A stretch of 64,000 nucleotides of DNA. Origin: Actinomycetota bacterium (GTDB taxonomy: Bacteria > Actinomycetota > Actinomycetes > Propionibacteriales > Propionibacteriaceae). Position 1 is the first letter of the stretch. Every line of letters starts with the position of its first letter. The stretch covers positions 124,001-188,000 of the forward strand of contig JAIUOR010000060.1 of the NCBI GenBank assembly GCA_020161795.1, given 5' to 3'. Below, one piece after another: positions 1-64,000 of the stretch. Made by a program: the position numbers and the translations under genes. Under the pieces are notes generated by a model. It was not told where the DNA came from, made no database searches, and worked only from the letters and a program-made list of their open reading frames with translations.

Positions 1-803
1 TCGAACGTGCAGCGAATTACGTCATCCTGGTGATCTTCGCCTTCATCGTGCTGGCGCCGATCGGGGTGATCCTCAGCCTGGCCTTCGGCCCGCAGAATGC
101 GGTGGCCGAACGGGAGGGCGGCAGCTTCCACCCCGAGAACTTCGCCGACGCCTGGGTGATCGGACGGTTCGGTCAGTACCTGCTCACCTCGGTGGCGGTC
201 GCGGCGATCGTGGTGGTGCTGTCGGTGACCGTGTCTATCCTGGCCGGCTACGCCCTGGGGACGATGCGGTTCCGGGGCCAGGGCATCGTCTTCCTGCTGT
301 TCCTGCTGGGGATCATGGTGCCGGCCGAGGCGTTCGTCATCCCGCTCTTCTTCGACCTGCGCCAACTGGGTCTGACCAACACGATCTGGGGTGTCGCCCT
401 GCCGCAGGTGGCGATGTCGATCGCCTTCGGCACCTACTGGATGCGCACCTACTTCCGCTCCTCCTCGGTGGCGCTGATCGAGGCCGCGCGGCTGGACGGC
501 GCCGGCTCGCTGCGCATCCTGTGGCAGATCCTGGTTCCGGTCGGGCGACCCGCCATCCTCACCCTGGTGCTGCTGGTCTTCATGTGGACCTGGAACGAGT
601 TCCTGATCCCACTGGTGATGTCGCCGAACGCGACCATCCGGACGGCGCCGCTCGGCCTGGCCTTCTTCCAGGGCCAGTACACCCAGGGAACCGCCCTGCT
701 GGCCGCCGGAGCCGTCCTGGTGGCCGCCCCCGTGGTGGTGCTCTACATCTTCCTGCAGCGCCACTTCATCAAGGGGATGCTCGAAGGCGCCGTCCGGGAG
801 TGA
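1..803 (+). CDS. Carbohydrate ABC transporter permease (MalG-like), 5' end outside window
   Basis: Inner-membrane permease subunit of a sugar ABC importer. The frame is open to the first base of the window, so the gene starts upstream; a GTG at position 30 is internal. Several hydrophobic segments are visible, and the cytoplasmic EAA loop that contacts the ATPase is present (EAARLDGAGSLRILWQILVP), the hallmark of binding-protein-dependent permeases. The C-terminus ends in a short basic/acidic tail typical of MalG-type proteins. Solute-binding protein, partner permease and ATPase are not in the window, so the substrate is unknown. It converges on the next gene with a 9-bp gap. Confidence 0.9.
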   Translation, partial: ERAANYVILVIFAFIVLAPIGVILSLAFGPQNAVAEREGGSFHPENFADAWVIGRFGQYLLTSVAVAAIVVVLSVTVSILAGYALGTMRFRGQGIVFLLFLLGIMVPAEAFVIPLFFDLRQLGLTNTIWGVALPQVAMSIAFGTYWMRTYFRSSSVALIEAARLDGAGSLRILWQILVPVGRPAILTLVLLVFMWTWNEFLIPLVMSPNATIRTAPLGLAFFQGQYTQGTALLAAGAVLVAAPVVVLYIFLQRHFIKGMLEGAVRE

Positions 804-812
804 GACGGCGAC

Positions 813-1238
813 TCAGCCCACCGCTGACGCAGCCGGAACCCCCAGGAGTCGGCGGACGCCCGCTCGGGCCAGCAGCAACGTGATCACCAGCCCGGTCACC
901 GCGAAGAACCCGCCCAGCTTCACCTGGTCGGCGAAGAAGAGGGCGACCAGTTCGAGCACCACGAACTTGCTCCCGAAGGCCAGCAGCCACAGCAGGAACC
1001 CGGCGGCGATCCGGGCGCGCGGCGTGGTCGCGGCCTTCACCCGGTTCTTCGCCCACACCACGCCCTCCAGGACGATCTTGAGCAGCACCGCCGTCAGCAG
1101 CGACAGGGTGAAGGTCTCGGTGATGATCATGGGCAGGTATTCGACGGCCAGGTTGATCACGACCACGTAGACGAAGATGTCGACGATATCGGCCGGTGCG
1201 ATCCGGGGGACGGACCTGGCGGGCGGTGTGGTGGTCAC
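813..1238 (-). CDS. Conserved integral membrane protein, function unknown
   Basis: A 141-residue protein with about four hydrophobic segments (around residues 18-36, 42-60, 76-98 and 105-125) and short basic loops, so a small integral membrane protein. I do not recognise a catalytic motif. Small multi-span proteins of this kind are common in actinobacteria and are usually annotated hypothetical. It is on the opposite strand to the sugar permease and the ferredoxin; only about 85 bp separate its start from the end of the next minus-strand gene, so those two could be co-transcribed. Confidence 0.65.
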   Translation of the reverse strand: MTTTPPARSVPRIAPADIVDIFVYVVVINLAVEYLPMIITETFTLSLLTAVLLKIVLEGVVWAKNRVKAATTPRARIAAGFLLWLLAFGSKFVVLELVALFFADQVKLGGFFAVTGLVITLLLARAGVRRLLGVPAASAVG

Positions 1239-1324
1239 TGTCGGTCCTCAACGGTCGGGTGCGCCGGGCGGGCACGGAGCGATCGTAGCCCCGGGCGGAC
1301 CCGGTGGTCGATGCCCGGCCGGCG

Positions 1325-1849
1325 TCAGGTGTGCTCGGAGAACCCGCGGGCGAGCAGGGCCTCGATGGCGGCCGGGTCGTCGGTGCGTACCTGCATGCTG
1401 CGGGCACCGGAGCGGGTGGCCCACCAGGCGACCTGTTCCAGCGGCTCGGTGGGATCGGCGGTGACCCATTCTCCGTCGGTCCGGGCGACGGCGGGGACGA
1501 CCACGGACGGCGGCGGCTCCAAGCCGTCCAGCAGATCGAAGAGGCGGATCACGAACCGTCGGCCGTGCACGCCCGTGCGCTCGGCCATGGCGTCCAGCAG
1601 GTCGGCCGGCATCCGCAGCGGATCGCGTCCGCGGGAGACCGGAACCTGGTGCCCGGCCACGACGGCGGCCAGCGCGATGGTGTGTTCGGCGCCGCGCCGA
1701 TCCAGCACTGTCATGGCCCGATCGTCCGCCGCGAGCACGTAGCCGACGACGTCGCGGGTGCCGCCCTCGGGCACCGTGAACCGCACTGTCACCCGTACCC
1801 CGGGTCGGGTTGGGACGCGGTGCGGCTTTTCGCGGTCGAGTGAGTTCAT
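1325..1849 (-). CDS. SH3-like domain protein resembling the N-terminal part of Rv0428c-type acetyltransferases
   Basis: A 174-residue protein. Residues about 14-65 ([20 protein letters not shown], then [19 protein letters not shown]) resemble the small beta-barrel preceding the GNAT domain in actinobacterial Rv0428c-like acetyltransferases. A full GNAT fold is not evident, but the C-terminus ([17 protein letters not shown]) looks like the final strand of one, so this may be a short or decayed relative. I chose ATG at 1849; the frame stays open to 1897, but that would overlap the ferredoxin start on the other strand. Divergent from fdxA, with 46 bp between the starts. Confidence 0.55.
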
Positions 1850-1895
1850 CGGTTGTACAGTAGGCGACGAAGCGTCGCCAGAGGAGCCAATCGAC

Positions 1896-2216
1896 ATGAC
1901 CTACGTGATCACCTTGCCCTGCGTGGATATCAAGGATCGCGCGTGCGTCGAGGAATGCCCGGTCGACTGCATCTACGAGGGCAACCGGATGCTCTACATC
2001 CATCCCGACGAATGCGTCGACTGCGGGGCCTGCGAGCCCGTCTGCCCGGTCGAGGCGATCTACTACGAGGACGACGTCCCCGCCGACCAGGCCGAGTACT
2101 ACGACATCAACGTCCACTTCTTCGACGAGATCGGCTCGCCCGGCGGCGCCGCCCGTCAGGGGCCGATCGACTACGACCACCCGACCGTGGCGGCCCTGCC
2201 GCCGCAGGGCGAGTGA
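1896..2216 (+). CDS. fdxA: 7Fe ferredoxin (3Fe-4S/4Fe-4S)
   Basis: A 106-residue cytoplasmic electron carrier. Cysteines lie at residues 9, 17, 21, 25, 40, 43, 46 and 50 (motif [11 protein letters not shown] in the second half), the arrangement seen in mycobacterial and streptomycete FdxA/FdxC proteins carrying one 3Fe-4S and one 4Fe-4S cluster. An acidic C-terminal tail follows. A GAGGAG ribosome site precedes the ATG. Its last codons overlap the start of the aminotransferase gene, a conserved actinobacterial pairing with dapC, so the two are translationally coupled. Confidence 0.95.
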
Positions 2217-3307
2217 GCCTCGCGGGCCGGCTCCCCGACTTCCCCTGGGATTCGCTGGCGGACGCCCGCGCCCTGGCGGCCTCCCATCCGGGCGGCCTGG
2301 TCGATCTCTCGGTCGGCACCCCGGTCGATCCCACCCCCGGGCTCGCGCAGCGGGCGCTGCGCGAGGCGTCGGACGCTCCCGGCTACCCGACCACCTGGGG
2401 AACCCCCGCGCTGCGCGCGGCCATCGTCGACTACCTCACCAGCCGCTGGCGGGCTCACGGCCTGACCGAGCATGGCGTGCTGCCGGTGATCGGCACCAAG
2501 GAACTGGTCGCCTGGCTGCCCACCCTGCTCGGGCTGTCGGAGGCCGACACCGTGGTGTATCCCGAGATCGCCTACCCGACCTACGAGGTGGGCGCCCGCA
2601 TCGCCCGGGCGAACCCGGTCGCCTGCGACGATCCGTCTGAGATCGCCGGGCTGCGGCCGGGGCTGGTCTGGATCAACTCCCCGGCCAACCCGCACGGACG
2701 GATCCTCAGCCTGGACGAGACCCGGGCCTGGGTCGAGGCCGCCCGGAGCGTGGGCGCGGTGCTGGCCAGCGACGAGTGCTACGGGGAGTTCGGCTGGGAG
2801 GCCGAGCCGGTCTCCGTGCTCGACCCGCGGGTGAACGACGGCTCGCTGGACGGGCTGCTGGCCGTCCACTCGCTCTCCAAGCGGTCGAACGCGGCCGGGT
2901 ACCGGGCCGGCTTCGTCGCCGGCGATCCGGCCCTGATCGGCCCGCTGCTGGAGGTGCGCAAGCACGCCGGGATGATGCTGCCCGCCCCGATCCAGGCCGC
3001 GATGGTTGCGCTGCTCGGTGACACCGGCCACGTGGACGACCAGCGCGAGCGGTACCTGCACCGACGTGCCCTGCTGCGTCCTGCGTTGGAGGCCGCCGGC
3101 TACCGGGTGGAGTACTCCGAGGGCTCGCTCTACCTGTGGTGCACCCGTGGCGAGCACTGCCGCGCCAGCATCGACCACCTCGCCTCGCTGGGCATCCTGG
3201 CCGCCCCCGGCGACTTCTACGGCCCGGCCGGCGAGCAGTTCGTCAGGGTGGCGCTGACCGCCACCGACGAGCGGATCGCGGCGGCCGCCGCGCGGCTGCG
3301 CGGCTAA
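2213..3307 (+). CDS. dapC: Succinyldiaminopimelate aminotransferase (DapC-type, PLP-dependent)
   Basis: A 364-residue fold-type I aminotransferase, predicted to transfer the amino group from glutamate to N-succinyl-2-amino-6-ketopimelate in lysine and peptidoglycan precursor synthesis. The motif INSPANPHG (about residue 154) and the PLP-binding lysine in [13 protein letters not shown] (K223) are visible. GTG at 2213 overlaps the ferredoxin stop by four bases, and this start puts the N-terminus where family members begin (LPDFPWDSL). dapD and dapE lie 5-6 kb downstream and dapA at 15 kb, which supports the pathway. Other class I aminotransferase substrates cannot be excluded. Confidence 0.88.
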
Positions 3308-4257
3308 CCCGCTGGGACGTAGCCGGCGTCCGCCACGGTCCGGGTGCCGTCGGGGGAGAGCAGCCACTCCATCACCTGCCGGGCCGGGCTGTCGGCGGGC
3401 TCGTCGGCCCGGATGATCACGAAGAAGTCGTTCACGTACGGATACTTGCCAGCGCCGATCGTCTCGTGGGAGGGCATCACGTCTCCGATGCCGAGCATCC
3501 GGATGCCCTCCACCGCGTACATGTTGGCCAGGTAGTAGTAAACCGAGTAGCCCAGCGCGTTGCCGGAGTTGGCGTAGTCGGAGACTCCTTCGATGATGCC
3601 GCCCATGTCGTCGGTGACGAGTTCGGAGGGCGCCTTGGCCATTGTCCGGTCGCCCATCACATACTTGCGCATCAGCGCCTGGGAGCCGGATTCCTCGGTC
3701 CGCTGGTAGGCGACGATCCCGATGTCGTCGCCGCCGACCTGTTTCCAGTTGGTGATCCTGCCGGTGTAGATGTCGCGCAACTGCTCGGTGGTGAGCGAGG
3801 TGACCGGGTTGGCTGCGTTGGTGAAGAACACCAGGGCGTCACGCCCGATCGGGTGGGATTCGAGCTTCACCCCGGAGTCTTCGACCTCCTGCTTCACGGT
3901 GGCGTTGGCCTCGTAGACCAGCAGCAGGTCGGTCTCGCCGGCGACCAGTGCCCGGTAGGCGTTCGGGGTCGTGGTCACCTGGACGGCATTGTCCGCCTCG
4001 GCTGCCGAGGCGCCGGTCAGCCGCTGGATCACCAGCGAGATCAACGGGATGTTCGCGGTAGAGCCGTCGAACCGGGGCAGGGTCTCGAAGCTGAACGGGT
4101 GGCTGGACGGCTCCGGGGTGTCGGGCTGGGTGGGCACGCTCGGCGAGGACGGCGGGGCCGGATCGGAGGACGTGCTCGGGGTCGGCTGCGTAGCCGGGGT
4201 GCACGCCGTGAGCGTGAGTGCGAGCGCGGCGGCGATACCGATCAGGCGGGCGGTCAT
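3304..4257 (-). CDS. PstS-like substrate-binding lipoprotein
   Basis: A 317-residue secreted lipoprotein. The signal peptide ends in the lipobox LTAC (lipidated Cys19), followed by a Pro/Ser/Thr-rich linker (about 20-55) and a periplasmic-binding fold related to PstS (TTPNAYRALVAGETDLLLVY, FFTNAANPVTSLTTEQLRDI, YTGRITNWKQVGG). The last motif is characteristic of phosphate-binding-type proteins. No pst permease or ATPase genes are adjacent. The ATG lies one base after the stop of the upstream WG-repeat-like lipoprotein, so the two form an operon, which suggests an extracytoplasmic sensing or scaffolding role rather than classical uptake. The ligand is unknown. Confidence 0.8.
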   Translation of the reverse strand: MTARLIGIAAALALTLTACTPATQPTPSTSSDPAPPSSPSVPTQPDTPEPSSHPFSFETLPRFDGSTANIPLISLVIQRLTGASAAEADNAVQVTTTPNAYRALVAGETDLLLVYEANATVKQEVEDSGVKLESHPIGRDALVFFTNAANPVTSLTTEQLRDIYTGRITNWKQVGGDDIGIVAYQRTEESGSQALMRKYVMGDRTMAKAPSELVTDDMGGIIEGVSDYANSGNALGYSVYYYLANMYAVEGIRMLGIGDVMPSHETIGAGKYPYVNDFFVIIRADEPADSPARQVMEWLLSPDGTRTVADAGYVPAG

Positions 4258-4258
4258 G

Positions 4259-5779
4259 TCAGTCCTCCAGGGTGGTGTAGCGGCTTTCGCGGTAGAGCCA
4301 GCGGCCGGCCTCGTCGATGAAGCCCTGATGGCTGCCGGCCGTCGCCCAGTAGTAGCCCGAGGCGGTGTCCCGCACCGCCCCCTCGACCCCGGTGACATCG
4401 CGGAACTCCGTCCGTTCGCCGTCGGCCCGGTAGACGGCGGGTGGCGCGGCGGCCACCTCGGGGCCGCACCTGATCCAGGCACCCACCGTCTCGCAGTAGG
4501 ACGGCCGGTCGAGGGCGAAGGTGATGCCGGTGGCTGCATCGTGAATGCGGGTCGCCGGCCCCTCCGGCGGGGCGTCGGAGAACTGCGTGGGGCTCAGGGC
4601 CCGGTCGAAGCCCTCCGGAGGATCGATCAGCCTGCCCTCGGGCAGCAGCAGGACCTGCGGCGGGCCGGCGTGCGGATGGACGTCGCAGACCGTCGGCGAA
4701 CTCCAGCCGCAGCCGGTCGTCTCGGCCACCCCGGGTTCGAGGATGACCCGCAGGTCCAGCCCGAGCAGACCCGGGTCGCTCTGATGGAGCGCGTCGGGTT
4801 CGACCTGGTAGCCCCACTGGGTGGCGTAAACCCGGGCCCAGTCGCCACCCACCCGCTGGAAGGCGGTGTCGATGAAGTGGACGCTGGTGTCGTCCCCGAC
4901 CACCGCGTACCCGGCCTGGAAGGGATCGGCCCGTCGGAAGGCCGGTTCGAGGGCCCAGCCACCGGAGCGATCGAGGTAGCCGTTCAGCGGCGCCTCCTCG
5001 GGTTCGGCGTAGGTGTCGATCGGCACGGTGCTGGCCGGGATCAGGGCAAGGTCGGCCGGGCTCGCCGAAGCGTCGGGGTAGCCGGCCAGGAAGCCGGGGT
5101 GCGGGGTCTTCTCGCCCGTGACCAGATCGAGGAAGTACTCGCCCTTGGCGCGATGGACGTTCACCGTCCTGCGGTCGATCGTGGTGACCGTGCGTCCCGG
5201 CTTCGCCTCGATCATCGTCTCGCCGGAGCGAAGGTCGAACAGCCCGGAGCCGAACTCGAGGGGCCCGATCTCGCTGCTGTGGGTCACAAAGACGGCGTGG
5301 GTATCGCCCACGCAGTCGGCGAATCGACCCGGGACATGGCCGATCACCTCGCCGGAGAGATCGAGGATGTCGGCCGGCGCGGTGCCCGAGCCGGCCAGGA
5401 CGAGGGCTGTCCGGCCGGCGTCGTCCCGGCAATAGCTGAACCACGCGTAGCGGGGTGGCACGACGGGGGTGCCCTGGACGTCGATGAAGCCGTACTGGAT
5501 CTGCTCGGTGGCCCAGCCCTCCAGACCGATGGTCCGGGTCGACGTGGTGGGCCATAGCATCGGCCCGCCGTCGGCAGCTGGCATGGCCGATGGGCCGGAG
5601 TAGCCGGTCGGAGCCGGGGCCGGTGGGGTAGGGCTTGCTGCCGGGGGAGAAGGGCTCGGGAACCGGGACGCGGTCTCGGAGGGCTGTGGTGTGCCGGGAG
5701 TGCAGGCGGCCAGCGTCAGAGCGGCGGCCGCCAGCGCCGCGGCGCCGCGTCCCGGGTGCGTCCTCACACCCACGAGCAT
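4259..5779 (-). CDS. WG-repeat-like lipoprotein, function unknown
   Basis: A 506-residue predicted lipoprotein: basic N-terminus, hydrophobic core, lipobox LAAC (Cys26), then a Pro/Ser-rich linker to about residue 60. The rest contains motifs typical of WG (KWG) beta-repeats: YGFIDVQGTPVVPPRY near residue 96, NGYLDRSGGWALEPAF near 270 and QGFIDEAGRWLYRESRY at the C-terminus. It is clearly paralogous to the divergently transcribed protein starting at about 5960: both share an AMPAADGxPMLWPT segment, the same order of motifs and the same C-terminal ending. Start codon choice among ATG 5779 and nearby in-frame GTGs is uncertain. Couples to the PstS-like gene downstream. Confidence 0.72.
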   Translation of the reverse strand: MLVGVRTHPGRGAAALAAAALTLAACTPGTPQPSETASRFPSPSPPAASPTPPAPAPTGYSGPSAMPAADGGPMLWPTTSTRTIGLEGWATEQIQYGFIDVQGTPVVPPRYAWFSYCRDDAGRTALVLAGSGTAPADILDLSGEVIGHVPGRFADCVGDTHAVFVTHSSEIGPLEFGSGLFDLRSGETMIEAKPGRTVTTIDRRTVNVHRAKGEYFLDLVTGEKTPHPGFLAGYPDASASPADLALIPASTVPIDTYAEPEEAPLNGYLDRSGGWALEPAFRRADPFQAGYAVVGDDTSVHFIDTAFQRVGGDWARVYATQWGYQVEPDALHQSDPGLLGLDLRVILEPGVAETTGCGWSSPTVCDVHPHAGPPQVLLLPEGRLIDPPEGFDRALSPTQFSDAPPEGPATRIHDAATGITFALDRPSYCETVGAWIRCGPEVAAAPPAVYRADGERTEFRDVTGVEGAVRDTASGYYWATAGSHQGFIDEAGRWLYRESRYTTLED

Positions 5780-5908
5780 TGCCCGGTCGCAGACGGCGGG
5801 TGGGCTTCACAGCGAACTCTTTGCCTATTATCAGTGGTTGGTCGAGGGTGTCATCGGTGGGTCGAGGGTTACGACCGCGAGAATGTCCTCATTAGCTGAG
5901 ATTTCGCC

Positions 5909-5929
5909 AAGGCTTCGTTAGTAAGCCTT
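5909..5929. repeat. Inverted repeat upstream of the second WG-repeat-like gene
   Basis: AAGGCTT, seven bases, AAGCCTT; about 30 bp before the start at 5960, in the 180-bp gap between two divergent paralogous genes. It is the only symmetric element I see in that gap and could be a regulator site or a small hairpin in the 5' leader. Confidence 0.3.
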
Positions 5930-5959
5930 CCTTCCCCTGCCCGGGTCGAGGACCATGGT

Positions 5960-7321
5960 TTGGTGCTTGGACGGCTCCTCCCTGCGGTGACCCTGGCGGC
6001 AGCCATGCTCATCGTCGCGAGCCCGGCCTTCGCGAACCGGCCGGCCATGCCGGCCGCCGACGGCAAGCCGATGCTGTGGCCCACGGCCACCACGACGAGC
6101 GAGGTCACCGAACGCGGCCCGCTCGAGGTCACCCGCCACGGATTCGTCGACGCCGGCGGCTCGCTGGTGATCCCGCCCCGCTACAGCTCGTACTCCTACT
6201 GCGGCGATGCCGACGGCCGTCCGCTCGCCGTGCTGGCCACCGACGGCCACGGCTCCGACCTGCTCGATCTGACCGGCGAGATCGTCGGCCACGTGGACGC
6301 CCAGTACGCCGAGTGCGCGGGAGCCGACTACCTGATCGTCGCCCAGCAGGTGTCCGGCCGATGGGGGATGGGCGTTGTCGAGGCGGCGACCGGGGACGAG
6401 GTGCTCGAGCCGTCCGGCCGGGTGAAGGTCGAAGCGATCTCGCCGGGCCTGGTGAACGTGTCCCGACCCGGCGGAGAGTATTTCCTCGAACTCGCGACCG
6501 GTGTGAGAACCACGCATCCGGGCTGGGTGACGGTGGCCGCCCAGGAGCCGGGTGCCCCCGCGATCCCGGCGGCGACCAAGCGCTCGCCCGCCGGGAAACC
6601 CAATGGCAAGCTCGGCTATGTCGACCGGACGGGGGCGTGGCTGATAGCTCCCGAGCTGGACGCCGCCAGCCAGTTCCGCAGTGGCTACGCCGTGATCGAG
6701 CAGAACGGCCGGCAGACCTTCCTGGATGTCGGCCTGCGGCGCGTCGGCGGAGAATGGGATCGGATCCGCGCGGTCACGGTGCCGACCGCGGTGGGCGAGC
6801 AGGTGGTCGGCTACTGGGTGGAGGCGGGCGGCCGCCGCGGCCTGCTCGGCCCCGACCTGCAGACCGTCGTGCAGGCCGGCCCGGGGCAGATCGACTGCCA
6901 GCCGGGCGCCGGCGGCGCCTGCGCGGTGGTGGCGCCCGATGGCAGCGCCGACATGGTGCGGCTTCCCGGAGGTGGGGCGACTCCGCTGCCACCCGGGTTC
7001 GACCGCGTCCTGACGGCCGGTCTGGTCGGCGATGGCGCGACGTCCGAAACGAGGACGAGCCGGATCCGCTCGGTGGACACCGGTCGCGCGGTCACGCTGC
7101 CCGGTCAGGCCTCCTGCCAGGGCGCCGGCGAGCTGTTCGTCGTCTGCCCCGGATCCCTGGTGGTCGACGCCGACGGCGATCGTTCCGAGTTCAGTGACGT
7201 GATCGCCGTCCCCGACGTCTCCGGCGGTGTGGCCTACTACTGGGTGACCTCCGACCGCGAGCAGGGCTTCCTCGACTCCGCCGGCCGCTGGCGTTACCGC
7301 CTCGCTACCCCGGGAAGGTGA
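5960..7321 (+). CDS. Secreted WG-repeat-like protein, paralogue of the divergent lipoprotein
   Basis: About 453 residues with an N-terminal signal sequence (hydrophobic stretch to about residue 25, ending ASPAFA) but no lipobox cysteine, so probably released or loosely surface-bound, unlike its lipidated paralogue at 4259-5779. WG-like motifs include HGFVDAGGSLVIPPRY, LGYVDRTGAWLIAPEL and the C-terminal [18 protein letters not shown] at 5960 or GTG at 5963 can start the gene; no ATG is in frame. Its 3' end overlaps the convergent lysozyme-fold gene by 17 bp. Function unknown; the divergent paralogous pair points to duplication and specialisation. Confidence 0.7.
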   Translation: MVLGRLLPAVTLAAAMLIVASPAFANRPAMPAADGKPMLWPTATTTSEVTERGPLEVTRHGFVDAGGSLVIPPRYSSYSYCGDADGRPLAVLATDGHGSDLLDLTGEIVGHVDAQYAECAGADYLIVAQQVSGRWGMGVVEAATGDEVLEPSGRVKVEAISPGLVNVSRPGGEYFLELATGVRTTHPGWVTVAAQEPGAPAIPAATKRSPAGKPNGKLGYVDRTGAWLIAPELDAASQFRSGYAVIEQNGRQTFLDVGLRRVGGEWDRIRAVTVPTAVGEQVVGYWVEAGGRRGLLGPDLQTVVQAGPGQIDCQPGAGGACAVVAPDGSADMVRLPGGGATPLPPGFDRVLTAGLVGDGATSETRTSRIRSVDTGRAVTLPGQASCQGAGELFVVCPGSLVVDADGDRSEFSDVIAVPDVSGGVAYYWVTSDREQGFLDSAGRWRYRLATPGR

Positions 7322-8168
7322 GATTGACCGTGGTCGCTCCGGCAGGATCGCCGGGGCCGTGCCAGCTGGCCGGTGCCCAGGGATCGTGTGTCCAGCCCCA
7401 CTTGCCCACGGTGACGCCGGCCAGCCCGTAGCGCTGGGTGCCGGCGATCGCGGCGTGGGCGACCGACCAGGCGACATCGGTGCTCTTGGTGGTGACCGTG
7501 ATGCCGGCGTCGGTGGCGGCGATCGTGACGGTCTTGCCGTAGGTCTTCTTGAGGTAGTCGGCCATGCCTTCGGGGTCGGCATCGCCGGGGGAGCGCACCG
7601 CGCAACTGAAGGATGCCGGAGTCTGGCCGGTGAGCGCGCTGGCCAGGGTGCGGGCCTTGGGGACGTGCTTGCGGTAGGCCTGCGGGTGGGCGCTGCGCTG
7701 TACGGCTTGGGCGATGTCGTTCAGGTCACCGTCCTCCCAGCCCTTCACCTTGACCAGTGCCTTGTAGAAGGCGGTCGCGGAGTACCACGGGTCCATGATC
7801 TCCTCGATGCTGCCCCAGCCCTGCGAGGTGCGCTGCTGGAACAACCCCACCGAATCGGCGTGCCCGTAGTCGAGGTTGCGGAGCCCCGATTCCTGATACG
7901 CGGTGGCCAGCGCGATGCTGGCGGCCCGTGGCGCGAGCCCGCGTTTGACCGAGATGCCGGAGATCAGCGCCGCGTAGTAGGCCTGGTCGGGGTCGAGCGT
8001 GGTGGTGTTGCCCTGGACGGTCGCGGTGCAGCGATCGTCGATCGGCAGGGGCACCTTGTGATACGCCGCCCAGGCGACGATCGCACCGACCACCACCAGC
8101 GCGCACGCGGACACCCCGACGAGCACCTTTGCCACCAGGGCCCGGGGACGTCGGTGCTTAGTTGGCAT
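7305..8168 (-). CDS. Membrane-anchored lysozyme/transglycosylase-fold protein
   Basis: A 287-residue protein with a basic N-terminus and one transmembrane or signal-anchor helix (about residues 14-33). The extracytoplasmic domain has the pattern of actinobacterial soluble lytic transglycosylase-like proteins: [14 protein letters not shown]-type helix with a candidate catalytic Glu (residues 94-107), then [13 protein letters not shown] and [16 protein letters not shown]. Homologues are often mislabelled heavy metal transporter. The ATG at 8168 overlaps the 3' end of dapD by 11 bp, so it is translated from the dapD message; a cell-wall role would fit a diaminopimelate operon. Enzymatic activity is not proven. 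Confidence 0.7.
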
Positions 8169-9075
8169 GCAGTTCCGCGTTGAGTTCGACGCCGATACCG
8201 GCCCGTTGCAGCGCCTCGACCGCACCGGTGGTCGAGTTGCGCCGGAACAGCAGCCCCGAGCGTCCCGACAGCGCAGCCGCCTTGACCACCTGGCCGTCGA
8301 GCAGCACCTTCGTCCCAGCGGTGACGTACAGCCCGGCCTCGACGACGCAGTCGTCGCCCAGCGAGATGCCGAGCCCCGATTCGGCACCCAGCAGGCAGCG
8401 CTCGCCGAGGGTGATCTGCTCCTGCCCGCCACCCGACAGCGTGCCCATGATGGACGCGCCGCCGCCGATGTCGGTGCCGTCGCCCACGACGACCCCGGCC
8501 GAGATCCGGCCCTCGACCATGGAGGTGCCCAGGGTGCCGGCGTTGAAGTTGACGAAGCCTTCGTGCATCACGGTGGTGCCGGCCGCCAGGTGGGCGCCGA
8601 GCCGCACCCGGTCGGCGTCGGCGATCCGGACGCCGGCGGGAACCACGTAGTCGACCATGCGGGGGAACTTGTCCACCCCGAAGACGGTCACCTGGCCGCG
8701 GCCACGCAGCGCGAGCCGGGTCTGCTCGAAGCCGTCGGCCAGGCAGGGGCCGTGGTTCGTCCAGGCGACGTTCACCAGCACGCCGAAGATGCCGGTGAGG
8801 TCGATGCTGCGCGGGACGCACAGTCGCGCGCTCAGCAGGTGAAGCCGCAGGTAGGCGTCCGGGACGCCGGCCGGTGGTTCGTCCAGATCGATCTCGACCA
8901 GCAGCACCTCGGTCCGCACCCGGCGGTCGTCATCCCTGCCGGACGCCGCCACCAGGGCTGCCGGCGCCTCGCTGCCGTCGTGCGCGCCGAGGGCGGGCGC
9001 GGGAAACCAGGTGTCGAGCACCTGGCCGGATTCGTGGATGGTGGCAAGGCCCCAAGCGGCAGCGGGTCTGGTCAT
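8158..9075 (-). CDS. dapD: 2,3,4,5-tetrahydropyridine-2,6-dicarboxylate N-succinyltransferase
   Basis: A 305-residue acyltransferase of the succinyl branch of lysine/DAP synthesis, transferring succinate from succinyl-CoA to tetrahydrodipicolinate. The C-terminal half shows left-handed beta-helix hexapeptide repeats ([60 protein letters not shown]) and the family segment [14 protein letters not shown]. The N-terminal domain is the actinobacterial form, unlike the shorter E. coli DapD. ATG at 9075 is the first in-frame start. Divergent from dapE, starts 119 bp apart, so the intergenic region probably holds both promoters. Confidence 0.93.
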
Positions 9076-9194
9076 GGTGGCCAGCGTACCCGCGCCGCCG
9101 TGAGCGCCGGCCCCGGACTCCGGCGCCGAGAATCCGGCCGGGCACCGAACCCCCACCGGATGAGGAAGCCCGGGCAGGCCGTAGGATTCCCGGC

Positions 9195-10250
9195 ATGAGC
9201 CTCACCCCGCGCGGAGACCTGGTCGAGTTGTTCCGGGGCATCGTCGACATCGAATCGGTCAGCGGCAACGAGGGGCCGCTGGCGGACGCGATCGAACAGG
9301 CGCTGGCCGGCCTCGACCACCTGGACCTGGTGCGCGACGGGGACACCCTGATCGCCCGCACCGACCTGGGGCGGGCCCAGCGGGTGGTGATCGCGGGCCA
9401 TCTCGACACCGTGCCGGTGGCGGCGAACCTCCCTTCCCGGCTGGCCGACGGCATGGTTCACGGCCGCGGCACGGTCGACATGAAGGGCGGGGTGGCCGTG
9501 ATGCTGCAGGTTGCGGCACTCGCGACCCAGCCCACCCGGGACGTCACCTGGATCTTCTACGACCACGAAGAGGTGGCCGCCGCCGACAACTCGCTCACCC
9601 GGATCGCCGCGACCCGGCCCGAGGCGCTGGTGGGCGACTTCGCCGTGCTGATGGAGCCGACCTCCGCCCAGATCGAGGGCGGCTGCCAGGGCACGCTGCG
9701 CTACGTGGTGACCACCCGCGGGAAGGCCGCCCACTCCGCGCGCTCGTGGATGGGCCGCAACGCGATCCACGACATCGGCGAGGTGCTGCGGCGGTTCGAG
9801 AGCTACGTTCCGCGCACCGTGGAGGTGGACGGCCTGACCTACCGCGAAGGCATGAACGCCGTGCAGATCGGCGGCGGGATCGCCGGCAACGTCATCCCCG
9901 ATCGCTGCGCGGTGACGGTGAACTTCCGGTTCGCCCCGGACCGGGACGAGGCCGATGCCGTCGCCCACTGCCGCGAACTGATGGCCGGTTACGACCTGGA
10001 GGTGATCGACTTCGCGCTCGGCGCCCGCCCCGGGCTGGATCGTCCGATCGCGCAGGAGTTCCTGGCCGCGGTGGGCGGCACGCCGGTGGCCAAGTTCGGC
10101 TGGACCGATGTCGCGCGGTTCAGCGCGCTCGGCACCCCCGCCGTCAACTACGGCCCGGGCGATCCGCTGAAGGCCCACGCCGATGACGAGGCCTGCCCGG
10201 TGACCGATCTATACACCTGTCGAGAGGCGCTCTTGCGCTGGCTGGGCTGA
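9195..10250 (+). CDS. dapE: Succinyl-diaminopimelate desuccinylase
   Basis: A 351-residue M20-family metallohydrolase, removing succinate from N-succinyl-LL-DAP. Metal ligands and catalytic residues are visible: GHLDTVP (H69, D71), [10 protein letters not shown] (D95) and YDHEEV (E125/E126), plus the dimerisation domain and C-terminal histidine region ([13 protein letters not shown]). The length matches the actinobacterial DapE subfamily. The gene faces away from dapD. The next gene begins 109 bp downstream. Confidence 0.92.
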
Positions 10251-10359
10251 CCGGCCACCACTCGTCCGTCGCCCTGGTTCGGCGGTGGCGGCGCGTCTGG
10301 GGGCGGGAATTGGGCGCCGGCTCCCGACTCTGCGCTGCGATGTGAGCCATGATGGGGCG

Positions 10360-11118
10360 ATGAGCAAGCCGATGCGCACCCAGGGCCCGGTGGTTCGCCG
10401 CGCCGAGACCGCAGATCCGATCACGCTGGACGAGTGGCTGCTGGCCAACCGGGGAGACACCGAATGGGCGCATGCCGACCCGTGGCGGGTGCTGCGCATC
10501 CAGGCGGAGTTCGTCGAGGGGTTCGGCACGCTGGCCGATCTCGGCCCGGCGATCAGCGTCTTCGGCTCGGCCCGGACCTCGCGCAAGCACCGCTACTACG
10601 CCGAGGCGGTGGCGATCGGCGGCCTGCTGGCCCAGGCTGGCTTCGCGACCATCACCGGCGGCGGTCCCGGCATCATGGAGGCCGCGAACAAGGGCGCCTT
10701 CCAGGCCGGGGGAGCGTCGGTGGGGCTGGGCATCGAGTTGCCCTTCGAGCAGGGCATCAACAAGTACGTCTCGCTGGGCATCAACTTCCGCTACTTCTTC
10801 GCCCGCAAGGTGATGTTCCTGAAGTACTCCCAGGGCTTCATCGTGATGCCCGGCGGGTTCGGCACCTTCGACGAGTTCTTCGAGGCCGCCACCCTGGTGC
10901 AGACCCGCAAGGTGCGATCCTTCCCGATCGTGCTGTACGGCAGCGAGTACTGGTCGGGGATGCTGGACTGGCTGCGCGGGACGATGCTCGACTCCGGCTA
11001 CATCGGGGCGGGGGACCTGGATCTGTTCCAGCTCGTCGACGATCCCGCGGAGGCGGTGCGGCTGGTCACCCGTCCGGTCGTCCAGCCCTCGCCGGACGAC
11101 GGCTACCAGATGTCCTGA
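10360..11118 (+). CDS. LOG-family (TIGR00730) putative cytokinin-riboside phosphoribohydrolase
   Basis: A 252-residue cytoplasmic protein of the LOG/lysine-decarboxylase-like family. Both signature loops are present: TGGGPGIMEAANKGA (about residues 103-117) and the nucleotide-binding PGGFGTFDEFFE. Family members release nucleobases from nucleoside monophosphates; many bacterial copies are mislabelled lysine decarboxylase. ATG at 10360 is the closest to the conserved N-terminus. Location after dapE is common in actinobacteria, but it has no known role in lysine synthesis. Confidence 0.85.
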   Translation: MSKPMRTQGPVVRRAETADPITLDEWLLANRGDTEWAHADPWRVLRIQAEFVEGFGTLADLGPAISVFGSARTSRKHRYYAEAVAIGGLLAQAGFATITGGGPGIMEAANKGAFQAGGASVGLGIELPFEQGINKYVSLGINFRYFFARKVMFLKYSQGFIVMPGGFGTFDEFFEAATLVQTRKVRSFPIVLYGSEYWSGMLDWLRGTMLDSGYIGAGDLDLFQLVDDPAEAVRLVTRPVVQPSPDDGYQMS

Positions 11119-11164
11119 CCCCGCCGGCGCGGGCTCGGCCCACCGTGGGGCCTACCATGGAGGG

Positions 11165-11473
11165 ATGGAGTGGTTCCTGTGGATGATCGCGGTGGCGATC
11201 CTGGGGCTGGGGGCGGTCGCCGCCAGCGGCCGGTTGGGCGAGTTGCCGCCCACCGTCACCGACACCCCGGTTCCACATGTGCCCGAGGGCGAACTGGACG
11301 GCGACGACCTGCGTTCCGCACGCTTCGCCGTGGTGACCCGGGGCTACTCGATGGCCCAGGTGGACGAGCTGCTCGACCGGCTCGCGCGCCAGCTGGATCG
11401 GACCCCGCCGCGGCAGCCGGCCGCCCCCGCGCGTAGCGGAGCCGGCGAATCGCCCCAGGCCGAGATCGATTGA
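11165..11473 (+). CDS. Small membrane-anchored DivIVA-domain protein
   Basis: A 102-residue protein: one N-terminal transmembrane helix (residues 3-22), a proline-rich spacer, then a DivIVA-like motif (RFAVVTRGYSMAQVDELLDR, residues 53-72), the sequence that targets proteins to poles or septa in actinobacteria, ending in a short polar tail. The coiled coil of full DivIVA is absent. It may localise near division sites; function unknown. Between the LOG gene and the DUF3117 gene, all on the plus strand. Confidence 0.7.
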   Translation: MEWFLWMIAVAILGLGAVAASGRLGELPPTVTDTPVPHVPEGELDGDDLRSARFAVVTRGYSMAQVDELLDRLARQLDRTPPRQPAAPARSGAGESPQAEID

Positions 11474-11562
11474 CACCCCGATAGCGCCGTCGCGGCGGCG
11501 AGTGTCAGCGCGGGATGGAATAATGGAGACGTTCGATCCCAGTTGAGCAAGTGAGGTATGCA

Positions 11563-11733
11563 ATGGCCGCGATGAAACCACGCACCGGAGATGGCCCGAT
11601 CGAGGTTGCCAAGGAGGGACGTGTGATCGCCATGCGGATTCCTGCCGAGGGTGGCGGGCGGCTGGTGATCGAGCTGAACGCCGCGGAGGCGGCGGAGCTG
11701 CGTGAGGCCCTGGACGGCGTCGTCACCGCCTGA
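11563..11733 (+). CDS. DUF3117 family micro-protein
   Basis: A 56-residue protein beginning MAAMKPRTGDGPIEV and containing EGRVIAMRIPAEGGGRLVIE, the near-invariant sequence of the actinobacterial DUF3117 family, whose members are about 55 residues long. ATG at 11563 fits this length; an upstream in-frame GTG at 11551 overlaps what looks like the ribosome site (GTGAGG). Function is unknown in the family. A strong hairpin terminator begins 16 bp after the stop. Confidence 0.9.
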   Translation: MAAMKPRTGDGPIEVAKEGRVIAMRIPAEGGGRLVIELNAAEAAELREALDGVVTA

Positions 11734-11748
11734 TTCGACCAAGCACGA

Positions 11749-11777
11749 GGCCCCGAGGAGACATCCTCGGGGCCTTT
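11749..11777 (+). terminator. Rho-independent terminator
   Basis: An 11-bp perfect stem GGCCCCGAGGA / TCCTCGGGGCC with a four-base loop (GACA), followed by TTT. It lies between convergent genes (DUF3117 and glgA), so it can serve both directions, although the T-run is on the plus strand only. Confidence 0.85.
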
Positions 11778-11784
11778 GCGTTGC

Positions 11785-12984
11785 TCAGCGGCTCCGGTGG
11801 TACTCGATGGCCTTGTCGTAGACGGCGATCGTCTGCTGGGCGATGGCCTCCCAGGAGAACTCATCGATGCAGCGCTGCCGCCCGGCCAGGCCGTAGGCCC
11901 GCGCCTTGGCGGGATCGCGGGTCAACGCGTTGAGCTGCTCGGCGAAACTGGCCTCGAAGTCGGCGACATAGGCCGGATCGCCGGCCTGCTTGGGATCGTA
12001 GGGCACCAGGGTGCCAGTCTCCCCGTCCACCACGACCTCGGGGATGCCGCCCACCGCGCTGGCGACCACCGCGGTCTCGCAGGCCATGGCCTCCAGGTTG
12101 ACGATGCCCAGCGGTTCGTAGATCGACGGGCAGGCGAACACGGTCGCATGGGTGAGCACCTGGCGAACCGACGCCCGCGGCAGCATCTCCTGCACCCACT
12201 TCACGCTGCCGGCGCGCACCTTGTTGAGCTCGGCGAAGGCGGTGTCGAACTCGGCGGCGATCTCCGGGGTGTCCGGGGCGCCGGCGAGCAGCAGCAGCTG
12301 GGTGTCCGGGTCGAGCTGCTGGGCGGCCCGCACCAGGTGCACCAGGCCCTTCTGCCGGGTGATCCGTCCGACGAAGACGATCAGCGGACGATCCCGGTCC
12401 ACGCCCAGCTCATCGACGACATCGGTGGCGTGGTCGGGCTTGAACTCGTCGGGGTCGATGCCGTTCTTCACCACGTGGACCCGGTCGGGATCCAGCTCCG
12501 GGTAGCTCTCCAGCACGTCGCCGCGCATGCCGGCGCTCACCGCGATCACCGCGGCGGCGTCGGCGAAGGCCGTCCGCTCCGCCCAGGAGGAGACCCGGTA
12601 GCCGCCGCCCAGCTGCTCGGCCTTCCACGGCCGGTGCGGCTCCAGCGAGTGCGAGGTCACCACGTGCGGCACGTCGAGGAACTTCGAGCCGACCAGGCCG
12701 GCGAAGTTGGCGTACCAGGTGTGGGAGTGGATGACGTCGGTGGCCGGGTCGATGGCGTTTGCCATGGCCACGTCGGCGCCCAGCACCCGCAGCGCGGCGT
12801 TGGCGCCCTCGGGGAAGGTCTCCGGATGAGCCGTCGCGCCATCGCGCGGCTCGCCCATGCACTGGACCTCGACGTGGTCGGCGAACTTACGCAGTTGCGG
12901 GACCAACTGGCCCACGTGCACTCCAGCGCCGCCATAGATAAACGGGGGGTATTCCCGGGTGAGGATAGATATGCGCAGTCCCAT
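11785..12984 (-). CDS. glgA: GT4-family glycogen synthase / alpha-maltose-1-phosphate synthase (GlgA/GlgM type)
   Basis: A 399-residue GT-B glycosyltransferase. The N-terminus (ISILTREYPPFIYGGAGVHV) holds the donor-binding glycine loop, VVTSHSLEPHRPW follows, and the C-terminal half has PSIYEPLGIVNLEAMACETA with the conserved E-x7-E motif. This is the actinobacterial GlgA form; in mycobacteria it was shown to make maltose-1-phosphate from ADP-glucose (GlgM), so either activity is possible. Divergent from glgC, which supplies ADP-glucose; the starts are 88 bp apart. Confidence 0.9.
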   Translation of the reverse strand: MGLRISILTREYPPFIYGGAGVHVGQLVPQLRKFADHVEVQCMGEPRDGATAHPETFPEGANAALRVLGADVAMANAIDPATDVIHSHTWYANFAGLVGSKFLDVPHVVTSHSLEPHRPWKAEQLGGGYRVSSWAERTAFADAAAVIAVSAGMRGDVLESYPELDPDRVHVVKNGIDPDEFKPDHATDVVDELGVDRDRPLIVFVGRITRQKGLVHLVRAAQQLDPDTQLLLLAGAPDTPEIAAEFDTAFAELNKVRAGSVKWVQEMLPRASVRQVLTHATVFACPSIYEPLGIVNLEAMACETAVVASAVGGIPEVVVDGETGTLVPYDPKQAGDPAYVADFEASFAEQLNALTRDPAKARAYGLAGRQRCIDEFSWEAIAQQTIAVYDKAIEYHRSR

Positions 12985-13072
12985 GCCCGAGATGGTGTCA
13001 CACTGGCCGCGTAGTGGACACTATTTCGCCAATTTGTTTGTGGAGACCGGGTGGACGCCGTAGGTTCTGTCC

Positions 13073-14299
13073 ATGATCAATCGACCGAACGTCCTGTCGA
13101 TCGTCCTAGCCGGTGGCGAGGGCAAGCGGTTGATGCCGCTGACCGCTGATCGGGCCAAGCCTGCCGTTCCCTTCGGAGGCACCTACCGCCTGATCGACTT
13201 CGTCCTTTCCAACCTGGCGAACTCCGATCTGACCAAGATCTGCGTGCTCACCCAATACAAGTCCCACTCGCTGGATCGCCACGTCTCCCAGACCTGGCAG
13301 ATCGAGTCGATGCTGGGCAGCTACGTCACCTCGGTGCCCGCGCAGCAGCGCACCGGCAAACAGTGGTTCCTGGGCAGCGCGGACGCCATCTACCAGTCGA
13401 TGAACCTGATCAACGACGAGGAGCCGGATTACGTCGTGGTGTTCGGCGCCGACAACATCTATCGGATGGACGTCGAGCAGATGGTGAACGCCCACATCGA
13501 CTCCGGCCTGGACTGCACGGTGGCGGGCATCCGGGTACCACGCTCGGAGGCCAGCGCCTTCGGCATCATCGACGCCGACGCGTCCGGCAAGATCGCCCAG
13601 TTCCTGGAGAAGCCGGCCGATCCGCCCGGCCTGCCCGACAGCCCGGAGGAATCCTTCGCCTCGATGGGCAACTACGTGTTCTCCCGCGAGGCCTTCGTGG
13701 ACGCCCTGGTCGCCGACGCGGCGGACGACGACTCCCGGCACGACATGGGTGGCAACATCATCCCCGGGTTCGTGGCCGCCGGACGGGCGCAGGTCTACGA
13801 CTTCCGCGAGAACAAGGTCCCGGGCTCGACCGAGAAGGATCGCAACTACTGGCGCGACGTCGGCACCATCGAGGCCTACCACTCCGCCCACATGGATCTG
13901 GTCTCGGTGGAGCCGGAGTTCAACCTGTACAACCGCCGGTGGCCGATCTGGACGCAGCAGGCACAGTTGCCGGGCGCGAAGTTCACCCTGCGCGGCACCG
14001 CAGAGGATTCGATCGTCGGCTCGGGCTGCATCATCTCCGGCGGCGACGTCGACCGCTCCGTCCTCTCGCCGAACGTGATGGTGGACAAGTGGGCCCGCAT
14101 CGAGGAGGCCGTGATCTTCGGCGGCTGCCGGATCGGACGCAATGCTGTGGTGCGCCGGGCGATCCTGGACAAGAACGTCATCGTGCCCGACGGCGTCGAG
14201 ATCGGGACGAACCCCGAGCACGACCGGGCCCGTGGCTTCTACGTCGAGAACGGCATCACCGTCGTCCCGAAGAACATCAGGGTGCCGGCCAACAACTGA
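13073..14299 (+). CDS. glgC: Glucose-1-phosphate adenylyltransferase
   Basis: A 408-residue nucleotidyltransferase that makes ADP-glucose for glycogen. The pyrophosphorylase signature [20 protein letters not shown] is at residues 13-32, followed by [15 protein letters not shown], and the C-terminal third is a left-handed beta-helix ([20 protein letters not shown]). Length and both domains match the family. Divergent from glgA and followed at once by a hairpin terminator, so it is a single-gene transcription unit. Confidence 0.95.
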
Positions 14300-14312
14300 C
14301 CCGCGAACACGA

Positions 14313-14349
14313 AAGGGCTCCGGAGGCTGATGCCGGCCGGAGCCCTTCT
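14313..14349 (+). terminator. Rho-independent terminator after glgC
   Basis: Stem AAGGGCTCCGG / CCGGAGCCCTT around a loop of about 13 bases, followed by TCTCGTTCT. It lies 14 bp after the glgC stop and just before the convergent methyltransferase gene. Confidence 0.8.
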
Positions 14350-14365
14350 CGTTCTCCCCTGGGGG

Positions 14366-15022
14366 TCAGTTCTTGGTGGCCACCAACAGGCCGTCGCCGA
14401 CCGGGAGCAGCGCCGAGGTGAAGCCCTCCAGCTCGCGGACGGCCTCCAGCGCCTCGCGGACGATCAGCGGCTCGTCGTCCTCATTCGCCGGGTCGGCCAC
14501 CTGGCCGTTCCACAGCGCGTGATGCAGCACGAGGATGCCGCCGGAGCGCAGCAGGCGCACGGCCTGGGCGACGTACTCGACGTACTCCAGCGGGTCGCCG
14601 TCGATGAAGACCAGGTCGTAGGCCGCATCGGTGAGCTTCGGCAGCACCCCGAGCGCATCGCCGGCGATCAGCCGGGCGCGCTGCCGCGGCACGCCGGCGT
14701 CGGTCAGGACCTCGCGGGCGGCCAGTTGCAGTTCGGTCTCGTTGTCGATGCTGGTGAGGACGCCGTCGGGTGCCATGCCGGCCAGCAGCGCGACAGCGGA
14801 CACCCCGGTTCCGGTGCCCACCTCGGCCACGGCATGGGCCCGGAGGGTCGCGGCCAGGAAGGTGAGGGTCGCGGCGGCCGCCGGCCCGATCGGGCTCACC
14901 CCGCGGTCGGCGGCATGCTCGCGGGCCGACTGCGCGGCGGGCGACAAGGGAAGATAGGCGTCGGCGAAAGCTTGGTTGGCCGCCGCGGCGGATCCAGCCG
15001 CCGCCCTGTGCTGAGGACTCAC
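14366..15022 (-). CDS. SAM-dependent O-methyltransferase (COMT/CCoAOMT-like)
   Basis: A 218-residue class I methyltransferase of the O-methyltransferase family 3. The SAM-binding glycine loop is AEVGTGTGVSAVALLAG (about residues 65-81) and the metal/substrate region is DLVFIDGDPLEYVEYV. ILVLHHALWNGQVADP matches the loop after the central strand in this family. Actinobacterial genomes usually carry one such gene near tatB or glgC; the natural substrate is unknown. It is convergent with glgC. Confidence 0.85.
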   Translation of the reverse strand: MSPQHRAAAGSAAAANQAFADAYLPLSPAAQSAREHAADRGVSPIGPAAAATLTFLAATLRAHAVAEVGTGTGVSAVALLAGMAPDGVLTSIDNETELQLAAREVLTDAGVPRQRARLIAGDALGVLPKLTDAAYDLVFIDGDPLEYVEYVAQAVRLLRSGGILVLHHALWNGQVADPANEDDEPLIVREALEAVRELEGFTSALLPVGDGLLVATKN

Positions 15023-15128
15023 GCGATCACCCTACGCGACCGGCTTCACCGCTGTCCCGGCAGCGGCGTCCGACGGGCCGCAACCCTCGACTCGCCGTTG
15101 AACTGACCGGTGGCATTAGGCTTTGCCC

Positions 15129-16010
15129 ATGATCCAGCCCCCCTTCGGACGGTTGCTCACCGCCATGGTCACGCCGTTCGGCTCCGACGGCAGCGTCGAT
15201 CTCGAGCAGGCACGCCGCCTGGCCGCCTACCTGGTGGACGTTCAGCGCAACGACGGGCTGGTGATCAACGGGACCACCGGAGAGGCCCCCACCACCACCG
15301 ATGCCGAGAAGCAGGCGCTGCTCGAGGCGGTCGTCGACGAGGTGGGGGATCGTGCCCACGTGGTCGCGGGCGTCGGCACCTTCGACACCCACCACACCCT
15401 GGAGCTGGCCGGCCAGGCCGTCGCAGCCGGGGCCGACGGGTTGCTGGTCGTCACCCCGTACTACTCCCGCCCACCGCAGGACGCCGTCGCTGCCCACTTC
15501 CTCGCGGTGGCCGATGCCTGTGACCTTCCCATCCTGGTCTACGACATCCCGCACCGCGCCGGAACCGCGGTCGAGACCGCGACCCTGACGACGCTCGCCG
15601 CCCACCCGCGCATCGTCGGGGTGAAGGATGCCAAGGGGCTCCCGGTCGCCTCCGCCCAGGTGATCGCCCAGACCGGCCTGGCCTATTACGCCGGCGACGA
15701 TGCGATGACACTGCCCCTGCTGGCGGTGGGCGGGGTCGGCGTGGTCGGCACCTCCACCCACTTCACTGGGGCACGGGCGAAGACGATGATCGACTCCTTC
15801 CTCGCCGGCGACCTGCCCGGCGCGGTGGCCCAGAACGCTGCCCTGCTGCCGGTGTTCACCGGGGTGTTCGCCACCCAGGGCTGCATGCTGGTCAAGGCGG
15901 GGCTGGCCGCCCGCGGGTTCGCGCCCGGTGGCCTGCGCCGTCCGCTGCTGGAGGCGTCCGAGGCCGAGACCGCGGCCTTCGTCGCGCTGCTGGATGCCGC
16001 CGGGCTCTGA
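15129..16010 (+). CDS. dapA: 4-hydroxy-tetrahydrodipicolinate synthase
   Basis: A 293-residue TIM-barrel class I aldolase condensing pyruvate with aspartate semialdehyde, the first step of DAP synthesis. Visible motifs: INGTTGEAPTTTDAEK (residues 46-61), YDIPHRAGTAV with the proton-relay tyrosine, and VGVKDAKG with the Schiff-base lysine. ATG at 15129 was preferred over a TTG two codons upstream. With dapC, dapD and dapE in the same 16 kb, most of the succinyl branch is in this window. Confidence 0.93.
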   Translation: MIQPPFGRLLTAMVTPFGSDGSVDLEQARRLAAYLVDVQRNDGLVINGTTGEAPTTTDAEKQALLEAVVDEVGDRAHVVAGVGTFDTHHTLELAGQAVAAGADGLLVVTPYYSRPPQDAVAAHFLAVADACDLPILVYDIPHRAGTAVETATLTTLAAHPRIVGVKDAKGLPVASAQVIAQTGLAYYAGDDAMTLPLLAVGGVGVVGTSTHFTGARAKTMIDSFLAGDLPGAVAQNAALLPVFTGVFATQGCMLVKAGLAARGFAPGGLRRPLLEASEAETAAFVALLDAAGL

Positions 16011-16051
16011 CCCGGGGCGGGGCCGCGGGCCGAGAGGCATAGGCTGAGGGC

Positions 16052-16450
16052 GTGCCTGACTTCAACGCCGCAGAGGTTGTGCTGCTCGCGGTGCTGGCGG
16101 TCATCATCTTCGGCCCCGAGAAGCTCCCCGAGCTGGCGCGCAAGGTCGCCCGGGTCGTCAACTACCTGCGCGGCATAGCCAACGACGCCCGGGGCCAGCT
16201 GCGCGAACAACTCGGGCCGGAGTTCGACGACATCCAGCTCTCCGATCTCAACCCCAGGACGCTGGGCACCAAGCTGCTGGGCGAGGACGGCACCCGCGAG
16301 ATCTCCGAGGCCGGCCGGATGGCGTCGGCCACCGCGTCCGAGCTGTCGAAGACGGTCAGCGGACAGGGCGAGGCAGTCAACCCGCCGGCCTCCGACCGGC
16401 CTTCGCAACCGGCCGCCCGCAGGGTCGCCTTCGACCCCGAGGCGACCTAG
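16052..16450 (+). CDS. tatB: Sec-independent protein translocase subunit TatB
   Basis: A 132-residue protein with a single N-terminal transmembrane helix (VVLLAVLAVIIFGPEKLPEL), including the hinge motif FGPEKLPEL, followed by an amphipathic helix and a long polar tail, as in TatB/TatA. The length and the position in front of an MgtE-like gene favour TatB. TatB and TatC form the twin-arginine substrate receptor. Starts at GTG 16052. tatA and tatC are not nearby. Confidence 0.88.
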   Translation: MPDFNAAEVVLLAVLAVIIFGPEKLPELARKVARVVNYLRGIANDARGQLREQLGPEFDDIQLSDLNPRTLGTKLLGEDGTREISEAGRMASATASELSKTVSGQGEAVNPPASDRPSQPAARRVAFDPEAT

Positions 16451-16515
16451 GGGCCAGCAGGCCCAGGCGGCGCTGCGGCTACGCCGGACGTGGTTGAGGC
16501 GGTAGCCTCCCAGGT

Positions 16516-17784
16516 GTGAATGGAGCAACCTCGGCGATCTTCGTCTCGCGGATCAGAGGCCTGCCGATGCTCGACCCCAACGGCGATCACGTCGGGCGGG
16601 TTCGCGACGTCGTGATCGAGAACCGCGCCGGCAACCGGGCTCCCCGGGTGAAGGGACTGGTGGTCGAACTCTTCGCTGCCCGGCGGATCTTCTATCCGAT
16701 GGCCAGGGTGCGCTCGATCGACGCCCATCAGGTGATCGTCTCCGGCCTGGTGAACACCCGCCGGTTCAAGGAACGCGACGGCGAGGTGCTGGTGATCGGC
16801 CGCCTCCTGGACCGCACCGTGACCCGGGCGTCCGCGACGACGCCGGAATCCGTCTTCGACGTGGCGATCCGGCGCATCCGGGCGCGGGAATGGGAGGTCT
16901 CCGAGGTCGCGTTGCGCGAGCAGAGCCGGCGTCCCTTCGCACGTGGGCACGTGACGGTCGTCGACTGGTCGGAACTGCCCGAGTTCATCCAGGCTCCGGC
17001 CGTCCGCGACGCCGAGCAACTGGTAGCCCGTCTGGCCGAACTCAAGCCGGCCGACGTGGCGCGGGAACTGCACGACATGGATCCCGGCACCCGTGCCCAG
17101 GTGGTGCAGGCGATGGACGACGAGGATCTCGCCGAGGCGCTGGAGGAGCTGCCCGAGGACGAGCAGGTCGCGGTGATCGCGACCCTCGACCGGGAACGCG
17201 CAGCGGACGTGCTGGAGGAGATGGATCCGGACGACGCCGCCGACCTGATCGCCGAACTCGACACCGAGGTGGCCGAGGACATCCTGGAGAAGATGGCGCC
17301 CGAGGAAGCCAAGGACGTCCGGACGCTGCTCTCCTACGACGCCGCCACAGCCGGCGGTCTGATGAACCCCGAGCCGGTCATCCTGGCCGCCGACGCGACC
17401 GTGGCCGATGCGCTGGCCGCCGTCCGGCAGGAGGCGATCACGCCAGCGATGGCGGCGCTGGCGTTCATCTGCCGCTCCCCGCTGGACACCCCGACCGGCC
17501 GCTATCTGGGCGCCGTCCACATCCAGCGGCTGCTGCGCGAACCGCCGTCCATCCTGGCGGCGAGCCTGATCGACCCGGACATCACGCCGCTGGCGCCGAC
17601 CTCGAACGTCGCCCAGGTCTCCCGCTACTTCGCCACCTACGACCTGGTGTGCGCCCCGGTGGTGGATGCCGAGCGGCGCCTGCTGGGCGCGGTGACCGTG
17701 GACGACGTGCTCGACCACATCCTGCCCAACGACTGGCGCGGAGTGCAGCTGGATCGACTCGACGCGGAGGTGAGCGATGGCTAA
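16516..17784 (+). CDS. Soluble MgtE-like protein (PRC-barrel, MgtE N-domain, CBS pair) without membrane domain
   Basis: A 422-residue cytoplasmic protein. An N-terminal PRC-barrel-like segment (RGLPMLDPNGDHVGRVRDVV) is followed by the acidic helical MgtE N-domain (LAELKPADVARELHDMDP; LEEMDPDDAADLIAELDT) and two CBS motifs in the last 150 residues (LMNPEPVILAADATVADALA; LLGAVTVDDVLDHILP). MgtE magnesium channels use these domains as a magnesium sensor, but the five-helix pore is missing, so this is a regulator-like paralogue. It overlaps the DUF1003 gene by 8 bp; that pairing is common in actinobacteria. Confidence 0.85.
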   Translation: MNGATSAIFVSRIRGLPMLDPNGDHVGRVRDVVIENRAGNRAPRVKGLVVELFAARRIFYPMARVRSIDAHQVIVSGLVNTRRFKERDGEVLVIGRLLDRTVTRASATTPESVFDVAIRRIRAREWEVSEVALREQSRRPFARGHVTVVDWSELPEFIQAPAVRDAEQLVARLAELKPADVARELHDMDPGTRAQVVQAMDDEDLAEALEELPEDEQVAVIATLDRERAADVLEEMDPDDAADLIAELDTEVAEDILEKMAPEEAKDVRTLLSYDAATAGGLMNPEPVILAADATVADALAAVRQEAITPAMAALAFICRSPLDTPTGRYLGAVHIQRLLREPPSILAASLIDPDITPLAPTSNVAQVSRYFATYDLVCAPVVDAERRLLGAVTVDDVLDHILPNDWRGVQLDRLDAEVSDG

Positions 17785-18280
17785 GCAGGAACGCCTGGAC
17801 ACGCCCGGTCGTCGAAGCGGATGGTTTCCGCGGATGCGGGTGGGGGATGACGCCTTCGGGGACTTCGCCGAAGGCGCGGCCCGCTACATGGGCACCGGAA
17901 AATTCATCATCTGGATGTCGGTGTTCATCATCGGCTGGATCCTGTGGAACGTCCTGGTGGGGTTCCCGGACGAGTTCCCCTTCATCTTCCTCACTCTGCT
18001 GCTATCGCTGCAGGCCTCCTATGCCGCGCCGCTGATCCTGCTGGCGCAGAACCGGCAGGAGTCGCGTGACCGGGTGAGCCTGGAGCACGACCGTGAGGTG
18101 GCCGAGCAGTCCCGGGCCGACATGGACTTCCTGGCTCGTGAGATCGCCTCGCTGCGGCTGCGCATGAACGACGTCGCCACCCGCGACTTCATCCGCTCCG
18201 AGCTGAAGGATCTGCTGGCCGACCTGGATCAGCGCGAGAGCCAGGAGGCCGAGAAGCCGAAGCCCGGTGCCGAGGACTGA
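17777..18280 (+). CDS. DUF1003 membrane protein
   Basis: A 167-residue protein: cytoplasmic N-terminus (FGDFAEGAARYMGTGKFI), two transmembrane helices (about residues 48-64 and 70-90, the second ending in ILLAQNRQESRDRV, the DUF1003 hallmark), then a predicted coiled coil to the C-terminus. Function is unknown in the family. Start overlaps the end of the MgtE-like gene by 8 bp, so the two are coupled and may act together in divalent-cation sensing (inference). Confidence 0.87.
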   Translation: MAKQERLDTPGRRSGWFPRMRVGDDAFGDFAEGAARYMGTGKFIIWMSVFIIGWILWNVLVGFPDEFPFIFLTLLLSLQASYAAPLILLAQNRQESRDRVSLEHDREVAEQSRADMDFLAREIASLRLRMNDVATRDFIRSELKDLLADLDQRESQEAEKPKPGAED

Positions 18281-18310
18281 GGTGGGGATCCCGCCTTCGC
18301 GGGGATGACC
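18281..18310. repeat. REP-like palindromic unit
   Basis: GGATCCCGCCTTCGCGGGGA followed by TGACC: a short imperfect hairpin (arms ATCCCGC and GCGGGGAT around CTTC). The sequence resembles the GTCATCCCCGCGAAGGCGGGGATCC-type interspersed palindrome seen in many bacteria. One clear copy in this window, between DUF1003 and mrp; a degenerate piece lies at about 31696. Confidence 0.4.
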
Positions 18311-18367
18311 CGGGGTGATCGCGGGGATTGGCCGTGATCGGTGCTGACAAGGGCCTAGGGTTGAGGC

Positions 18368-19513
18368 ATGTCTGTTGTCAGCGCCGTGAATGAAGCCCTT
18401 GCCACCGTCATCGACCCGGAGATCCGGCGTCCGATCACCGAGTTGGGGATGGTCGAATCGGTGGCGGTGGATGCTGACGGCGTGGCCGCGGTCACCGTCC
18501 TGCTCACCATCGCGGGCTGTCCGCTGCAGTCGACCATCGAGAAGGACGTGACCCAGGCGGTGCTGTCCGTCGAGGGGATCGCGGACGTGAACCTCACCCT
18601 CGGGGTGATGAGCGACGAGCAGCGCGCCGAACTGAAGCAGCAGTTGCGCGGCGGCGTGGCGGATCGTGAGATCCCGTTCTCCCGGCCGGACAACCGCACC
18701 CAGGTGATCCTCGTCGCCTCCGGCAAGGGCGGGGTGGGAAAGTCGTCGGTGACGGTCAACCTGGCCATGGCGCTGGTAGCCAAGGGCAGGTCGGTGGGCG
18801 TGCTCGACGCGGACATCTACGGTCACTCGATCCCGCCGATGCTGGGGCTGGCCGATGCGGTCCCCACCTCGGTGGACGGGATGATCCTGCCGGTGCCGTC
18901 GCTGGGGATGTCGGTGATCTCGATCGGCATGCTGAAGGGCAGCCGCGATCAGGTGATCGCCTGGCGCGGGCCGATCCTCGACCGGGCGCTGCAGCAGTTC
19001 CTGGCCGATGTCTACTGGGGCGATCTCGACTTCCTGCTGGTCGACCTGCCGCCCGGCACCGGCGACGTCGCGCTCTCGCTGGGCCAGAAGCTGCCCAATG
19101 CCGAGGTGCTGGTGGTGACCACCCCCCAGCAGGCCGCGGCCGAGGTGGCCGAGCGGGCCGGCACGATGGCCTCCATGCTGGAGCAGAAGGTGCTCGGCGT
19201 GGTGGAGAACATGGCCTACCTCGATGTCACCTGCCCGGACTGCGACCGCACCCACCGGGTGGACGTCTTCGGCTCGGGCGGTGGCGAGGCGGTGGCGGAG
19301 ACCCTGACCGAGCGGCTCGGCTACGAGGTACCGCTGCTGGCCGAGATCCCGATGGATCCGGCGATGTCGGCGGCCGGCGACGAGGGCGTTCCGCTGGTGG
19401 CGACGGACCCGTCGCATCCCTCGGCCGCGGCACTGAACGGCGTCGCCGATCTACTCGCCTCCCGCCGGATCAGCCTGATCGGCAAGAGCCTCAATCTCTC
19501 ACCGGTCGGCTGA
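18368..19513 (+). CDS. Mrp/NBP35-family Fe-S cluster carrier ATPase (ApbC)
   Basis: A 381-residue cytoplasmic P-loop ATPase with an N-terminal MIP18/DUF59 domain (residues 1-90), deviant Walker A GKGGVGKSS (near residue 121), and a CPDC pair (VTCPDCDRTHRVD) near residue 293 that could bind a bridging Fe-S cluster in the dimer. Family members deliver Fe-S clusters to apoproteins. ATG at 18368 follows an 87-bp gap that carries a palindromic repeat. Confidence 0.92.
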   Translation: MSVVSAVNEALATVIDPEIRRPITELGMVESVAVDADGVAAVTVLLTIAGCPLQSTIEKDVTQAVLSVEGIADVNLTLGVMSDEQRAELKQQLRGGVADREIPFSRPDNRTQVILVASGKGGVGKSSVTVNLAMALVAKGRSVGVLDADIYGHSIPPMLGLADAVPTSVDGMILPVPSLGMSVISIGMLKGSRDQVIAWRGPILDRALQQFLADVYWGDLDFLLVDLPPGTGDVALSLGQKLPNAEVLVVTTPQQAAAEVAERAGTMASMLEQKVLGVVENMAYLDVTCPDCDRTHRVDVFGSGGGEAVAETLTERLGYEVPLLAEIPMDPAMSAAGDEGVPLVATDPSHPSAAALNGVADLLASRRISLIGKSLNLSPVG

Positions 19514-19642
19514 CCCAAACGGATCCCGGCTCGATAAGGGATCGCGTTCCCGCCATTCGAATTCTCGATAGTTGTGCCCTCGCGCGCCCTGGTTTCCTAC
19601 CGTGGACGGACCTTGCCCAAGCTCGGAGAACCAGGAGAGAAC

Positions 19643-20071
19643 GTGGCGAAAATCGTCAAGGTCAAGTCGGGGAGCCCCTATGAGGAGCGCGAGAGCTATT
19701 CCCGCGTGGTGTGCGTGGACGACTGGATCTTCGTGTCCAATACCGCGGGCCGCAATTATGTGACCAGGGAGATGTCGACGGATCCCGTCGAGCAGTTGCG
19801 ACAGGCGATGAAGAACGTGGAGGGGGCCCTGGCGGCGGTCGGCGCGACGCTGGCCGACGTCGTGCGCTCCCGGGTGACGATCCCGAACGTCGAGCACGCC
19901 TCCGACGTGATGGCGGCCGTGGGCGAGGTCTTCCGCGGGGTTGACCCCGCCAGCACCGTGCTGTGCAGCCCGCTGGGCGGGCCCGAGTACCTCGTCGAGG
20001 TGGAGATCACGGCCTACCGCGGTGCCTCCGCGTCGGCCCAGGAGCGGATCGTCGTCGACCTGTCGGCCTGA
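19643..20071 (+). CDS. RidA-family (YjgF) protein
   Basis: A 142-residue protein of the Rid superfamily, small trimeric enzymes that hydrolyse reactive enamine/imine intermediates. Motifs: WIFVSNTAGRNYVTREM, QLRQAMKNVEGALAAVGATL and VVRSRVTIPNVEHASDVMAA; the canonical RidA arginine seems to lie in VRSRVTI. GTG at 19643 has a good AGGAGA site four to five bases upstream; an in-frame open stretch continues to 19574 but lacks a better start. It is closed by its own terminator before the hydantoinase operon, though a functional link to that amide-degrading operon is plausible. Confidence 0.8.
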   Translation: MAKIVKVKSGSPYEERESYSRVVCVDDWIFVSNTAGRNYVTREMSTDPVEQLRQAMKNVEGALAAVGATLADVVRSRVTIPNVEHASDVMAAVGEVFRGVDPASTVLCSPLGGPEYLVEVEITAYRGASASAQERIVVDLSA

Positions 20072-20085
20072 TCCACGCAGTCGCC

Positions 20086-20120
20086 AGGGGGCGGTTCGGC
20101 AGCGGCCGGGCCGCCCCTTT
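20086..20120 (+). terminator. Rho-independent terminator after the RidA-like gene
   Basis: Stem GGGGCGG / CCGCCCC with a GC-rich loop, followed by TTT. It separates the RidA-like gene from the hydantoinase operon, 14 bp after the stop. Confidence 0.65.
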
Positions 20121-20155
20121 CGGCTGTCGTGAGGCGGCGTCCGGGAACTCCGTAG

Positions 20156-20195
20156 CGATAAGCATTGACTTATCGGTTAACGCTTGAATCATATT
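20156..20195 (+). promoter_or_regulatory. Candidate promoter and operator of the hydantoinase operon
   Basis: A perfect inverted repeat CGATAAG-CATTGA-CTTATCG (20156-20175) overlaps a -35-like TTGACT (20166-20171). A -10-like CATATT follows at 20190-20195 (18-bp spacer). The AT-rich stretch stands out from its surroundings and lies about 70 bp before hyuA. A LysR-type regulator encoded at the end of the same operon is the obvious candidate to bind it (inference). Confidence 0.5.
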
Positions 20196-20262
20196 GGACA
20201 GCTCATCGTGCGGCTTTCACCATTGACTCTCATCCGAGGGAATATCGAAGGAGGCCGGTGAC

Positions 20263-22332
20263 ATGGCGTTGCGACTGGGCGTGGACACGGGAGGTACCTT
20301 CACCGATGTCTGCCTCTACGACAACGAGTCGTCGGCCATCACCGTCGTGAAGGTCTCCACCACCCCCGCCAATCCTGGCCAGGGCGTCCTCGACGGGCTC
20401 GAGGCGTCGCTGCGGGCCGTCGGCGGCGAGCCGGTGGAGTCGATCGAGTACTTCGCGCACGGCACCACGGTGGCGACCAACGCGCTGCTGCAGGGACGCG
20501 GGGCGCGCGCCGGCCTGATCACGACCAAGGGCTTCCGCGACCTGCTGGAACTCGGCCGGCAGCGGCGTCCCCGGCTCTACGATCTCAAGGCGCAGAAGCC
20601 CGAACCGCTCGCCCCCCGCGATCTGCGTCGTGAGGTGGACGAGCGGGTGCGGTTCGACGGCTCGGTGGAGACACCGCTCGACCTCGATCAGGTGCGCGCC
20701 GAGATCCACCGGCTGCGCGACGCCGGGGTGGAAGCGGTCGCGGTGTGCTTCCTCTACAGCTACCTGCGGCCCGACCACGAGCAGCAGGTCCGGGAGCTCC
20801 TCGAAGCGGAGCTGCCGGACGCCTTCATCTCCATCTCCCACGAGGTGCTGCCCGAGTTCCGGGAGTACGAGCGGCTCTCCACCGTCATGGTCAACGCCTT
20901 CATCGGCCCGGTCATGCAGGGCTACCTCTCCCGGCTGCGAACCCGGCTCGGGGAGCGGGGGCTGCAGGTCATCCCGCACGTGACCCAGAGCAACGGCGGC
21001 ATCATGTCCTTCGAGATGGCCGAGCGGCTTCCGGTCCGTACCGTGCTGTCCGGCCCGAGCACCGGCGTCGTCGGGGCCGCCCGGCTCTCGTCCGCGGCGG
21101 GCTACGACGACATCATCACCTTCGACATGGGCGGCACCTCCAGCGATGTCGCCCTGGTCAAGGACGGTCGCCCCACCGCCTCCAACGGCATGGTGCTGGA
21201 CGGTCGTCCGGTGCAGGCGGCGATGCTCGACATCAACACGGTGGGCGCCGGTGGCGGCTCGATCGCGTGGACGGACGAGGGCGGGCACCTCAAGGTCGGT
21301 CCGCGCAGCGCCGGCGCCGACCCCGGGCCGGCCTGCTACGGCCTCGGCAACGACGAGCCCACCGTGACCGACGCGAACGTGGTGCTCGGGATTCTCAACC
21401 AGGAGGCACTGCTCGGCGGGTCGATGCCGATCGACGCCTCGCTGTCCTACGCGGCGGTCGAGCGGCTCGGGCGAAGGCTGGGGCTGGATCCGCTGGAGAC
21501 GGCGCAGGGCATCATCAGCGTGGTGACGGCCAACATGGCGCGCGCGATCCGGGTGATCTCGGTGCAACGCGGCTACGACCCGAGCGACTACGCGCTGGTG
21601 GCCTTCGGTGGCGCGGGGCCGCTGCACGGGGCGCGGCTCGCCGAGGAGCTCGGAATGCGTCGCGTCATCATCCCGCAGCGGCCGGGCGCGCTCTCCGCGC
21701 TGGGGATGCTGATGACCGATCTGCGCTCCGACTTCACCCGCACCCGGATCACCCGGCTCACCGCCGACCTGGATCCGGCGCTGGAGGCCGACCTCACGGC
21801 GCTGACCGAGGACGCGATCGCCTGGTGCGAGCGCGAGCGCATCGCGGATTCCGCCCGGGAGATCCGCTGGGCGGCGGACCTGCGCTATGTCGGGCAGAAC
21901 TACGAACTCACCCTCGAACTGCCCCGGGCAGCCCTGGATGCCAGCTGGGTCGCTCGGGCCTGCGAGGCCTTCCATCTGGCGCACCAGGCACGGTACGGGT
22001 ACGACTCCCGGGATTCGGCGATCGAGCTCGTCACCGTCCGCGTCGAGGCCGTCGGTCAGGTGCCTCGCGCCGAGTTCCCGGTGGTCGAACCCACCGGAGC
22101 CCCGGTCGGCTCGGCCCGCATCGGCTCGCGGTCGCTCTACCTGCCCGAACTCGGTGACCGGGCGGACTGCCCGCTCTACGACCGGGTGCTGCTGCAACCG
22201 GGCCATGTCATCGAGGGCCCGGCGGTGATCGAGCAGTACGACACCACCTCCCTGATCCTCCCGGGCCAGCGCGCCGTCGTGGACGAGCGCCTGATCATCG
22301 TCACCGAGCAGACCGAGGAGCACCAGCGATGA
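20263..22332 (+). CDS. hyuA: Hydantoinase/oxoprolinase subunit A (HyuA-like)
   Basis: A 689-residue cytoplasmic ATP-dependent amidase subunit. The phosphate-binding loop VDTGGTFTDVCLYD is at residues 7-20, the second ATP motif FDMGGTSSDVALVKDG is central, and GAGGGSIAW and RSAGADPGPACYG match the family. HyuA and HyuB together hydrolyse hydantoins, 5-oxoproline or related cyclic amides/ketones (acetone carboxylase is a distant relative). AAGGAGG lies 8 bp before the ATG. The stop overlaps hyuB by four bases (ATGA). The transporter genes downstream suggest an imported peptide-like or cyclic amide substrate. Confidence 0.9.
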   Translation: MALRLGVDTGGTFTDVCLYDNESSAITVVKVSTTPANPGQGVLDGLEASLRAVGGEPVESIEYFAHGTTVATNALLQGRGARAGLITTKGFRDLLELGRQRRPRLYDLKAQKPEPLAPRDLRREVDERVRFDGSVETPLDLDQVRAEIHRLRDAGVEAVAVCFLYSYLRPDHEQQVRELLEAELPDAFISISHEVLPEFREYERLSTVMVNAFIGPVMQGYLSRLRTRLGERGLQVIPHVTQSNGGIMSFEMAERLPVRTVLSGPSTGVVGAARLSSAAGYDDIITFDMGGTSSDVALVKDGRPTASNGMVLDGRPVQAAMLDINTVGAGGGSIAWTDEGGHLKVGPRSAGADPGPACYGLGNDEPTVTDANVVLGILNQEALLGGSMPIDASLSYAAVERLGRRLGLDPLETAQGIISVVTANMARAIRVISVQRGYDPSDYALVAFGGAGPLHGARLAEELGMRRVIIPQRPGALSALGMLMTDLRSDFTRTRITRLTADLDPALEADLTALTEDAIAWCERERIADSAREIRWAADLRYVGQNYELTLELPRAALDASWVARACEAFHLAHQARYGYDSRDSAIELVTVRVEAVGQVPRAEFPVVEPTGAPVGSARIGSRSLYLPELGDRADCPLYDRVLLQPGHVIEGPAVIEQYDTTSLILPGQRAVVDERLIIVTEQTEEHQR

Positions 22333-23963
22333 GCACCAGCCTGAACACCACGCTGACCTCGATCCAGGTGGAGGTCATCGGATCCGCGCTGGAGTCGATC
22401 TGCGACGAGATGGGGGAGACGTTGGTCAAGGCCTCCTATTCCCCGAACATCAAGGAGCGGCGCGACTGCACGACCGCCCTGTTCGACGCGGACGGCCGCA
22501 CCCTGGCGCAGGCCGAGCACATCCCGATCCACCTGGGATCGTTGATCGGCATCGTCGAAGCCGTCGTGAACGCCTACCCGCTCGATGACATCCGCGACGG
22601 CGACGCGTTCATCGGCAACGACCCCTACTCCGGCGGTGGCACCCACCTGCACGACATCGTGCTGGTGACCCCGATCTTCGTGGAGGGCCGGCTGCGGGCC
22701 TGGGCGTCCAACCTCGCCCACCACTCCGACTTCGCCGACCGGCAGCACAATCACATCTTCGAGGAGGGACTGCGCATCCCGCCGATGCGCTTCCTGCGCG
22801 ACGGCCGGTACGTCGGCGAGATCCTCCGGCTGCTGCTGACCAACATGCACGTGCCGGACGAGCGGATGGCGGACTTCAACGCCCAGATCGCCTCCAACCG
22901 GCTCGCCGTCCTGCGCTACCAGGAGATCTGCCGCCGCTACGGCGCGGACACGATCGATGAGGCGGGCCGGCTGCTGCTGGACTACACCGAGCGCAAGACC
23001 CGGGCGGGGATCCTGGAGGTCCCCGACGGCGTCTACCGCTTCTCGGACACGCTCGACTACACCGGCTTCGACCAGACGCTGGAACTGTCGGTCACGATCA
23101 CGGTCGACGGCGACGAGATGCGGCTGGACTTCGAGGCTCCGCCCCAGGTGCGGGCGGGCATCAACGTCGTCAGGACGGCGCTGCTGGCGACGGTCTACTA
23201 CGCGATCAAGACCCTCATCGGCAGCGAGATCCCGTCCAATGCCGGCCTGCACCGGCCGATCCTGGTCACCGCCCCGGAGGGCTCGATCCTGAGCTCCGTG
23301 AGCCCGGCCGCCGTCAACGTCCGGACGATGACCTGCCAGCGTATCGTCGACCTCGTGCACGGCGCGCTCGCTGAAGCGCTCCCCGACCGCGTCACCGCCG
23401 CGGCCAACGGCGCGGTCGCCTCGATGGTGTTCTCCGGCGTCAATCCGGTCACCGGGCGGTTCTACGTCTACGGGGAGAGCATCGGGGGCGGGCTGGGCGC
23501 CAACTGCGATTTCGACGGCCTGGACGGGGTGCAGGCGCACATCACCAATACCTCGAACCTGCCGGTGGAGTCGCTGGAAGCGGAGTATCCGCTGACCGTG
23601 CTGCGGTACGAGTTGGTGGAGGGCTCCGGCGGCGCCGGCCGGCACCGCGGCGGCATGGGGATCCACCGCCAGATCCGCGCCGACCACGACGACTGCTACG
23701 CCGAACTCGAGACCAGCCGGATCCGCTCCCGACCCTGGGGGCTCTTCGGCGGGGGCGAGGGAACGGCCTCGCGCATCGAGGTCAACGGTGTCGAAACCGA
23801 CGTTGTCCAGGTGGTGCTCGCGAGCGGCGAATCCGCGAGCATGTTCACGGCGGGAGGAGGTCCGCCGCCGCATCGCCGGTGCGCTGGCGGCAGTCCTGAC
23901 GGCGGGTCTCGCGCTCGCCGGCTGTGCAGCGGATCAAGGCAGTACGCAGGCCCCGGGCGGTAA
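22329..23963 (+). CDS. hyuB: Hydantoinase B subunit (HyuB-like) with abnormal C-terminus
   Basis: Residues 1 to about 510 are a normal HyuB: GNDPYSGGGTHLHDIVLVTP, HHSDFADRQHNHIFEEGLRI, GGMGIHRQIRAD. The family normally ends F-TAGGGGYGDP plus 30-50 more residues. Here the reading breaks after SMFTAGGG (near 23858) and continues as proline/arginine-rich sequence unlike the family to a stop at 23963. That tail lies, in another frame, on the signal peptide of the following solute-binding protein. The end of hyuB therefore seems deleted and joined to the next gene. Activity may be impaired; a sequencing or assembly join is also possible. Confidence 0.8.
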   Translation: MSTSLNTTLTSIQVEVIGSALESICDEMGETLVKASYSPNIKERRDCTTALFDADGRTLAQAEHIPIHLGSLIGIVEAVVNAYPLDDIRDGDAFIGNDPYSGGGTHLHDIVLVTPIFVEGRLRAWASNLAHHSDFADRQHNHIFEEGLRIPPMRFLRDGRYVGEILRLLLTNMHVPDERMADFNAQIASNRLAVLRYQEICRRYGADTIDEAGRLLLDYTERKTRAGILEVPDGVYRFSDTLDYTGFDQTLELSVTITVDGDEMRLDFEAPPQVRAGINVVRTALLATVYYAIKTLIGSEIPSNAGLHRPILVTAPEGSILSSVSPAAVNVRTMTCQRIVDLVHGALAEALPDRVTAAANGAVASMVFSGVNPVTGRFYVYGESIGGGLGANCDFDGLDGVQAHITNTSNLPVESLEAEYPLTVLRYELVEGSGGAGRHRGGMGIHRQIRADHDDCYAELETSRIRSRPWGLFGGGEGTASRIEVNGVETDVVQVVLASGESASMFTAGGGPPPHRRCAGGSPDGGSRARRLCSGSRQYAGPGR

Positions 23964-25428
23964 CCAGACCCCGGGCGACACCCAGCCGCCGGCCGCCGAG
24001 CAGGTACTGCGCTTCGGCTTCTCGTCCGAACCGCCGCGGCCGTCCACCTTCGGTGGCACCGGCAGCACCGTGTCCTACCAGCTCTACGGGCTCATGCACC
24101 GCGGGCTCATGACCTACAGCGGCAAGGGCGAGGTCGTGCCCGCGCTGGCGGAGACCGTCGAGCAGGTGGATTCCCTCACCTACAAGTTCATGCTCCACGA
24201 CGGCCTCACCTACCATGACGGCACGCCGCTCGTCGCCGATGACGTGCGCGCGGCGCTGCTGTGGTACGCCGATCCCGCGAACTCCGCGCGCAGCTATCCC
24301 GGGGTGCGGTTCATCAAGGACATCGCCATCGCCAGCGACACCGAGTTCACGATCACGCTGAACAGCGTGAACCTGTCGTTCCTGGAGTACCTGGCCGATC
24401 CGAGCGCCTTTATCGTCCCGCAGAACCAGTTGTCCGCCGATGTCGAGGCGACCAACGGCGCCGGTCCGTTCAAGCTCGAATCCTGGGACGAGGGCGTCGG
24501 CCTCGTCCTGACGAAGTTCGACGGGTTCTACGGCGCCGACGACGTCACCCTCGACCGGATCGACGTCTCCTTCTACAGCGACGCGACAGCCCGGGTGAAC
24601 GCCCTGCTCAGCGGCGATGTCGACTTCATCGACTACGTGCCGTGGGAGAGCTATGACCAACTGGAGGCCTCCGGATTCGTCGTCCACGGCGAGGTCGGCG
24701 TGTTCCAGTCCGCGATCTTCAACGTGGAGACGGGCCCGTTCGCCGATCCCAAGCTGCGCCTGGCGGTCGCCTACGCGCTCAACCGTGAGAACGCGACCGC
24801 GGCCGCCTTCTTCGGCCACGGCACCTCGCTGTTCGGCGTTCCCGGTTCCGGACCCACCGGCGAGAACCTCTGGGAGTACAACCCGGAGCGCGCCAAGGAA
24901 CTGCTCGCCGAGGCCGGCTACGCCAACGGCGGACCGAAGGTTCACCTGCTGAGCAACTCGACCTACGTGTTCCTGCGGGATCTCGCGCTGTCGGTCCAGG
25001 CCGACCTGGAGGCGGTCGGCTTCGAGGTGGAGTTCACCAGCCCGGATTGGCCGACGTTCACCGAGGAGGCCGTGGCGGGTAAGTACGACGTGACCGTCCA
25101 GGGCAATGTCGGCAATGTGCAGGATCCGGCCGGCTGGCTGCCGCGTCTGGTCCAGCCGCGGCCAGAGGCGAACAAGTCCTTCGGGTACAGCAACGCCGAT
25201 CTGGATGCCGCGCTCGCCGAGGCGCTCGCGGCCGAGGACGCCGGCGCACGGCAGGCCGCGCTCGATCGCGCCTACAAGCTGATCGGCGAGGACGTGCCCT
25301 TCGCGACCATCAACCAGCGGATGCAGGCCTACGCCTACACCGACCGGGTCAGTGGTTTCGAGGTCATGCTGGGCTTCACCCAGCCGTACTCCGTCAACAA
25401 CCTGATCAACGTGACGATCACCGGCTGA
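23788..25428 (+). CDS. Oligopeptide/nickel-type ABC solute-binding lipoprotein (family 5), start uncertain
   Basis: The mature part is a clear SBP family 5 lipoprotein: signal RRRIAGALAAVLTAGLALAG followed by the lipobox Cys, a Pro/Gly/Gln linker, then KFMLHDGLTYHDGTPLVADD and later RLAVAYALNRE. The expected ATG just before RRRIAG is absent: the codon there is GTC, and the nearest in-frame starts are TTG 23803 and GTG 23788, which add about 25-30 basic residues encoded on hyuB sequence. The 5' end seems to have been lost in the same event that removed the end of hyuB. Permeases and ATPase follow, so this was the receptor of an importer. Confidence 0.82.
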   Translation: MSKPTLSRWCSRAANPRACSRREEVRRRIAGALAAVLTAGLALAGCAADQGSTQAPGGNQTPGDTQPPAAEQVLRFGFSSEPPRPSTFGGTGSTVSYQLYGLMHRGLMTYSGKGEVVPALAETVEQVDSLTYKFMLHDGLTYHDGTPLVADDVRAALLWYADPANSARSYPGVRFIKDIAIASDTEFTITLNSVNLSFLEYLADPSAFIVPQNQLSADVEATNGAGPFKLESWDEGVGLVLTKFDGFYGADDVTLDRIDVSFYSDATARVNALLSGDVDFIDYVPWESYDQLEASGFVVHGEVGVFQSAIFNVETGPFADPKLRLAVAYALNRENATAAAFFGHGTSLFGVPGSGPTGENLWEYNPERAKELLAEAGYANGGPKVHLLSNSTYVFLRDLALSVQADLEAVGFEVEFTSPDWPTFTEEAVAGKYDVTVQGNVGNVQDPAGWLPRLVQPRPEANKSFGYSNADLDAALAEALAAEDAGARQAALDRAYKLIGEDVPFATINQRMQAYAYTDRVSGFEVMLGFTQPYSVNNLINVTITG

Positions 25429-25442
25429 TCCAGGTCACTCCC

Positions 25443-26390
25443 ATGGTCTCCTTCCTGATCCGACGCATCGCGACCGCGATCGTCCTGGCGTGGGTCGTGC
25501 TGACACTCATCTTCTTCGCGATCCACACGGTGCCCGGCGATCCCGCCTACCAGCTGGCCGGTGGGGACTCCGGGTTCACAGAAGAAGGTCTGCAGCAGAT
25601 CCGCGAGTCGCTCGGTCTGGATCGTCCGCTGGGCGAGCAGTACGCCAACTATCTGCTCGGGGTTCTGGGCGGAGACCTGGGAGAGTCCTTCGCGACAGGT
25701 CAGCCTGTCGCACAGTCCATCCTTCGCCGGCTTCCGGCCACGCTCCAGCTGATCGCCGCGGCGGCGGTCCTCGCCATCGCCGCCGGCATCCCGTTCGGAG
25801 CGTGGGCCGGAAGGCGGCGGGGGATGGCCGACGCCTTGATGACCTCGGTCACCAGCGTCGCGCTGGCGGTCCCCGTGTATGTGGTGGGGGCGCTGGCCGT
25901 CCTGCTCTTCTCGGTGACCTGGCGGCTGCTGCCCGCCGGCGGGCTGACCCCGTTCGCCGAGGATCCGATGGGATTCCTGCGTGGCCTGCTGCTGCCGGCG
26001 GTGACGCTCTCACTGGCCTTCTCGGCGGTGGTGGCGCGGATGACCCGCACGGCCGTCATCGAGACCAGCGATCGTGACTGGGTGCGGACGGCGACCTCGT
26101 TCGGGCTCACCCGGCGCCGAGTGTTCAATCGCTACGTCCTGCGCAACTCGATGAATCCGGTGGTCACGGTCGTGGGCCTGGAGATCGGATCCTTCCTGGG
26201 CGCCTCGGTGATCATCGAGCGGGTCTTCAACTATCCCGGCATCAGCACGCTGCTCATCGACGGCGTCTCGGCGCGTGACTACCCGGTCGTCCAGGGCGTC
26301 GTCATCGTCATCGCGGTGCTCTTCATCCTCATCAACCTCGTCGTCGACATCCTCTACGGGATCCTCGATCCGAGAGCGAGGATCCGATGA
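25443..26390 (+). CDS. Oligopeptide-type ABC permease (DppB-like)
   Basis: A 315-residue inner-membrane permease. The N-terminus FLIRRIATAIVLAWVVLTLI and HTVPGDPAYQL are typical of DppB/OppB, there are about six hydrophobic segments, and the EAA-type loop is WVRTATSFGLTRRRVFNRYV. It begins 14 bp after the solute-binding gene and overlaps the next permease gene by four bases. Confidence 0.92.
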   Translation: MVSFLIRRIATAIVLAWVVLTLIFFAIHTVPGDPAYQLAGGDSGFTEEGLQQIRESLGLDRPLGEQYANYLLGVLGGDLGESFATGQPVAQSILRRLPATLQLIAAAAVLAIAAGIPFGAWAGRRRGMADALMTSVTSVALAVPVYVVGALAVLLFSVTWRLLPAGGLTPFAEDPMGFLRGLLLPAVTLSLAFSAVVARMTRTAVIETSDRDWVRTATSFGLTRRRVFNRYVLRNSMNPVVTVVGLEIGSFLGASVIIERVFNYPGISTLLIDGVSARDYPVVQGVVIVIAVLFILINLVVDILYGILDPRARIR

Positions 26391-27238
26391 TGCAGCGCCT
26401 GGATACGCGCCGGCTGACGCGCTCGTTCACCCCGCTGCGCTGGGCCGCGTTCGCCTTCGTGGTACTGGTGATCCTCGCTGCCACGCTGGCGCCGTGGATC
26501 TCGCCGCACGACCCGCTGGCGCAGGACATCCCGCGGCGGTTCCTGCCGATCGGCAGCCCCGATCACCTGCTGGGCACCGACGAGTTCGGCCGCGATCTGC
26601 TCTCCCGGCTGCTGCACGGGGCACGGGTCGAACTGGTCGTGGCGCTCGGTGCGAGCCTGGTGGCAGCGGTGCTCGGCATCACGCTGGGGCTGCTGGGCGG
26701 CTACTTCGGGCGCTGGGTCGAGCTGCTGACGATGCGGACGGTCGAGGTGATCCTCGCCTTTCCGCCGATCGTGCTGGCCCTGCTGATCGTGACCATCTAC
26801 GGCTCCGGGCAATCCACCCTGATCGTCATCATGGGGCTGCTCTTCATTCCGGCCTTCGCCCGGCTCACCTTCGGGCAGACGCTCGGCGTGCGTTCGGCGG
26901 AGTACGTCGAGGCCGCGCGTGCCTTCGCCGCGCCCACCGGCGTTATCCTCGCCCGGGCGATCCTGCCCAACGTCTCCGGAGCGTTGATCGCCCAGTTCCC
27001 GATCACCCTGGCCAACGCCATCCTGCTCGGATCGGGCCTGAGCTATCTCGGGCTGGGCATCACCCCGCCCACCCCGTCCTGGGGCGGAATGGTGGCGGCC
27101 GGCCAGCGCTTCATGCCGGTCGACCCCACCATGCTCATCATCTCGAGTATCGCGGTCACGCTCACCGTGTTGAGCTTCGGCCTGCTCGGCGACGCCCTGC
27201 GCGACTGGCTCGACCCGAAGTCCCGGAGGCGGAGGTAG
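26387..27238 (+). CDS. Oligopeptide-type ABC permease (DppC-like)
   Basis: A 283-residue DppC/OppC-type permease: N-terminal helix followed by PHDPLAQDIPRRFLPIGSPD and HLLGTDEFGRDLLSRLLHGA, the DppC signature, and the loop YVEAARAFAAPTGVILARAI that contacts the ATPase. Six hydrophobic segments. Two adjacent ATGs (26387, 26390) are possible starts. Followed two bases later by the ATPase gene. Confidence 0.92.
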   Translation: MMQRLDTRRLTRSFTPLRWAAFAFVVLVILAATLAPWISPHDPLAQDIPRRFLPIGSPDHLLGTDEFGRDLLSRLLHGARVELVVALGASLVAAVLGITLGLLGGYFGRWVELLTMRTVEVILAFPPIVLALLIVTIYGSGQSTLIVIMGLLFIPAFARLTFGQTLGVRSAEYVEAARAFAAPTGVILARAILPNVSGALIAQFPITLANAILLGSGLSYLGLGITPPTPSWGGMVAAGQRFMPVDPTMLIISSIAVTLTVLSFGLLGDALRDWLDPKSRRRR

Positions 27239-27240
27239 CG

Positions 27241-28905
27241 ATGTCCGACACACACCTGCTCGAGATCAGCTCGCTGAGCGTCGCCTTCCGCATCGACGGT
27301 GAGAACGTGGAGGTGACGCACGGCGTCGATCTCCACGTCGACGAGGGCGAGGTGGTCGCGCTCGTCGGCGAATCGGGCTCCGGCAAGTCCGTGACGGCCA
27401 TGTCGGTGACCGACCTGCTGCCCCCCAACGCCCTGCGCAGCGGGAGCATTCGCTTCGCCGGCGAGGAGTTGCTGACCGCGTCCGAGGAGCGGATCCGGAA
27501 GCTGCGCGGCGATGACGTCGCGATGATCTTCCAGGAGCCGATGACGGCGCTCAACCCCGTCTACACCATCGGAACCCACCTGGTGGAGGCCATCCGCTGC
27601 CACCGTGACATCACCCGGGAAGCGGCCCTGGCTGAGGCGACCGGGCTGCTGGAACAGGTCGGCCTGCCCGAGCCGGCAGCGATGCTCGGCCGCTACCCCC
27701 ACGAGATCTCGGGTGGCCAACGGCAGCGCGCGATGATCGCGATGGCGATCTCGGCCCGGCCGCGGCTGCTGATCGCGGACGAGCCCACGACCGCGCTCGA
27801 CGTGACCGTGCAGGCCGGCATCCTCGATCTGCTGCTGCGGTTGCGCACCGAGCTGGGCATGGCGATCCTGATCATCACCCATGACATGGGCGTGGTCGCC
27901 GACGTGGCGGACCGCGTGGTGGTGATGCAGCACGGCCTGGTGGTCGATCGTGGCACGACCGACCACATCTTCTACGACTCGTCCCAGACCTACACCCGCG
28001 ATCTGCTGGAGGCCGTCCCCGATCTCAGCGCCGTCGCGATGACGCGATCCGGAGCGGTCGCGGCGACGGGTGAGGCTCCGACCCTGGAAGTGGCGGGGCT
28101 GCGCATCGAATACCGCACGGGCTGGCGCCGGGCGCCGTTCGTGGCGGTCGACGACGTCAGCTTCACGGTGGGCGACGGCGAACTCGTCGGGCTGGTGGGG
28201 GAATCGGGCTCGGGCAAGTCCACGATCGGGCGGGCCGTGCTCGGGCTGACCCCGATTCAGGCGGGGAGCGCCCGCGTGGTCGGCACCGAGATCGTGGGGG
28301 TACGCCGGCAGGATCTGCGCCTGATGCGGCGCACCGTCTCGGTGGTGTTCCAGGATCCCGGGTCCTCGCTCAATCCCCGGGTTCCGATCGGGCGGACCAT
28401 CACCGATCCGCTGCGCTGGAACCGGATCGAGCGCGACGAGCGCGTGCTGCGCAAGACCGCGGAGGATCTGCTGGAGAGCGTGAAGATCCCCCGGGAGTGG
28501 GCCGATCGCTACCCGCACGAACTCTCCGGCGGGCAACGGCAGCGGGTGAGCATCGCGCGCGCGATCTCGACCCGGCCGAGGTTCATGGTCGCCGACGAGC
28601 CCACCTCGGCCCTCGACGTCTCGGTACAGGCCTCCGTGCTCGATCTGCTGCAGGAGCTACAACGCTCCATGGGCTTCTCCTGCCTGTTCATCAGCCACGA
28701 CCTCGCCGTCGTCGAACGGATCGCGAGCCGGGTGATCGTGCTGCGCAAGGGTGAGATCGTCGAACAGGGGACGGCCAGCGACATCCTCCGGGCACCGCGC
28801 GAGCCGTACACGCAGGCCCTCATCGCCGCCGTCCCGGTGCCGGATCCGCGCCGCCAGCGGGTGCGCAGGGCAGAACGTCTCGCCGCCGCGGGGCGTCGCT
28901 CCTAG
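27241..28905 (+). CDS. Fused dual ATPase of the oligopeptide-type ABC importer (DppD-DppF)
   Basis: A 554-residue protein with two complete nucleotide-binding domains. Walker A GESGSGKS occurs twice (near residues 42 and 321), signature motifs EISGGQRQR and ELSGGQRQR, and Walker B LLIADEPTTALD and MVADEPTSALD. The first half is DppD-like, the second DppF-like with the OppF-type C-terminal tail. One polypeptide thus energises both permeases. ATG at 27241; an extended upstream frame is spurious because it overlaps the permease. Confidence 0.93.
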   Translation: MSDTHLLEISSLSVAFRIDGENVEVTHGVDLHVDEGEVVALVGESGSGKSVTAMSVTDLLPPNALRSGSIRFAGEELLTASEERIRKLRGDDVAMIFQEPMTALNPVYTIGTHLVEAIRCHRDITREAALAEATGLLEQVGLPEPAAMLGRYPHEISGGQRQRAMIAMAISARPRLLIADEPTTALDVTVQAGILDLLLRLRTELGMAILIITHDMGVVADVADRVVVMQHGLVVDRGTTDHIFYDSSQTYTRDLLEAVPDLSAVAMTRSGAVAATGEAPTLEVAGLRIEYRTGWRRAPFVAVDDVSFTVGDGELVGLVGESGSGKSTIGRAVLGLTPIQAGSARVVGTEIVGVRRQDLRLMRRTVSVVFQDPGSSLNPRVPIGRTITDPLRWNRIERDERVLRKTAEDLLESVKIPREWADRYPHELSGGQRQRVSIARAISTRPRFMVADEPTSALDVSVQASVLDLLQELQRSMGFSCLFISHDLAVVERIASRVIVLRKGEIVEQGTASDILRAPREPYTQALIAAVPVPDPRRQRVRRAERLAAAGRRS

Positions 28906-28916
28906 ACTCGTCCGGG

Positions 28917-29831
28917 ATGGAGACCCGTCGGCTGGAGTATTTCGTGACCCTCATTCGCGAGGGGACGTTCCGCCGCGCCGCGGCCGCGCTCTACATCTCG
29001 CAGCCGGCGCTGAGCCAGCAGATCCAGCGGCTCGAGCAGGAGATCGGGGCGGTGCTCATCAATCGGTCGGTGACCCCCTTCGAGCTCACGCCGGCCGGAC
29101 GTCGGCTGCTGGCTCGCAGCCAGAAGATCCTCGACGAACTGCACGAGATCGAGCAGATCACCTCCCGCGCGCGGCGCGGGGTGATCGGCAAGCTCCGGGT
29201 CGGGGTGGCGCCGTCCTTGATGTACAGCGCGATGCCAGGCCTGGTGCGGGAGTTCCGGGTGGCGTTCCCCGACATCGAACTCACCCTCCACCGCGAGACC
29301 ACGCAGACGATCCTCGACCTGGTCGAGAAGCGGCGGTTGGATCTGGGGATGACCTTCTCGCAGGCGGCGTGGACCGGGCTGCAGTGGGTCAAGCTCTACG
29401 ACGACAGCTTCGTGGTGGCCCTGCCCGCCGGGCATCCGCTCGCGTCGCGGGCGAGCGTCCGGGTGGCCGATCTGCAGGACGAGACCTTCTTGATGCTGAT
29501 GCGCCAGGGCGTCCCGGATCTTCACGACGCGATCATCGCGGCCTGCGCCAGCGCGGGTTTCTCGCCGCGATCGGTGGAGTCCAACTTCCAGGTGGCCGGC
29601 CCGGGCTACGCCGATCAGATCGGGCTGGTCGCGGCCGGCTACGGGATCGCCGTCATCCCGTCCGCGGTCGCGACGGTGATGCTGCCGGGCGTCGTCTATC
29701 GTCCGCTGGTGGAGCCGGTCATCACGTTGCCCACCTCGTTGTGCTGGAGCGCGGATTCTCGAAATCCGGCGATCACCACCTTCGTCGACTACTGCTCCGC
29801 GGCCCTGGCCTCCGAGGACGCCTCCGGCTGA
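28917..29831 (+). CDS. LysR-family transcriptional regulator
   Basis: A 304-residue regulator. The N-terminal winged helix-turn-helix (RLEYFVTLIREGTFRRAAAA, YISQPALSQQIQRLEQ) is classical LysR, followed by the effector-binding domain (GKLRVGVAPSLMYSAMPGLV). It sits 11 bp after the ATPase in the same orientation, so it is probably expressed with the operon it controls. A good candidate binding site is the inverted repeat at 20156-20175 over the operon promoter. Confidence 0.9.
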   Translation: METRRLEYFVTLIREGTFRRAAAALYISQPALSQQIQRLEQEIGAVLINRSVTPFELTPAGRRLLARSQKILDELHEIEQITSRARRGVIGKLRVGVAPSLMYSAMPGLVREFRVAFPDIELTLHRETTQTILDLVEKRRLDLGMTFSQAAWTGLQWVKLYDDSFVVALPAGHPLASRASVRVADLQDETFLMLMRQGVPDLHDAIIAACASAGFSPRSVESNFQVAGPGYADQIGLVAAGYGIAVIPSAVATVMLPGVVYRPLVEPVITLPTSLCWSADSRNPAITTFVDYCSAALASEDASG

Positions 29832-29883
29832 TCGCCGTGGCCGTCAGCGCTGGCTCACAAGGTATGCCCGTAGGCTGGTACCC

Positions 29884-30807
29884 GTGATCGCCACCCGCCG
29901 TACCGTGCTCGCCGTTCCCGGCTCGTCCGACCGCTTCATCGCCAAGGCGCGGGAGTTGGGCGTGGACGCACTGTTCCTGGATCTGGAGGACGCGGTCGCG
30001 CCTGCGGTGAAGGTCGAGTCCCGCGCCCGGATCGTGGAGGCGCTCAACGCCGGCGAGTTCGCCGCACCGCTGGTCACCGTCCGGGTGAACGGCTGGGAGA
30101 GCCCATGGACCTACGGCGACGTGATCGAGGTGGTCACCGGCGCCGGTGCCCGGATCGATGCGCTCGTGCTGCCCAAGACCCAATCCGCCGCCCAGGTGCA
30201 GGCGCTCGACCTGCTGCTGACCCAGGTGGAGCACGCCGCCGGGCTACCGGTCGGCCGGATCGGCCTGGATGTGCAGATCGAGGACGCGGTCGGCCTGCTG
30301 CACGTCAACGAGATCGCGGCCGCCAGCCCGCGGCTGGCGAGCCTGGTGTTCGGCCCGGGCGATTTCATGGCCAGCCTCGGAATGGGCGGGCTCAATGTCG
30401 GTGCCCAGCCGGCCGGCTACCCGGCCGATGCCTTCCACCACGTCCTGATGTCGATCCTGGTGGCCGCGCGGGCGCACGGGCTGCAGGCGATCGACGGGCC
30501 GTTCGTCGCGATCCGCGACGTCGAGGGCTTCCGGCGCTCCGCCGAACTGAGCGCGGCGCTGGGCTACGACGGCAAGTGGGTGCTGCACCCGGCCCAGGTC
30601 GAGGCCGGCAACGAGATCTACTCGCCGAAGCCCGCCGACTTCGAGCGCGCGTTGCGCATTCAGCAGGCCTACGGCGAGGCGACCGCGGTCGCCGGTGGTG
30701 CGGTGGGGGCGATCGTGGTGGACGATGAGATGGTGGACGAGGCCGGGGTGAAGCTCGCCGCGGCAATCGTGGCGCGCGGACGCGCGGCCGGAATGGAGAC
30801 GGTCTGA
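29884..30807 (+). CDS. HpcH/HpaI-family CoA-ester lyase (CitE-like)
   Basis: A 307-residue TIM-barrel lyase of the citrate lyase beta-subunit-like family (malyl-CoA, beta-methylmalyl-CoA or citramalyl-CoA type). Motifs: VPGSSDRFIAKARELGVDAL, FLDLEDAVAP with acidic magnesium ligand region, ALVLPKTQSAAQV, QIEDAVGLLHVNEIAA and GDFMASLGMGG. It follows the LysR gene by 52 bp and may process a carboxylic acid released by the hydantoinase pathway (inference). GTG start at 29884. The stop overlaps the next gene. Confidence 0.83.
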   Translation: MIATRRTVLAVPGSSDRFIAKARELGVDALFLDLEDAVAPAVKVESRARIVEALNAGEFAAPLVTVRVNGWESPWTYGDVIEVVTGAGARIDALVLPKTQSAAQVQALDLLLTQVEHAAGLPVGRIGLDVQIEDAVGLLHVNEIAAASPRLASLVFGPGDFMASLGMGGLNVGAQPAGYPADAFHHVLMSILVAARAHGLQAIDGPFVAIRDVEGFRRSAELSAALGYDGKWVLHPAQVEAGNEIYSPKPADFERALRIQQAYGEATAVAGGAVGAIVVDDEMVDEAGVKLAAAIVARGRAAGMETV

Positions 30808-31607
30808 TGGCACAGCAGCAGAATCCTCGCTTGGCGGATCTGTTCAAGCTGGAGTTCCCGCAGTCGGTGGGCATGTTCGCCACCTACGAAGAGGCGCAGA
30901 AGGCGGTCGACTACCTGGCGGATGCCCACTTCCCGGTGCAGAACCTGGCCATCGTCGGCACCGACCTGCGCTCGATCGAGCGGGTGCTCGGGCGCCGCAC
31001 CTGGGGGACGGTGATCGGGCAGGGTGTCCAGAGCGGCCTGTCGACCGGCCTGCTGGTGACCTTCATCATGTGGGTGTTCATGCAGCCGGAGAACTTCATC
31101 GGGCTGCTCGTCTCTGCGCTGCTGATCGGCATCGTGATCGGGATCGTCTTCGCCGTGCTCGGCTACTGGATGAGCCAGGGCAAGCGCGATTTCACCTCGG
31201 TGAGCCAGACGGTCGCCACCCGTTACGAGCTGCTCAGCGAACACAAGGTGGCCGCCCAGGCCAAGGAGCTGCTGGCCGGTCTGCCGCATGCCCGAGCGGC
31301 CCAGTTCGATCCCCGGGTCGCGCAGCCCGCCGAGCGTGCCGCGGCCTACCCGCCGCCCGGCTACCCGCCGGTCGCGCCCCCGCCCGGCTATCCCGTTCCG
31401 CAGGGCTACCCGCCGGCCGGCTATCCGCCGCCCTATCCGCCCCAGCCGCCCTACGGCCAGCAGTACCCGCCCGCCGGCTGGAGCCCGGAAGCCCCGGCGT
31501 CCCCGCCCGCTGCGCCGCCCGAACACCCCACCGGTCTCGGCTACCCGCCCGAGACCGAGGAGCCGCCCGCCGTCCCGACCCCGGAGGATGGCCCCAAGCC
31601 CACCTGA
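30807..31607 (+). CDS. Stress-protein-17M-like membrane protein with a proline-rich tail
   Basis: A 266-residue protein. Residues about 13-60 (SVGMFATYEEAQKAVDYLAD, LAIVGTDLRSIERVLG) resemble the general stress protein 17M (GSP_17M) domain; two transmembrane helices follow (about 75-92, 98-118). The last 95 residues are repetitive, rich in PPGYPP/PAGYPP units, a low-complexity tail found in many actinobacterial membrane proteins. Start overlaps the stop of the CoA-ester lyase (TGATG). Function unknown. Confidence 0.7.
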   Translation: MAQQQNPRLADLFKLEFPQSVGMFATYEEAQKAVDYLADAHFPVQNLAIVGTDLRSIERVLGRRTWGTVIGQGVQSGLSTGLLVTFIMWVFMQPENFIGLLVSALLIGIVIGIVFAVLGYWMSQGKRDFTSVSQTVATRYELLSEHKVAAQAKELLAGLPHARAAQFDPRVAQPAERAAAYPPPGYPPVAPPPGYPVPQGYPPAGYPPPYPPQPPYGQQYPPAGWSPEAPASPPAAPPEHPTGLGYPPETEEPPAVPTPEDGPKPT

Positions 31608-31765
31608 TCGACTGGCCGGGGCTCACGGCGTTCGCACAGCGCACAGTCTCGTCGTTCTGGCGGTCCGGTCGTTCCCATCGTGCCGACCGTCCGTCGTTCC
31701 CGCGAAGAAGGGAACCTCGTGGGTCGTCCTGGGGTCACCAGGGCAACTGCCGTCCTGATGCAGGA

Positions 31766-31809
31766 AAGGTGTGGTTGAAGTCCCGTACTCGGTTCTCCAA
31801 CCACACCTT
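31766..31809. terminator. Perfect 12-bp inverted repeat between convergent genes
   Basis: AAGGTGTGGTTG (31766-31777) and its exact complement CAACCACACCTT (31798-31809) flank a 20-base loop. It lies 19 bp beyond the TrpB2 stop and about 160 bp beyond the plus-strand membrane protein. No T-run follows on either strand, so it is a possible factor-assisted bidirectional terminator or RNA-stabilising hairpin rather than a textbook intrinsic terminator. Confidence 0.55.
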
Positions 31810-31828
31810 GTCGCGGTGTGAGGCCTGC

Positions 31829-33145
31829 TCAGCCGTCGACCATCTCGCCCGCCAGGAACTCGGAGTAGGCCGGCAGATCGAGCTGACCGGAGCCGGAGAC
31901 CCCGATCACGATGACCGGAGACTCCCCGGTCTCGGTGGCGGCGCGGGCCTGCCGCAGCGCGCCCGCGATGGCGTGGTTCGACTCCGATGCCGGGACGATG
32001 CCCTCGGCGCGGGCGAACAGCACACCGGCCTCGAAGGCCTCCAGCTGCGGGACGGCAATCGCGTCCACCAGGCCCTCGGCGTAGCAGTGGCTGACCAGCG
32101 GGGCCATGCCGTGGTAGCGCAGGCCGCCGGCGTGCACAGGCGCCGGGACGAAGTCCGAACCCAGCGAGTACATCTTCAGTAGCGGGGTGAGCCCCGCGGT
32201 GTCGCCGAAGTCGTAGCGGTACTCGCCCTCGGTCATGGACGGCGCGGCCTTCGGCTCACAGGCGACGATCCTGGCCGCCGCCCGTCCCTCCAGGTTCTCC
32301 CGCAGGAAGGGGAAGGCCAGGCCGCCGAAGTTGGAACCGCCGCCTGCGCAGCCGAAGACGTAGTCGGCCGACGCCTCGTCGAACATCGCCAGCTGCTTGA
32401 CGGCCTCCTGGCCGATCACGGTCTGGTGCAGCAGCACGTGGTTGAGCACGCTGCCCAGCGAGTAGGCCGCGTTCGGGTCGGTCGCGGCGGCCTCCACGGC
32501 CTCCGAGATCGCCATGCCGAGCGAGCCGGTGGTGTCGGGGAACTGCTCGCGCAGCGCCCGTCCGGCCTGGGTGAGCTCCGAGGGGCTGGCCACCACGTGG
32601 GCGCCGAAGGTCTCCATCAGCACATGCCGGTAGGGCTTGCCCTCGTAACTGGAGCGCACCTGCCAGATGTCGCACTGCAGGCCGAAGATCTGCGCGGCGA
32701 AGGCCAGCGCCGAGCCCCACTGGCCGGCGCCGGTCTCGGTGGTGAGCCGGGTGCGTCCCTCGAGCTTGTTGAAGTAGGCCTGCGGAACCGCCGAGTTGGT
32801 CTTGTGCGAGCCGACCGGGGAGGCGCCCTCGTACTTGTAGTAGATCCGCGCCGTGCTGCCGATCGCCTGCTCCAGCCGACGGGCCCGGAAGAACGGCGAC
32901 GGCCGCCAGAGCCGGTAGATGTCGTGCACCTCCTGCGGGATCTCGATCCAGCGCTCGGTGGAGGCCTCCTGGGCGATCAGGCCCATCGGGAACAGCGGCG
33001 CCAGGTCGTCCGGGGTCAGCGGCTGCTTGGTGCCCGGGTGCAGTGGCGGCGGCGGGGGAGTCGGCAGGTCGGCAACGATGTTGTACCAGTGCGTCGGCAT
33101 CTCCGCCTCGTCCAGAACGACCTTGATCTGCTTCGGATCGGACAA
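31829..33145 (-). CDS. TrpB2-type tryptophan synthase beta-like PLP enzyme
   Basis: A 438-residue fold-type II PLP enzyme of the TrpB2 (TIGR01415) subfamily, which converts indole plus serine (or phosphoserine) to tryptophan, often stand-alone. The PLP lysine lies in PVGSHKTNSAVPQAY, TTETGAGQWGSALAFAAQ is present, and the phosphate-binding glycine loop is GCAGGGSNFGG. Start is TTG at 33145 (reading MSDPKQIKVVLDEAEMP) with a GAGGGAG site; further open frame upstream has no family similarity. No trpA or other trp genes are nearby. Confidence 0.88.
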   Translation of the reverse strand: MSDPKQIKVVLDEAEMPTHWYNIVADLPTPPPPPLHPGTKQPLTPDDLAPLFPMGLIAQEASTERWIEIPQEVHDIYRLWRPSPFFRARRLEQAIGSTARIYYKYEGASPVGSHKTNSAVPQAYFNKLEGRTRLTTETGAGQWGSALAFAAQIFGLQCDIWQVRSSYEGKPYRHVLMETFGAHVVASPSELTQAGRALREQFPDTTGSLGMAISEAVEAAATDPNAAYSLGSVLNHVLLHQTVIGQEAVKQLAMFDEASADYVFGCAGGGSNFGGLAFPFLRENLEGRAAARIVACEPKAAPSMTEGEYRYDFGDTAGLTPLLKMYSLGSDFVPAPVHAGGLRYHGMAPLVSHCYAEGLVDAIAVPQLEAFEAGVLFARAEGIVPASESNHAIAGALRQARAATETGESPVIVIGVSGSGQLDLPAYSEFLAGEMVDG

Positions 33146-33394
33146 CTTAGCTCCCTCGCCGGTGGTTGGTGACCTGCCCGGCAACGACGCCGGACGGCAG
33201 CACTCTAGTGGTGGAGCCGCGATCCGCGGAGACATGCCCGCAGGCCGACAGCATGCCGGACAGGTTCCCCGCACAAACCGGGCAAATCCGATGAGTCGGG
33301 TGGATTATCCACTCACCTGCCGCTGCCTGCCCGGATTCTGCGGCTCCGCGCCGGCTGGCTCGCCGAGATCAGAGACGATGGGCTCTGGACGGAC

Positions 33395-33430
33395 TTATCG
33401 TTGGTCGATAACATTATCGAGTAACGATAA
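33395..33430. promoter_or_regulatory. Four-half-site palindromic operator before the DUF2975/XRE operon
   Basis: TTATCGTT-gg-TCGATAA-ca-TTATCGA-gt-AACGATAA: a 36-bp near-perfect palindrome built from four TTATCG/CGATAA half-sites; only the three two-base spacers break symmetry. It ends 15 bp before the ATG at 33445 and covers the likely promoter. Expected target of the XRE regulator encoded downstream (autoregulation, inference). The rest of the roughly 300-bp gap between trpB2 and this operon shows nothing else I can name. Confidence 0.75.
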
Positions 33431-33444
33431 ATGAGGAGGCCCTG

Positions 33445-34182
33445 ATGTCGCTGATTCCGCCCCTGTTGATCCTGGGCCTCGGCCTGGTGCTGTTCGTGGT
33501 GCTGCTGATGGTGGTGGCGCTGCGCGTGGGCACGAATCTGCCCAGGGTGGCCTCCTTCGTCAGCCGTGCCACGATCGTGGTCTCGGTGCTGTGGGTGGTT
33601 GGGCTGGGGATCACCTTGTTCGCGGGCGGTCCGATCCAGGTGACCGCCCCGATCGCGCTGTTGCCATTCCAGCTCCCCGAGGGGATCGAGCTGGACGGTC
33701 TCCGGGCGACGATCCTCTCCGGCGGGTTCGACCAGGTGACCGTTCAGGCTTCGGGGTTGGGCCTGCCGACCCTGCTGGTGGTCCTGGCGGCGGCGGTGTT
33801 CGCCAGCGGCACGCTGATCGGGGTCTGCCTTGTGGTGGACCGGCTCGCCCGGTCGCTGGGGGAGGGCGACCCGTTCGCGCTCAGCGGCGAGGCGCTGCAG
33901 CGGGCGGCCTGGATCGTCCTGGTCGGCGGGACGTTGGTCTCGATGCTGGACGATGTGAGCAACTGGCTGGCCTCGACGGATCTGTTCTGGGTGACGGGCG
34001 CGTCGTGGTCCAGCGACGTGACCGATGCCTCCAGCCTGACGGAACTCGGCTGGCCCGAACCCGCTGCGTTCTCGCTCACCATCCCGTTCTGGCCGCTGGG
34101 CGCTGGCATGGTGCTGGCCCTGCTCGCCGGCGTGTTCCGGTACGGACGGCAGCTGCGTCGCGATACCGCGGGGCTGGTCTGA
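33445..34182 (+). CDS. DUF2975 integral membrane protein (YoaS-like)
   Basis: A 245-residue membrane protein with four predicted helices (about residues 5-28, 40-62, 110-130, 210-232) separated by short loops, matching DUF2975. GAGGAGG precedes the ATG. Its stop overlaps the start of an XRE regulator by one base, the typical arrangement in which a small Cro/C1 regulator and a DUF2975 protein form a two-gene unit. Molecular function unknown; possibly a membrane sensor for the regulator. Confidence 0.8.
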   Translation: MSLIPPLLILGLGLVLFVVLLMVVALRVGTNLPRVASFVSRATIVVSVLWVVGLGITLFAGGPIQVTAPIALLPFQLPEGIELDGLRATILSGGFDQVTVQASGLGLPTLLVVLAAAVFASGTLIGVCLVVDRLARSLGEGDPFALSGEALQRAAWIVLVGGTLVSMLDDVSNWLASTDLFWVTGASWSSDVTDASSLTELGWPEPAAFSLTIPFWPLGAGMVLALLAGVFRYGRQLRRDTAGLV

Positions 34183-34406
34183 TGCCCCCGGAAGACGAGG
34201 CCGGACGGATCCACTGCCGGCTCGACGAACTGCTGGCTGAGCGGGAGATGACCCTCACCCGGCTCTCGGAGCTGGTGGGCGTCAGCCTGGTCAACCTATC
34301 GGTGCTGAAGAACGACCGGGCGCGCGCGATCCGGTTCTCCACGCTGACGGCGGTCTGTGATGCCCTGGACTGTTCGGTCGGCGATCTGCTGGTGGTGTGG
34401 AAGTAG
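34182..34406 (+). CDS. Small XRE-family helix-turn-helix regulator (YozG-like)
   Basis: A 74-residue Cro/C1-type regulator, essentially one HTH domain: LDELLAEREMTLTRLSELVG, LVNLSVLKNDRARAIRFSTL and CDALDCSVGDLLVVW, the last being the family ending. Probably binds as a dimer the palindrome at 33395-33430 in front of its own operon. ATG at 34182 overlaps the stop of the DUF2975 gene. Confidence 0.88.
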   Translation: MPPEDEAGRIHCRLDELLAEREMTLTRLSELVGVSLVNLSVLKNDRARAIRFSTLTAVCDALDCSVGDLLVVWK

Positions 34407-34442
34407 GCCGGCCACTCCTCACCAGACGTTAGGCTCGTGGTC

Positions 34443-35075
34443 ATGGCGCACCTCGAGGCGGTCTGCACCGGACGGATCCGGCCGACCGAGCACGGCGCGC
34501 TCAAGCGCACGGCGATCGACAAGCGGCCGGTTGCCGGACGGGTCCAGGTCCAGTTGCTGGGACTGGCCGGCGACGAGATCGCCGATCTCAAGCATCACGG
34601 CGGGGCCGACCAGGCCGTCTATGCCTTCGCCCGCGAGGACTACGCCTTCTGGGAGACGGAGCTGGGCCGCCCCCTGGCCGCGGGCTGCTTCGGAGAGAAC
34701 CTGACCACCGTCGGTGCGGACCTCCAGAACGCCCGGATCGGCGAGCGCTGGCGGGTCGGCGAGACCTTGCTGGAGGTCAGCGGCGTCCGGATCCCGTGCG
34801 CGGTGTTCGCGGGTTTCGTGGACGAGCCGCACTGGGTGCGCCGGTTCACCGAGAACGGCGTGCCGGGGGCCTACTTCCGCGTGATCGAACCCGGCACGGT
34901 CGCGGCAGGCGACGCGATCGAGGTCATCTCGGTGCCCGACCACGACCTCACCGTGGAACTCGCCTTCCGCGCCGGCACCACCGAGCCGGAGTTGCTGCCG
35001 CTGTTGGCCACCGAACCCCGCCTCAGCTACCGCCTGCGCGCCCGGGCCGACCGCTACCTGGCTCGACTGAGCTAG
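34443..35075 (+). CDS. MOSC-domain protein (YiiM-like)
   Basis: A 210-residue MOSC-domain protein, a family using a conserved cysteine to handle sulfur or molybdenum-cofactor-linked reductions. KHHGGADQAVYAFAREDYAFW, CFGENLTTVG and GVRIPCAVFAGF (likely sulfur-binding Cys) match the YiiM type, which acts in detoxifying N-hydroxylated bases. ATG at 34443 is preferred to the GTG two codons earlier. Its substrate here is unknown. Confidence 0.85.
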   Translation: MAHLEAVCTGRIRPTEHGALKRTAIDKRPVAGRVQVQLLGLAGDEIADLKHHGGADQAVYAFAREDYAFWETELGRPLAAGCFGENLTTVGADLQNARIGERWRVGETLLEVSGVRIPCAVFAGFVDEPHWVRRFTENGVPGAYFRVIEPGTVAAGDAIEVISVPDHDLTVELAFRAGTTEPELLPLLATEPRLSYRLRARADRYLARLS

Positions 35076-35101
35076 GCGGTATCCCCAGGTCTTGGTATCC
35101 G

Positions 35102-35258
35102 CCGATCTGTAGGGGTTATCGCTGGTGAAGACAGCCTGCAATGGCGGAAACGCCGATTTGGCGGGGTTATGAGCGGCTGGATCTGGCTGGTAACCCCGCC
35201 AGATCGGCGGATGGTGCCGATGCGGGCCCTGGGAGGTCCGGTAACCCCGCCAGATCGG
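35102..35258. repeat. Cluster of four 19-bp repeats in two opposite-facing pairs
   Basis: GGTAACCCCGCCAGATCGG occurs exactly at 35189-35207 and 35240-35258. Its reverse complement occurs with a few changes at 35102-35120 (CCGATCTGTAGGGGTTATC) and 35152-35170 (CCGATTTGGCGGGGTTATG). Units in each pair start 50-51 bp apart, and the two pairs face each other. The cluster fills the 232-bp gap between the convergent MOSC and aminopeptidase P genes, which shows no gene. Confidence 0.75.
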
Positions 35259-35307
35259 TGCATCCCGTCCGGATGGCTTACGTCGCTCGCCGGCGACCCG
35301 GGCGGGT

Positions 35308-36780
35308 TCAGCGGGACCAGATGTCGGCGATCCAGGCCTCGACCTCGTCGGGGTCGCGGGGGAGGTGGGAGGAGAGGATCTCGCAGCCGTCGGAGGTGAT
35401 CGCGATGTCGTCCTCGATCCGGACGCCAATGCCGCGCAGCTCCTCGGGCACCAGCAGATCGGTGCTCTTGAAGTAGAGGCCGGGCTCGACGGTGATCACC
35501 ATGCCGGGGCGCAGCGTGCCCTCGCGGTAGTTCTCGTTGCGGGCCTGGGCGCAGTCGTGGACGTCGATGCCGAGGTGGTGCGAGGTGCCGTGCACCATCC
35601 AGCGGCGGTGCTGGCCACCAGTCGTGGGGTCGAGGGACTCCTCGGCGGTGACCGGCAGGATGCCCCACTCCTCGAGCTTGCGGGCGATCACCGCGATCGC
35701 CGCCTTATGAACATCGGAGAAAGTGGCACCGGGTTTGGCGGCCGCCAAACCTGCGGCCTGGGCCTCCAGGACGGCCTGGTACACCTTCCGCTGGGCGGGG
35801 GAGTAGGTGCCGGAGACGGGCAGCGTCCGGGTGATGTCGGCGGTGTAGAGCGACTCGGCCTCGACCCCGGCGTCCAGCAACAGCAGGTCGCCGGGACGGA
35901 GTTCGCCGTCGTTGCGAATCCAGTGCAGGGTGGTGGCGTGATCGGCGCCGGCGGCGATGGTGTCGTAGCCGACCGCGTTGCCCTGGTGACGGGCATGCAG
36001 CCCGAAGACGCCTTCCACCCAGCGTTCGCCACGGCCGCGCCGGACCGCCTCGGGCAGGTCGGCCACCACCGCCTCGAAGCCGACGGCGGTCATCCGGCAG
36101 GCCTCGCGCAGCTCGTCCAGTTCGAAGGCGTCCTTGACCAGGCGCAGCTCGCTGAGCGCGATGGTGAGTTCGTTGTCGCGTGACGTCGCCGCGGCGACAT
36201 CCACCTCGGACGCGGTCCGCAGGGCGTCGACCCGGGCGGTGAGCGTCTCGTTGGCATCCCGGACGATGCGCAGCGGGACGTCCGGCACTCCGGCGGCGAG
36301 CGCCGCGTACAGCCCGTCGATCGGCACGACGCGCAGGCCGGTCAGAGCGGACATCTCGTCCAGCGACTCGCGCTGGCCCACCCACATCTCGCCGTAGCGG
36401 GCATCCGCGTAGAACTCGGGGTCGGTGCGGGGGGCGCGCGGTTTGAAGTAGAGGGCGGCTTCTCCGCCCGGCTCGATGATCAGGACGGCGTCCGGCTCGC
36501 GATCGCCACCCAGGCCGGTGAGGTGGACGAAGGCCGAATGGGCGCGGTAGCGGAAGTCGGTGTCGTTGGAGCGGACCTTGAACGCCCCGGCGGGAATCAC
36601 CAGCCGCTCCCCGGGGAACTGGGCGGCGATGGCCTCGCGGCGGGCCGCCGTCCACGCGGTCGCGGGCAGTGGCTGGGGCAGCTCGGCGGGGTACGGCGCC
36701 CAGTCTTCGCAGATGAACCGCTTGAACGGTTCGGAGAACGGGGTCTGCCGGTTGGGGAGTTCGGTGGGCTGCTCAGTCAC
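35308..36780 (-). CDS. pepP: Xaa-Pro aminopeptidase (aminopeptidase P)
   Basis: A 490-residue M24 metallopeptidase removing N-terminal residues before proline. The N-terminal creatinase-like domain contains FRYRAHSAFVHLTGLGGDRE; metal ligands are seen in LLLDAGVEAESLYTADITRT (two Asp), GTSHHLGIDVHD (His), TVEPGLYF and VRIEDDIAIT (Glu). Length and motif order are those of PepP. Divergent from the zinc-ribbon gene. Confidence 0.92.
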   Translation of the reverse strand: MTEQPTELPNRQTPFSEPFKRFICEDWAPYPAELPQPLPATAWTAARREAIAAQFPGERLVIPAGAFKVRSNDTDFRYRAHSAFVHLTGLGGDREPDAVLIIEPGGEAALYFKPRAPRTDPEFYADARYGEMWVGQRESLDEMSALTGLRVVPIDGLYAALAAGVPDVPLRIVRDANETLTARVDALRTASEVDVAAATSRDNELTIALSELRLVKDAFELDELREACRMTAVGFEAVVADLPEAVRRGRGERWVEGVFGLHARHQGNAVGYDTIAAGADHATTLHWIRNDGELRPGDLLLLDAGVEAESLYTADITRTLPVSGTYSPAQRKVYQAVLEAQAAGLAAAKPGATFSDVHKAAIAVIARKLEEWGILPVTAEESLDPTTGGQHRRWMVHGTSHHLGIDVHDCAQARNENYREGTLRPGMVITVEPGLYFKSTDLLVPEELRGIGVRIEDDIAITSDGCEILSSHLPRDPDEVEAWIADIWSR

Positions 36781-36857
36781 GCTCCCAGCCTATTCGGATC
36801 CTCACCGTCGCGTACGGACCCACCGGCCCGACCCTCGCCGAGAGCCAGCCTTCGTGC

Positions 36858-36908
36858 GCGAGGGCCAGCGTTGAAGGCCGGCTTTCGGTGGGTAGGGCTG
36901 GCCCTCGC
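36858..36908. repeat. 12-bp perfect inverted repeat in a divergent intergenic region
   Basis: GCGAGGGCCAGC (36858-36869) and GCTGGCCCTCGC (36897-36908) around a 27-base loop, with related GCCAGCCTTC/GCCGGCTTTC pieces nearby. It lies in the 203-bp gap between pepP and the zinc-ribbon gene. Could be a REP-like unit or a regulator site; no promoter can be read with confidence. Confidence 0.45.
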
Positions 36909-36983
36909 TGTGAGTGGGAGTGGAGTGGCGGAGCGGCCACCCGGCTGGGCCGGTAGAGTCGTCCCACAACACAAGGAGGCGAG

Positions 36984-37718
36984 ATGTTGGCTGCTCCGCA
37001 GGCGCAACGCAGGCTGCTCGACCTGCAGGCCATCGACACGGCGATCGCCCAGCTGGAACACCGCCGCAAGGCGCTGCCCGAGCACGCCCAGATCGCGGAG
37101 GGCCAGAAGACCCGCGCCCAGCTCAGCGAGTCGATCGTGGCCGCGAACACCGTGGTGGGCGACCTCGAACTCGACCTGCAGAAGGCCGAGGCAGACCTGG
37201 TGCCGGTGCGCGAGCGGCTGGCTCGCGACCAGCAGCGCGTCGACTCCGGGACGGTGACGGACGGCAAGCAGCTCACGGCGCTGATCGACGAGATCGAGCA
37301 TCTCAAACGCCGGATCTCCGACCTGGAGGATGTCGAGCTCGAGGTGATGGAGAGCCACGAGGCGGCCACCGGGAAGCACACGATGCTGGTCACCGAGCGG
37401 ACCGAGATCGAGGATTCGCTGCGCGCCCTGATCGCACGTCGCAACGAGCAGACCGCGGTGATCGACGCCGACCTGGCCCAACAGCGGACCGCCCGCGAGA
37501 AGATCACGGCGGAACTGCCGGCCGAGCTGGTCGCCCTCTACGGACGTATAGCCGAGCGGAACGGCGGCGTGGGGGCGGGGGCGCTGCAGGGCCGGCGCTG
37601 CGGGGCCTGCCAGTTGGAGGCAACGGCGTCGGCGCTGGCCGCCTACCAGTCGGCCGCGGCCGACGAGGTGCTGCGCTGCGAGGAGTGCGATCGGATCCTG
37701 GTTCGCGAGGCCGACTGA
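36984..37718 (+). CDS. Coiled-coil protein with C4 zinc ribbon (DUF164/CT398-like)
   Basis: A 244-residue protein: a long alpha-helical coiled coil (about residues 5-190, heptad-rich, e.g. LELDLQKAEADLVPVRERLA) followed by a four-cysteine zinc ribbon (CGACQLEATAS, then CEECDRIL). Members are widespread in bacteria and are almost always beside RNase H in actinobacteria; function unproven, possibly nucleic-acid or flagellar/secretion related in other phyla. AAGGAGG lies ahead of the ATG. Stop overlaps the RNase H gene by one base. Confidence 0.85.
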   Translation: MLAAPQAQRRLLDLQAIDTAIAQLEHRRKALPEHAQIAEGQKTRAQLSESIVAANTVVGDLELDLQKAEADLVPVRERLARDQQRVDSGTVTDGKQLTALIDEIEHLKRRISDLEDVELEVMESHEAATGKHTMLVTERTEIEDSLRALIARRNEQTAVIDADLAQQRTAREKITAELPAELVALYGRIAERNGGVGAGALQGRRCGACQLEATASALAAYQSAAADEVLRCEECDRILVREAD

Positions 37719-38215
37719 TGGCGCGTCCGCCCATCGTGCGGCAATCCGGCCCGTCCATCTTCGACGAAGACAAGCCGGCGCCCGTGCCGGTGACCTCTGG
37801 ACGGCGGCTGATCGTCGAGGCGGACGGTGGTTCGCGCGGCAACCCCGGGCCGGCCGCCTACGGGGCGCTGGTCCGCGACGCGGAGACCGGCGAGGTGCTG
37901 AACAGCGAGGGACTGACCCTCGGCGTGGCCACCAACAACGTGGCCGAATACTCCGGCCTGATCGCTGCCCTGGAGATGGCCCAGGCTATCGACCCCGGCG
38001 CCGCGGTGGACGTTCGGATGGATTCCAAGCTGGTGATCGAGCAGATGGCCGGACGCTGGAAGGTCAAGCACCCCGCCATGAAGCCGCTGGCGCTGAAGGC
38101 CCAGCGGTTGCGTCCGGTGCAGGTCACCTGGACGTGGGTGCCCCGCGCAGAGAACAAGGCTGCCGACGCCCTGGTGAACGCGGCCCTGGACGGGAACCCG
38201 CGTCCGCGTGGCTGA
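37718..38215 (+). CDS. RNase HI-type ribonuclease H, without the usual phosphatase domain
   Basis: A 165-residue protein with RNase HI acidic residues: EADGGSRGNPGPAAYGALV (Asp), NNVAEYSGLIAALEMA (Glu), VRMDSKLVIEQMAGRW (Asp) and ENKAADALVNAALD (Asp). It cleaves RNA in RNA/DNA hybrids. In many actinobacteria this domain is fused to a histidine-phosphatase (Rv2228c type); here it ends after the RNase domain and the next gene starts 8 bp before its stop. A 33-residue N-terminal extension precedes the fold. Confidence 0.88.
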   Translation: MARPPIVRQSGPSIFDEDKPAPVPVTSGRRLIVEADGGSRGNPGPAAYGALVRDAETGEVLNSEGLTLGVATNNVAEYSGLIAALEMAQAIDPGAAVDVRMDSKLVIEQMAGRWKVKHPAMKPLALKAQRLRPVQVTWTWVPRAENKAADALVNAALDGNPRPRG

Positions 38216-38876
38216 AGCGGCGGCCGAGTCCTCACCTGGGCCCGCGGGACAGTCAGGGATGCGCCTCGTCGGCCTCGCTCGGATCGTCGTCGCGGCGGCG
38301 ATCGTGGCCGCGGTGGTTGCGACGCACCTTGAGGTGGCCTCGCGTGGGCCGGTGAACCCCTTCAACCTGTACGGCTACTTCACGATCCAGTCGAACCTCA
38401 TTGCCGCGGCGTCGTGGTTCATCGCCGGTGCCCTCGCGGTCCGTGGCCGCACCCGGAGCGTCGGGGTGAGTCTGCTGGGAGCCATCGCCACCACCTGCCT
38501 GGTGATCGTCGGCCTGGTGTACGCCGTGCTGCTGGCGCCGCTGGGCGCGGCTGGCGGCGTCCCGCTGCCGTGGGCCAACCTCGTGCTGCACGTCGTCTCC
38601 CCGCTGGCAGCGGTCATCGACTGGACGCTGGTCGGTGACCGGATGCGGCTGTCACTGACGTCGCTGTGGGTGATCCTGGTGTACCCGATCGTCTGGACGG
38701 CGGTCGTGCTGATCCGCGGCGCCACCGACGGCTGGGTGCCCTATCCGTTCCTCGATCCCGCGCAGGGGTACGGCGTGGTCGCCGGCTACGCCGCAGCCAT
38801 CGCTGTGCTCTTCGCGCTCGCCGGCGGCGCCGTTCTCCTGGCGTCTCGACTGGGGCTCCGCTCACCGCCCCGATAG
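38208..38876 (+). CDS. Pr6Pr/FAR-17a-like integral membrane protein
   Basis: A 222-residue protein with six predicted helices. The segment FNLYGYFTIQSNLIAAASWF near residue 45 and LVLHVVSPLAAVIDW in the middle are typical of the Pr6Pr (FAR-17a/AIG1-like) family; the His in VLHVV and Asn in FTIQSN are the conserved polar residues. Function unknown in bacteria. GTG start at 38208 overlaps the RNase H gene by 8 bp. Confidence 0.68.
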   Translation: MAEAAAESSPGPAGQSGMRLVGLARIVVAAAIVAAVVATHLEVASRGPVNPFNLYGYFTIQSNLIAAASWFIAGALAVRGRTRSVGVSLLGAIATTCLVIVGLVYAVLLAPLGAAGGVPLPWANLVLHVVSPLAAVIDWTLVGDRMRLSLTSLWVILVYPIVWTAVVLIRGATDGWVPYPFLDPAQGYGVVAGYAAAIAVLFALAGGAVLLASRLGLRSPPR

Positions 38877-38936
38877 CCCTGTGGTCCGGACCAGCGGGCC
38901 CGGTCGCCGACATCGGCGCCACTCACCAATCCGTCG

Positions 38937-39662
38937 CTATCCGATCACCGGGCGAGTGCCCGAACGGCTGAGCCGGAAGGCCGTCAACCCCAGGACGACG
39001 GTGAGCAGGGCGCCGGCGAACGACGCGGGGGAGCGCTCGTCGCCGAGGCGGGGGATGAGCGCCGGCGCCAGCCGGTAGCCCTGGATGGTCAGGAGCCCGA
39101 CGTAGCAGGCGAAGCCCCCGATCGGGCCGAGCGTTCGTCCGAGCAGCCCGACCATTCCACACACGGCACCCAGGAGCGCTGCGGTCTGTAGGGCACCGAG
39201 CAGGTAGATCTCGACTGGGAACACGACGAGGGCTTCGGGAACGAACCAGGTGAAGCGGTCGTCCAGGTTGTACAGCCATCCGACCAGGGCCTGGGTGCCG
39301 GCGAAGGCGGCGATGACCACCGTCGCCGCGATCGTGTCCCGCCGGTGGGGATGGGTCACCGCCTGCAGGTCGATCCAGTCGGCGCGGGACAGGGTGCCCC
39401 ACAGCGCCATGGCGCCGGTGGCGAAGGGGACGAAGGTCCACAGCGACGCGGCGTACTGGTCGTTCTCCGGCGCCCAGGGGCCGATCATTCCGGGCCAGCC
39501 TCGGAAGTAGACGACCAGGAGCGCTGCCACCCACAGGGTGAGCGTCAGCCCCAGCCGCCGCCCGGCGGCCCAGCTCCGCCAGTCCCGCAGCGGGTGTGGT
39601 GATCGTCCTACGTCGGACCAGGCGGCGGACGTCCCAACGGTGGCGGGCGGTGCTTCGGTCAT
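38937..39662 (-). CDS. Six-span membrane protein, tandem paralogue 2 of the ABC-linked operon
   Basis: A 241-residue membrane protein with about six helices. The loop WIDLQAVTHPHRRDTIAATV is nearly identical in the neighbouring protein (39659-40321), and the C-termini match too, so the pair arose by tandem duplication. Its ATG overlaps the upstream stop by four bases. They look like ABC-2-type membrane subunits or accessory proteins of the adjacent exporter; exact role unknown. Confidence 0.65.
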   Translation of the reverse strand: MTEAPPATVGTSAAWSDVGRSPHPLRDWRSWAAGRRLGLTLTLWVAALLVVYFRGWPGMIGPWAPENDQYAASLWTFVPFATGAMALWGTLSRADWIDLQAVTHPHRRDTIAATVVIAAFAGTQALVGWLYNLDDRFTWFVPEALVVFPVEIYLLGALQTAALLGAVCGMVGLLGRTLGPIGGFACYVGLLTIQGYRLAPALIPRLGDERSPASFAGALLTVVLGLTAFRLSRSGTRPVIG

Positions 39663-40321
39663 CGGCGGCCGATCAGCGGACGGACGCCCGAGCGGCTGAC
39701 CCGGAACGCTGCCAGCCCCAGGGCCACGGTGAGCGCGGCGCCACCGACGGACAGCGCCGAGTGCGGCTCGTTCACGCGGGGGATCAGGTCGGGTGCCAGC
39801 CGCTCGCCCTGGATGGTGAGGAGGGCGCTGAGGCTCATCAGCGCCGTCAGCGGCCCGAGCAGTCGTCCCAGTAGCCCCACCATTGCGCAGCTGGCGCCCA
39901 GCACAGCTCCGACCTCCAGCCCCCAGATCCAGAACCAGCCCGTGGGCGGCGGCGGAAGCCGCGTCTCCGACACGAACCGCAGATAGAGGTCCGTCGCTTC
40001 GAACAGCCAGCTGACCAGCGGAGGAATGCCGGCGAAGGCGACCACGATCACTCCGGCCGCCAGCGTGTCCCGGCCGTGTGGGTGGGTCACCGCCTGCAGG
40101 TCGATCCAATCCATGCCGGGCAGCACCCCGTAGAGCGCGATGGCGCCGGCCAGCGTCGGAACCGCGCTGATCACGAAGATGCCGTACTCGTCCTCCCAGG
40201 GACTCCACGGCCAGATGCCGGCGACCCACCACCACAGGTAGACGCCGAGGAGGGCCAGCAGCCACAGCACCCCGACCAGCCACGGCCGCCGTCCGGAGGC
40301 CCAACCGCGCCAGCCGGTCAT
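39659..40321 (-). CDS. Six-span membrane protein, tandem paralogue 1 of the ABC-linked operon
   Basis: A 220-residue paralogue of the following gene product: same loop WIDLQAVTHPHGRDTLAAGV, same six hydrophobic segments, C-terminus SRSGVRPLIGRR. Start and stop both overlap neighbours by four bases (ATGA), so it is translationally coupled between the 459-residue membrane protein and its own paralogue. Function unknown; likely membrane part of an export or immunity-type ABC system. Confidence 0.65.
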   Translation of the reverse strand: MTGWRGWASGRRPWLVGVLWLLALLGVYLWWWVAGIWPWSPWEDEYGIFVISAVPTLAGAIALYGVLPGMDWIDLQAVTHPHGRDTLAAGVIVVAFAGIPPLVSWLFEATDLYLRFVSETRLPPPPTGWFWIWGLEVGAVLGASCAMVGLLGRLLGPLTALMSLSALLTIQGERLAPDLIPRVNEPHSALSVGGAALTVALGLAAFRVSRSGVRPLIGRR

Positions 40322-41697
40322 CGGGGGAAGTCCTGCTCGGTGAGGGTGCATGCCTCCAGCAGCGGGCGGTTCTGTTGGTACCAGTCGCGGAACTCCTCGT
40401 CGGTGAGCTGATCGAGATAGTGGTCGGCGATCTCGGAGCTGCGATCCGGGTAGGCGATCAGGGCGAACTGCTCGCTCGCCAGCGGATCGTCTGCGGTGGC
40501 GGCCGCCGCCCGCCGGCTCACCTGGAGGATCACGCTCTCCTCCAGGTCGCCGGTCTCGAGCTGCGCCTCGTCGGTCAGGTCGCTGCAGCGCTCGTCGGCT
40601 GATGGGTGTGGCTGGAACAGGTTGCGGACAATGCTGTTCATGTTCTCCATCCAGGCGTGCCGACCGCTGCCGAGGCGGTTGATGGTGTCCCTGGTGGGAA
40701 CCGGGTTCTCCACGTAGCCGGACTGATCCTGGGTGAACGTGGTCTGTGCGGCGACCTCGGGCGGCAGCAGCGCCATCACCGGTGCCAGCGCGATCTCGAA
40801 CTCGCCACGGTGGGGCTCATCGATCTGGAACAGGCACAGGGTGTAGCCGGCGTCGTCGCGGCAGGTCACCTGGTCGTTCGGGTCGGGACGCGAGAGCGGC
40901 GGCGCGAGCACGGCGACCACCACCGACACCGTCACCGGAAGGGCCAGCCAGGCAGTGCTGGCCAGTGCCGTGCGGCGTTGGGTGGCGCGGTACTCCGCTA
41001 AGCCCACCGCGGCCTTTGCCACCGTGAACGTCACCAACAGGTAGAAGCCCAACCGCAGCGCCTCGGTCGTCCACACCAGTTGGGTGCCTCGTATCGGGAT
41101 CATCAGCGACCAGACGTAGGAGAGCGCCTGGGTGGAGGCGGAACTGTGCGCCAGCAGGCTGTCGTTGATCCAGAAGGCCGGCAGCACCAGCACCAACATG
41201 AGGATCACGGGGGTGAGGAAGGCGCCGATCCGGACGCCGCTGAGCATGGCGGCGGCCACGGCGATGCTGGCCAGCGATCCGACGGCGGCCGCCAGCGCGG
41301 CCATACCGAGCAGGTCGACCGGCGTCCAGTACTGGGTGGCGAGCGCGATCCCGCCGGGGATCGACCAGCCCGCCAGCCAGCCGACGACGGTGGCGACCGC
41401 CAGGACGATGGCCTGCCGCAGCACGATCTGGTTGCGGGGACGGCCCGGCGCAGGGCCGATGATCGCTGAATCCGGGGTGTGGACGCTGGCCGCCCATACC
41501 CCCAGCCAGGCCAGCGGCAGCGCGAAGGCGGGCAGGGTATCGCGGGCGTTGATGATCACGTCGCGCAGGTCGAAGGCCCCCGCCGCGCCCGTCCACAGCC
41601 GCATTGACAACCCAGCGGCCATCAGTGCGGTGCCGAGCGTGACCGCCGCCGCCGTGCCCGGACGGTAGGGGGCCGCGAGCCCCATTGAGTGCCTCAT
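40318..41697 (-). CDS. ABC-associated membrane protein with large extracytoplasmic C-terminal domain
   Basis: A 459-residue protein: six helices in the first 300 residues, then a final helix and an extracytoplasmic C-terminal domain (about 310-459) containing two cysteine pairs (CRDDAGYTLC and others). Its ATG overlaps the stop of an ABC ATPase by four bases (ATGA), so it is the immediate membrane partner of that ATPase. No characterised family recognised. Confidence 0.65.
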   Translation of the reverse strand: MRHSMGLAAPYRPGTAAAVTLGTALMAAGLSMRLWTGAAGAFDLRDVIINARDTLPAFALPLAWLGVWAASVHTPDSAIIGPAPGRPRNQIVLRQAIVLAVATVVGWLAGWSIPGGIALATQYWTPVDLLGMAALAAAVGSLASIAVAAAMLSGVRIGAFLTPVILMLVLVLPAFWINDSLLAHSSASTQALSYVWSLMIPIRGTQLVWTTEALRLGFYLLVTFTVAKAAVGLAEYRATQRRTALASTAWLALPVTVSVVVAVLAPPLSRPDPNDQVTCRDDAGYTLCLFQIDEPHRGEFEIALAPVMALLPPEVAAQTTFTQDQSGYVENPVPTRDTINRLGSGRHAWMENMNSIVRNLFQPHPSADERCSDLTDEAQLETGDLEESVILQVSRRAAAATADDPLASEQFALIAYPDRSSEIADHYLDQLTDEEFRDWYQQNRPLLEACTLTEQDFPR

Positions 41698-42362
41698 ACT
41701 GTCATTCCCAGGGACGCCTCGTAGCCGGCCTCCAGCACCGAGGCATGGACGCTGGTGCTGTTCTGGCCCAGCGCCCGCAGTTCGGCCACTGAGCCGCGGA
41801 ACCGCATCCGGCCCTCGTGCAACACCACCACCTGTTCGGCGGTGGCGGCCAGATCCTCCACCAGGTGGGTGGAGATCAGGACGACGGAATGTTCGCCCGG
41901 GTCGGTGATCAGCCGGCGCAACTCGCCGCGCTGCACCGGGTCGAGGCCCACGGTGGGCTCGTCCAGAACTGCAACCGCCGGACGGTGGACGAGGGCGCAG
42001 GCCAGCCCGAGCCGCTGCCGCATACCGCCCGACAGCGACCGGGCCCGCGATCCCGCCCGGTCGGCCAGGTCCACCGAGGCCAGGACGGCGTCGACGGCGG
42101 CGTCCAGGGCGGCCCCGGCCAGCCCGTGCGCCCAGGCCGCGTAACTCACATTGCGGTGGACGGTGGACCACTCCATCAGCTCGAAGCGCTGCGGCAGGTA
42201 GCCGATCAGCCGCCGGATCTCGTTGACCGGCCCCTCGCCCAGCCGGCGCTCTCCGAACCGGACTTCGCCGGACTGCAGCCCCGTGGCGGTCGCCAGCAGC
42301 TTCATCAGCGTGGACTTGCCCGCGCCGTTCGGGCCCAGCAGGCCGGTCACGCCCACCGGCGC
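41694..42362 (-). pseudogene. ABC transporter ATPase, 5' end missing
   Basis: The preserved part is a normal ABC ATPase: Walker A TGLLGPNGAGKST, signature ARSLSGGMRQRLG, Walker B AVAVLDEPTVGLD and the H-loop STHLVED. Family similarity begins at PVGVTGLL (42359). The expected first 25-30 residues, with the A-loop aromatic and first strands, are absent, and the sequence to the right is part of an unrelated gene on the plus strand. A GTG at 42356 could still start a shortened protein. Downstream genes are coupled to it, so loss of the 5' end would affect the whole operon. May instead be an assembly join. Confidence 0.75.
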
Positions 42363-43491
42363 TCTCGAGTACGGGCCTGACCTTCCCCACGGCCAGGCGA
42401 GTGTCACCTTCCGCAACTGGAAGCAGGCGGAACAGACCCTCGGCCGCGCCGAGGCGATCGTGGCCGGCGTCGACGGCAACCTGCTCACCGCGCGCACCGC
42501 CTGGGTCGAGGGCTCGCTGGTCGCGGGCGACCCGGGCCAGCCGCAGTCGCTGGTCGCGGTGAACCCCGGCTGCGACCCGGAACTGGTCTTCGCCGTCGAG
42601 ACACCCATGGAGTGCACCGGGCTCCGCGGCGGCCACGGCGGGCCGCGTGAGGGCATGCTGGCGGCCTCCACCGACGACCTCGTCCGGCTCTTCGGGCTGA
42701 GCGATGGCCAGTCACAGGCGCTCCGCGCCGGCTTCCTGCTGGTCGACGCCAGTTCGGGGCCGCTGGGCACCTCCCGCTACCGGGCTTCGGCCACGGTGGT
42801 ACAGGACGGCCAGGTCACCTTCGCCCGCTACGACGACCTGGCCACCCTGACCGCGATCGAGCAGGTGCCGGCGCTGGTGGCGCCTCCCGAGGTGATCGAG
42901 CGGGGTGCCTCGCGGCACCGCATCGGCGCGCTGCTCTCAACCGATGCCGCCCAGGCCCGCGGCTGGACGCTGGGCTCGTGGGAACTCCGCGTGCTCGCGG
43001 CGGACGGCCCGATCGGCGCGGACCTCGAGACCCGGCTGGCGCAGGTGCTGGAGCCCGCGGGCTTCCGGATCTACGTCGAACGCGGCTGGCAGCCGTCGGT
43101 GGAGCCGCTGGTATGGGGGATCACCGGCACCCTGGTGCTGCTGGCGGTCGTGGCCGCGGCCATGTCCACCGTGCTGGGCGTGGCGGAACTGCGTCCCTTT
43201 CTGGGCACCTTCGCCGCGGTGGGGGCCGATCCCGTGCTGAGCCGCCGGCTTGCCTCGGCCCAGGCCTGGCTGCTGGGTGTGGTCGGTTCGGTGCTGGGGG
43301 TGATGGTCGGCCTGGCGATCGGCGCGCCGTTGGCGATCGCCTCGACCAGCCACCTCGGGCAGATCACCCCCGTCCTGGCGCTGCCCTGGCAGTTGGTGGC
43401 GGCGCTGGTGATCGGCGTCCCGTTGGTCGCCGCCGGGGTCGCGGCCGTCTCGGTTCCCGCTCATCCGTCGTTGGCCAGGAGGCTCGCATGA
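42363..43491 (+). pseudogene. FtsX-type ABC permease, 5' two thirds missing
   Basis: The frame matches the last 375 or so residues of the intact permease gene that follows (residues from about LPHGQASV onward align with MPLGQAEL in the neighbour): an extracytoplasmic domain, then three C-terminal helices (GITGTLVLLAVVAAAMSTVL; LLGVVGSVLGVMVGLAIGA; LVAALVIGVPLVAAGVAAVS). The missing 500-550 residues hold the first FtsX domain. No plausible start codon with a ribosome site was found. It breaks at the same point as the ATPase on the other strand. Its stop overlaps the next permease ATG by four bases. Confidence 0.75.
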
Positions 43492-46229
43492 GCACCCAGC
43501 GACGTTCTTCTCCTCCGCCGCGCTCCTCCGAACTACTTCGCGGGGGCCCCGCTGGCGGTTGGCTGGCCGGCTGGCGGCTCGCGCTGCGGATGGCCCGCCG
43601 GGAGGTGCGCCGCGACCTGGGACGCAGCGCCTTCGTCTGGCTGATGATCTGCCTGCCGGTGGCGGCGATCTGCACCAGCCAGGTGATCCTGGCCTCGCAG
43701 GACATCGCGCCCGCGGAGTTCCTCGACCTGCGGCTGGGGAACGGCTCGGCCCGCCTGACCTGGGCCGGCATCCGGTTCGAGCCGAGTACCGAACCGAACC
43801 TGCAGGCCGTCGTGCCGTACACCGGCGACGAGCTGTCCCTCGCCGAGCCGGCGCTGCCGATTCCCGGCTGGGGAGAGTCCCTCGCCGAGCAGCAGGCTGC
43901 CGTCGCGGCCTGGACGGGACAGCCGGCCTTCGTGCTCACCGTGGCCGGAGCCGCCGTTGAGAGCAGCGGCGAACTCGTCGAGCTGCTCGGGATCGACGCC
44001 GACGCAGCAGCCGCCACCGGGATGGCCCGGCTCACCGGGGGACGGTTCCCCGAGACCGCGGACGAGGTGCTGGTCACCCCGGCCTGGACCAGCCGCGGCC
44101 TGCCCGCCACCGGGACGGTCACCCTGCGCGGCGGCGATGCCGTCGCGGTCAGCTACCGGATCGTGGGCACTGCGCAGACCCGGCTCGACACCGTGATCGG
44201 ACTCGTCGGGATGCCCGATCCACAGGCTCCCGACCGCAGCTTCCTGCTGACCGGCGACCTCCCGGTCAGCTGGGCGGACGCCGTCCGGTTCGCCGAACGC
44301 GGCTTCGCAACCACCAGCCGCGCGATCGCCGCCGACCCGCCCGCGGAGATGCCGGAGATGGGAGCCGACCCCAGAGCCTCCTACGGCGGGCTGATCGGCA
44401 CCGGGGCGCTGCTGGAGGTCGCATTGGTGGTCGGCCCGGCCTTCGCGATCGGCGCGGCCCGGCAGCGTCGTGCCTTGGCGCTGGCCGCCTCGAACGGGGC
44501 GAGCGTCCGCCACCTGCGCCGACTGGCGCTGGGCCAGGCCGTACTGCTCGGTTCCACGGCGGCAGTGGTCGGCGTGGCCGCGGGCGTGGGGGTCGGCGTG
44601 GTCGCGTGGCAGTTCCTGTCGTCCGATCCCATCCAGGTGAACGGCCCGCTGGAGGTGCCGCCGTTCGTGGCGATCGTCCTCGTGCTGGGGACCCTCACCG
44701 CCCTGGTCGCGGCACTGGTACCCACCCGTGGGCTCGGTCGGCTCGATCTGGTGGCGACGCTGCGGGGGAGTGCCCGCTCGCGTCCGCCGGTGAAGCGTGC
44801 GCGGTGGTGGGGGCTGGTGCTGCTGACGCTCGGCCTGGCCGGCACGTGGGTGGGAGCTCCACTGGACGCGCTCGGCACCCAGCTCTCCTTCGCCGTCTGG
44901 TTCGGTGCGCTGGTCGTCACGGTGGCCGGCGTCCTGCTGACGCTGCCCTCGCTGCTGGACGGCGTGGGCCGGCTGGCCGGCTCGGCGGCGGCGGTGCCGC
45001 GGATGGCCTTGCGCGACCTCGGACGCCAGCGTGGCCGTGCCACCGCCACCGTCGCGGCCATCCTGGGCGGAACCCTGCTGCTGGGCGTGGTCTGGACGAT
45101 GGTCGCCAGCATCGAGGCCGACATCGCCCGCAAGGACGTCCCGCAGATGCCGCTGGGTCAGGCCGAGCTGTGGTCCGGCGGGCGCAGCATGGACGGTCTG
45201 CGGCAGGCCGTCGCGGCGGTTGACCCGACCTTGCGCACGGCCGAGGTCGGTGAGAGCTGGGGCTGGTCGGCTGACCCCGGGAGCGAAGAGGTGGAACAGT
45301 TCGCCGCGCTTCGGCCCGGCTGCGAGGTCGACGACGTCCTGAACAACCCCGATGTGCCGGAGGAGTGCGTCTCGCTCGGCAATGACAGCCGTACGGTCTT
45401 CGTCGCCGGCCTGGACGACCTGGTCTGGCTCTTCGACCTGGACGAGCCGCAGCAGACGGCGTTGCGCGACGGGAAGGTGCTGGTCGACACCTCCTCGCCG
45501 AACCACCCGATGCGGAGGGGTGTCAACGAGCTGATCGACGGACGGCTGCGGCTCGGCCATGTCACCTTCGACGGCGAAGCGCACCACCCGCACACCCTTG
45601 AGATTCCCGCGCTGGCGGTGACCGACGAGCTGATCGACCGGGGCTCCTCCAGCGGACGTTTCGGTGCGGTGATGACCACCGACACCGCCGCCCGCTTCCA
45701 GATCGCCGGGCGCAACGAGGTGCTGCGGGTGGTCGACCCCGCCGGACCGATCGGTCCCGACCTCGCCGCCCGGCTGGCGGCGGTCGTGGGCGATTCCCAG
45801 TCGACGATCCGAGTCGAGCGTGGCTACGAGGGCTCGACCGACCCGTACGTGTGGATGATGACCGCCTTCCTCGCCCTGCTGGCGGTGATCGCCGCGGCCA
45901 TGGCCACCATTCTGGCCACGGCCGAACAGCGTCCCTTCCTGGCCACCTTCGCCGCGGTGGGCGCCAGCCCGCGATTGAGCCGGCAGGTGGCCACCACGCA
46001 GGCGGCTGTTCTGGCTCTGCTGGGAACCCTGACCGGCGTGGGGATCGGCCTGCTGTCCGGCATCCCGATGGCGCTCTCCGCCACCAGTTCGTCGCGACCG
46101 TTCGGCCCGATCCTGGTCGTCCCCTGGCAGATCGCCCTCGGGCTCGTCATCGCGATCCCCGCGGTGGCCGCGCTGGTGGCCGCGATCTGCGTTCCGGCGA
46201 AGCCGGTGCTGGTCCGCCGCACCACCTGA
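43488..46229 (+). CDS. FtsX-family ABC permease, two-module
   Basis: A 913-residue integral membrane permease of MacB/FtsX type. An N-terminal helix (near residue 50), a large extracytoplasmic domain, helices near 310-400 (first FtsX domain), a mid-protein pair near 440-480, a second extracytoplasmic domain (about 570-770), and three C-terminal helices with LRPFLGTFAAVGA-like sequence (here RPFLATFAAVGASPRLSRQV). Such proteins drive lipid or peptide export or antibiotic detoxification. Its partner ATPase on this strand is not in the window; the only ATPase nearby is the truncated one on the other strand. Confidence 0.82.
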   Translation: MSTQRRSSPPPRSSELLRGGPAGGWLAGWRLALRMARREVRRDLGRSAFVWLMICLPVAAICTSQVILASQDIAPAEFLDLRLGNGSARLTWAGIRFEPSTEPNLQAVVPYTGDELSLAEPALPIPGWGESLAEQQAAVAAWTGQPAFVLTVAGAAVESSGELVELLGIDADAAAATGMARLTGGRFPETADEVLVTPAWTSRGLPATGTVTLRGGDAVAVSYRIVGTAQTRLDTVIGLVGMPDPQAPDRSFLLTGDLPVSWADAVRFAERGFATTSRAIAADPPAEMPEMGADPRASYGGLIGTGALLEVALVVGPAFAIGAARQRRALALAASNGASVRHLRRLALGQAVLLGSTAAVVGVAAGVGVGVVAWQFLSSDPIQVNGPLEVPPFVAIVLVLGTLTALVAALVPTRGLGRLDLVATLRGSARSRPPVKRARWWGLVLLTLGLAGTWVGAPLDALGTQLSFAVWFGALVVTVAGVLLTLPSLLDGVGRLAGSAAAVPRMALRDLGRQRGRATATVAAILGGTLLLGVVWTMVASIEADIARKDVPQMPLGQAELWSGGRSMDGLRQAVAAVDPTLRTAEVGESWGWSADPGSEEVEQFAALRPGCEVDDVLNNPDVPEECVSLGNDSRTVFVAGLDDLVWLFDLDEPQQTALRDGKVLVDTSSPNHPMRRGVNELIDGRLRLGHVTFDGEAHHPHTLEIPALAVTDELIDRGSSSGRFGAVMTTDTAARFQIAGRNEVLRVVDPAGPIGPDLAARLAAVVGDSQSTIRVERGYEGSTDPYVWMMTAFLALLAVIAAAMATILATAEQRPFLATFAAVGASPRLSRQVATTQAAVLALLGTLTGVGIGLLSGIPMALSATSSSRPFGPILVVPWQIALGLVIAIPAVAALVAAICVPAKPVLVRRTT

Positions 46230-46270
46230 GGCGTGACTAGGCTGGCCCCGACTCTCCGAAAGGGACGACG

Positions 46271-47785
46271 ATGCCGGCTCGCCAGTTCTCGCTGCGGCTC
46301 CAGGAGCCGGCTGCGCTCCAGGAAGGGTTGCGACGGCTGCGCTCGTCCCTGGGGATTCCGGGCGGGTACCCGCAGGAGGCGCTGGCTGAGGCCGAGGCGG
46401 CGGCCGCGTCCCCGGTGCTGCCCGCTCGCGATCTCACCGACGTTCCGTTCGTCACCCTCGATCCGCCGGGATCGACCGATCTGGATCAGGCCTTCCACCT
46501 CTCCCGCCAGCGGGGCGGGTACCTGCTGCGGTACGCCATTGCGGACGTGGCGGCGTTTGTCCGTCCCGGTGGGGCGCTGGACGCCGAGACCCACGCTCGC
46601 GGGCAGACCTTCTACGCGCCCACCCACCGGGTGGGGCTGCATCCGCCGGTGCTGGCCGAAGGGGTGGCCAGCCTGCTGCCCGGGCAGGTTCGCCCCGCGC
46701 TGGTGTGGGAGATCGAGTTCGATTCCACGGGGGCAGCCACCTCCACGCACGTGGCCCGGGCGCAGGTGCGGAGCCGGAGGCAGTGGGCCTACCCCGAGGC
46801 GCAGCAGGCGCTCGACGCCGGGTCGGGGGACGAGCAACTGGTCCTGTTGCGCGACGTCGGGCTCCTGCGGCTGCAGCAGGAGGCGGCGCGCGGCGGGGTC
46901 AGCCTGCCGGTGCCGGAGCAGGAGGTCGTCGCCACCGGCCACAGTTACTCCTCGCTTCGCTCGTCAGGACCTTCCTTGCCCTCGAACGAGCCCGAGCAAG
47001 CTCGGCTCGTCGCTCGGGCGTCGTCGGTCTGGGAGCTGGAGTTTCGCGCCCTGCTGCCGATCGAGACCTGGAACGCCCAGCTGTCGCTGGCCACCGGGAT
47101 GGCGGCCGCCCGGATCATGCTGGACGGCGGAGTCGGCCTCCTGCGGACCCTGCCGCCGGCGCGCGACTCCGGCCTGGCGAAGCTGCGGCGCACCGCTGCG
47201 GCGCTGGGCATCCGCTGGCCGCACAGCCTGGACTACCCGGGCTTCGTCCGCAGCCTCGATCCGTCCGAGCCGCGGCACGTGGCGATGCTGAATGCCTGCA
47301 CCATGCTCTTCCGCGGCGCGGGCTACGCCGCCTTCGACCGTACGCCGCCGGAACAGGCCGAGCACGCCGCGATCGCCGCCCCGTACGCTCACTGCACCGC
47401 GCCGCTGCGCCGGCTGGTCGACCGCTACGCCGGTGAGATCTGCGTCGCGCTGTGCGCCGGGGTTCCGGTACCGGGCTGGGTGAGCGATGCGCTGCCGTCC
47501 CTACCCGGCGAGATGGACGAGAGCAACCGCCGCGCCCGCAAGTACGAGCGCGGCATCGTCGACCTGGTGGAGGCCATGGTGCTGGCGCCCAGGCTGGGGG
47601 AAACCTTCGCCGGAACAGTGCTGGAGGTGGACGCGGACCGCGGTGACGGAGTTCTGCAGCTGACCGAGCCGGCGGTGGAAGCGGTCGTCAAGGGCACCGG
47701 GCTCACCCTCGGCGAGCAGGTGCAGGCGACCCTGGTGGCAGCCGATCTGCTGACCGGCAAGGTGGGCTTCGCGACCCTGCCGTAG
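46271..47785 (+). CDS. RNB-domain ribonuclease (RNase II-like) carrying an unusual internal insert
   Basis: A 504-residue exoribonuclease of the actinobacterial RNB type. Catalytic acidic residues lie in TLDPPGSTDLDQAFHLS (D64, D70, D72); later motifs WNAQLSLATGMAAARIML and APYAHCTAPLRRLVDRYAGE match the RNB fold. Residues about 223-251 (between VVAT and WELEFRALLP) are a Ser/Arg-rich stretch that interrupts an otherwise continuous strand and is encoded by a REP-like repeat (see separate entry); the protein is about 30 residues longer than its relatives. The RNase P RNA gene follows 10 bp after the stop. Confidence 0.87.
   Translation: MPARQFSLRLQEPAALQEGLRRLRSSLGIPGGYPQEALAEAEAAAASPVLPARDLTDVPFVTLDPPGSTDLDQAFHLSRQRGGYLLRYAIADVAAFVRPGGALDAETHARGQTFYAPTHRVGLHPPVLAEGVASLLPGQVRPALVWEIEFDSTGAATSTHVARAQVRSRRQWAYPEAQQALDAGSGDEQLVLLRDVGLLRLQQEAARGGVSLPVPEQEVVATGHSYSSLRSSGPSLPSNEPEQARLVARASSVWELEFRALLPIETWNAQLSLATGMAAARIMLDGGVGLLRTLPPARDSGLAKLRRTAAALGIRWPHSLDYPGFVRSLDPSEPRHVAMLNACTMLFRGAGYAAFDRTPPEQAEHAAIAAPYAHCTAPLRRLVDRYAGEICVALCAGVPVPGWVSDALPSLPGEMDESNRRARKYERGIVDLVEAMVLAPRLGETFAGTVLEVDADRGDGVLQLTEPAVEAVVKGTGLTLGEQVQATLVAADLLTGKVGFATLP
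46939..47025. repeat. In-frame REP-like insertion inside the RNB ribonuclease gene
   Basis: About 87 bp of skewed sequence (TCCTCGCTTCGCTCGTCAGG; CGAGCCCGAGCAAGCTCGG; CTCGTCGCTCGGGCGTCG) with an imperfect hairpin CGAGC-C-CGAGC AA GCTCG-GCTCG. It adds about 29 codons without shifting frame. Such CTCGCTTCGCTCG-type units are usually intergenic. Confidence 0.5.
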
Positions 47786-47795
47786 ACTTGCCCGC

Positions 47796-48187
47796 GACGA
47801 GTGGGCCAGGTGATCGCGGCCGTCAGGCTGAGGAAAGTCCGGACTCCACAGAGCAGGGTGGTGGGTAACGCCCACCCGGGGTGACCCGCGGGAAAGTGCC
47901 ACAGAGAACAGACCGCCCCGGCGCGAGCCGGGGTAAGGGTGAAACGGTGGTGTAAGAGACCACCAGCGTCCCAGGCGACTGGGACGGCTCGGTAAACCCC
48001 ACCCGGAGCAAGACCAAGAAGGGCCGGATCCTCGGATCAGGCCCGCGGACGCCGTCTGAGTGCTGCTCGCACGAGGCGTCCGGGTAGGTCGCACGCCGCG
48101 AGGCGAAGGCGGCTGGCAACAGCCGTCGCAGATGGATGATCACCGGTTCCCCGGAACCACAGAATCCGGCTTATCGGCCCACTCGTC
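47796..48187 (+). ncRNA. rnpB: RNase P RNA, bacterial class A
   Basis: Catalytic RNA of RNase P, which matures tRNA 5' ends. The terminal P1 stem is perfect over 12 bp: GACGAGTGGGCC at the 5' end with GGCCCACTCGTC at the 3' end. Conserved core segments are present: GAGGAAAGTCCGG at 47830-47842, ACAGAGAACAGACCGCC near 47902, GGTAAGGGTGAAACGGTGG, AGAGACCACCAGC, and CCAC-AGAATCCGGCTTA near the 3' end. Length about 392 nt, usual for actinobacteria. It starts almost directly behind the RNB ribonuclease gene. Confidence 0.95.
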
Positions 48188-48212
48188 CCACCTCGCGGGT
48201 ACCCTGTCGGGC

Positions 48213-49106
48213 ATGCGCGCGCTCGGGCGGGTGATCGGTGTGGCAACGGTGGCCGCGCTGGTGTCGGGGTGCCAGATGGCATGGATCTTCGAGGAGCCGG
48301 TGCCCCCGGTGCCGGACGTCACGATCGGGCCGACCTCCCCGCCGCCGGAACCGACGCCGACCCCCACGTCCCAGGAGCCGGATCCGCACGCCTATCGCGG
48401 AAAGGTGGCCAAGGGCGCGAAGTGCCTCACCCTGAAGGACGAGCAGATCGCGCGGTTGCAGGAGGTCGGTGGGGTCGGCGGCGCGATCACCTACTCGCGA
48501 GGTTCGATGGTGGAATCCAACGACGGCTGGTCGGCGATCGCGGTTCTCACCGAGGTGCATCCGAACCCCGACGGCCACACCCGCGATTCCGTCCCCACCC
48601 ACCACTTCTTCGTCACCAGCGCGACGACGCCGGTCGAATGGGCCTACGCGACGACCACCTACCGGCTCGCCGACGACGCCGACGATGCCGCCGTCCGCAA
48701 GGCCGCCGGCTGCGCGAGCAAGCTGCCCGCCCCCAAGCCGACCCTCGAGCCCACCGATCCGAAGACCTATACCGGCAAGCTCGCCAAGGGCGCCACGTGC
48801 AAGGCGGTCGGGGACGACCTGCTCGCCCACCTGGAACAGGTCGGCCAGGTCGGCGGTGCCATCACCTTCCCGCGCGGCGAGATGGTCCGCGCCAACGGCA
48901 AGTGGTGGACGGTGGCTGTCGCCACCCAGGTCAATCCGAACAGCGCCGGCATCACGGCGGAGGACGTCCCCGCGGTGGAGTACTTCGTGACCAACGCTCC
49001 GTCCTACAAGAAGTCGTCCAAGGCCAGAATCGTCCACTTCCCGCTCAACCCGGCCAAGAAGGACGCAGCCGCCGCCAAGGCCCTGAAGTGCCTGGGGGCC
49101 GACTGA
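48213..49106 (+). CDS. Secreted lipoprotein with two tandem homologous domains
   Basis: A 297-residue lipoprotein: signal sequence ending SGC (Cys20), Pro/Thr-rich linker (30-55), then two copies of one domain. The first reads YRGKVAKGAKCLTL and VGGVGGAITYSRGSMVESND; the second YTGKLAKGATCKAV and VGQVGGAITFPRGEMVRANG; both continue with a V-ALTEVHPN/VATQVNPN-like strand. Each has paired cysteines. Internal duplication is clear; I know no function. It begins 26 bp after rnpB and converges on map. Confidence 0.7.
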   Translation: MRALGRVIGVATVAALVSGCQMAWIFEEPVPPVPDVTIGPTSPPPEPTPTPTSQEPDPHAYRGKVAKGAKCLTLKDEQIARLQEVGGVGGAITYSRGSMVESNDGWSAIAVLTEVHPNPDGHTRDSVPTHHFFVTSATTPVEWAYATTTYRLADDADDAAVRKAAGCASKLPAPKPTLEPTDPKTYTGKLAKGATCKAVGDDLLAHLEQVGQVGGAITFPRGEMVRANGKWWTVAVATQVNPNSAGITAEDVPAVEYFVTNAPSYKKSSKARIVHFPLNPAKKDAAAAKALKCLGAD

Positions 49107-49138
49107 CCGCGGCTGGTCCGAGCCGGTCAGCCGGGTCG

Positions 49139-49987
49139 TCAGGGAACGGTCAGGATCTCCGCGCCGGTCGGCGTGACCACCAGGGACTGCTCGAACTGGG
49201 CGACCCGGGAACCGTCGTCGGTGACCACCGTCCAGTCGTCCGACCAGACGTGCGAGCGCTGGTCGCCCATGGCCAGCATCGGCTCGATCGTGAAGGTCAT
49301 CCCCACCTCGATCACCGTGTCGGCCAGCGGTTCGTCGTAGTGCGGGATCACCAGCCCGGAATGGAAGGCGGTGTGCACCCCGTGCCCGGTGTAGTCGCGG
49401 ACCACGCCGTAGCCGAAGCGCTTGGCGTAGGCCTCGATCACCCGTCCGATCACGTTCACCTGACGGCCCGGGCGCACCGCGCGGATGCCCCGGTTCATCG
49501 CCTCCCGGGTGCGTTCGGTGAGCAGCCGTGACTCCTCGTCCACGTCACCGCAGAAATAGGTGGCGCAGTTGTCGCCGTGCACGCCGTCGATGAACGCTGT
49601 GACGTCGATCTTCACCAGATCGCCGTCCGCCATTGGGCGGGTGTCGGGGATGCCGTGGCAGATCACCTCGTTCACCGAGGTGCAGCACGACTTCGGGAAT
49701 CCGCGGTAGCCCAGCGTCGACGGGTAGGCGTGGTGGTCGAGCAGGAATTCGTGGACCGCGGCGTCGACGGCGTCGGTGGTGACGCCCGGCGCGATCGCGT
49801 CGGCGCCGGCCTGCATCGCCTGGGCGGCGATCCGTCCGGCCACCCGCATCTTCTCGATCGTCTCGGTGGTCTGCACGTGCGGGCCGTTGTAGTGCTCGGG
49901 CATCGGCTTGTCGACGTAGTGCGGACGCGGGATGCCGGCCGGCACCGGCCGGCGCGGCGTGATCGGAAAGGGCTTGATCGGGCTCAC
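49139..49987 (-). CDS. map: Type I methionine aminopeptidase (MapB-type, N-terminally extended)
   Basis: A 282-residue dinuclear-metal peptidase removing N-terminal methionine. Metal/catalytic residues: [10 protein letters not shown] (His), [20 protein letters not shown] (two Asp), [12 protein letters not shown] (His) and [16 protein letters not shown] (Glu). The N-terminal 40 residues ([16 protein letters not shown]) form the SH3-binding-like extension of actinobacterial MapB. GTG start at 49987. Its 5' region is duplicated 10.9 kb away at 60847-60906, so this gene end borders an inserted island. Confidence 0.92.
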
Positions 49988-50010
49988 TTAGGCGATGATA
50001 GTGACACCGC
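49951..50010. repeat. Left copy of a 60-bp imperfect direct repeat bounding the inositol island
   Basis: Covers the first codons of map and its upstream TGATAGTGACAC. 49 of 60 positions match the copy at 60847-60906 in the same orientation, including an unbroken 10-base block GGAAAGGGCT followed by TGAT. No integrase gene or target-site duplication was seen. Confidence 0.75.
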
Positions 50011-50064
50011 GATCTGCAGGGCCGCACAAGCCTCAGGTCAATCACAGTTGGCCACGAGTACCGC

Positions 50065-50940
50065 TCAGTGGAATGGCAGGCGTGGATCCGGCGTCTGATC
50101 GGCCCAGGTCGCTCGTATCCAGTGGTGAGCCGGATCATCGGTCGACAGCCATTGCCTGTCGCTCGCCGGACCGGCCATGACGTTCAGTCCATAGAGGTCG
50201 TAGCCGGGGGCAGCCATGGTAGGTCCGTGGTAGCCATGGGGAACGAGGACAGTGTCCCCATGATGGATCTCTGTGAACAGATTCAGCGGACGGTCGGGCG
50301 TGCCGTATCCGCGTTGGAAGGCGAGCCCTTGCTGTTCCTGCTCCGCGCGGAACATGAAGAAGTAGGTCTCTTCCAGAGCTCGCTCCTCCGCTGTGTGCGC
50401 ATCGTGCTTGTGCGGCGGGAAGGAAGACCAATTGCCGCCCGGGGTGATGGCTTCACAGACCAACAGGCGACCGGTCGACGCCCTGGTGTTGAGGGCGTAG
50501 TTGGTGATCTGACGCGAACAACTGCCTGCGCCGCGGACGGAGGACTCGGCAACCGCCGCTGGGTAGTAGGAGGGTGGTGGGCACTGCACCGTGCTTGCCT
50601 CGGCGGCGCAGATTGCCAGCAATACGGGCTGTTCGGCCTGGATGACGGTGCTCGTTCTCGGCGGAAGGTACTGAAAATCGGTGACACCGGAGAACACGTC
50701 GAGACGACCCTCCAGCCCTTGGTCGGCCGCCTCGCCAGCGTGGCTCCAGGAGACGGTCGCCCGCCCCCGTAGAGGCAGGAGGATTGCCTCGAAGTCGCCC
50801 AGATCGAATCCGTGCGTCGCGCCCGGCTCCAGTTGGACAACGCGTAGACCCACGTATGACCAGCCCGCGGACTCCGGAGTGATGTCCACCCATACGTGTT
50901 CGTCACGTTGCGGATGAATCACCATCGGTTGTGTGCTCAC
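50065..50940 (-). CDS. iolB: 5-deoxy-glucuronate isomerase
   Basis: A 291-residue cupin-fold isomerase of inositol catabolism, converting 5-deoxy-D-glucuronate to 2-deoxy-5-keto-D-gluconate. Motifs: PPHKHDAHTAEERALEETYF with the metal-binding His/Glu set, GYGTPDRPLNLFTEIHHGDT and VLVPHGYHGPTMAAPGYDLY. Length matches IolB. First gene of the island, transcribed away from iolD; the shared upstream region holds two copies of the GTTGC-N7-GCAAC palindrome. Confidence 0.93.
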   Translation of the reverse strand: MSTQPMVIHPQRDEHVWVDITPESAGWSYVGLRVVQLEPGATHGFDLGDFEAILLPLRGRATVSWSHAGEAADQGLEGRLDVFSGVTDFQYLPPRTSTVIQAEQPVLLAICAAEASTVQCPPPSYYPAAVAESSVRGAGSCSRQITNYALNTRASTGRLLVCEAITPGGNWSSFPPHKHDAHTAEERALEETYFFMFRAEQEQQGLAFQRGYGTPDRPLNLFTEIHHGDTVLVPHGYHGPTMAAPGYDLYGLNVMAGPASDRQWLSTDDPAHHWIRATWADQTPDPRLPFH

Positions 50941-50991
50941 ATCGGCAAGCTACACAGTTCCGGTGGGAAAGCGCCCGGCGAGGATCTCGAT

Positions 50992-51008
50992 GTTGCGTTC
51001 CATGCAAC
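50992..51008. promoter_or_regulatory. Operator-like palindrome 1 (GTTGC-N7-GCAAC)
   Basis: TGTTGC-GTTCCAT-GCAACT, 52 bp upstream of the iolB start. Same spacing and arms as the copy at 51171-51187 and nearly the same as that at 56061-56077. The 447-bp iolB-iolD intergenic region also contains a GTTGC half-site at 51232 next to tandem ATGCACGA units; no gene was found in it. Confidence 0.65.
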
Positions 51009-51170
51009 TATCTGAGGTAAGGCGCTTGCCGCCGCCATGATTCATGGGCCGTGGGCGTGCAAATCCGGTTTGGGCGCAGCCTCCAACGCGGCTCGTGCCA
51101 CAACTTCCTCCTTCGTGAACAAGGTGGGTGCGACTGGATTCGACGATCGCACATCGTGGATTAGCGCATT

Positions 51171-51187
51171 GTTGCGGCCAGTGCAAC
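51171..51187. promoter_or_regulatory. Operator-like palindrome 2 (GTTGC-N7-GCAAC)
   Basis: TTGTTGC-GGCCAGT-GCAACTA, 201 bp upstream of the iolD start and 231 bp upstream of the iolB start. Extended consensus with the other copies: TGTTGC-N7-GCAACWA. Probable IclR-family binding site. Confidence 0.65.
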
Positions 51188-51387
51188 TACCGGCCGCAGG
51201 TGTCTTGATATTGCTCAGTACGTCCGCGAAAGTTGCATGCACGACATGCACGATCGTTCGAGGGCGAGCGGAAGCTTGGGACCCGTCAATAGCGAAAACA
51301 ATCAGAAGAACTGTGTTCGGCCGCGAGGTCAACCAGTTGAATATCAAGCGCCCCACGCTTGAAGCAGCGAACCTGGAAGGACCGAAG

Positions 51388-53277
51388 GTGAATACGGTAC
51401 GCCTTACCGCAGGACAGGCCTTAATTCGTTACCTCATGAACCAGTATGTGACCCGCGATGGAGTCACGGAAAGGTTCTTCCCTGGAATCTGGGGGATCTT
51501 TGGTCACGGCAATATCGGCGGAGTGGCACAGGCGATCCAGCAGTATGAGGACGACTTCCCCTACTACATGTGTCGTAATGAGCAGGGAATGGTTCATGCC
51601 GCCATTGGGTACAGCAAGATGAAGAATCGCATGCAGGCATTCGCCTGTCTCACTTCGATCGGGCCGGGGGCGACCAACATGGTTACCGGCGCCGCGACCG
51701 CCACTGTTGACCGGATTCCGGTGCTGCTCATCAGCGGCGACAGCTTCGCGGAACGAGTGCAGGGGCCAGTGCTGCAGCAAGTGGAATCGGAGAAATCACT
51801 TGAGACCACGGCCAACGACACCTTTCGACCAGTCGTGCGTTATTGGGATCGGGTCGTCCGCCCTGAGCAGCTGATCACGGCTCTCCCGGAGGTCATGCGT
51901 ACCCTCACTTCGCCGGCCGATACCGGTGCGGCCTTCTTAGCGATGCATCAGGACGTCGGGACATTCGCCTATGACTACCCCGAGCAGTTCTTCGAGCCGC
52001 GGGTCTGGCGGATCGAGCGCAATCGAGCCGATAGCGATGCCATCAGGACGGCCGCCGATCTGATCCGGCAGGCGAAGCGGCCACTGATCGTCTGTGGCGG
52101 TGGGGTGCGTTACTCCGGCGCCGAGGCTGAGCTCACCGCGTTCGCCGAGACCCACGGCATCCCGGTCGCGGAGACGCACGCGGGCAAGGGCTCGATCAAC
52201 GATGACCATTCGCTGAGCCTGGGGGGCGCCGGAGTCGCAGGCTCGCGCGGGGCCAATGTCTGCGCCGAGAAGGCGGATCTGGTGATTGGGATCGGCTCTC
52301 GCTTCACAGACTTCGCGACAGCCTCCAAGACCGCGTTCCAGAATCCCGACGTCAAGTTCGTCCATATCAACGTGTTCGAGATGGACGCCTACAAGCACGG
52401 CGCTATCGCGCTCACAGGTGATGCAAAGGTGACGATCCCTGAACTGAGTGCCGAAGTCGGCAGCTATCGCACATCCGATGGATACCGTGATGAGATCTCC
52501 GAGCATCGCTCCTGGTGGCGAAAAGAGGTGGATCGTCTCTTTGACACCAACATCGGCACTCTGCCGACCCAGGCACAGCTTATTGGGGCGGTCGTCCGTA
52601 CTGCGGATCCACGCGATGTCGTCGTGACGTCGGCCGGATCACTTCCCGGAGACCTTCTGAAACTGTGGCGCTCCACGGATTCGCTGTCCTATCAGGTGGA
52701 GTACGGCTACTCCGTCATGGGCTATGAGATCGCCGGCGGCATCGGTGCGAAGATGGCCGATCCGTCCCGCGAAGTCTATGTGATGAGCGGTGATGCCTCC
52801 TTCTTGATGATGAACAGCGAGCTGGCTACAGCGGTGGCTGAGGGCGTCAAGATCATTCTGATCCTGATAGATAATCACGGTTACTCCAGCGTCGGAAATG
52901 TGTCGGAGCAAGTGGGCTGTGAAGGATATGGCTGTCATTACGTCAAGCGTGGTGGGGACGGCAAGTACAGCGGACAGACCATGCACCATGATTTGGCGAA
53001 GATCTGCGAAGGGCTGGGAGCCCGGACATTCAGCGTGGGCACGCTGAACGAGTTCGCCAGCGCACTGGACGCAGCGCGTCGGGAGTCCACCAGCTGCGCC
53101 ATCGTGGTCGAAACTGACTGGGATGTCCGGGTTGGAGGATACGCAACTTGCTGGTGGGACATGGCGACCGCTGAGGTCTCGGAGTCTCCCGCTGTCCAGG
53201 AGGCGCGCGTGACGTATGAGCGCGAGAAGAAGGCCCAACGCTGGCTCGGGGTAGAGCCGACGATCACGCTCCCGTGA
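51388..53277 (+). CDS. iolD: 3D-(3,5/4)-trihydroxycyclohexane-1,2-dione hydrolase
   Basis: A 629-residue ThDP enzyme that opens the inositol-derived ring to give 5-deoxy-glucuronate. The catalytic Glu lies in YMCRNEQGMVHAAIGY (E65), the ThDP/Mg motif in SGDASFLMMNSELAT with DNHGYSSVG, and the mid domain has KADLVIGIGSRFTDFAT. Start GTG 51388 (TVRLTAGQALIRYL, the usual N-terminus) has GGAAGGA six bases upstream; a further 117 open codons upstream are not family-like. First gene of iolD-iolA-transaldolase. Confidence 0.94.
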   Translation: MNTVRLTAGQALIRYLMNQYVTRDGVTERFFPGIWGIFGHGNIGGVAQAIQQYEDDFPYYMCRNEQGMVHAAIGYSKMKNRMQAFACLTSIGPGATNMVTGAATATVDRIPVLLISGDSFAERVQGPVLQQVESEKSLETTANDTFRPVVRYWDRVVRPEQLITALPEVMRTLTSPADTGAAFLAMHQDVGTFAYDYPEQFFEPRVWRIERNRADSDAIRTAADLIRQAKRPLIVCGGGVRYSGAEAELTAFAETHGIPVAETHAGKGSINDDHSLSLGGAGVAGSRGANVCAEKADLVIGIGSRFTDFATASKTAFQNPDVKFVHINVFEMDAYKHGAIALTGDAKVTIPELSAEVGSYRTSDGYRDEISEHRSWWRKEVDRLFDTNIGTLPTQAQLIGAVVRTADPRDVVVTSAGSLPGDLLKLWRSTDSLSYQVEYGYSVMGYEIAGGIGAKMADPSREVYVMSGDASFLMMNSELATAVAEGVKIILILIDNHGYSSVGNVSEQVGCEGYGCHYVKRGGDGKYSGQTMHHDLAKICEGLGARTFSVGTLNEFASALDAARRESTSCAIVVETDWDVRVGGYATCWWDMATAEVSESPAVQEARVTYEREKKAQRWLGVEPTITLP

Positions 53278-53339
53278 TCTCGGTGCATCCGCACGCGGAC
53301 GCGCGACCTCGTCATCCGACTACTCGATCAGGAAGAATC

Positions 53340-54842
53340 ATGACCACGCTCAACCATTGGATCGGTGGACAGCACGCTGCGCCGTCAGGCTCGTCCACCA
53401 CGCCGATACACGACCCGGCTACGGGAGAGATCCTGAAGTATGCGCCGGCCGCAACGGCCGAGGAAGTGGAAACGGCCATCGATTGGGCGCAGACCGGTGC
53501 TTCCACCTGGGCCACCGCGCCAGCAAGCACCCGCTCCAGTGTGCTCTTCTCTTTCCGCGAGAAGCTGATTGGTGCTCGCTCACGGTTGGCGGAAGCCATC
53601 ACCGGCGAGCAGGGCAAGGTGCTCGCCGACGCCATGGGCGAGGTGGATCGCGGTCTCGAGGTCGTTGAACTCGCTTGTGGCGCCGCTCGCCAGGTCAGCG
53701 AGGTCTCGATGCAGGCCGCACGCGGGCTCGATGTGTTCACTCATCGCCAACCGATCGGTGTGGTTCTGGGGATCACACCCTTCAACTTCCCGGTGATGAT
53801 TCCGCTATGGATGAGTGCGATGGCCATCGCCACGGGGAACAGTTTTATCCTCAAGCCGGCCAAACGCGATCCGTCGGCCAGCCTGATCCTGGCGGAACTG
53901 TGGGCCGAGGCGGGGTTGCCGGCCGGGGTGTTCCAGGTCCTTCACGGCGGAAGCAGCCTCGCCCAGGCGCTCATCACCCATCCCGCGGTGAGCGCAGTGT
54001 CGTTCGTCGGATCCACAGGTGTTGCGCAGGCGGTCCATGCCTCCGCAAGTGCCAGCGGCAAACGCGTCCAGGCTTTCGGCAGTGCGAAGAACTACGGTGT
54101 CGTTCTGCCGGATGCGGACCTGGGTTTCGCTGCCAAGTCGATCGCAGCGGCCGCGTTCGGAGCGGCCGGCCAGCGGTGCATGGCGCTGCCGGTTGCGCTT
54201 CTGCACGAGGACATCGCCGATGAGGTCATTGCCGAACTGGTCAACCAGGCCACGAAGATCAAGGTCGGGCCGGGCCGGGCTGAAGGCGTGGATCTTGGTC
54301 CTCTGATCAGCCGTGCGAGCCTGGAGCGGGTTCGCCACCTCATCGGTACTGCGGTCTCGGAAGGAGCCGAGACTCTGGTCGATGGCCGCACGCTTGTCAT
54401 TGACGGCCATGAGGATGGCTATTTCGTAGGACCCACCATCCTGGATCGAGTCCATCCCGCCATGGAGATCCACCGGGAAGAGGTGTTTGCCCCGGTACTG
54501 GAGATCATCAGATTCTCGGATCTGGATGAAGCCATCAGCATCGTGAACGCGAATCCTTACGGAAACGGGACTGCGATCTTCACGAGTTCCGGGTTCGCGG
54601 CCCGTCGGTACCAGATGGAGATCGAGGTGGGCATGGTAGGCATCAATGTCCCCATCCCGGTGCCTATCGCAGCCCATTCTTTCGGTGGGTGGAAGGGGTC
54701 CGTGATAGGGGACGTGAACATGTACGGCGCGGATGGTCTGCGGTTCTACACCCGCCTCAAGACCGTCACTCAGCGCTGGCCGGACTCCGCGCAGCGGGCT
54801 GGGGACGCTTCCTACCACTTTGCTGCTCGCTCCAAGAGCTGA
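53340..54842 (+). CDS. iolA: Methylmalonate/malonate semialdehyde dehydrogenase (CoA-acylating)
   Basis: A 500-residue aldehyde dehydrogenase. The catalytic cysteine is C280 (GAAGQRCMALP). The position of the usual general-base Glu is Asn (SAKNY, N251), the mark of CoA-acylating MMSDH/IolA enzymes, which turn malonate semialdehyde into acetyl-CoA and CO2, the last step of inositol degradation. FNFPVMIPLWMSAMAIATGN is family-typical. ATG at 53340, 62 bp after iolD. Confidence 0.92.
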   Translation: MTTLNHWIGGQHAAPSGSSTTPIHDPATGEILKYAPAATAEEVETAIDWAQTGASTWATAPASTRSSVLFSFREKLIGARSRLAEAITGEQGKVLADAMGEVDRGLEVVELACGAARQVSEVSMQAARGLDVFTHRQPIGVVLGITPFNFPVMIPLWMSAMAIATGNSFILKPAKRDPSASLILAELWAEAGLPAGVFQVLHGGSSLAQALITHPAVSAVSFVGSTGVAQAVHASASASGKRVQAFGSAKNYGVVLPDADLGFAAKSIAAAAFGAAGQRCMALPVALLHEDIADEVIAELVNQATKIKVGPGRAEGVDLGPLISRASLERVRHLIGTAVSEGAETLVDGRTLVIDGHEDGYFVGPTILDRVHPAMEIHREEVFAPVLEIIRFSDLDEAISIVNANPYGNGTAIFTSSGFAARRYQMEIEVGMVGINVPIPVPIAAHSFGGWKGSVIGDVNMYGADGLRFYTRLKTVTQRWPDSAQRAGDASYHFAARSKS

Positions 54843-54866
54843 ACCGAATCGAACGAGAGGAGTGAG

Positions 54867-55940
54867 ATGAACGCCACTGAGACCCCGCTGGGGGTCATGA
54901 CTGCGCGATTCCCACAGACCGCGCTGTGGAATGACTCTGCCGACCCGGAGCAGCTTTCCCAGGCAGTCTCCTGGGGCGCAGTCGGCGCGACCTGTAACCC
55001 GGTGATCGCGCTGACGGCGATGAAGGCGGACCCAACGTACTGGCGGTGCCGAATCAGCGAGATTGCGCTCCAGCATCCGGCCTGGTCGGAGTCGGAGATC
55101 GGCTGGCAGGCAGTTGCCGAACTTTCTGCGACATCGGCGGAACTCCTGCGCCCCGCGTTCCAGGCGAGCAACGGTCGGAACGGTCGTCTGTCGATTCAGG
55201 TTGACCCCCGGCACTACCGGGATGCCGAAGCGATGACACGGCAAGCGGTTGAGTTCAGCCAGCTCGCGCCCAACATCATCGTGAAGATACCCGCTATCGA
55301 AACGGGCCTGGCAGCGATCGAAGAGGCAACCAGACTAGGCGTCAGTGTCAACGCGACGGTCTCGTTCACTGTCTCGCAGGCCGTCGCGGTCGCGGAGGCG
55401 ATCGAGCGGGGACTGGTGCGACGGGAGACAGCAGGGGACCCGGTCGACCAGATGGGACCCGTCTGCACGATCATGGGAGGCCGTTTGGAGGATTGGATAA
55501 AGCTCCGCGCCCTGGAAGCCCGAAAACTGTTGCCCCCGGGTTACCTGGAGTGGTCTGGCACTGCTGTGGTGAAGCGTGCCTACGAGATCTACCAGGAGCG
55601 TAGTTGGCGTACCAGATTGCTGTCGGCGGCATTCAGGAACGAACTGCTCCTCACCGAAGTGGTCGGCGGAGACTTGGTGGTGTCGCCGCCGTTCGAATGG
55701 CTCCAACTTGTGAACGGCAACTACGTCGAGTTGCCGGCTCGTATGGACGTCCCGGTGGACCGGGCGATCATCGAGCGGCTGTATGACGTGCCGGACTTCG
55801 CCAAGGCCTTCGACCCTGATGGCCTGCAACCTGAGGAGTTTCTCGACTTCGGCCTGACTCGCCGGACCTTGCGACAGTTCCTTGGCGCGACGGCCGATAT
55901 CGAGTCCTTCGTCCGGGATGTCATCCTTCCTGCGCCCTAG
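54867..55940 (+). CDS. Transaldolase-family protein in the inositol cluster
   Basis: A 357-residue TIM-barrel protein of the transaldolase family. GAVGATCNPVIALTAM (residues 38-52), LSIQVDPRHYRDA, the Schiff-base lysine in IIVKIPA (K140), VNATVSFTVSQAVAVAEAIE and SPPFEWLQL are all aligned with the family. It is larger than fructose-6-phosphate aldolases (about 220) and near bacterial transaldolases (about 320-370). It lies 24 bp after iolA, where most iol clusters encode the IolJ or DUF2090 aldolase; those are absent here. It may cleave or transfer a carbon unit from the 2-deoxy-5-keto-gluconate intermediate (inference). Confidence 0.85.
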   Translation: MNATETPLGVMTARFPQTALWNDSADPEQLSQAVSWGAVGATCNPVIALTAMKADPTYWRCRISEIALQHPAWSESEIGWQAVAELSATSAELLRPAFQASNGRNGRLSIQVDPRHYRDAEAMTRQAVEFSQLAPNIIVKIPAIETGLAAIEEATRLGVSVNATVSFTVSQAVAVAEAIERGLVRRETAGDPVDQMGPVCTIMGGRLEDWIKLRALEARKLLPPGYLEWSGTAVVKRAYEIYQERSWRTRLLSAAFRNELLLTEVVGGDLVVSPPFEWLQLVNGNYVELPARMDVPVDRAIIERLYDVPDFAKAFDPDGLQPEEFLDFGLTRRTLRQFLGATADIESFVRDVILPAP

Positions 55941-56054
55941 CAGTGAACGTCATCGCCGCTGGCGAAACAGCATGTGTCATCGCATCAACGGTGCACGAGG
56001 TTGCCCATCGAGGGCACTTTGTTGCGCACAGCGCGAGACAGGAAGAGCGGATCT

Positions 56055-56083
56055 ACGAATGTTGTCTTGCACGCAACATTCGT
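56055..56083. promoter_or_regulatory. Operator-like palindrome 3 upstream of the iclR gene
   Basis: ACGAATGTTG-TCTTGCACG-CAACATTCGT: a perfect 10-bp inverted repeat. Its core GTTGT-N7-GCAAC (56061-56077) repeats the motif of the iolB-iolD intergenic region with one change. It lies about 88 bp before the regulator start, consistent with autoregulation. A GTTGC half-site lies at 56021. The 230-bp gap before the regulator holds no other feature. Confidence 0.7.
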
Positions 56084-56170
56084 GACGATAGTGGTTGCTG
56101 GCGACAAGGGACTCAGGCAAGGCTTGGGAAAGAGGCTGGGACTCGGACGACGCGCCAAGGAGGACGCATC

Positions 56171-57046
56171 ATGGAGGAAGAGGGCGATCAGGCTCAGGTT
56201 GTTCACGACGTGCCTGTGAGCGTCGAGCGCAGTGCTTTGACCAGAGGGCTGAAGATCGTCGATCTGCTGATGGAGGTCGAGTTCGATCCGGTCCGGCAGC
56301 GCGCCGGCCTCTCGGTGCAGCAGGCTGCGCTGGAGTTGGGTGTCCACAAGTCCACTGCCTCTCGTTTGCTGCAGGAACTGGTCGAATGTGGCTACGCGGT
56401 GCCCAATCCGAATGCCAAGCGTGGGTTTCGGCTCGGTCCCGCACTTCGGTACCGGAGGGTGCTCTCTGCCGGGCAACAGGCATTTCGGGAAGCGGCTGCC
56501 CCCTTCCTGCAGAGGCTGGTCGGCCAGACCGAGGAGTGCGCACACGCCGCGGTGCCCATGGGTGAGTCCGCTCTGGTGGTCGATGCGTTCGAAACCTGGA
56601 AAGCCCTCCGTGTGGTGGCAACCAAAGGACGGTCCGTTCCGCTCCATTGCACGTCCGCGGGGAAGGCTCTCCTGGCTTTCGGGATGGCCGAGGTGCCACT
56701 GGATCTGCCCGCGCGAACGAACCGGACCCTGGTCAACCGCGAAGTGCTGATCGCCCACCTCAACGAGATCCGAGAACGAGGTTGGGCGCTTGATGACGAG
56801 GAGAATCACGGGGGAGTGAGGTGCATCTCTGCGCCGGTGTTCGCGGGAGCCGACAACCCGGTGGGTTGCATCGGTATCGACGGCCCGCGTCTGAGGCTGC
56901 GAGATGAGGTTTTGGAGGAACTGGCAGAACAGGTGGTGGCGGCTGCTGCCGGCCTGTCCGCCGAGCTTGCTGCCCATGAAGGCTGGCGAGAACGTCCGGG
57001 AGGCGGACATCGCGCGGCGGTGCGTCCGGATCGGCCGGGTACCTAG
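56171..57046 (+). CDS. IclR-family transcriptional regulator of the inositol cluster
   Basis: A 291-residue IclR regulator: winged HTH (ALTRGLKIVDLLMEVEFDPV; LSVQQAALELGVHKSTASRL) after a 20-residue leader, then the GAF-like effector domain (SVPLHCTSAGKALLAF, the family block; GVRCISAPVFAGADNPVGCI). AAGGAGG lies seven bases before the ATG at 56171. The only regulator in the island, and the likely binder of the three palindromes; effector probably an inositol-pathway intermediate (inference). Confidence 0.9.
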   Translation: MEEEGDQAQVVHDVPVSVERSALTRGLKIVDLLMEVEFDPVRQRAGLSVQQAALELGVHKSTASRLLQELVECGYAVPNPNAKRGFRLGPALRYRRVLSAGQQAFREAAAPFLQRLVGQTEECAHAAVPMGESALVVDAFETWKALRVVATKGRSVPLHCTSAGKALLAFGMAEVPLDLPARTNRTLVNREVLIAHLNEIRERGWALDDEENHGGVRCISAPVFAGADNPVGCIGIDGPRLRLRDEVLEELAEQVVAAAAGLSAELAAHEGWRERPGGGHRAAVRPDRPGT

Positions 57047-57233
57047 GCAGGCTCGCCGAGCCAGAAGCAAGTTTGCGCCACTGGCCCTTTCAAATCGGGT
57101 CGAGTGGTGAGTGATTGGTGCAAGACCGGTCATTCCATGCTGGGTGAAGCACAGAGATTTCTTGCACTTGAAAATAGATACATAGCTGAATCCGGATAAC
57201 TGTTCATTTGTTGTAGGTCGAAAGGAAGAGATT

Positions 57234-58262
57234 ATGTCCCTAACGCTCCGATCAGGCGTGTTCAAAACATGCGGCTTGCTTGCTGCGGTGCTTGTGGCGT
57301 CGGTCACGGCGGGCTGCGCCCCCGCCGCGCCACCGGCCTCGAGTGGCTCGCCCGGCGCAGAGTCCATCAAGATCGGCGTCGCATTGCCCGAAGGCAGCCA
57401 GATGTACTGGGCGTCGTACAAGAATGGTGCGGAAGCCAAGGCAAAGGAACTGGGCGTCGAGATCACCGTGACCGACGCGAAGAACGACGCCAACACCATG
57501 AACGAGCAGATCAGCACGATGATTGTTTCGGGGGTCGCCGGAATCAGCATCGCATCGGTCGATCCCGACGCCAACCTTCAATCGGCGCAGGCCGCCACGG
57601 AGGCCGGGATCCCGCTGATCACCGGCAACCGGCTGCTGAGCGGCACCTACGGTGGAGTCGGTGGCGCGAACCCGCAGGTGCACGTCGGGTTCAACGACGT
57701 GATCATGGGCGAGCAGCAGGGGCAACTCCTGATTCAGGCCTGTGAGGGCAAGGACCCGTGTCTGGTCGTGCTGCAGGAGGCAACTCTTGGCTCCTCTCCG
57801 CAGATTCAGCGGACCGAAGGGTTGACCAAGGCCATCGAAGGCCAGTCCAACATCCAGATCATCGACAAGCAGACGAACAACTTCGATCCGGCGAAGGCTG
57901 TGGAAGTCACCCAGACCATCCTCCAGGCTCACGACAAGATTGATGTCATGGTGACTCAGGACGACTACACCGCTGTCGCCGCTCAGAACGTCCTGAGTGA
58001 GCAGAAGCGGGATGGCATCCTGGTGATCGGCCTGGGCGGGTCGGTGAACGGTATCGAGGCGGTTCAGAAAGGCCTGCTGTACGGGACCGTGTTCCACAGT
58101 GCGTCCGAGGATGCAGCCAAGGCCGTCGAGACTCTCGTCCAGATCATTCGCGGGCAGGGCGATCAGGTCACCGTTGCCACCGGTGGAGAGCGTCCGACTG
58201 TCGTCGTTGAGACCTCGATCGTGACCAAGGAGAACGCGAGCCAGTTCGAGGGAACCTGGTGA
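57234..58262 (+). CDS. Sugar-type ABC substrate-binding lipoprotein (Peripla_BP_4)
   Basis: A 342-residue lipoprotein with lipobox TAGC (Cys28), then a ribose/galactose/inositol-type periplasmic-binding fold (IKIGVALPEGSQMYWASYKN; GVAGISIASVDPDANLQSAQ; DVMVTQDDYTAVAAQNVL). Partners are the ATPase and permease right behind it. By context the ligand is probably inositol or a related polyol. A 187-bp AT-richer leader after iclR holds an AAAGGAAG ribosome site and a widely spaced GTGCAAG/CTTGCAC inverted pair (57118-57124, 57161-57167). Confidence 0.9.
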   Translation: MSLTLRSGVFKTCGLLAAVLVASVTAGCAPAAPPASSGSPGAESIKIGVALPEGSQMYWASYKNGAEAKAKELGVEITVTDAKNDANTMNEQISTMIVSGVAGISIASVDPDANLQSAQAATEAGIPLITGNRLLSGTYGGVGGANPQVHVGFNDVIMGEQQGQLLIQACEGKDPCLVVLQEATLGSSPQIQRTEGLTKAIEGQSNIQIIDKQTNNFDPAKAVEVTQTILQAHDKIDVMVTQDDYTAVAAQNVLSEQKRDGILVIGLGGSVNGIEAVQKGLLYGTVFHSASEDAAKAVETLVQIIRGQGDQVTVATGGERPTVVVETSIVTKENASQFEGTW

Positions 58263-58266
58263 TCGA

Positions 58267-59805
58267 ATGAGTTCCCCAGCCTCCCCCGCGGCCCCTGTCT
58301 TGGAGGTCCGTGGGTTGCACAAGAGATTTGGCGGCGTCCGTGCGCTTCGGGGCGTCGGGCTGTCTCTGGCCGCGGGGGAGGTTGTGGGGCTGCTCGGCGA
58401 GAACGGCGCGGGAAAGTCCACTCTCATCAACGTGCTCAGCGGTGTCTATCGTCCCGACTCCGGTGAGCTCTGCATTGACGGCGAGCCACATGACTTCATC
58501 CATGAGCCAGCCGAAGCATCCAAGCTCGGCATCGCGACCGTTCACCAGGAAAGCGGGCTGCTGGAGAACCTCACGGTTGCCGAGAACCTCGTGTTGGGTG
58601 TCGAACCGGGAACTCCGGGCCTACCGTTCTGGCTTCGCAAGAGCGATACCCGGCGAGTCGCGCAGCAGATCATGGAGAACGTCGGCATAGATCTGCCACT
58701 CGCCGCTCTCGCGGGCACGCTGAGTGTCGCCGAGCGGCAGCGGGTCGAGATCGTCCGGGCAGTCCACGACGCGGCGAAACTGATCATCTTCGATGAGCCA
58801 ACCGCTGCGTTGGCGGCTCGTGAAGTTGAGGAACTCTTCACCGCGATCGGCCAGGTCAAGGCCAAGGGTGTACCGGTGCTCTACGTTTCGCATCGTCTTG
58901 ACGAGATCCCCATCATCTGTGATCGCTCGGTCATCCTCCGCGACGGTGCGGTCGTCGGAGAATTGGACAAGGAGCATTCCGTTCCGGACGAGATCATCCC
59001 TCTGTTGGTCGGTCGCCGACTGGAGGAGCAGTTCCCAGAATTGGCTCCGCCACGCGACGACGAGGCGCTGCTGGTGGAGTCACTGAGCAGTACGGGCCTG
59101 GCACCGGTCAGTTTCAGTGTGCGCAAAGGCGAGGTACTGGGGCTCACCGGAGCTATCGGTGCCGGACAGCGGAAACTCGCGCGTGCTCTCGCCGGCATAG
59201 AGCCGGCAGCGGGGAGGGTTGCCATGGGCGGCAGGCACATCCCTACCGGGCGACCGGACCTCGCGCTGGCCGCGGGGGTTGCCTACGTTTCGGGTGACCG
59301 GAAGACCGACGGAGTTTTTCCAGAATTGTCGGTTTGGCGAAACATCACCGCGCAGGTCGCCGCGTCCATGGCCAGGATCGGGTTCATTTCGAAACGGGCC
59401 GAGAAGCGCGCGGGCTCGCTACTCATGACCGAGTTCGCCGTGAAGGCGGCAAGCCCCGACGCGCTCATCACGTCGCTCAGCGGAGGGAATCAGCAGAAGG
59501 CGCTGATGGCGAGGTCTGCCGGAATGAATCCCAACGTCCTCATTCTTGACGATCCGACCGCCGGGGTGGACGTGGGCTCGCGGCGTCAGATCTACGACCG
59601 GATCGCCGAGCTGGCGAAGGCTGGCATGTCCGTGATCCTGTCCACCACGGACAATGCCGAACTTCGTGCCATGAGCCACCGGGTACTCGTCTTCGCCGAT
59701 GGTCGAGTCCTTGCCGAACTGGCCGCTGAAGATGCCACTGAGGAGACCGTGCTGAGGATTCGGGAGGACCGGCGCGGAATTGACGTTCAAAGGAGTTCTG
59801 AATAA
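58267..59805 (+). CDS. Dual ATPase of a ribose/inositol-type ABC importer (RbsA-like)
   Basis: A 512-residue protein with two nucleotide-binding domains. First: Walker A GENGAGKST, signature TLSVAERQR, Walker B LIIFDEPTAAL. Second: degenerate Walker A (GAIGAGQRKLARAL), signature SLSGGNQQKALMAR, Walker B VLILDDPTAGVD. This asymmetry is standard for RbsA/MglA. It begins 4 bp after the binding-protein gene and overlaps the permease gene by one base. Confidence 0.93.
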   Translation: MSSPASPAAPVLEVRGLHKRFGGVRALRGVGLSLAAGEVVGLLGENGAGKSTLINVLSGVYRPDSGELCIDGEPHDFIHEPAEASKLGIATVHQESGLLENLTVAENLVLGVEPGTPGLPFWLRKSDTRRVAQQIMENVGIDLPLAALAGTLSVAERQRVEIVRAVHDAAKLIIFDEPTAALAAREVEELFTAIGQVKAKGVPVLYVSHRLDEIPIICDRSVILRDGAVVGELDKEHSVPDEIIPLLVGRRLEEQFPELAPPRDDEALLVESLSSTGLAPVSFSVRKGEVLGLTGAIGAGQRKLARALAGIEPAAGRVAMGGRHIPTGRPDLALAAGVAYVSGDRKTDGVFPELSVWRNITAQVAASMARIGFISKRAEKRAGSLLMTEFAVKAASPDALITSLSGGNQQKALMARSAGMNPNVLILDDPTAGVDVGSRRQIYDRIAELAKAGMSVILSTTDNAELRAMSHRVLVFADGRVLAELAAEDATEETVLRIREDRRGIDVQRSSE

Positions 59806-60794
59806 TGACTGTGAGTGTGGATCCGTCGCTTGCCGAGGGGAAAGCGAAGAGTGGCGGCGCGAGTTCGGCGTTCTTGAGGCTGATGCAGAAGAACGGCCTC
59901 ATGCTGTTCTTCGCCGTCCTGCTGCTCATCTTCGCAGCCGTCCGCCCGGAATTCCTGTCGTTGCCGAATCTTCGTAACATCGCTATCAGCGCCGCTGTCC
60001 TCGGCATCCTTGCAGTGGGTCAGACGATAGTCATCATCACTGGTGGATTCGATCTTTCGGTCGCGCGGAACGCCGTCGCCGTATCGATGGTCCTGGCACT
60101 TCTGGTAGGTCTCGGTCCGGTGGTGGCGTTGCTTGGCGCGGTCGCAACGGGGATGCTGATCGGACTCACCAATGGTGTGTTGATATCGCAGACGAAGGTG
60201 AACCCGTTTGTCGTTACGCTCGGTATGTACACGATCCTTGGTTCCGTCGTTCTTCTTTTGAACAATGGCAACGCCATCAGCCAGTTGCCCGACTGGATTC
60301 TGAACATGGCCAAGGCAGAGTTCCTCGGCATATCTTCGGTGGTCTGGTGGTTCGTCATTGTCGCGATAGCCGGCCACCTGCTGTTGGCCCACACCAAGTT
60401 CGGCCGCCATCTCTACGCGGTGGGAGGGAACCCCAGTGCTGCGAGGGTGTCCGGCGTGAGGGTCAAGCGGGTCACTGCGCTGGCGTACCTGGTGTGCGGC
60501 CTCGCCGCGGCCATCGGGGGCATCATCCTGACTGCCAGACTTCAGATCGCGTCTCCGGTAGCGCTGCCCGGCGCCGAGCTGGATGCCATTGCTGCAGTGA
60601 TCATTGGTGGGACGCGACTGAGCGGTGGGTTCGGATCGATCCCACGGACAATTCTCGGGGTGCTGATCCTCACCTCGCTTTCCAGTGGACTCGTCCTGAT
60701 GGGTGTGTCGTCCTATTGGCAGGGTGCTTTCAAGGGAGCGATCATCATCCTCGCCGTCATCTTCGACGTGGCATTTGCTTCGCGGCGTCGCTAG
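59805..60794 (+). CDS. Ribose/inositol-type ABC permease (RbsC-like)
   Basis: A 329-residue permease with about nine hydrophobic helices. GQTIVIITGGFDLSVARNAV, NGVLISQTKVNPFVVTLGMY and GRHLYAVGGNPSAARVSGVR are RbsC signatures. Last gene of the island; 52 bp further right begins the second copy of the 60-bp repeat. Confidence 0.92.
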   Translation: MTVSVDPSLAEGKAKSGGASSAFLRLMQKNGLMLFFAVLLLIFAAVRPEFLSLPNLRNIAISAAVLGILAVGQTIVIITGGFDLSVARNAVAVSMVLALLVGLGPVVALLGAVATGMLIGLTNGVLISQTKVNPFVVTLGMYTILGSVVLLLNNGNAISQLPDWILNMAKAEFLGISSVVWWFVIVAIAGHLLLAHTKFGRHLYAVGGNPSAARVSGVRVKRVTALAYLVCGLAAAIGGIILTARLQIASPVALPGAELDAIAAVIIGGTRLSGGFGSIPRTILGVLILTSLSSGLVLMGVSSYWQGAFKGAIIILAVIFDVAFASRRR

Positions 60795-60846
60795 GAACTC
60801 CGGCTTGGTCCGACCGCTCTGGTGCCGCACGACCGGGGATCCGGAC

Positions 60847-60906
60847 GGCGTGGAGTGATGGGAAAGGGCTTGATTGAGCTTGCTCTGGCGGTGATAGTGA
60901 CACTGC
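60847..60906. repeat. Right copy of the 60-bp imperfect direct repeat: remnant of the map 5' end
   Basis: 49 of 60 positions match 49951-50010. On the minus strand it can be read as [12 protein letters not shown], the N-terminal peptide of the map product, but it lacks the start codon and the rest of the gene. It marks the right edge of the inositol island. Confidence 0.75.
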
Positions 60907-60931
60907 AAGGAACTACACGCGGAGGTGCCCG

Positions 60932-61153
60932 ATGTCCGACGGTTGGTACTACTGCCTCGACCACCACGCCGTGGAGCCCTACGAAGGCTGCCGGAGCGCC
61001 ACCCGGCTCGGCCCGTACCCCACCGCGGAGGACGCCGCGCACGCGATCGAGAAGGCCGCCGAGCGCAACGAGGAGTGGGAGACCGACCCACGCTTCAACG
61101 ACCCCGACGAGGACGAGGACGGCGAGTCGGGCTGGGGGCCGTTCCGCTCCTAG
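60932..61153 (+). CDS. Small acidic conserved protein
   Basis: A 73-residue protein, GWYYCLDHHAVEPYEGC at the N-terminus, LGPYPTAEDAAHAIEKAAER in the middle and a strongly acidic C-terminus. The middle resembles the small SPOR-like actinobacterial family. GGAGGT lies six bases before the ATG. Before the island arrived it was probably divergent from map, given the map remnant directly upstream. Function unknown. Confidence 0.75.
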   Translation: MSDGWYYCLDHHAVEPYEGCRSATRLGPYPTAEDAAHAIEKAAERNEEWETDPRFNDPDEDEDGESGWGPFRS

Positions 61154-61315
61154 CCTCCCGGGTCAAGCCGGAGGATCCAGCCCCGTCCGCCCTGGGCCTG
61201 ACCCGGATCGGGTCCGCCTCCAGCAGAAACCGGGCAAACCAGCCCGGTGCCCGCACTATCCCCTCGCCGGCCTTCTACTGCCCGGTTCGTGCGGAGGGAG
61301 AAGGGTGGTCGGTGA

Positions 61316-61335
61316 CCCTTCGACAGGCTCAGGGA
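61316..61335. repeat. REP-like unit CCCTTCGACAGGCTCAGGGA
   Basis: An imperfect palindrome (TCCCTGAGCC on one side, CCCTTCGACAGG on the other) in the 250-bp gap before glnA; it resembles the TTCGACAGGCTCAGGGA interspersed unit common in actinobacterial genomes. Nothing else is recognised in this gap. Confidence 0.35.
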
Positions 61336-61403
61336 TCGTTCCGGGCCGAGAGAACCGGGCAGCCGTAACCCGCCTGAAACATTCCGGGCGGCAGACTTGG
61401 TCC

Positions 61404-62741
61404 ATGGATAAGCAGACCGAGTTCGTGCTTCGCACCATGGAGGAGCGGGACGTCCGGTTCGTCCGGCTCTGGTTCACCGATGTCCTGGGGTTCCTGAAGT
61501 CGGTCGCGATCGCTCCCGCAGAGCTCGAAGGCGCGTTCACCGAGGGGATCGGCTTCGACGGCTCCGCCATTCAGGGCTTCGCACGGGTCTTCGAGTCGGA
61601 CATGGTTGCGCATCCCGATCCGTCCACCTTCCAGCTGCTGCCGTGGCGGGGCGCCACCCAGGGCACCGCTCGGATGTTCTGCGACATCCGGCTGCCCGAC
61701 GGCTCGCCGTCCTTCGCCGACCCTCGCTACGTGCTCAAGCGGGCGCTGCGCAAGGCCTCGGACATGGGCTTCACCTACTACACGCACCCCGAGATCGAGT
61801 TCTACCTGTTCAAGCAGCCGCTGGTGCCCGGTCAGGCACCGATTCCGGCCGACACCAGCGGGTACTTCGATCACACCACCACTTCGCCGGCCGCCGATTT
61901 CCGGCGCGAGGCGATCACCGTGCTGGAGCAGATGGGCATCTCGGTGGAGTTCAGCCACCACGAGGGCGGCCCGGGCCAGCAGGAGATCGACCTGCGCTAC
62001 GCCGACGCGCTCACCATGGCCGACAACATCATGACCTTCCGGGTCGTGATCAAGGAGACCGCGGTACTGCAGAACATGTTCGCCTCGTTCATGCCCAAGC
62101 CGCTGGAGAACCATCCCGGTTCGGGCATGCACACCCACGTCTCGCTGTTCGAGGGCGACACCAACGCCTTCTACGACGCCAGCGCCGAGTACAACCTGTC
62201 GAAGATCGGACGCCAGTTCATCGCCGGCCTGCTGCGGCACGCTGGCGAGATCACCGCGGTGACCAACCCGTGGGTGAATTCCTACAAGCGACTGATCGCG
62301 GGCGCGGAGGCACCCAGCTACATCTGCTGGGGTCAGAACAATCGCTCGGCGCTGGTCCGGGTGCCGATGTACAAGCCCAACAAGGGCGCCTCGGCCCGGA
62401 TCGAGCTGCGCTCGATCGATTCCGCTGCCAACCCCTACCTGGCCTACGCCATGGTGCTGGCGGCCGGCCTGGCCGGGATCGAGGGCGAGTACGAACTGCC
62501 CGAGGGCGCCGAGGACGATGTCTGGGCGCTCACCGATAAGCAGCGTCACGCGCTGGGCATCTCGCGGCTGCCGGGCAGCCTGGGCAACGCCATCGACCTG
62601 ATGGAGAACTCCGAACTGGTCGCCGAGACCCTCGGCGAGCACGTCTTCGACTTCTTCCTGCGTAACAAGAAGGCCGAATACCAGTCCTACCGCGGCCACG
62701 TCTCGGAATGGGAGCTCCGCAACACCCTTCCGATCCTGTGA
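61404..62741 (+). CDS. glnA: Glutamine synthetase, GlnA2-like
   Basis: A 445-residue class I glutamine synthetase. GFDGSAIQGFARVFESDM, EIEFYLFK (active-site Glu), NHPGSGMHTHVSLFEGDTNA, NPWVNSYKRLIAGAEAPSYI and ARIELRSIDSAANPYLAYAM are all present. Length and lack of the adenylylation loop Tyr block NLYDLPPE fit the GlnA2 subfamily rather than GlnA1. ATG at 61404; a longer frame upstream runs through the repeat region and is not family-like. By family knowledge it may also act on other amines. Confidence 0.9.
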   Translation: MDKQTEFVLRTMEERDVRFVRLWFTDVLGFLKSVAIAPAELEGAFTEGIGFDGSAIQGFARVFESDMVAHPDPSTFQLLPWRGATQGTARMFCDIRLPDGSPSFADPRYVLKRALRKASDMGFTYYTHPEIEFYLFKQPLVPGQAPIPADTSGYFDHTTTSPAADFRREAITVLEQMGISVEFSHHEGGPGQQEIDLRYADALTMADNIMTFRVVIKETAVLQNMFASFMPKPLENHPGSGMHTHVSLFEGDTNAFYDASAEYNLSKIGRQFIAGLLRHAGEITAVTNPWVNSYKRLIAGAEAPSYICWGQNNRSALVRVPMYKPNKGASARIELRSIDSAANPYLAYAMVLAAGLAGIEGEYELPEGAEDDVWALTDKQRHALGISRLPGSLGNAIDLMENSELVAETLGEHVFDFFLRNKKAEYQSYRGHVSEWELRNTLPIL

Positions 62742-62774
62742 CGGGGGCGCCCTCGGCGCGCGAGCGGTGAGGGC

Positions 62775-63530
62775 TCAGAGCCGGATGCGCAGCCCGGCGT
62801 CGTCGGTCTCCAGCGGTGCCGTCAGTTCGGTGTGGTCGACGCCGCCCTGCCAGCAGGTGACCGTATACGGCAGCAGCAGCGGGTCCGGCACGCGGGCGAT
62901 CGCATCGTAGAGGTCACCAACCTCCGAAAGCACCTGCTCGGCGACGGCCGGTTCCACGTCGGCGAATCCGTCCAGCTGACGTACCATCGTCAGCAGATCC
63001 GCCCGGAAGGCAGGCACCCAGCGCCGGAACTCCCGGCGAGTCAGCATCGGGAAGTAGGGATTGTCGTGCAGCGCGGTCGCGGTTGCGGCCAGCTTGCCGT
63101 CGGCCATCGCCGTGGGATCGACCCGGCGGACGACTCCCGCCAGCCGTCGTACCCAGGGCACCGAGTCGTCGCGGGCCGTGTGCACCACGGTCAACCGGCC
63201 TTCCGGCCGCAACACCCGGGCGAACTCGGCCAGCGCCAGCCGAGGCGGCAGCCGGTGCAGGGTGTCGACGACCACCACGTGGTCGAATCGGCAGGGTGCG
63301 AACGGGATCGCGTCTGGTGCCGCGACGATCGCCACCAATCCGGGCTGCTGCTCGACCGCTGCGACCAGTTGCTCGGCCGTCCTGTCGACGACGGCGAATC
63401 GGGACGCCCGGGGGCTCAGCCGGCGCGCGAGGCTGAGCGACGCCGAGCCCACCGACAGCACCGCGGTGGCCTCCGCGGCCGTCAGCCATTCCACCGCGGA
63501 GGGCGGAAAGGCGGTGGCGAAGGCGGCCAT
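62775..63530 (-). CDS. Class I SAM-dependent methyltransferase
   Basis: A 251-residue protein with a Rossmann-like SAM-binding domain: VLSVGSASLSLARRLSPRAS (degenerate glycine motif), AIVAAPDAIPFAPCRFDHVV and VDTLHRLPPRLALAEFARVL, then RPEGRLTVVHTARD. The motif I glycines are reduced compared with typical members. Substrate unknown. It is divergent from the CpaE-like gene. Confidence 0.75.
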   Translation of the reverse strand: MAAFATAFPPSAVEWLTAAEATAVLSVGSASLSLARRLSPRASRFAVVDRTAEQLVAAVEQQPGLVAIVAAPDAIPFAPCRFDHVVVVDTLHRLPPRLALAEFARVLRPEGRLTVVHTARDDSVPWVRRLAGVVRRVDPTAMADGKLAATATALHDNPYFPMLTRREFRRWVPAFRADLLTMVRQLDGFADVEPAVAEQVLSEVGDLYDAIARVPDPLLLPYTVTCWQGGVDHTELTAPLETDDAGLRIRL

Positions 63531-63654
63531 GGGGGCATGCTACGCGGACCAGGAGTGGCCGTGAGGCAGGCGCCGCCCTGTGGAGGACGCGAGTTTTCCA
63601 CAGGGCGGCCAACTCGGCGGCGTGGGGCCGGCCGGGCCGACAAGGCTTCTGGTC

Positions 63655-64000
63655 GTGGAACACCCCGATGTGCTGGTCGTCGCCGCGCCCGGCGAGACCC
63701 AGGATGCCGTGCTGGCCGCGGCAGCCGCGCAGGAGCTGACGGCCCGGACGGTGGGAAGCGTCGGCGAACTGACCGAGCACTGGCGGGAGGCGGGAGCGGT
63801 CTTCATCGCCGACGAGTTCGCCGCGGAGGTCGCCGGCCGGGCACTGCCGCGCCGCGACGGCGTCTATCTGGCCGGATCGGACGAAGCCCTGCTGGCCGCC
63901 TGGTCGGCGCCGCTCGGCGCACGAGTGATCGGCCTTCCGGCAGGCCGGGCCTGGCTCGGCGTGGTGCTGGGCGGGGGCGGTCCGGGAGCGGTACGCACCC
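63655..64000 (+). CDS. CpaE-like septum-site/pilus-locus protein (TIGR03815-like), 3' end outside window
   Basis: The first 115 residues of a protein whose N-terminal receiver-like domain (DVLVVAAPGETQDAVLAAAA; GALPRR-type loop ALPRRDGVYLAGSDEALLAA; LGARVIGLPAGRAWLGVVL) matches actinobacterial CpaE homologues encoded at the head of Flp/Tad pilus loci and the septum-determining Ssd proteins. The ParA-type ATPase domain would follow beyond the window. GTG start at 63655. Confidence 0.68.
   Translation, partial: MEHPDVLVVAAPGETQDAVLAAAAAQELTARTVGSVGELTEHWREAGAVFIADEFAAEVAGRALPRRDGVYLAGSDEALLAAWSAPLGARVIGLPAGRAWLGVVLGGGGPGAVRT

What the first reader, a model, noticed from the sequence alone, without database searches (positions are those of the whole stretch)
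50065..60794. Inositol module with a transaldolase-family protein in place of the usual aldolase
iolB, iolD, iolA, an IclR regulator and a complete ABC importer are present, but no IolJ or DUF2090 aldolase. A 357-residue transaldolase-family protein with the Schiff-base lysine conserved sits directly after iolA. It could be an unrelated (non-orthologous) replacement for the 2-deoxy-5-keto-gluconate-6-phosphate aldolase, or a transferase giving a variant pathway. IolG, IolE and IolC are also missing from the window.
Basis: inference. Interest (0 to 1): 0.82.

Follow-up and report, generated by a model that had tools for sequence, protein, structure and literature searches.

The report
Transaldolase replacing two inositol-pathway enzymes
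A transaldolase-like enzyme sits inside bacterial inositol-degradation gene clusters, often exactly where the usual sugar kinase and aldolase genes are missing, which points to an undescribed shortcut for breaking down inositol that still has to be shown in the test tube.

Summary
iolB, iolD, iolA, a 357-aa transaldolase-fold protein ("iTAL"), an IclR regulator and an ABC importer lie at 50065-60794. The genome shows no DUF2090, no IolC over cut-off and no Cgl0159-type aldolase.

iTAL is a distinct clade, apart from pentose-phosphate transaldolases. It keeps the Schiff-base Lys, but Glu96 of TalB is Gln in 81 of 81 members. 39 of 80 related loci carry iolA, B or D; nine carry A, B, D and E-/G-like genes without iolC.

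Control: IolC is over cut-off in 66 of 69 IolD+ genomes of the same phylum without iTAL, but in 14 of 35 IolD+ genomes with it. Cgl0159 aldolase occurs only in IolC+ genomes.

Best reading: iTAL cleaves non-phosphorylated 2-deoxy-5-keto-gluconate, passes dihydroxyacetone to glyceraldehyde-3-P and hands malonate semialdehyde to IolA, as in sulfo-transaldolase sulfoglycolysis.

Against: 7 of 27 iTAL-IolD clusters keep IolC; all seven isolates with IolD and iTAL keep IolC; IolJ was not searched; activity is untested.

The parts
50065..50940 (-). iolB, 5-deoxy-glucuronate isomerase (makes DKG)
   Evidence: TIGR04378 262.9 bits, over cut-off 205
51037..53277 (+). iolD, THcHDO acylhydrolase; the profile begins at residue 122, so the true start is near 51400
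   Evidence: TIGR04377 839.9 bits, over cut-off 715
53274..54842 (+). iolA, CoA-acylating (methyl)malonate-semialdehyde dehydrogenase; ATG at 53340 likely
   Evidence: TIGR01722 607 bits, over cut-off 448.5
54867..55940 (+). iTAL, transaldolase-fold protein; proposed DKG transaldolase
55284..55286 (+). codon of Schiff-base lysine K140
   Evidence: aligns with TalB K132; 81 of 81
55197..55199 (+). codon of Q111, in place of TalB Glu96
   Evidence: Gln in 81 of 81
55943..57046 (+). IclR-family regulator (ORF; HTH from about residue 98)
   Evidence: PF09339, PF01614
57234..58262 (+). ABC sugar substrate-binding protein
   Evidence: PF13407 155.8 bits
58267..59805 (+). ABC sugar ATPase, two domains
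   Evidence: PF00005, two stretches; AraG/RbsA-like
59805..60794 (+). ABC sugar permease
   Evidence: PF02653 137.4 bits

Best explanation
iTAL is a dedicated enzyme of inositol catabolism. After IolG, IolE, IolD and IolB have made 2-deoxy-5-keto-D-gluconate (DKG), iTAL forms a Schiff base with its keto carbon through K140 and cleaves the C3-C4 bond. It releases malonate semialdehyde (taken by the adjacent IolA) and transfers the dihydroxyacetone unit to glyceraldehyde-3-phosphate, giving fructose-6-phosphate. The route needs neither the kinase IolC nor a DKGP aldolase; phosphofructokinase and FBP aldolase would recover the triose, so the ATP cost is unchanged. It is the inositol counterpart of the sulfo-TAL pathway (sulfofructose + GAP -> sulfolactaldehyde + F6P). 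SHOWN: linkage, family, active-site residues, joint absence of IolC and Cgl0159/DUF2090 genes. INFERRED: substrate, acceptor, products.
For: Linkage: iolA, B or D in 39 of 80 loci; 28 with iolD, 21 of these without IolC; 9 with A, B, D and E-/G-like genes and no IolC; DUF2090 in 0 of 80. Genomes: 35 of 43 iTAL genomes have IolD; IolC over cut-off in 14 of these 35 against 66 of 69 IolD+ genomes of the window's phylum without iTAL. Fisher p = 5e-10; without the acidobacterial-type genomes 11 of 25 against 3 of 69 lack IolC, p = 1e-5; without genomes of 1.5 Mb or less 12 of 24, p = 2e-6. The three control exceptions are a truncated IolC at a contig end, a 3.4-kb contig, and an IolD paralogue in a histidinol-dehydrogenase cluster. 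IolC lies within 15 kb of IolD in 62 of 69 controls but within 15 kb of iTAL in 7 of 27 iTAL-IolD clusters. Cgl0159 aldolase in 11 of 14 IolC+ and 0 of 29 IolC- genomes. G001 and G003 have two clusters, IolD+iTAL and IolD+IolC+Cgl0159, on separate contigs. Chemistry: D23, N44, K140, T164, R206, R257 (TalB D17, N35, K132, T156, R181, R228) are invariant. Transaldolases take donors with a free C1-OH (recalled), hence DKG, not DKGP. The iolA-iTAL pair places the proposed product next to its consumer. IolC presence needs at least 4 changes on the iTAL tree (34 rows), so the association is not one lineage.
Against: No activity is known. IolC shares the cluster in 7 of 27 and in a Clavibacter plasmid. 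The 42 genomes were chosen by me from 80 loci for contig length, not drawn at random. G017 lacks IolC but has DUF2090 elsewhere. In G003 a weaker Cgl0159 relative lies near iTAL. Eight iTAL genomes lack IolD, so another substrate exists at least there. E96Q with F178M means neither the transaldolase Glu nor the FSA Tyr is present, so acid-base catalysis is unexplained. In ten genomes of 1.0-2.2 Mb iTAL is the only PF00923 protein, which would also fit a housekeeping role. IolJ was not searched. The window protein is itself an outlier (end branch 0.71).
Confidence: 0.52

Rival explanations
1. DKG aldolase: iTAL cleaves non-phosphorylated DKG to malonate semialdehyde and free dihydroxyacetone, which a DHA or glycerol kinase then phosphorylates. 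Same bypass of IolC and IolJ, no acceptor.
For: Gln in place of Glu96 is the fructose-6-phosphate-aldolase state: the own FSA-like protein also has Q. PDB holds E96Q and E96Q/F178Y TalB variants, and TalB F178Y is reported to behave as a DHA aldolase (PMC3962226, passages). DhaK/DhaL-like stretches beside the cluster in L077, GlpK-like in L080 and its near-twin L083.
Against: The FSA tyrosine is Met in iTAL; DHA or glycerol kinases in only 3 of 80 loci; phosphate-binding arginines R206 and R257 invariant.
Confidence: 0.22
2. Housekeeping or sugar-phosphate transaldolase (or F6P aldolase) that happens to sit among iol genes.
For: Only PF00923 protein in 10 of 43 genomes, and the window's genome has besides it only a short FSA-like one. 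Two complete acI chromosomes (L031, L051) carry iTAL more than 15 kb from IolD and IolC and have IolC plus Cgl0159. The second transaldolase F2 of Faecalicatena, with the same residue numbers, was guessed to be an F6P aldolase by its authors (PMC11659671).
Against: 33 of 43 iTAL genomes have a second PF00923 protein (some of these are short FSA/TalC-like); linkage to iol genes in Actinobacteria and Acidobacteria; strong link with absence of IolC; all NCBIfam transaldolase cut-offs failed.
Confidence: 0.12
3. One reading: iTAL is a 2-deoxy-5-keto-gluconate-6-phosphate aldolase working after a kinase.
For: G013, G024 and G037 have IolC beside iTAL but neither Cgl0159 nor DUF2090.
Against: IolC is absent from the genome in 18 of 27 cases where iTAL and IolD are clustered, so no DKGP would form there; class I transaldolases do not take C1-phosphorylated donors (recalled). 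IolJ-type aldolases, which could serve G013, G024 and G037, were not searched for.
Confidence: 0.06
4. iTAL acts on another substrate that is co-regulated with inositol (another cyclitol, a deoxy-sugar acid or a sulfo-sugar), and IolC is replaced by an unrecognised kinase.
For: iTAL occurs with iolA but without IolD in Geodermatophilaceae; a ribokinase-like PfkB in the L080 cluster and another PfkB-like stretch in L066.
Against: With two PfkB/IolC queries, L066 and L080 were the only IolC-less loci that matched at 60 bits or more; nine clusters have every other canonical step.
Confidence: 0.08

Closest known systems
[quoted passage not shown]
   Different: About 217 aa and decameric; catalytic Glu61 and a Trp-Ala-Arg sulfonate motif (PMC11659671); iTAL is 357 aa and has Gln at the Glu site
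Faecalicatena second transaldolase candidate F2 (IMG 2956859251)
   Different: Lies in a sulfoquinovose cluster; authors suggest F6P aldolase; no inositol link mentioned in the passages read
Actinobacterial pentose-phosphate transaldolase (TIGR00876, PRK03343; PDB 3r5e C. glutamicum)
   Different: Separate clade; Glu kept; iTAL scores 105 bits against a cut-off of 367 and 75 against 234
DKGP aldolases IolJ, IolC-DUF2090, Cgl0159-like (PF22649)
   Same: Proposed same carbon-carbon bond and same malonate semialdehyde product
   Different: Other families, acting on the phosphorylated substrate after IolC; PMC9007349 names IolJ-type enzymes as characterised and proposes DUF2090 (passages); that Cgl0159 is a DKGP aldolase is my inference from its place beside IolC

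Membership tests
Transaldolase/FSA superfamily (PF00923) | Profile match and transaldolase barrel | tested here: met
Transaldolase/FSA superfamily (PF00923) | Schiff-base Lys with Asp, Asn and Thr of the active site | tested here: met
   K140, D23, N44, T164, 81 of 81
Pentose-phosphate transaldolase | Equivalog/subfamily cut-off (TIGR00876, NF002881) | tested here: not met
   74.9 of 233.75 and 105.5 of 367 bits
Pentose-phosphate transaldolase | Catalytic Glu (TalB E96) | tested here: not met
   Gln in 81 of 81
Fructose-6-phosphate aldolase (TIGR00875) | Equivalog cut-off | tested here: not met
   42.3 of 245.95 bits
Fructose-6-phosphate aldolase (TIGR00875) | Gln plus Tyr pair at the TalB 96 and 178 sites | tested here: not met
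   Gln present, Tyr replaced by Met
Sulfofructose transaldolase | Catalytic Glu | tested here: not met
   Gln at that site; Glu61 in BmSF-TAL per PMC11659671
Sulfofructose transaldolase | Sulfonate-binding Trp-Ala-Arg motif | not tested
   motif known from PMC11659671 but not aligned to iTAL here
DKGP aldolase (DUF2090, Cgl0159) | Family membership | tested here: not met
   PF00923 is the only Pfam hit of the protein at E 0.001
Canonical inositol pathway | IolC kinase in the genome | tested here: not met
   No TIGR04382 hit over 300 bits in G000; assembly 95.6% complete
Canonical inositol pathway | IolB, IolD, IolA | tested here: met
   all over cut-off
Canonical inositol pathway | IolG and IolE | tested here: inconclusive
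   IolE none over cut-off; diverged Gfo/Idh (137 of 355 bits for TIGR04380) + TIM-barrel pair at C25 contig end; IolG not searched genome-wide
Canonical inositol pathway | IolJ-type class II aldolase | not tested
   not searched; housekeeping class II aldolases would match
DKG transaldolase (proposed) | DKG + GAP -> malonate semialdehyde + F6P | not testable with these tools
   needs enzyme assay

The most novel reading that the evidence does not exclude
Inositol catabolism has a phosphorylation-free transaldolase branch: one enzyme replaces kinase plus aldolase, and it arose beside the classical route and then displaced it several times, notably in freshwater acI actinobacteria and in soil Acidobacteria. 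Together with a Curtobacterium cluster that has iol genes next to a split transketolase, inositol pathways would then mirror the aldolase, transaldolase and transketolase variants of sulfoglycolysis.
Probability: 0.4. Interest if true: 0.83.

Novelty: new variant of a known kind. Interest (0 to 1): 0.7.

Why it matters
The aldolase step of inositol catabolism is a known annotation gap: in PMC9007349, of 26 inositol-using genomes 16 had IolC-DUF2090 and 2 had IolJ (passages). A large survey that counts at least three of iolB, C, D, E as an inositol cluster found 1,024 genomes with only three; in 810 the fourth lay elsewhere, and for the lack of the fourth it offers incomplete sequence, assembly errors or frameshifts (PMC9430895, passages). 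A real IolC-free route would change which organisms are called users and which gene is the marker. It would add a DKG transaldolase activity and show how pathway variants recur across chemically similar ketose acids. The proposal is cheap to test.

Tried and rejected
Pentose-phosphate transaldolase: rejected by tree, score cut-offs and E96Q. Assembly loss as the only cause of missing IolC: unlikely, because IolC normally lies within 15 kb of IolD (62 of 69) and several IolC-less clusters are interior to contigs of 35-229 kb (window, L035, L047, L053, L059, L060, L080); still open for any single genome. Hidden IolC among PfkB kinases: the best own hit (152 bits, C46) is at the level of secondary, paralogous hits in IolC+ genomes (142-206 bits). 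It also matches a ribokinase model (137.7 bits), and the 18.7 kb around it matched no iolA, B, D, E or G reference. DHA kinase as a marker of an aldolase: only 3 of 80 loci. A greedy longest-ORF caller mis-called high-GC loci; tblastn on DNA was used instead, where E- and G-like genes were called by similarity to reference isomerases and Gfo/Idh dehydrogenases, not by equivalog models. Literature: no paper holding inositol + transaldolase + (2-deoxy-5-keto, or malonate semialdehyde), nor myo-inositol + transaldolase + iolA. iolD + transaldolase gave two; their passages mention the two separately, as pentose-phosphate and inositol enzymes. 5-dehydro-2-deoxygluconokinase + transaldolase gave one (listing only). 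Of 41 papers with two of inositol catabol/transaldolase/iolC I saw 25 in the listing, and of 114 I saw 10; apart from the ones named in this report I did not open them. Searches concerned sulfo-TAL and aldolase engineering. In my notes and some script labels the aldolase is called Cgl0158; the Pfam name is Cgl0159-like, PF22649.
Full report
WHAT IS THERE. At 50065-60794 the window holds iolB (-), then iolD, iolA, a 357-aa transaldolase-family gene, an IclR regulator and a three-gene ABC sugar importer (+). All three iol enzymes pass NCBIfam equivalog or subfamily cut-offs. The transaldolase-family gene, called iTAL here, starts 24 nt after the iolA stop behind a GAGAGGAG motif. The genome (3.47 Mb, 67 contigs, 95.6% complete) has one other PF00923 protein, a short FSA-like one. 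No DUF2090, no Cgl0159-type aldolase and no IolC over cut-off were found. IolE has no hit over cut-off. A diverged Gfo/Idh dehydrogenase followed by a TIM-barrel, IolE-like gene lies at a contig end (C25:1-2169) and could supply the IolG and IolE steps. I did not search for class II IolJ, nor for IolG genome-wide.

NEIGHBOURS. A scan of genome contigs found 214 relatives and returned the best 80 at 53-61% identity. By record title they come mostly from Actinobacteria (including freshwater acI/Nanopelagicales) and Acidobacteria, with a few Chloroflexi and Deltaproteobacteria/Myxococcota MAGs. Of 80 loci, 39 carry iolA, B or D; 28 carry iolD, and 21 of those have no IolC. DUF2090 occurs in none. 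Nine (L020, L029, L035, L038, L045, L047, L060, L071, L080) carry A, B, D, an E-like and a G-like gene and iTAL but not IolC. Many loci are short contigs, so 39 is a floor. iolA lies directly before iTAL in the window and in L010, L011, L015, L022, L026, L067, L073 and L075.

GENOME-LEVEL TEST. I chose 42 of the 80 loci, those with longer contigs, and searched their whole genomes; from then on the window's own was added. IolD is over cut-off in 35 of 43 and IolC in 14 of 43. Cgl0159-type aldolase is in 11 of 43, all of them IolC+. DUF2090 is over cut-off in 1 of the 42 (G017) and below it in four more. As a control, 396 genomes of the window's own phylum were drawn evenly (the tool does not name it; I take it to be Actinomycetota). 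70 have IolD at E 1e-120, the window's own among them, 68 over cut-off. Among the other 69, none has iTAL (best hit 80 bits, at most 37% identity, against 793 bits for the window's own), and IolC is over cut-off in 66. The three exceptions are a truncated IolC beside Cgl0159 at a contig end (G055), a 3.4-kb contig (G157), and an IolD paralogue in a histidinol-dehydrogenase/SDR cluster (G282). IolC is absent in 21 of 35 against 3 of 69, Fisher p = 5e-10. Counting a partial IolC in G009 as present gives 20 of 35, p = 2.6e-9. Leaving out ten acidobacterial-type genomes gives 11 of 25, p = 1.4e-5; leaving out the genomes of 1.5 Mb or less gives 12 of 24, p = 1.9e-6. Locally, IolC is within 15 kb of IolD in 62 of 69 controls but within 15 kb of iTAL in 7 of 27 iTAL-IolD clusters, p = 1.9e-9. 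Species are not independent; on the iTAL tree IolC presence needs at least 4 changes (34 rows, G009 left out).

TWO-CLUSTER GENOMES AND MIXED CLUSTERS. G001 and G003 have one IolD beside iTAL with no IolC, and a second IolD on another contig beside IolC and Cgl0159. In G003 a weaker Cgl0159 relative (40%) also lies near iTAL. Seven of 27 clusters hold both iTAL and IolC (G008, G013, G014, G020, G024, G029, G037), as does a Clavibacter plasmid. Five of these seven (L032, L033, L046, L057, L063) branch early in the iTAL tree; L024 and L075 do not. I read this as coexistence first and displacement later; the order is inferred. Results against: all seven isolates (by title) with IolD and iTAL keep IolC, eight iTAL genomes have no IolD, and two complete acI chromosomes (L031, L051) carry iTAL away from IolD and IolC together with IolC and Cgl0159.

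MECHANISM. Read from its keto end, DKG is CH2OH-CO-CHOH-CHOH-CH2-COO-. A transaldolase-type cleavage gives a dihydroxyacetone enamine on the lysine plus malonate semialdehyde, the substrate of IolA (established pathway chemistry, recalled). With GAP as acceptor the product is F6P. This is the logic of sulfo-TAL, in which sulfofructose, a ketose with an anionic end, is cleaved without phosphorylation; a parallel sulfo-TK route uses transketolase (PMC11659671, passages and section 22). The two invariant arginines match the phosphoryl-binding pair of TalB (2x Arg and 1x Ser, with R181 confirmed, in PMC3962226, passages; that the second is R228 is recalled). Gln for Glu96 is the FSA state, yet the FSA Tyr is Met here, so release of free DHA remains a serious rival and the acid-base group is unknown.

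KNOWN OR NEW. PMC9007349 (passages) reports IolJ-type enzymes as the only previously characterised DKGP aldolases and proposes DUF2090 as another. PMC9430895 (passages) counts clusters with three of four core genes. The searches named found no held paper that links a transaldolase to inositol catabolism (limits in Tried and rejected). One earlier sighting of the family is likely: Faecalicatena transaldolase candidate F2, produced on sulfoquinovose and not on glucose, has D23, Q111, K140, N162 and T201 at the same numbers as iTAL. Its authors suggest an F6P aldolase. I could not fetch its sequence, so this identity is an inference. The result is a new variant of a known kind, with strong genomic and no biochemical evidence.

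Noticed in passing
L090 (NZ_CP126261.1) 9129-21954: Curtobacterium plasmid: iolG, IolE-like, iolB, iolD, an SSADH-like dehydrogenase, two IclR genes, split transketolase, 1-PFK-like PfkB kinase and PEP carboxykinase, with no annotated iolC in the stretch shown. Possibly a transketolase variant of inositol catabolism, parallel to sulfo-TK.
   Followed up: partly
L022, L023, L036, L070 (Geodermatophilaceae); L041, L058 (Nocardioidaceae): iTAL in genomes without IolD; in Geodermatophilaceae with iolA nearby; other neighbours (judged by eye, not by profile) look like Tm-1-like, BKACE-like and xanthine-dehydrogenase-like genes in one or another locus. Suggests a second substrate.
   Followed up: partly
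L216 (NZ_CP093338.1) 11839-13059: Shinella plasmid protein 33% identical to iTAL inside a cluster annotated as acetoin-dehydrogenase-like, with class II aldolase and triose-phosphate isomerase.
   Followed up: no
L031, L051 and relatives: acI genomes where iTAL is the only PF00923 protein and lies away from iolD and iolC, next to genes that look by eye like UppP and a TauE-type permease.
   Followed up: partly
L025, L026, L037, L039: Records titled Bifidobacterium breve MAGs whose iTAL falls among freshwater actinobacteria in the tree; the labels are probably wrong.
   Followed up: no
L024 5180-7075: IolC fused to a Cgl0159-type aldolase in one 631-aa ORF, an analogue of the IolC-DUF2090 fusion.
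   Followed up: no
L224 (G282:C13) 6083-11044: IolD-family protein in a cluster with histidinol-dehydrogenase-, SDR- and HpcH/HpaI-family genes: the IolD family may have a role outside inositol clusters.
   Followed up: no
G000:C25:1-2169 (L219): IolG-like and IolE-like gene pair at a contig end of the window's own genome; the operon may continue past the break.
   Followed up: partly
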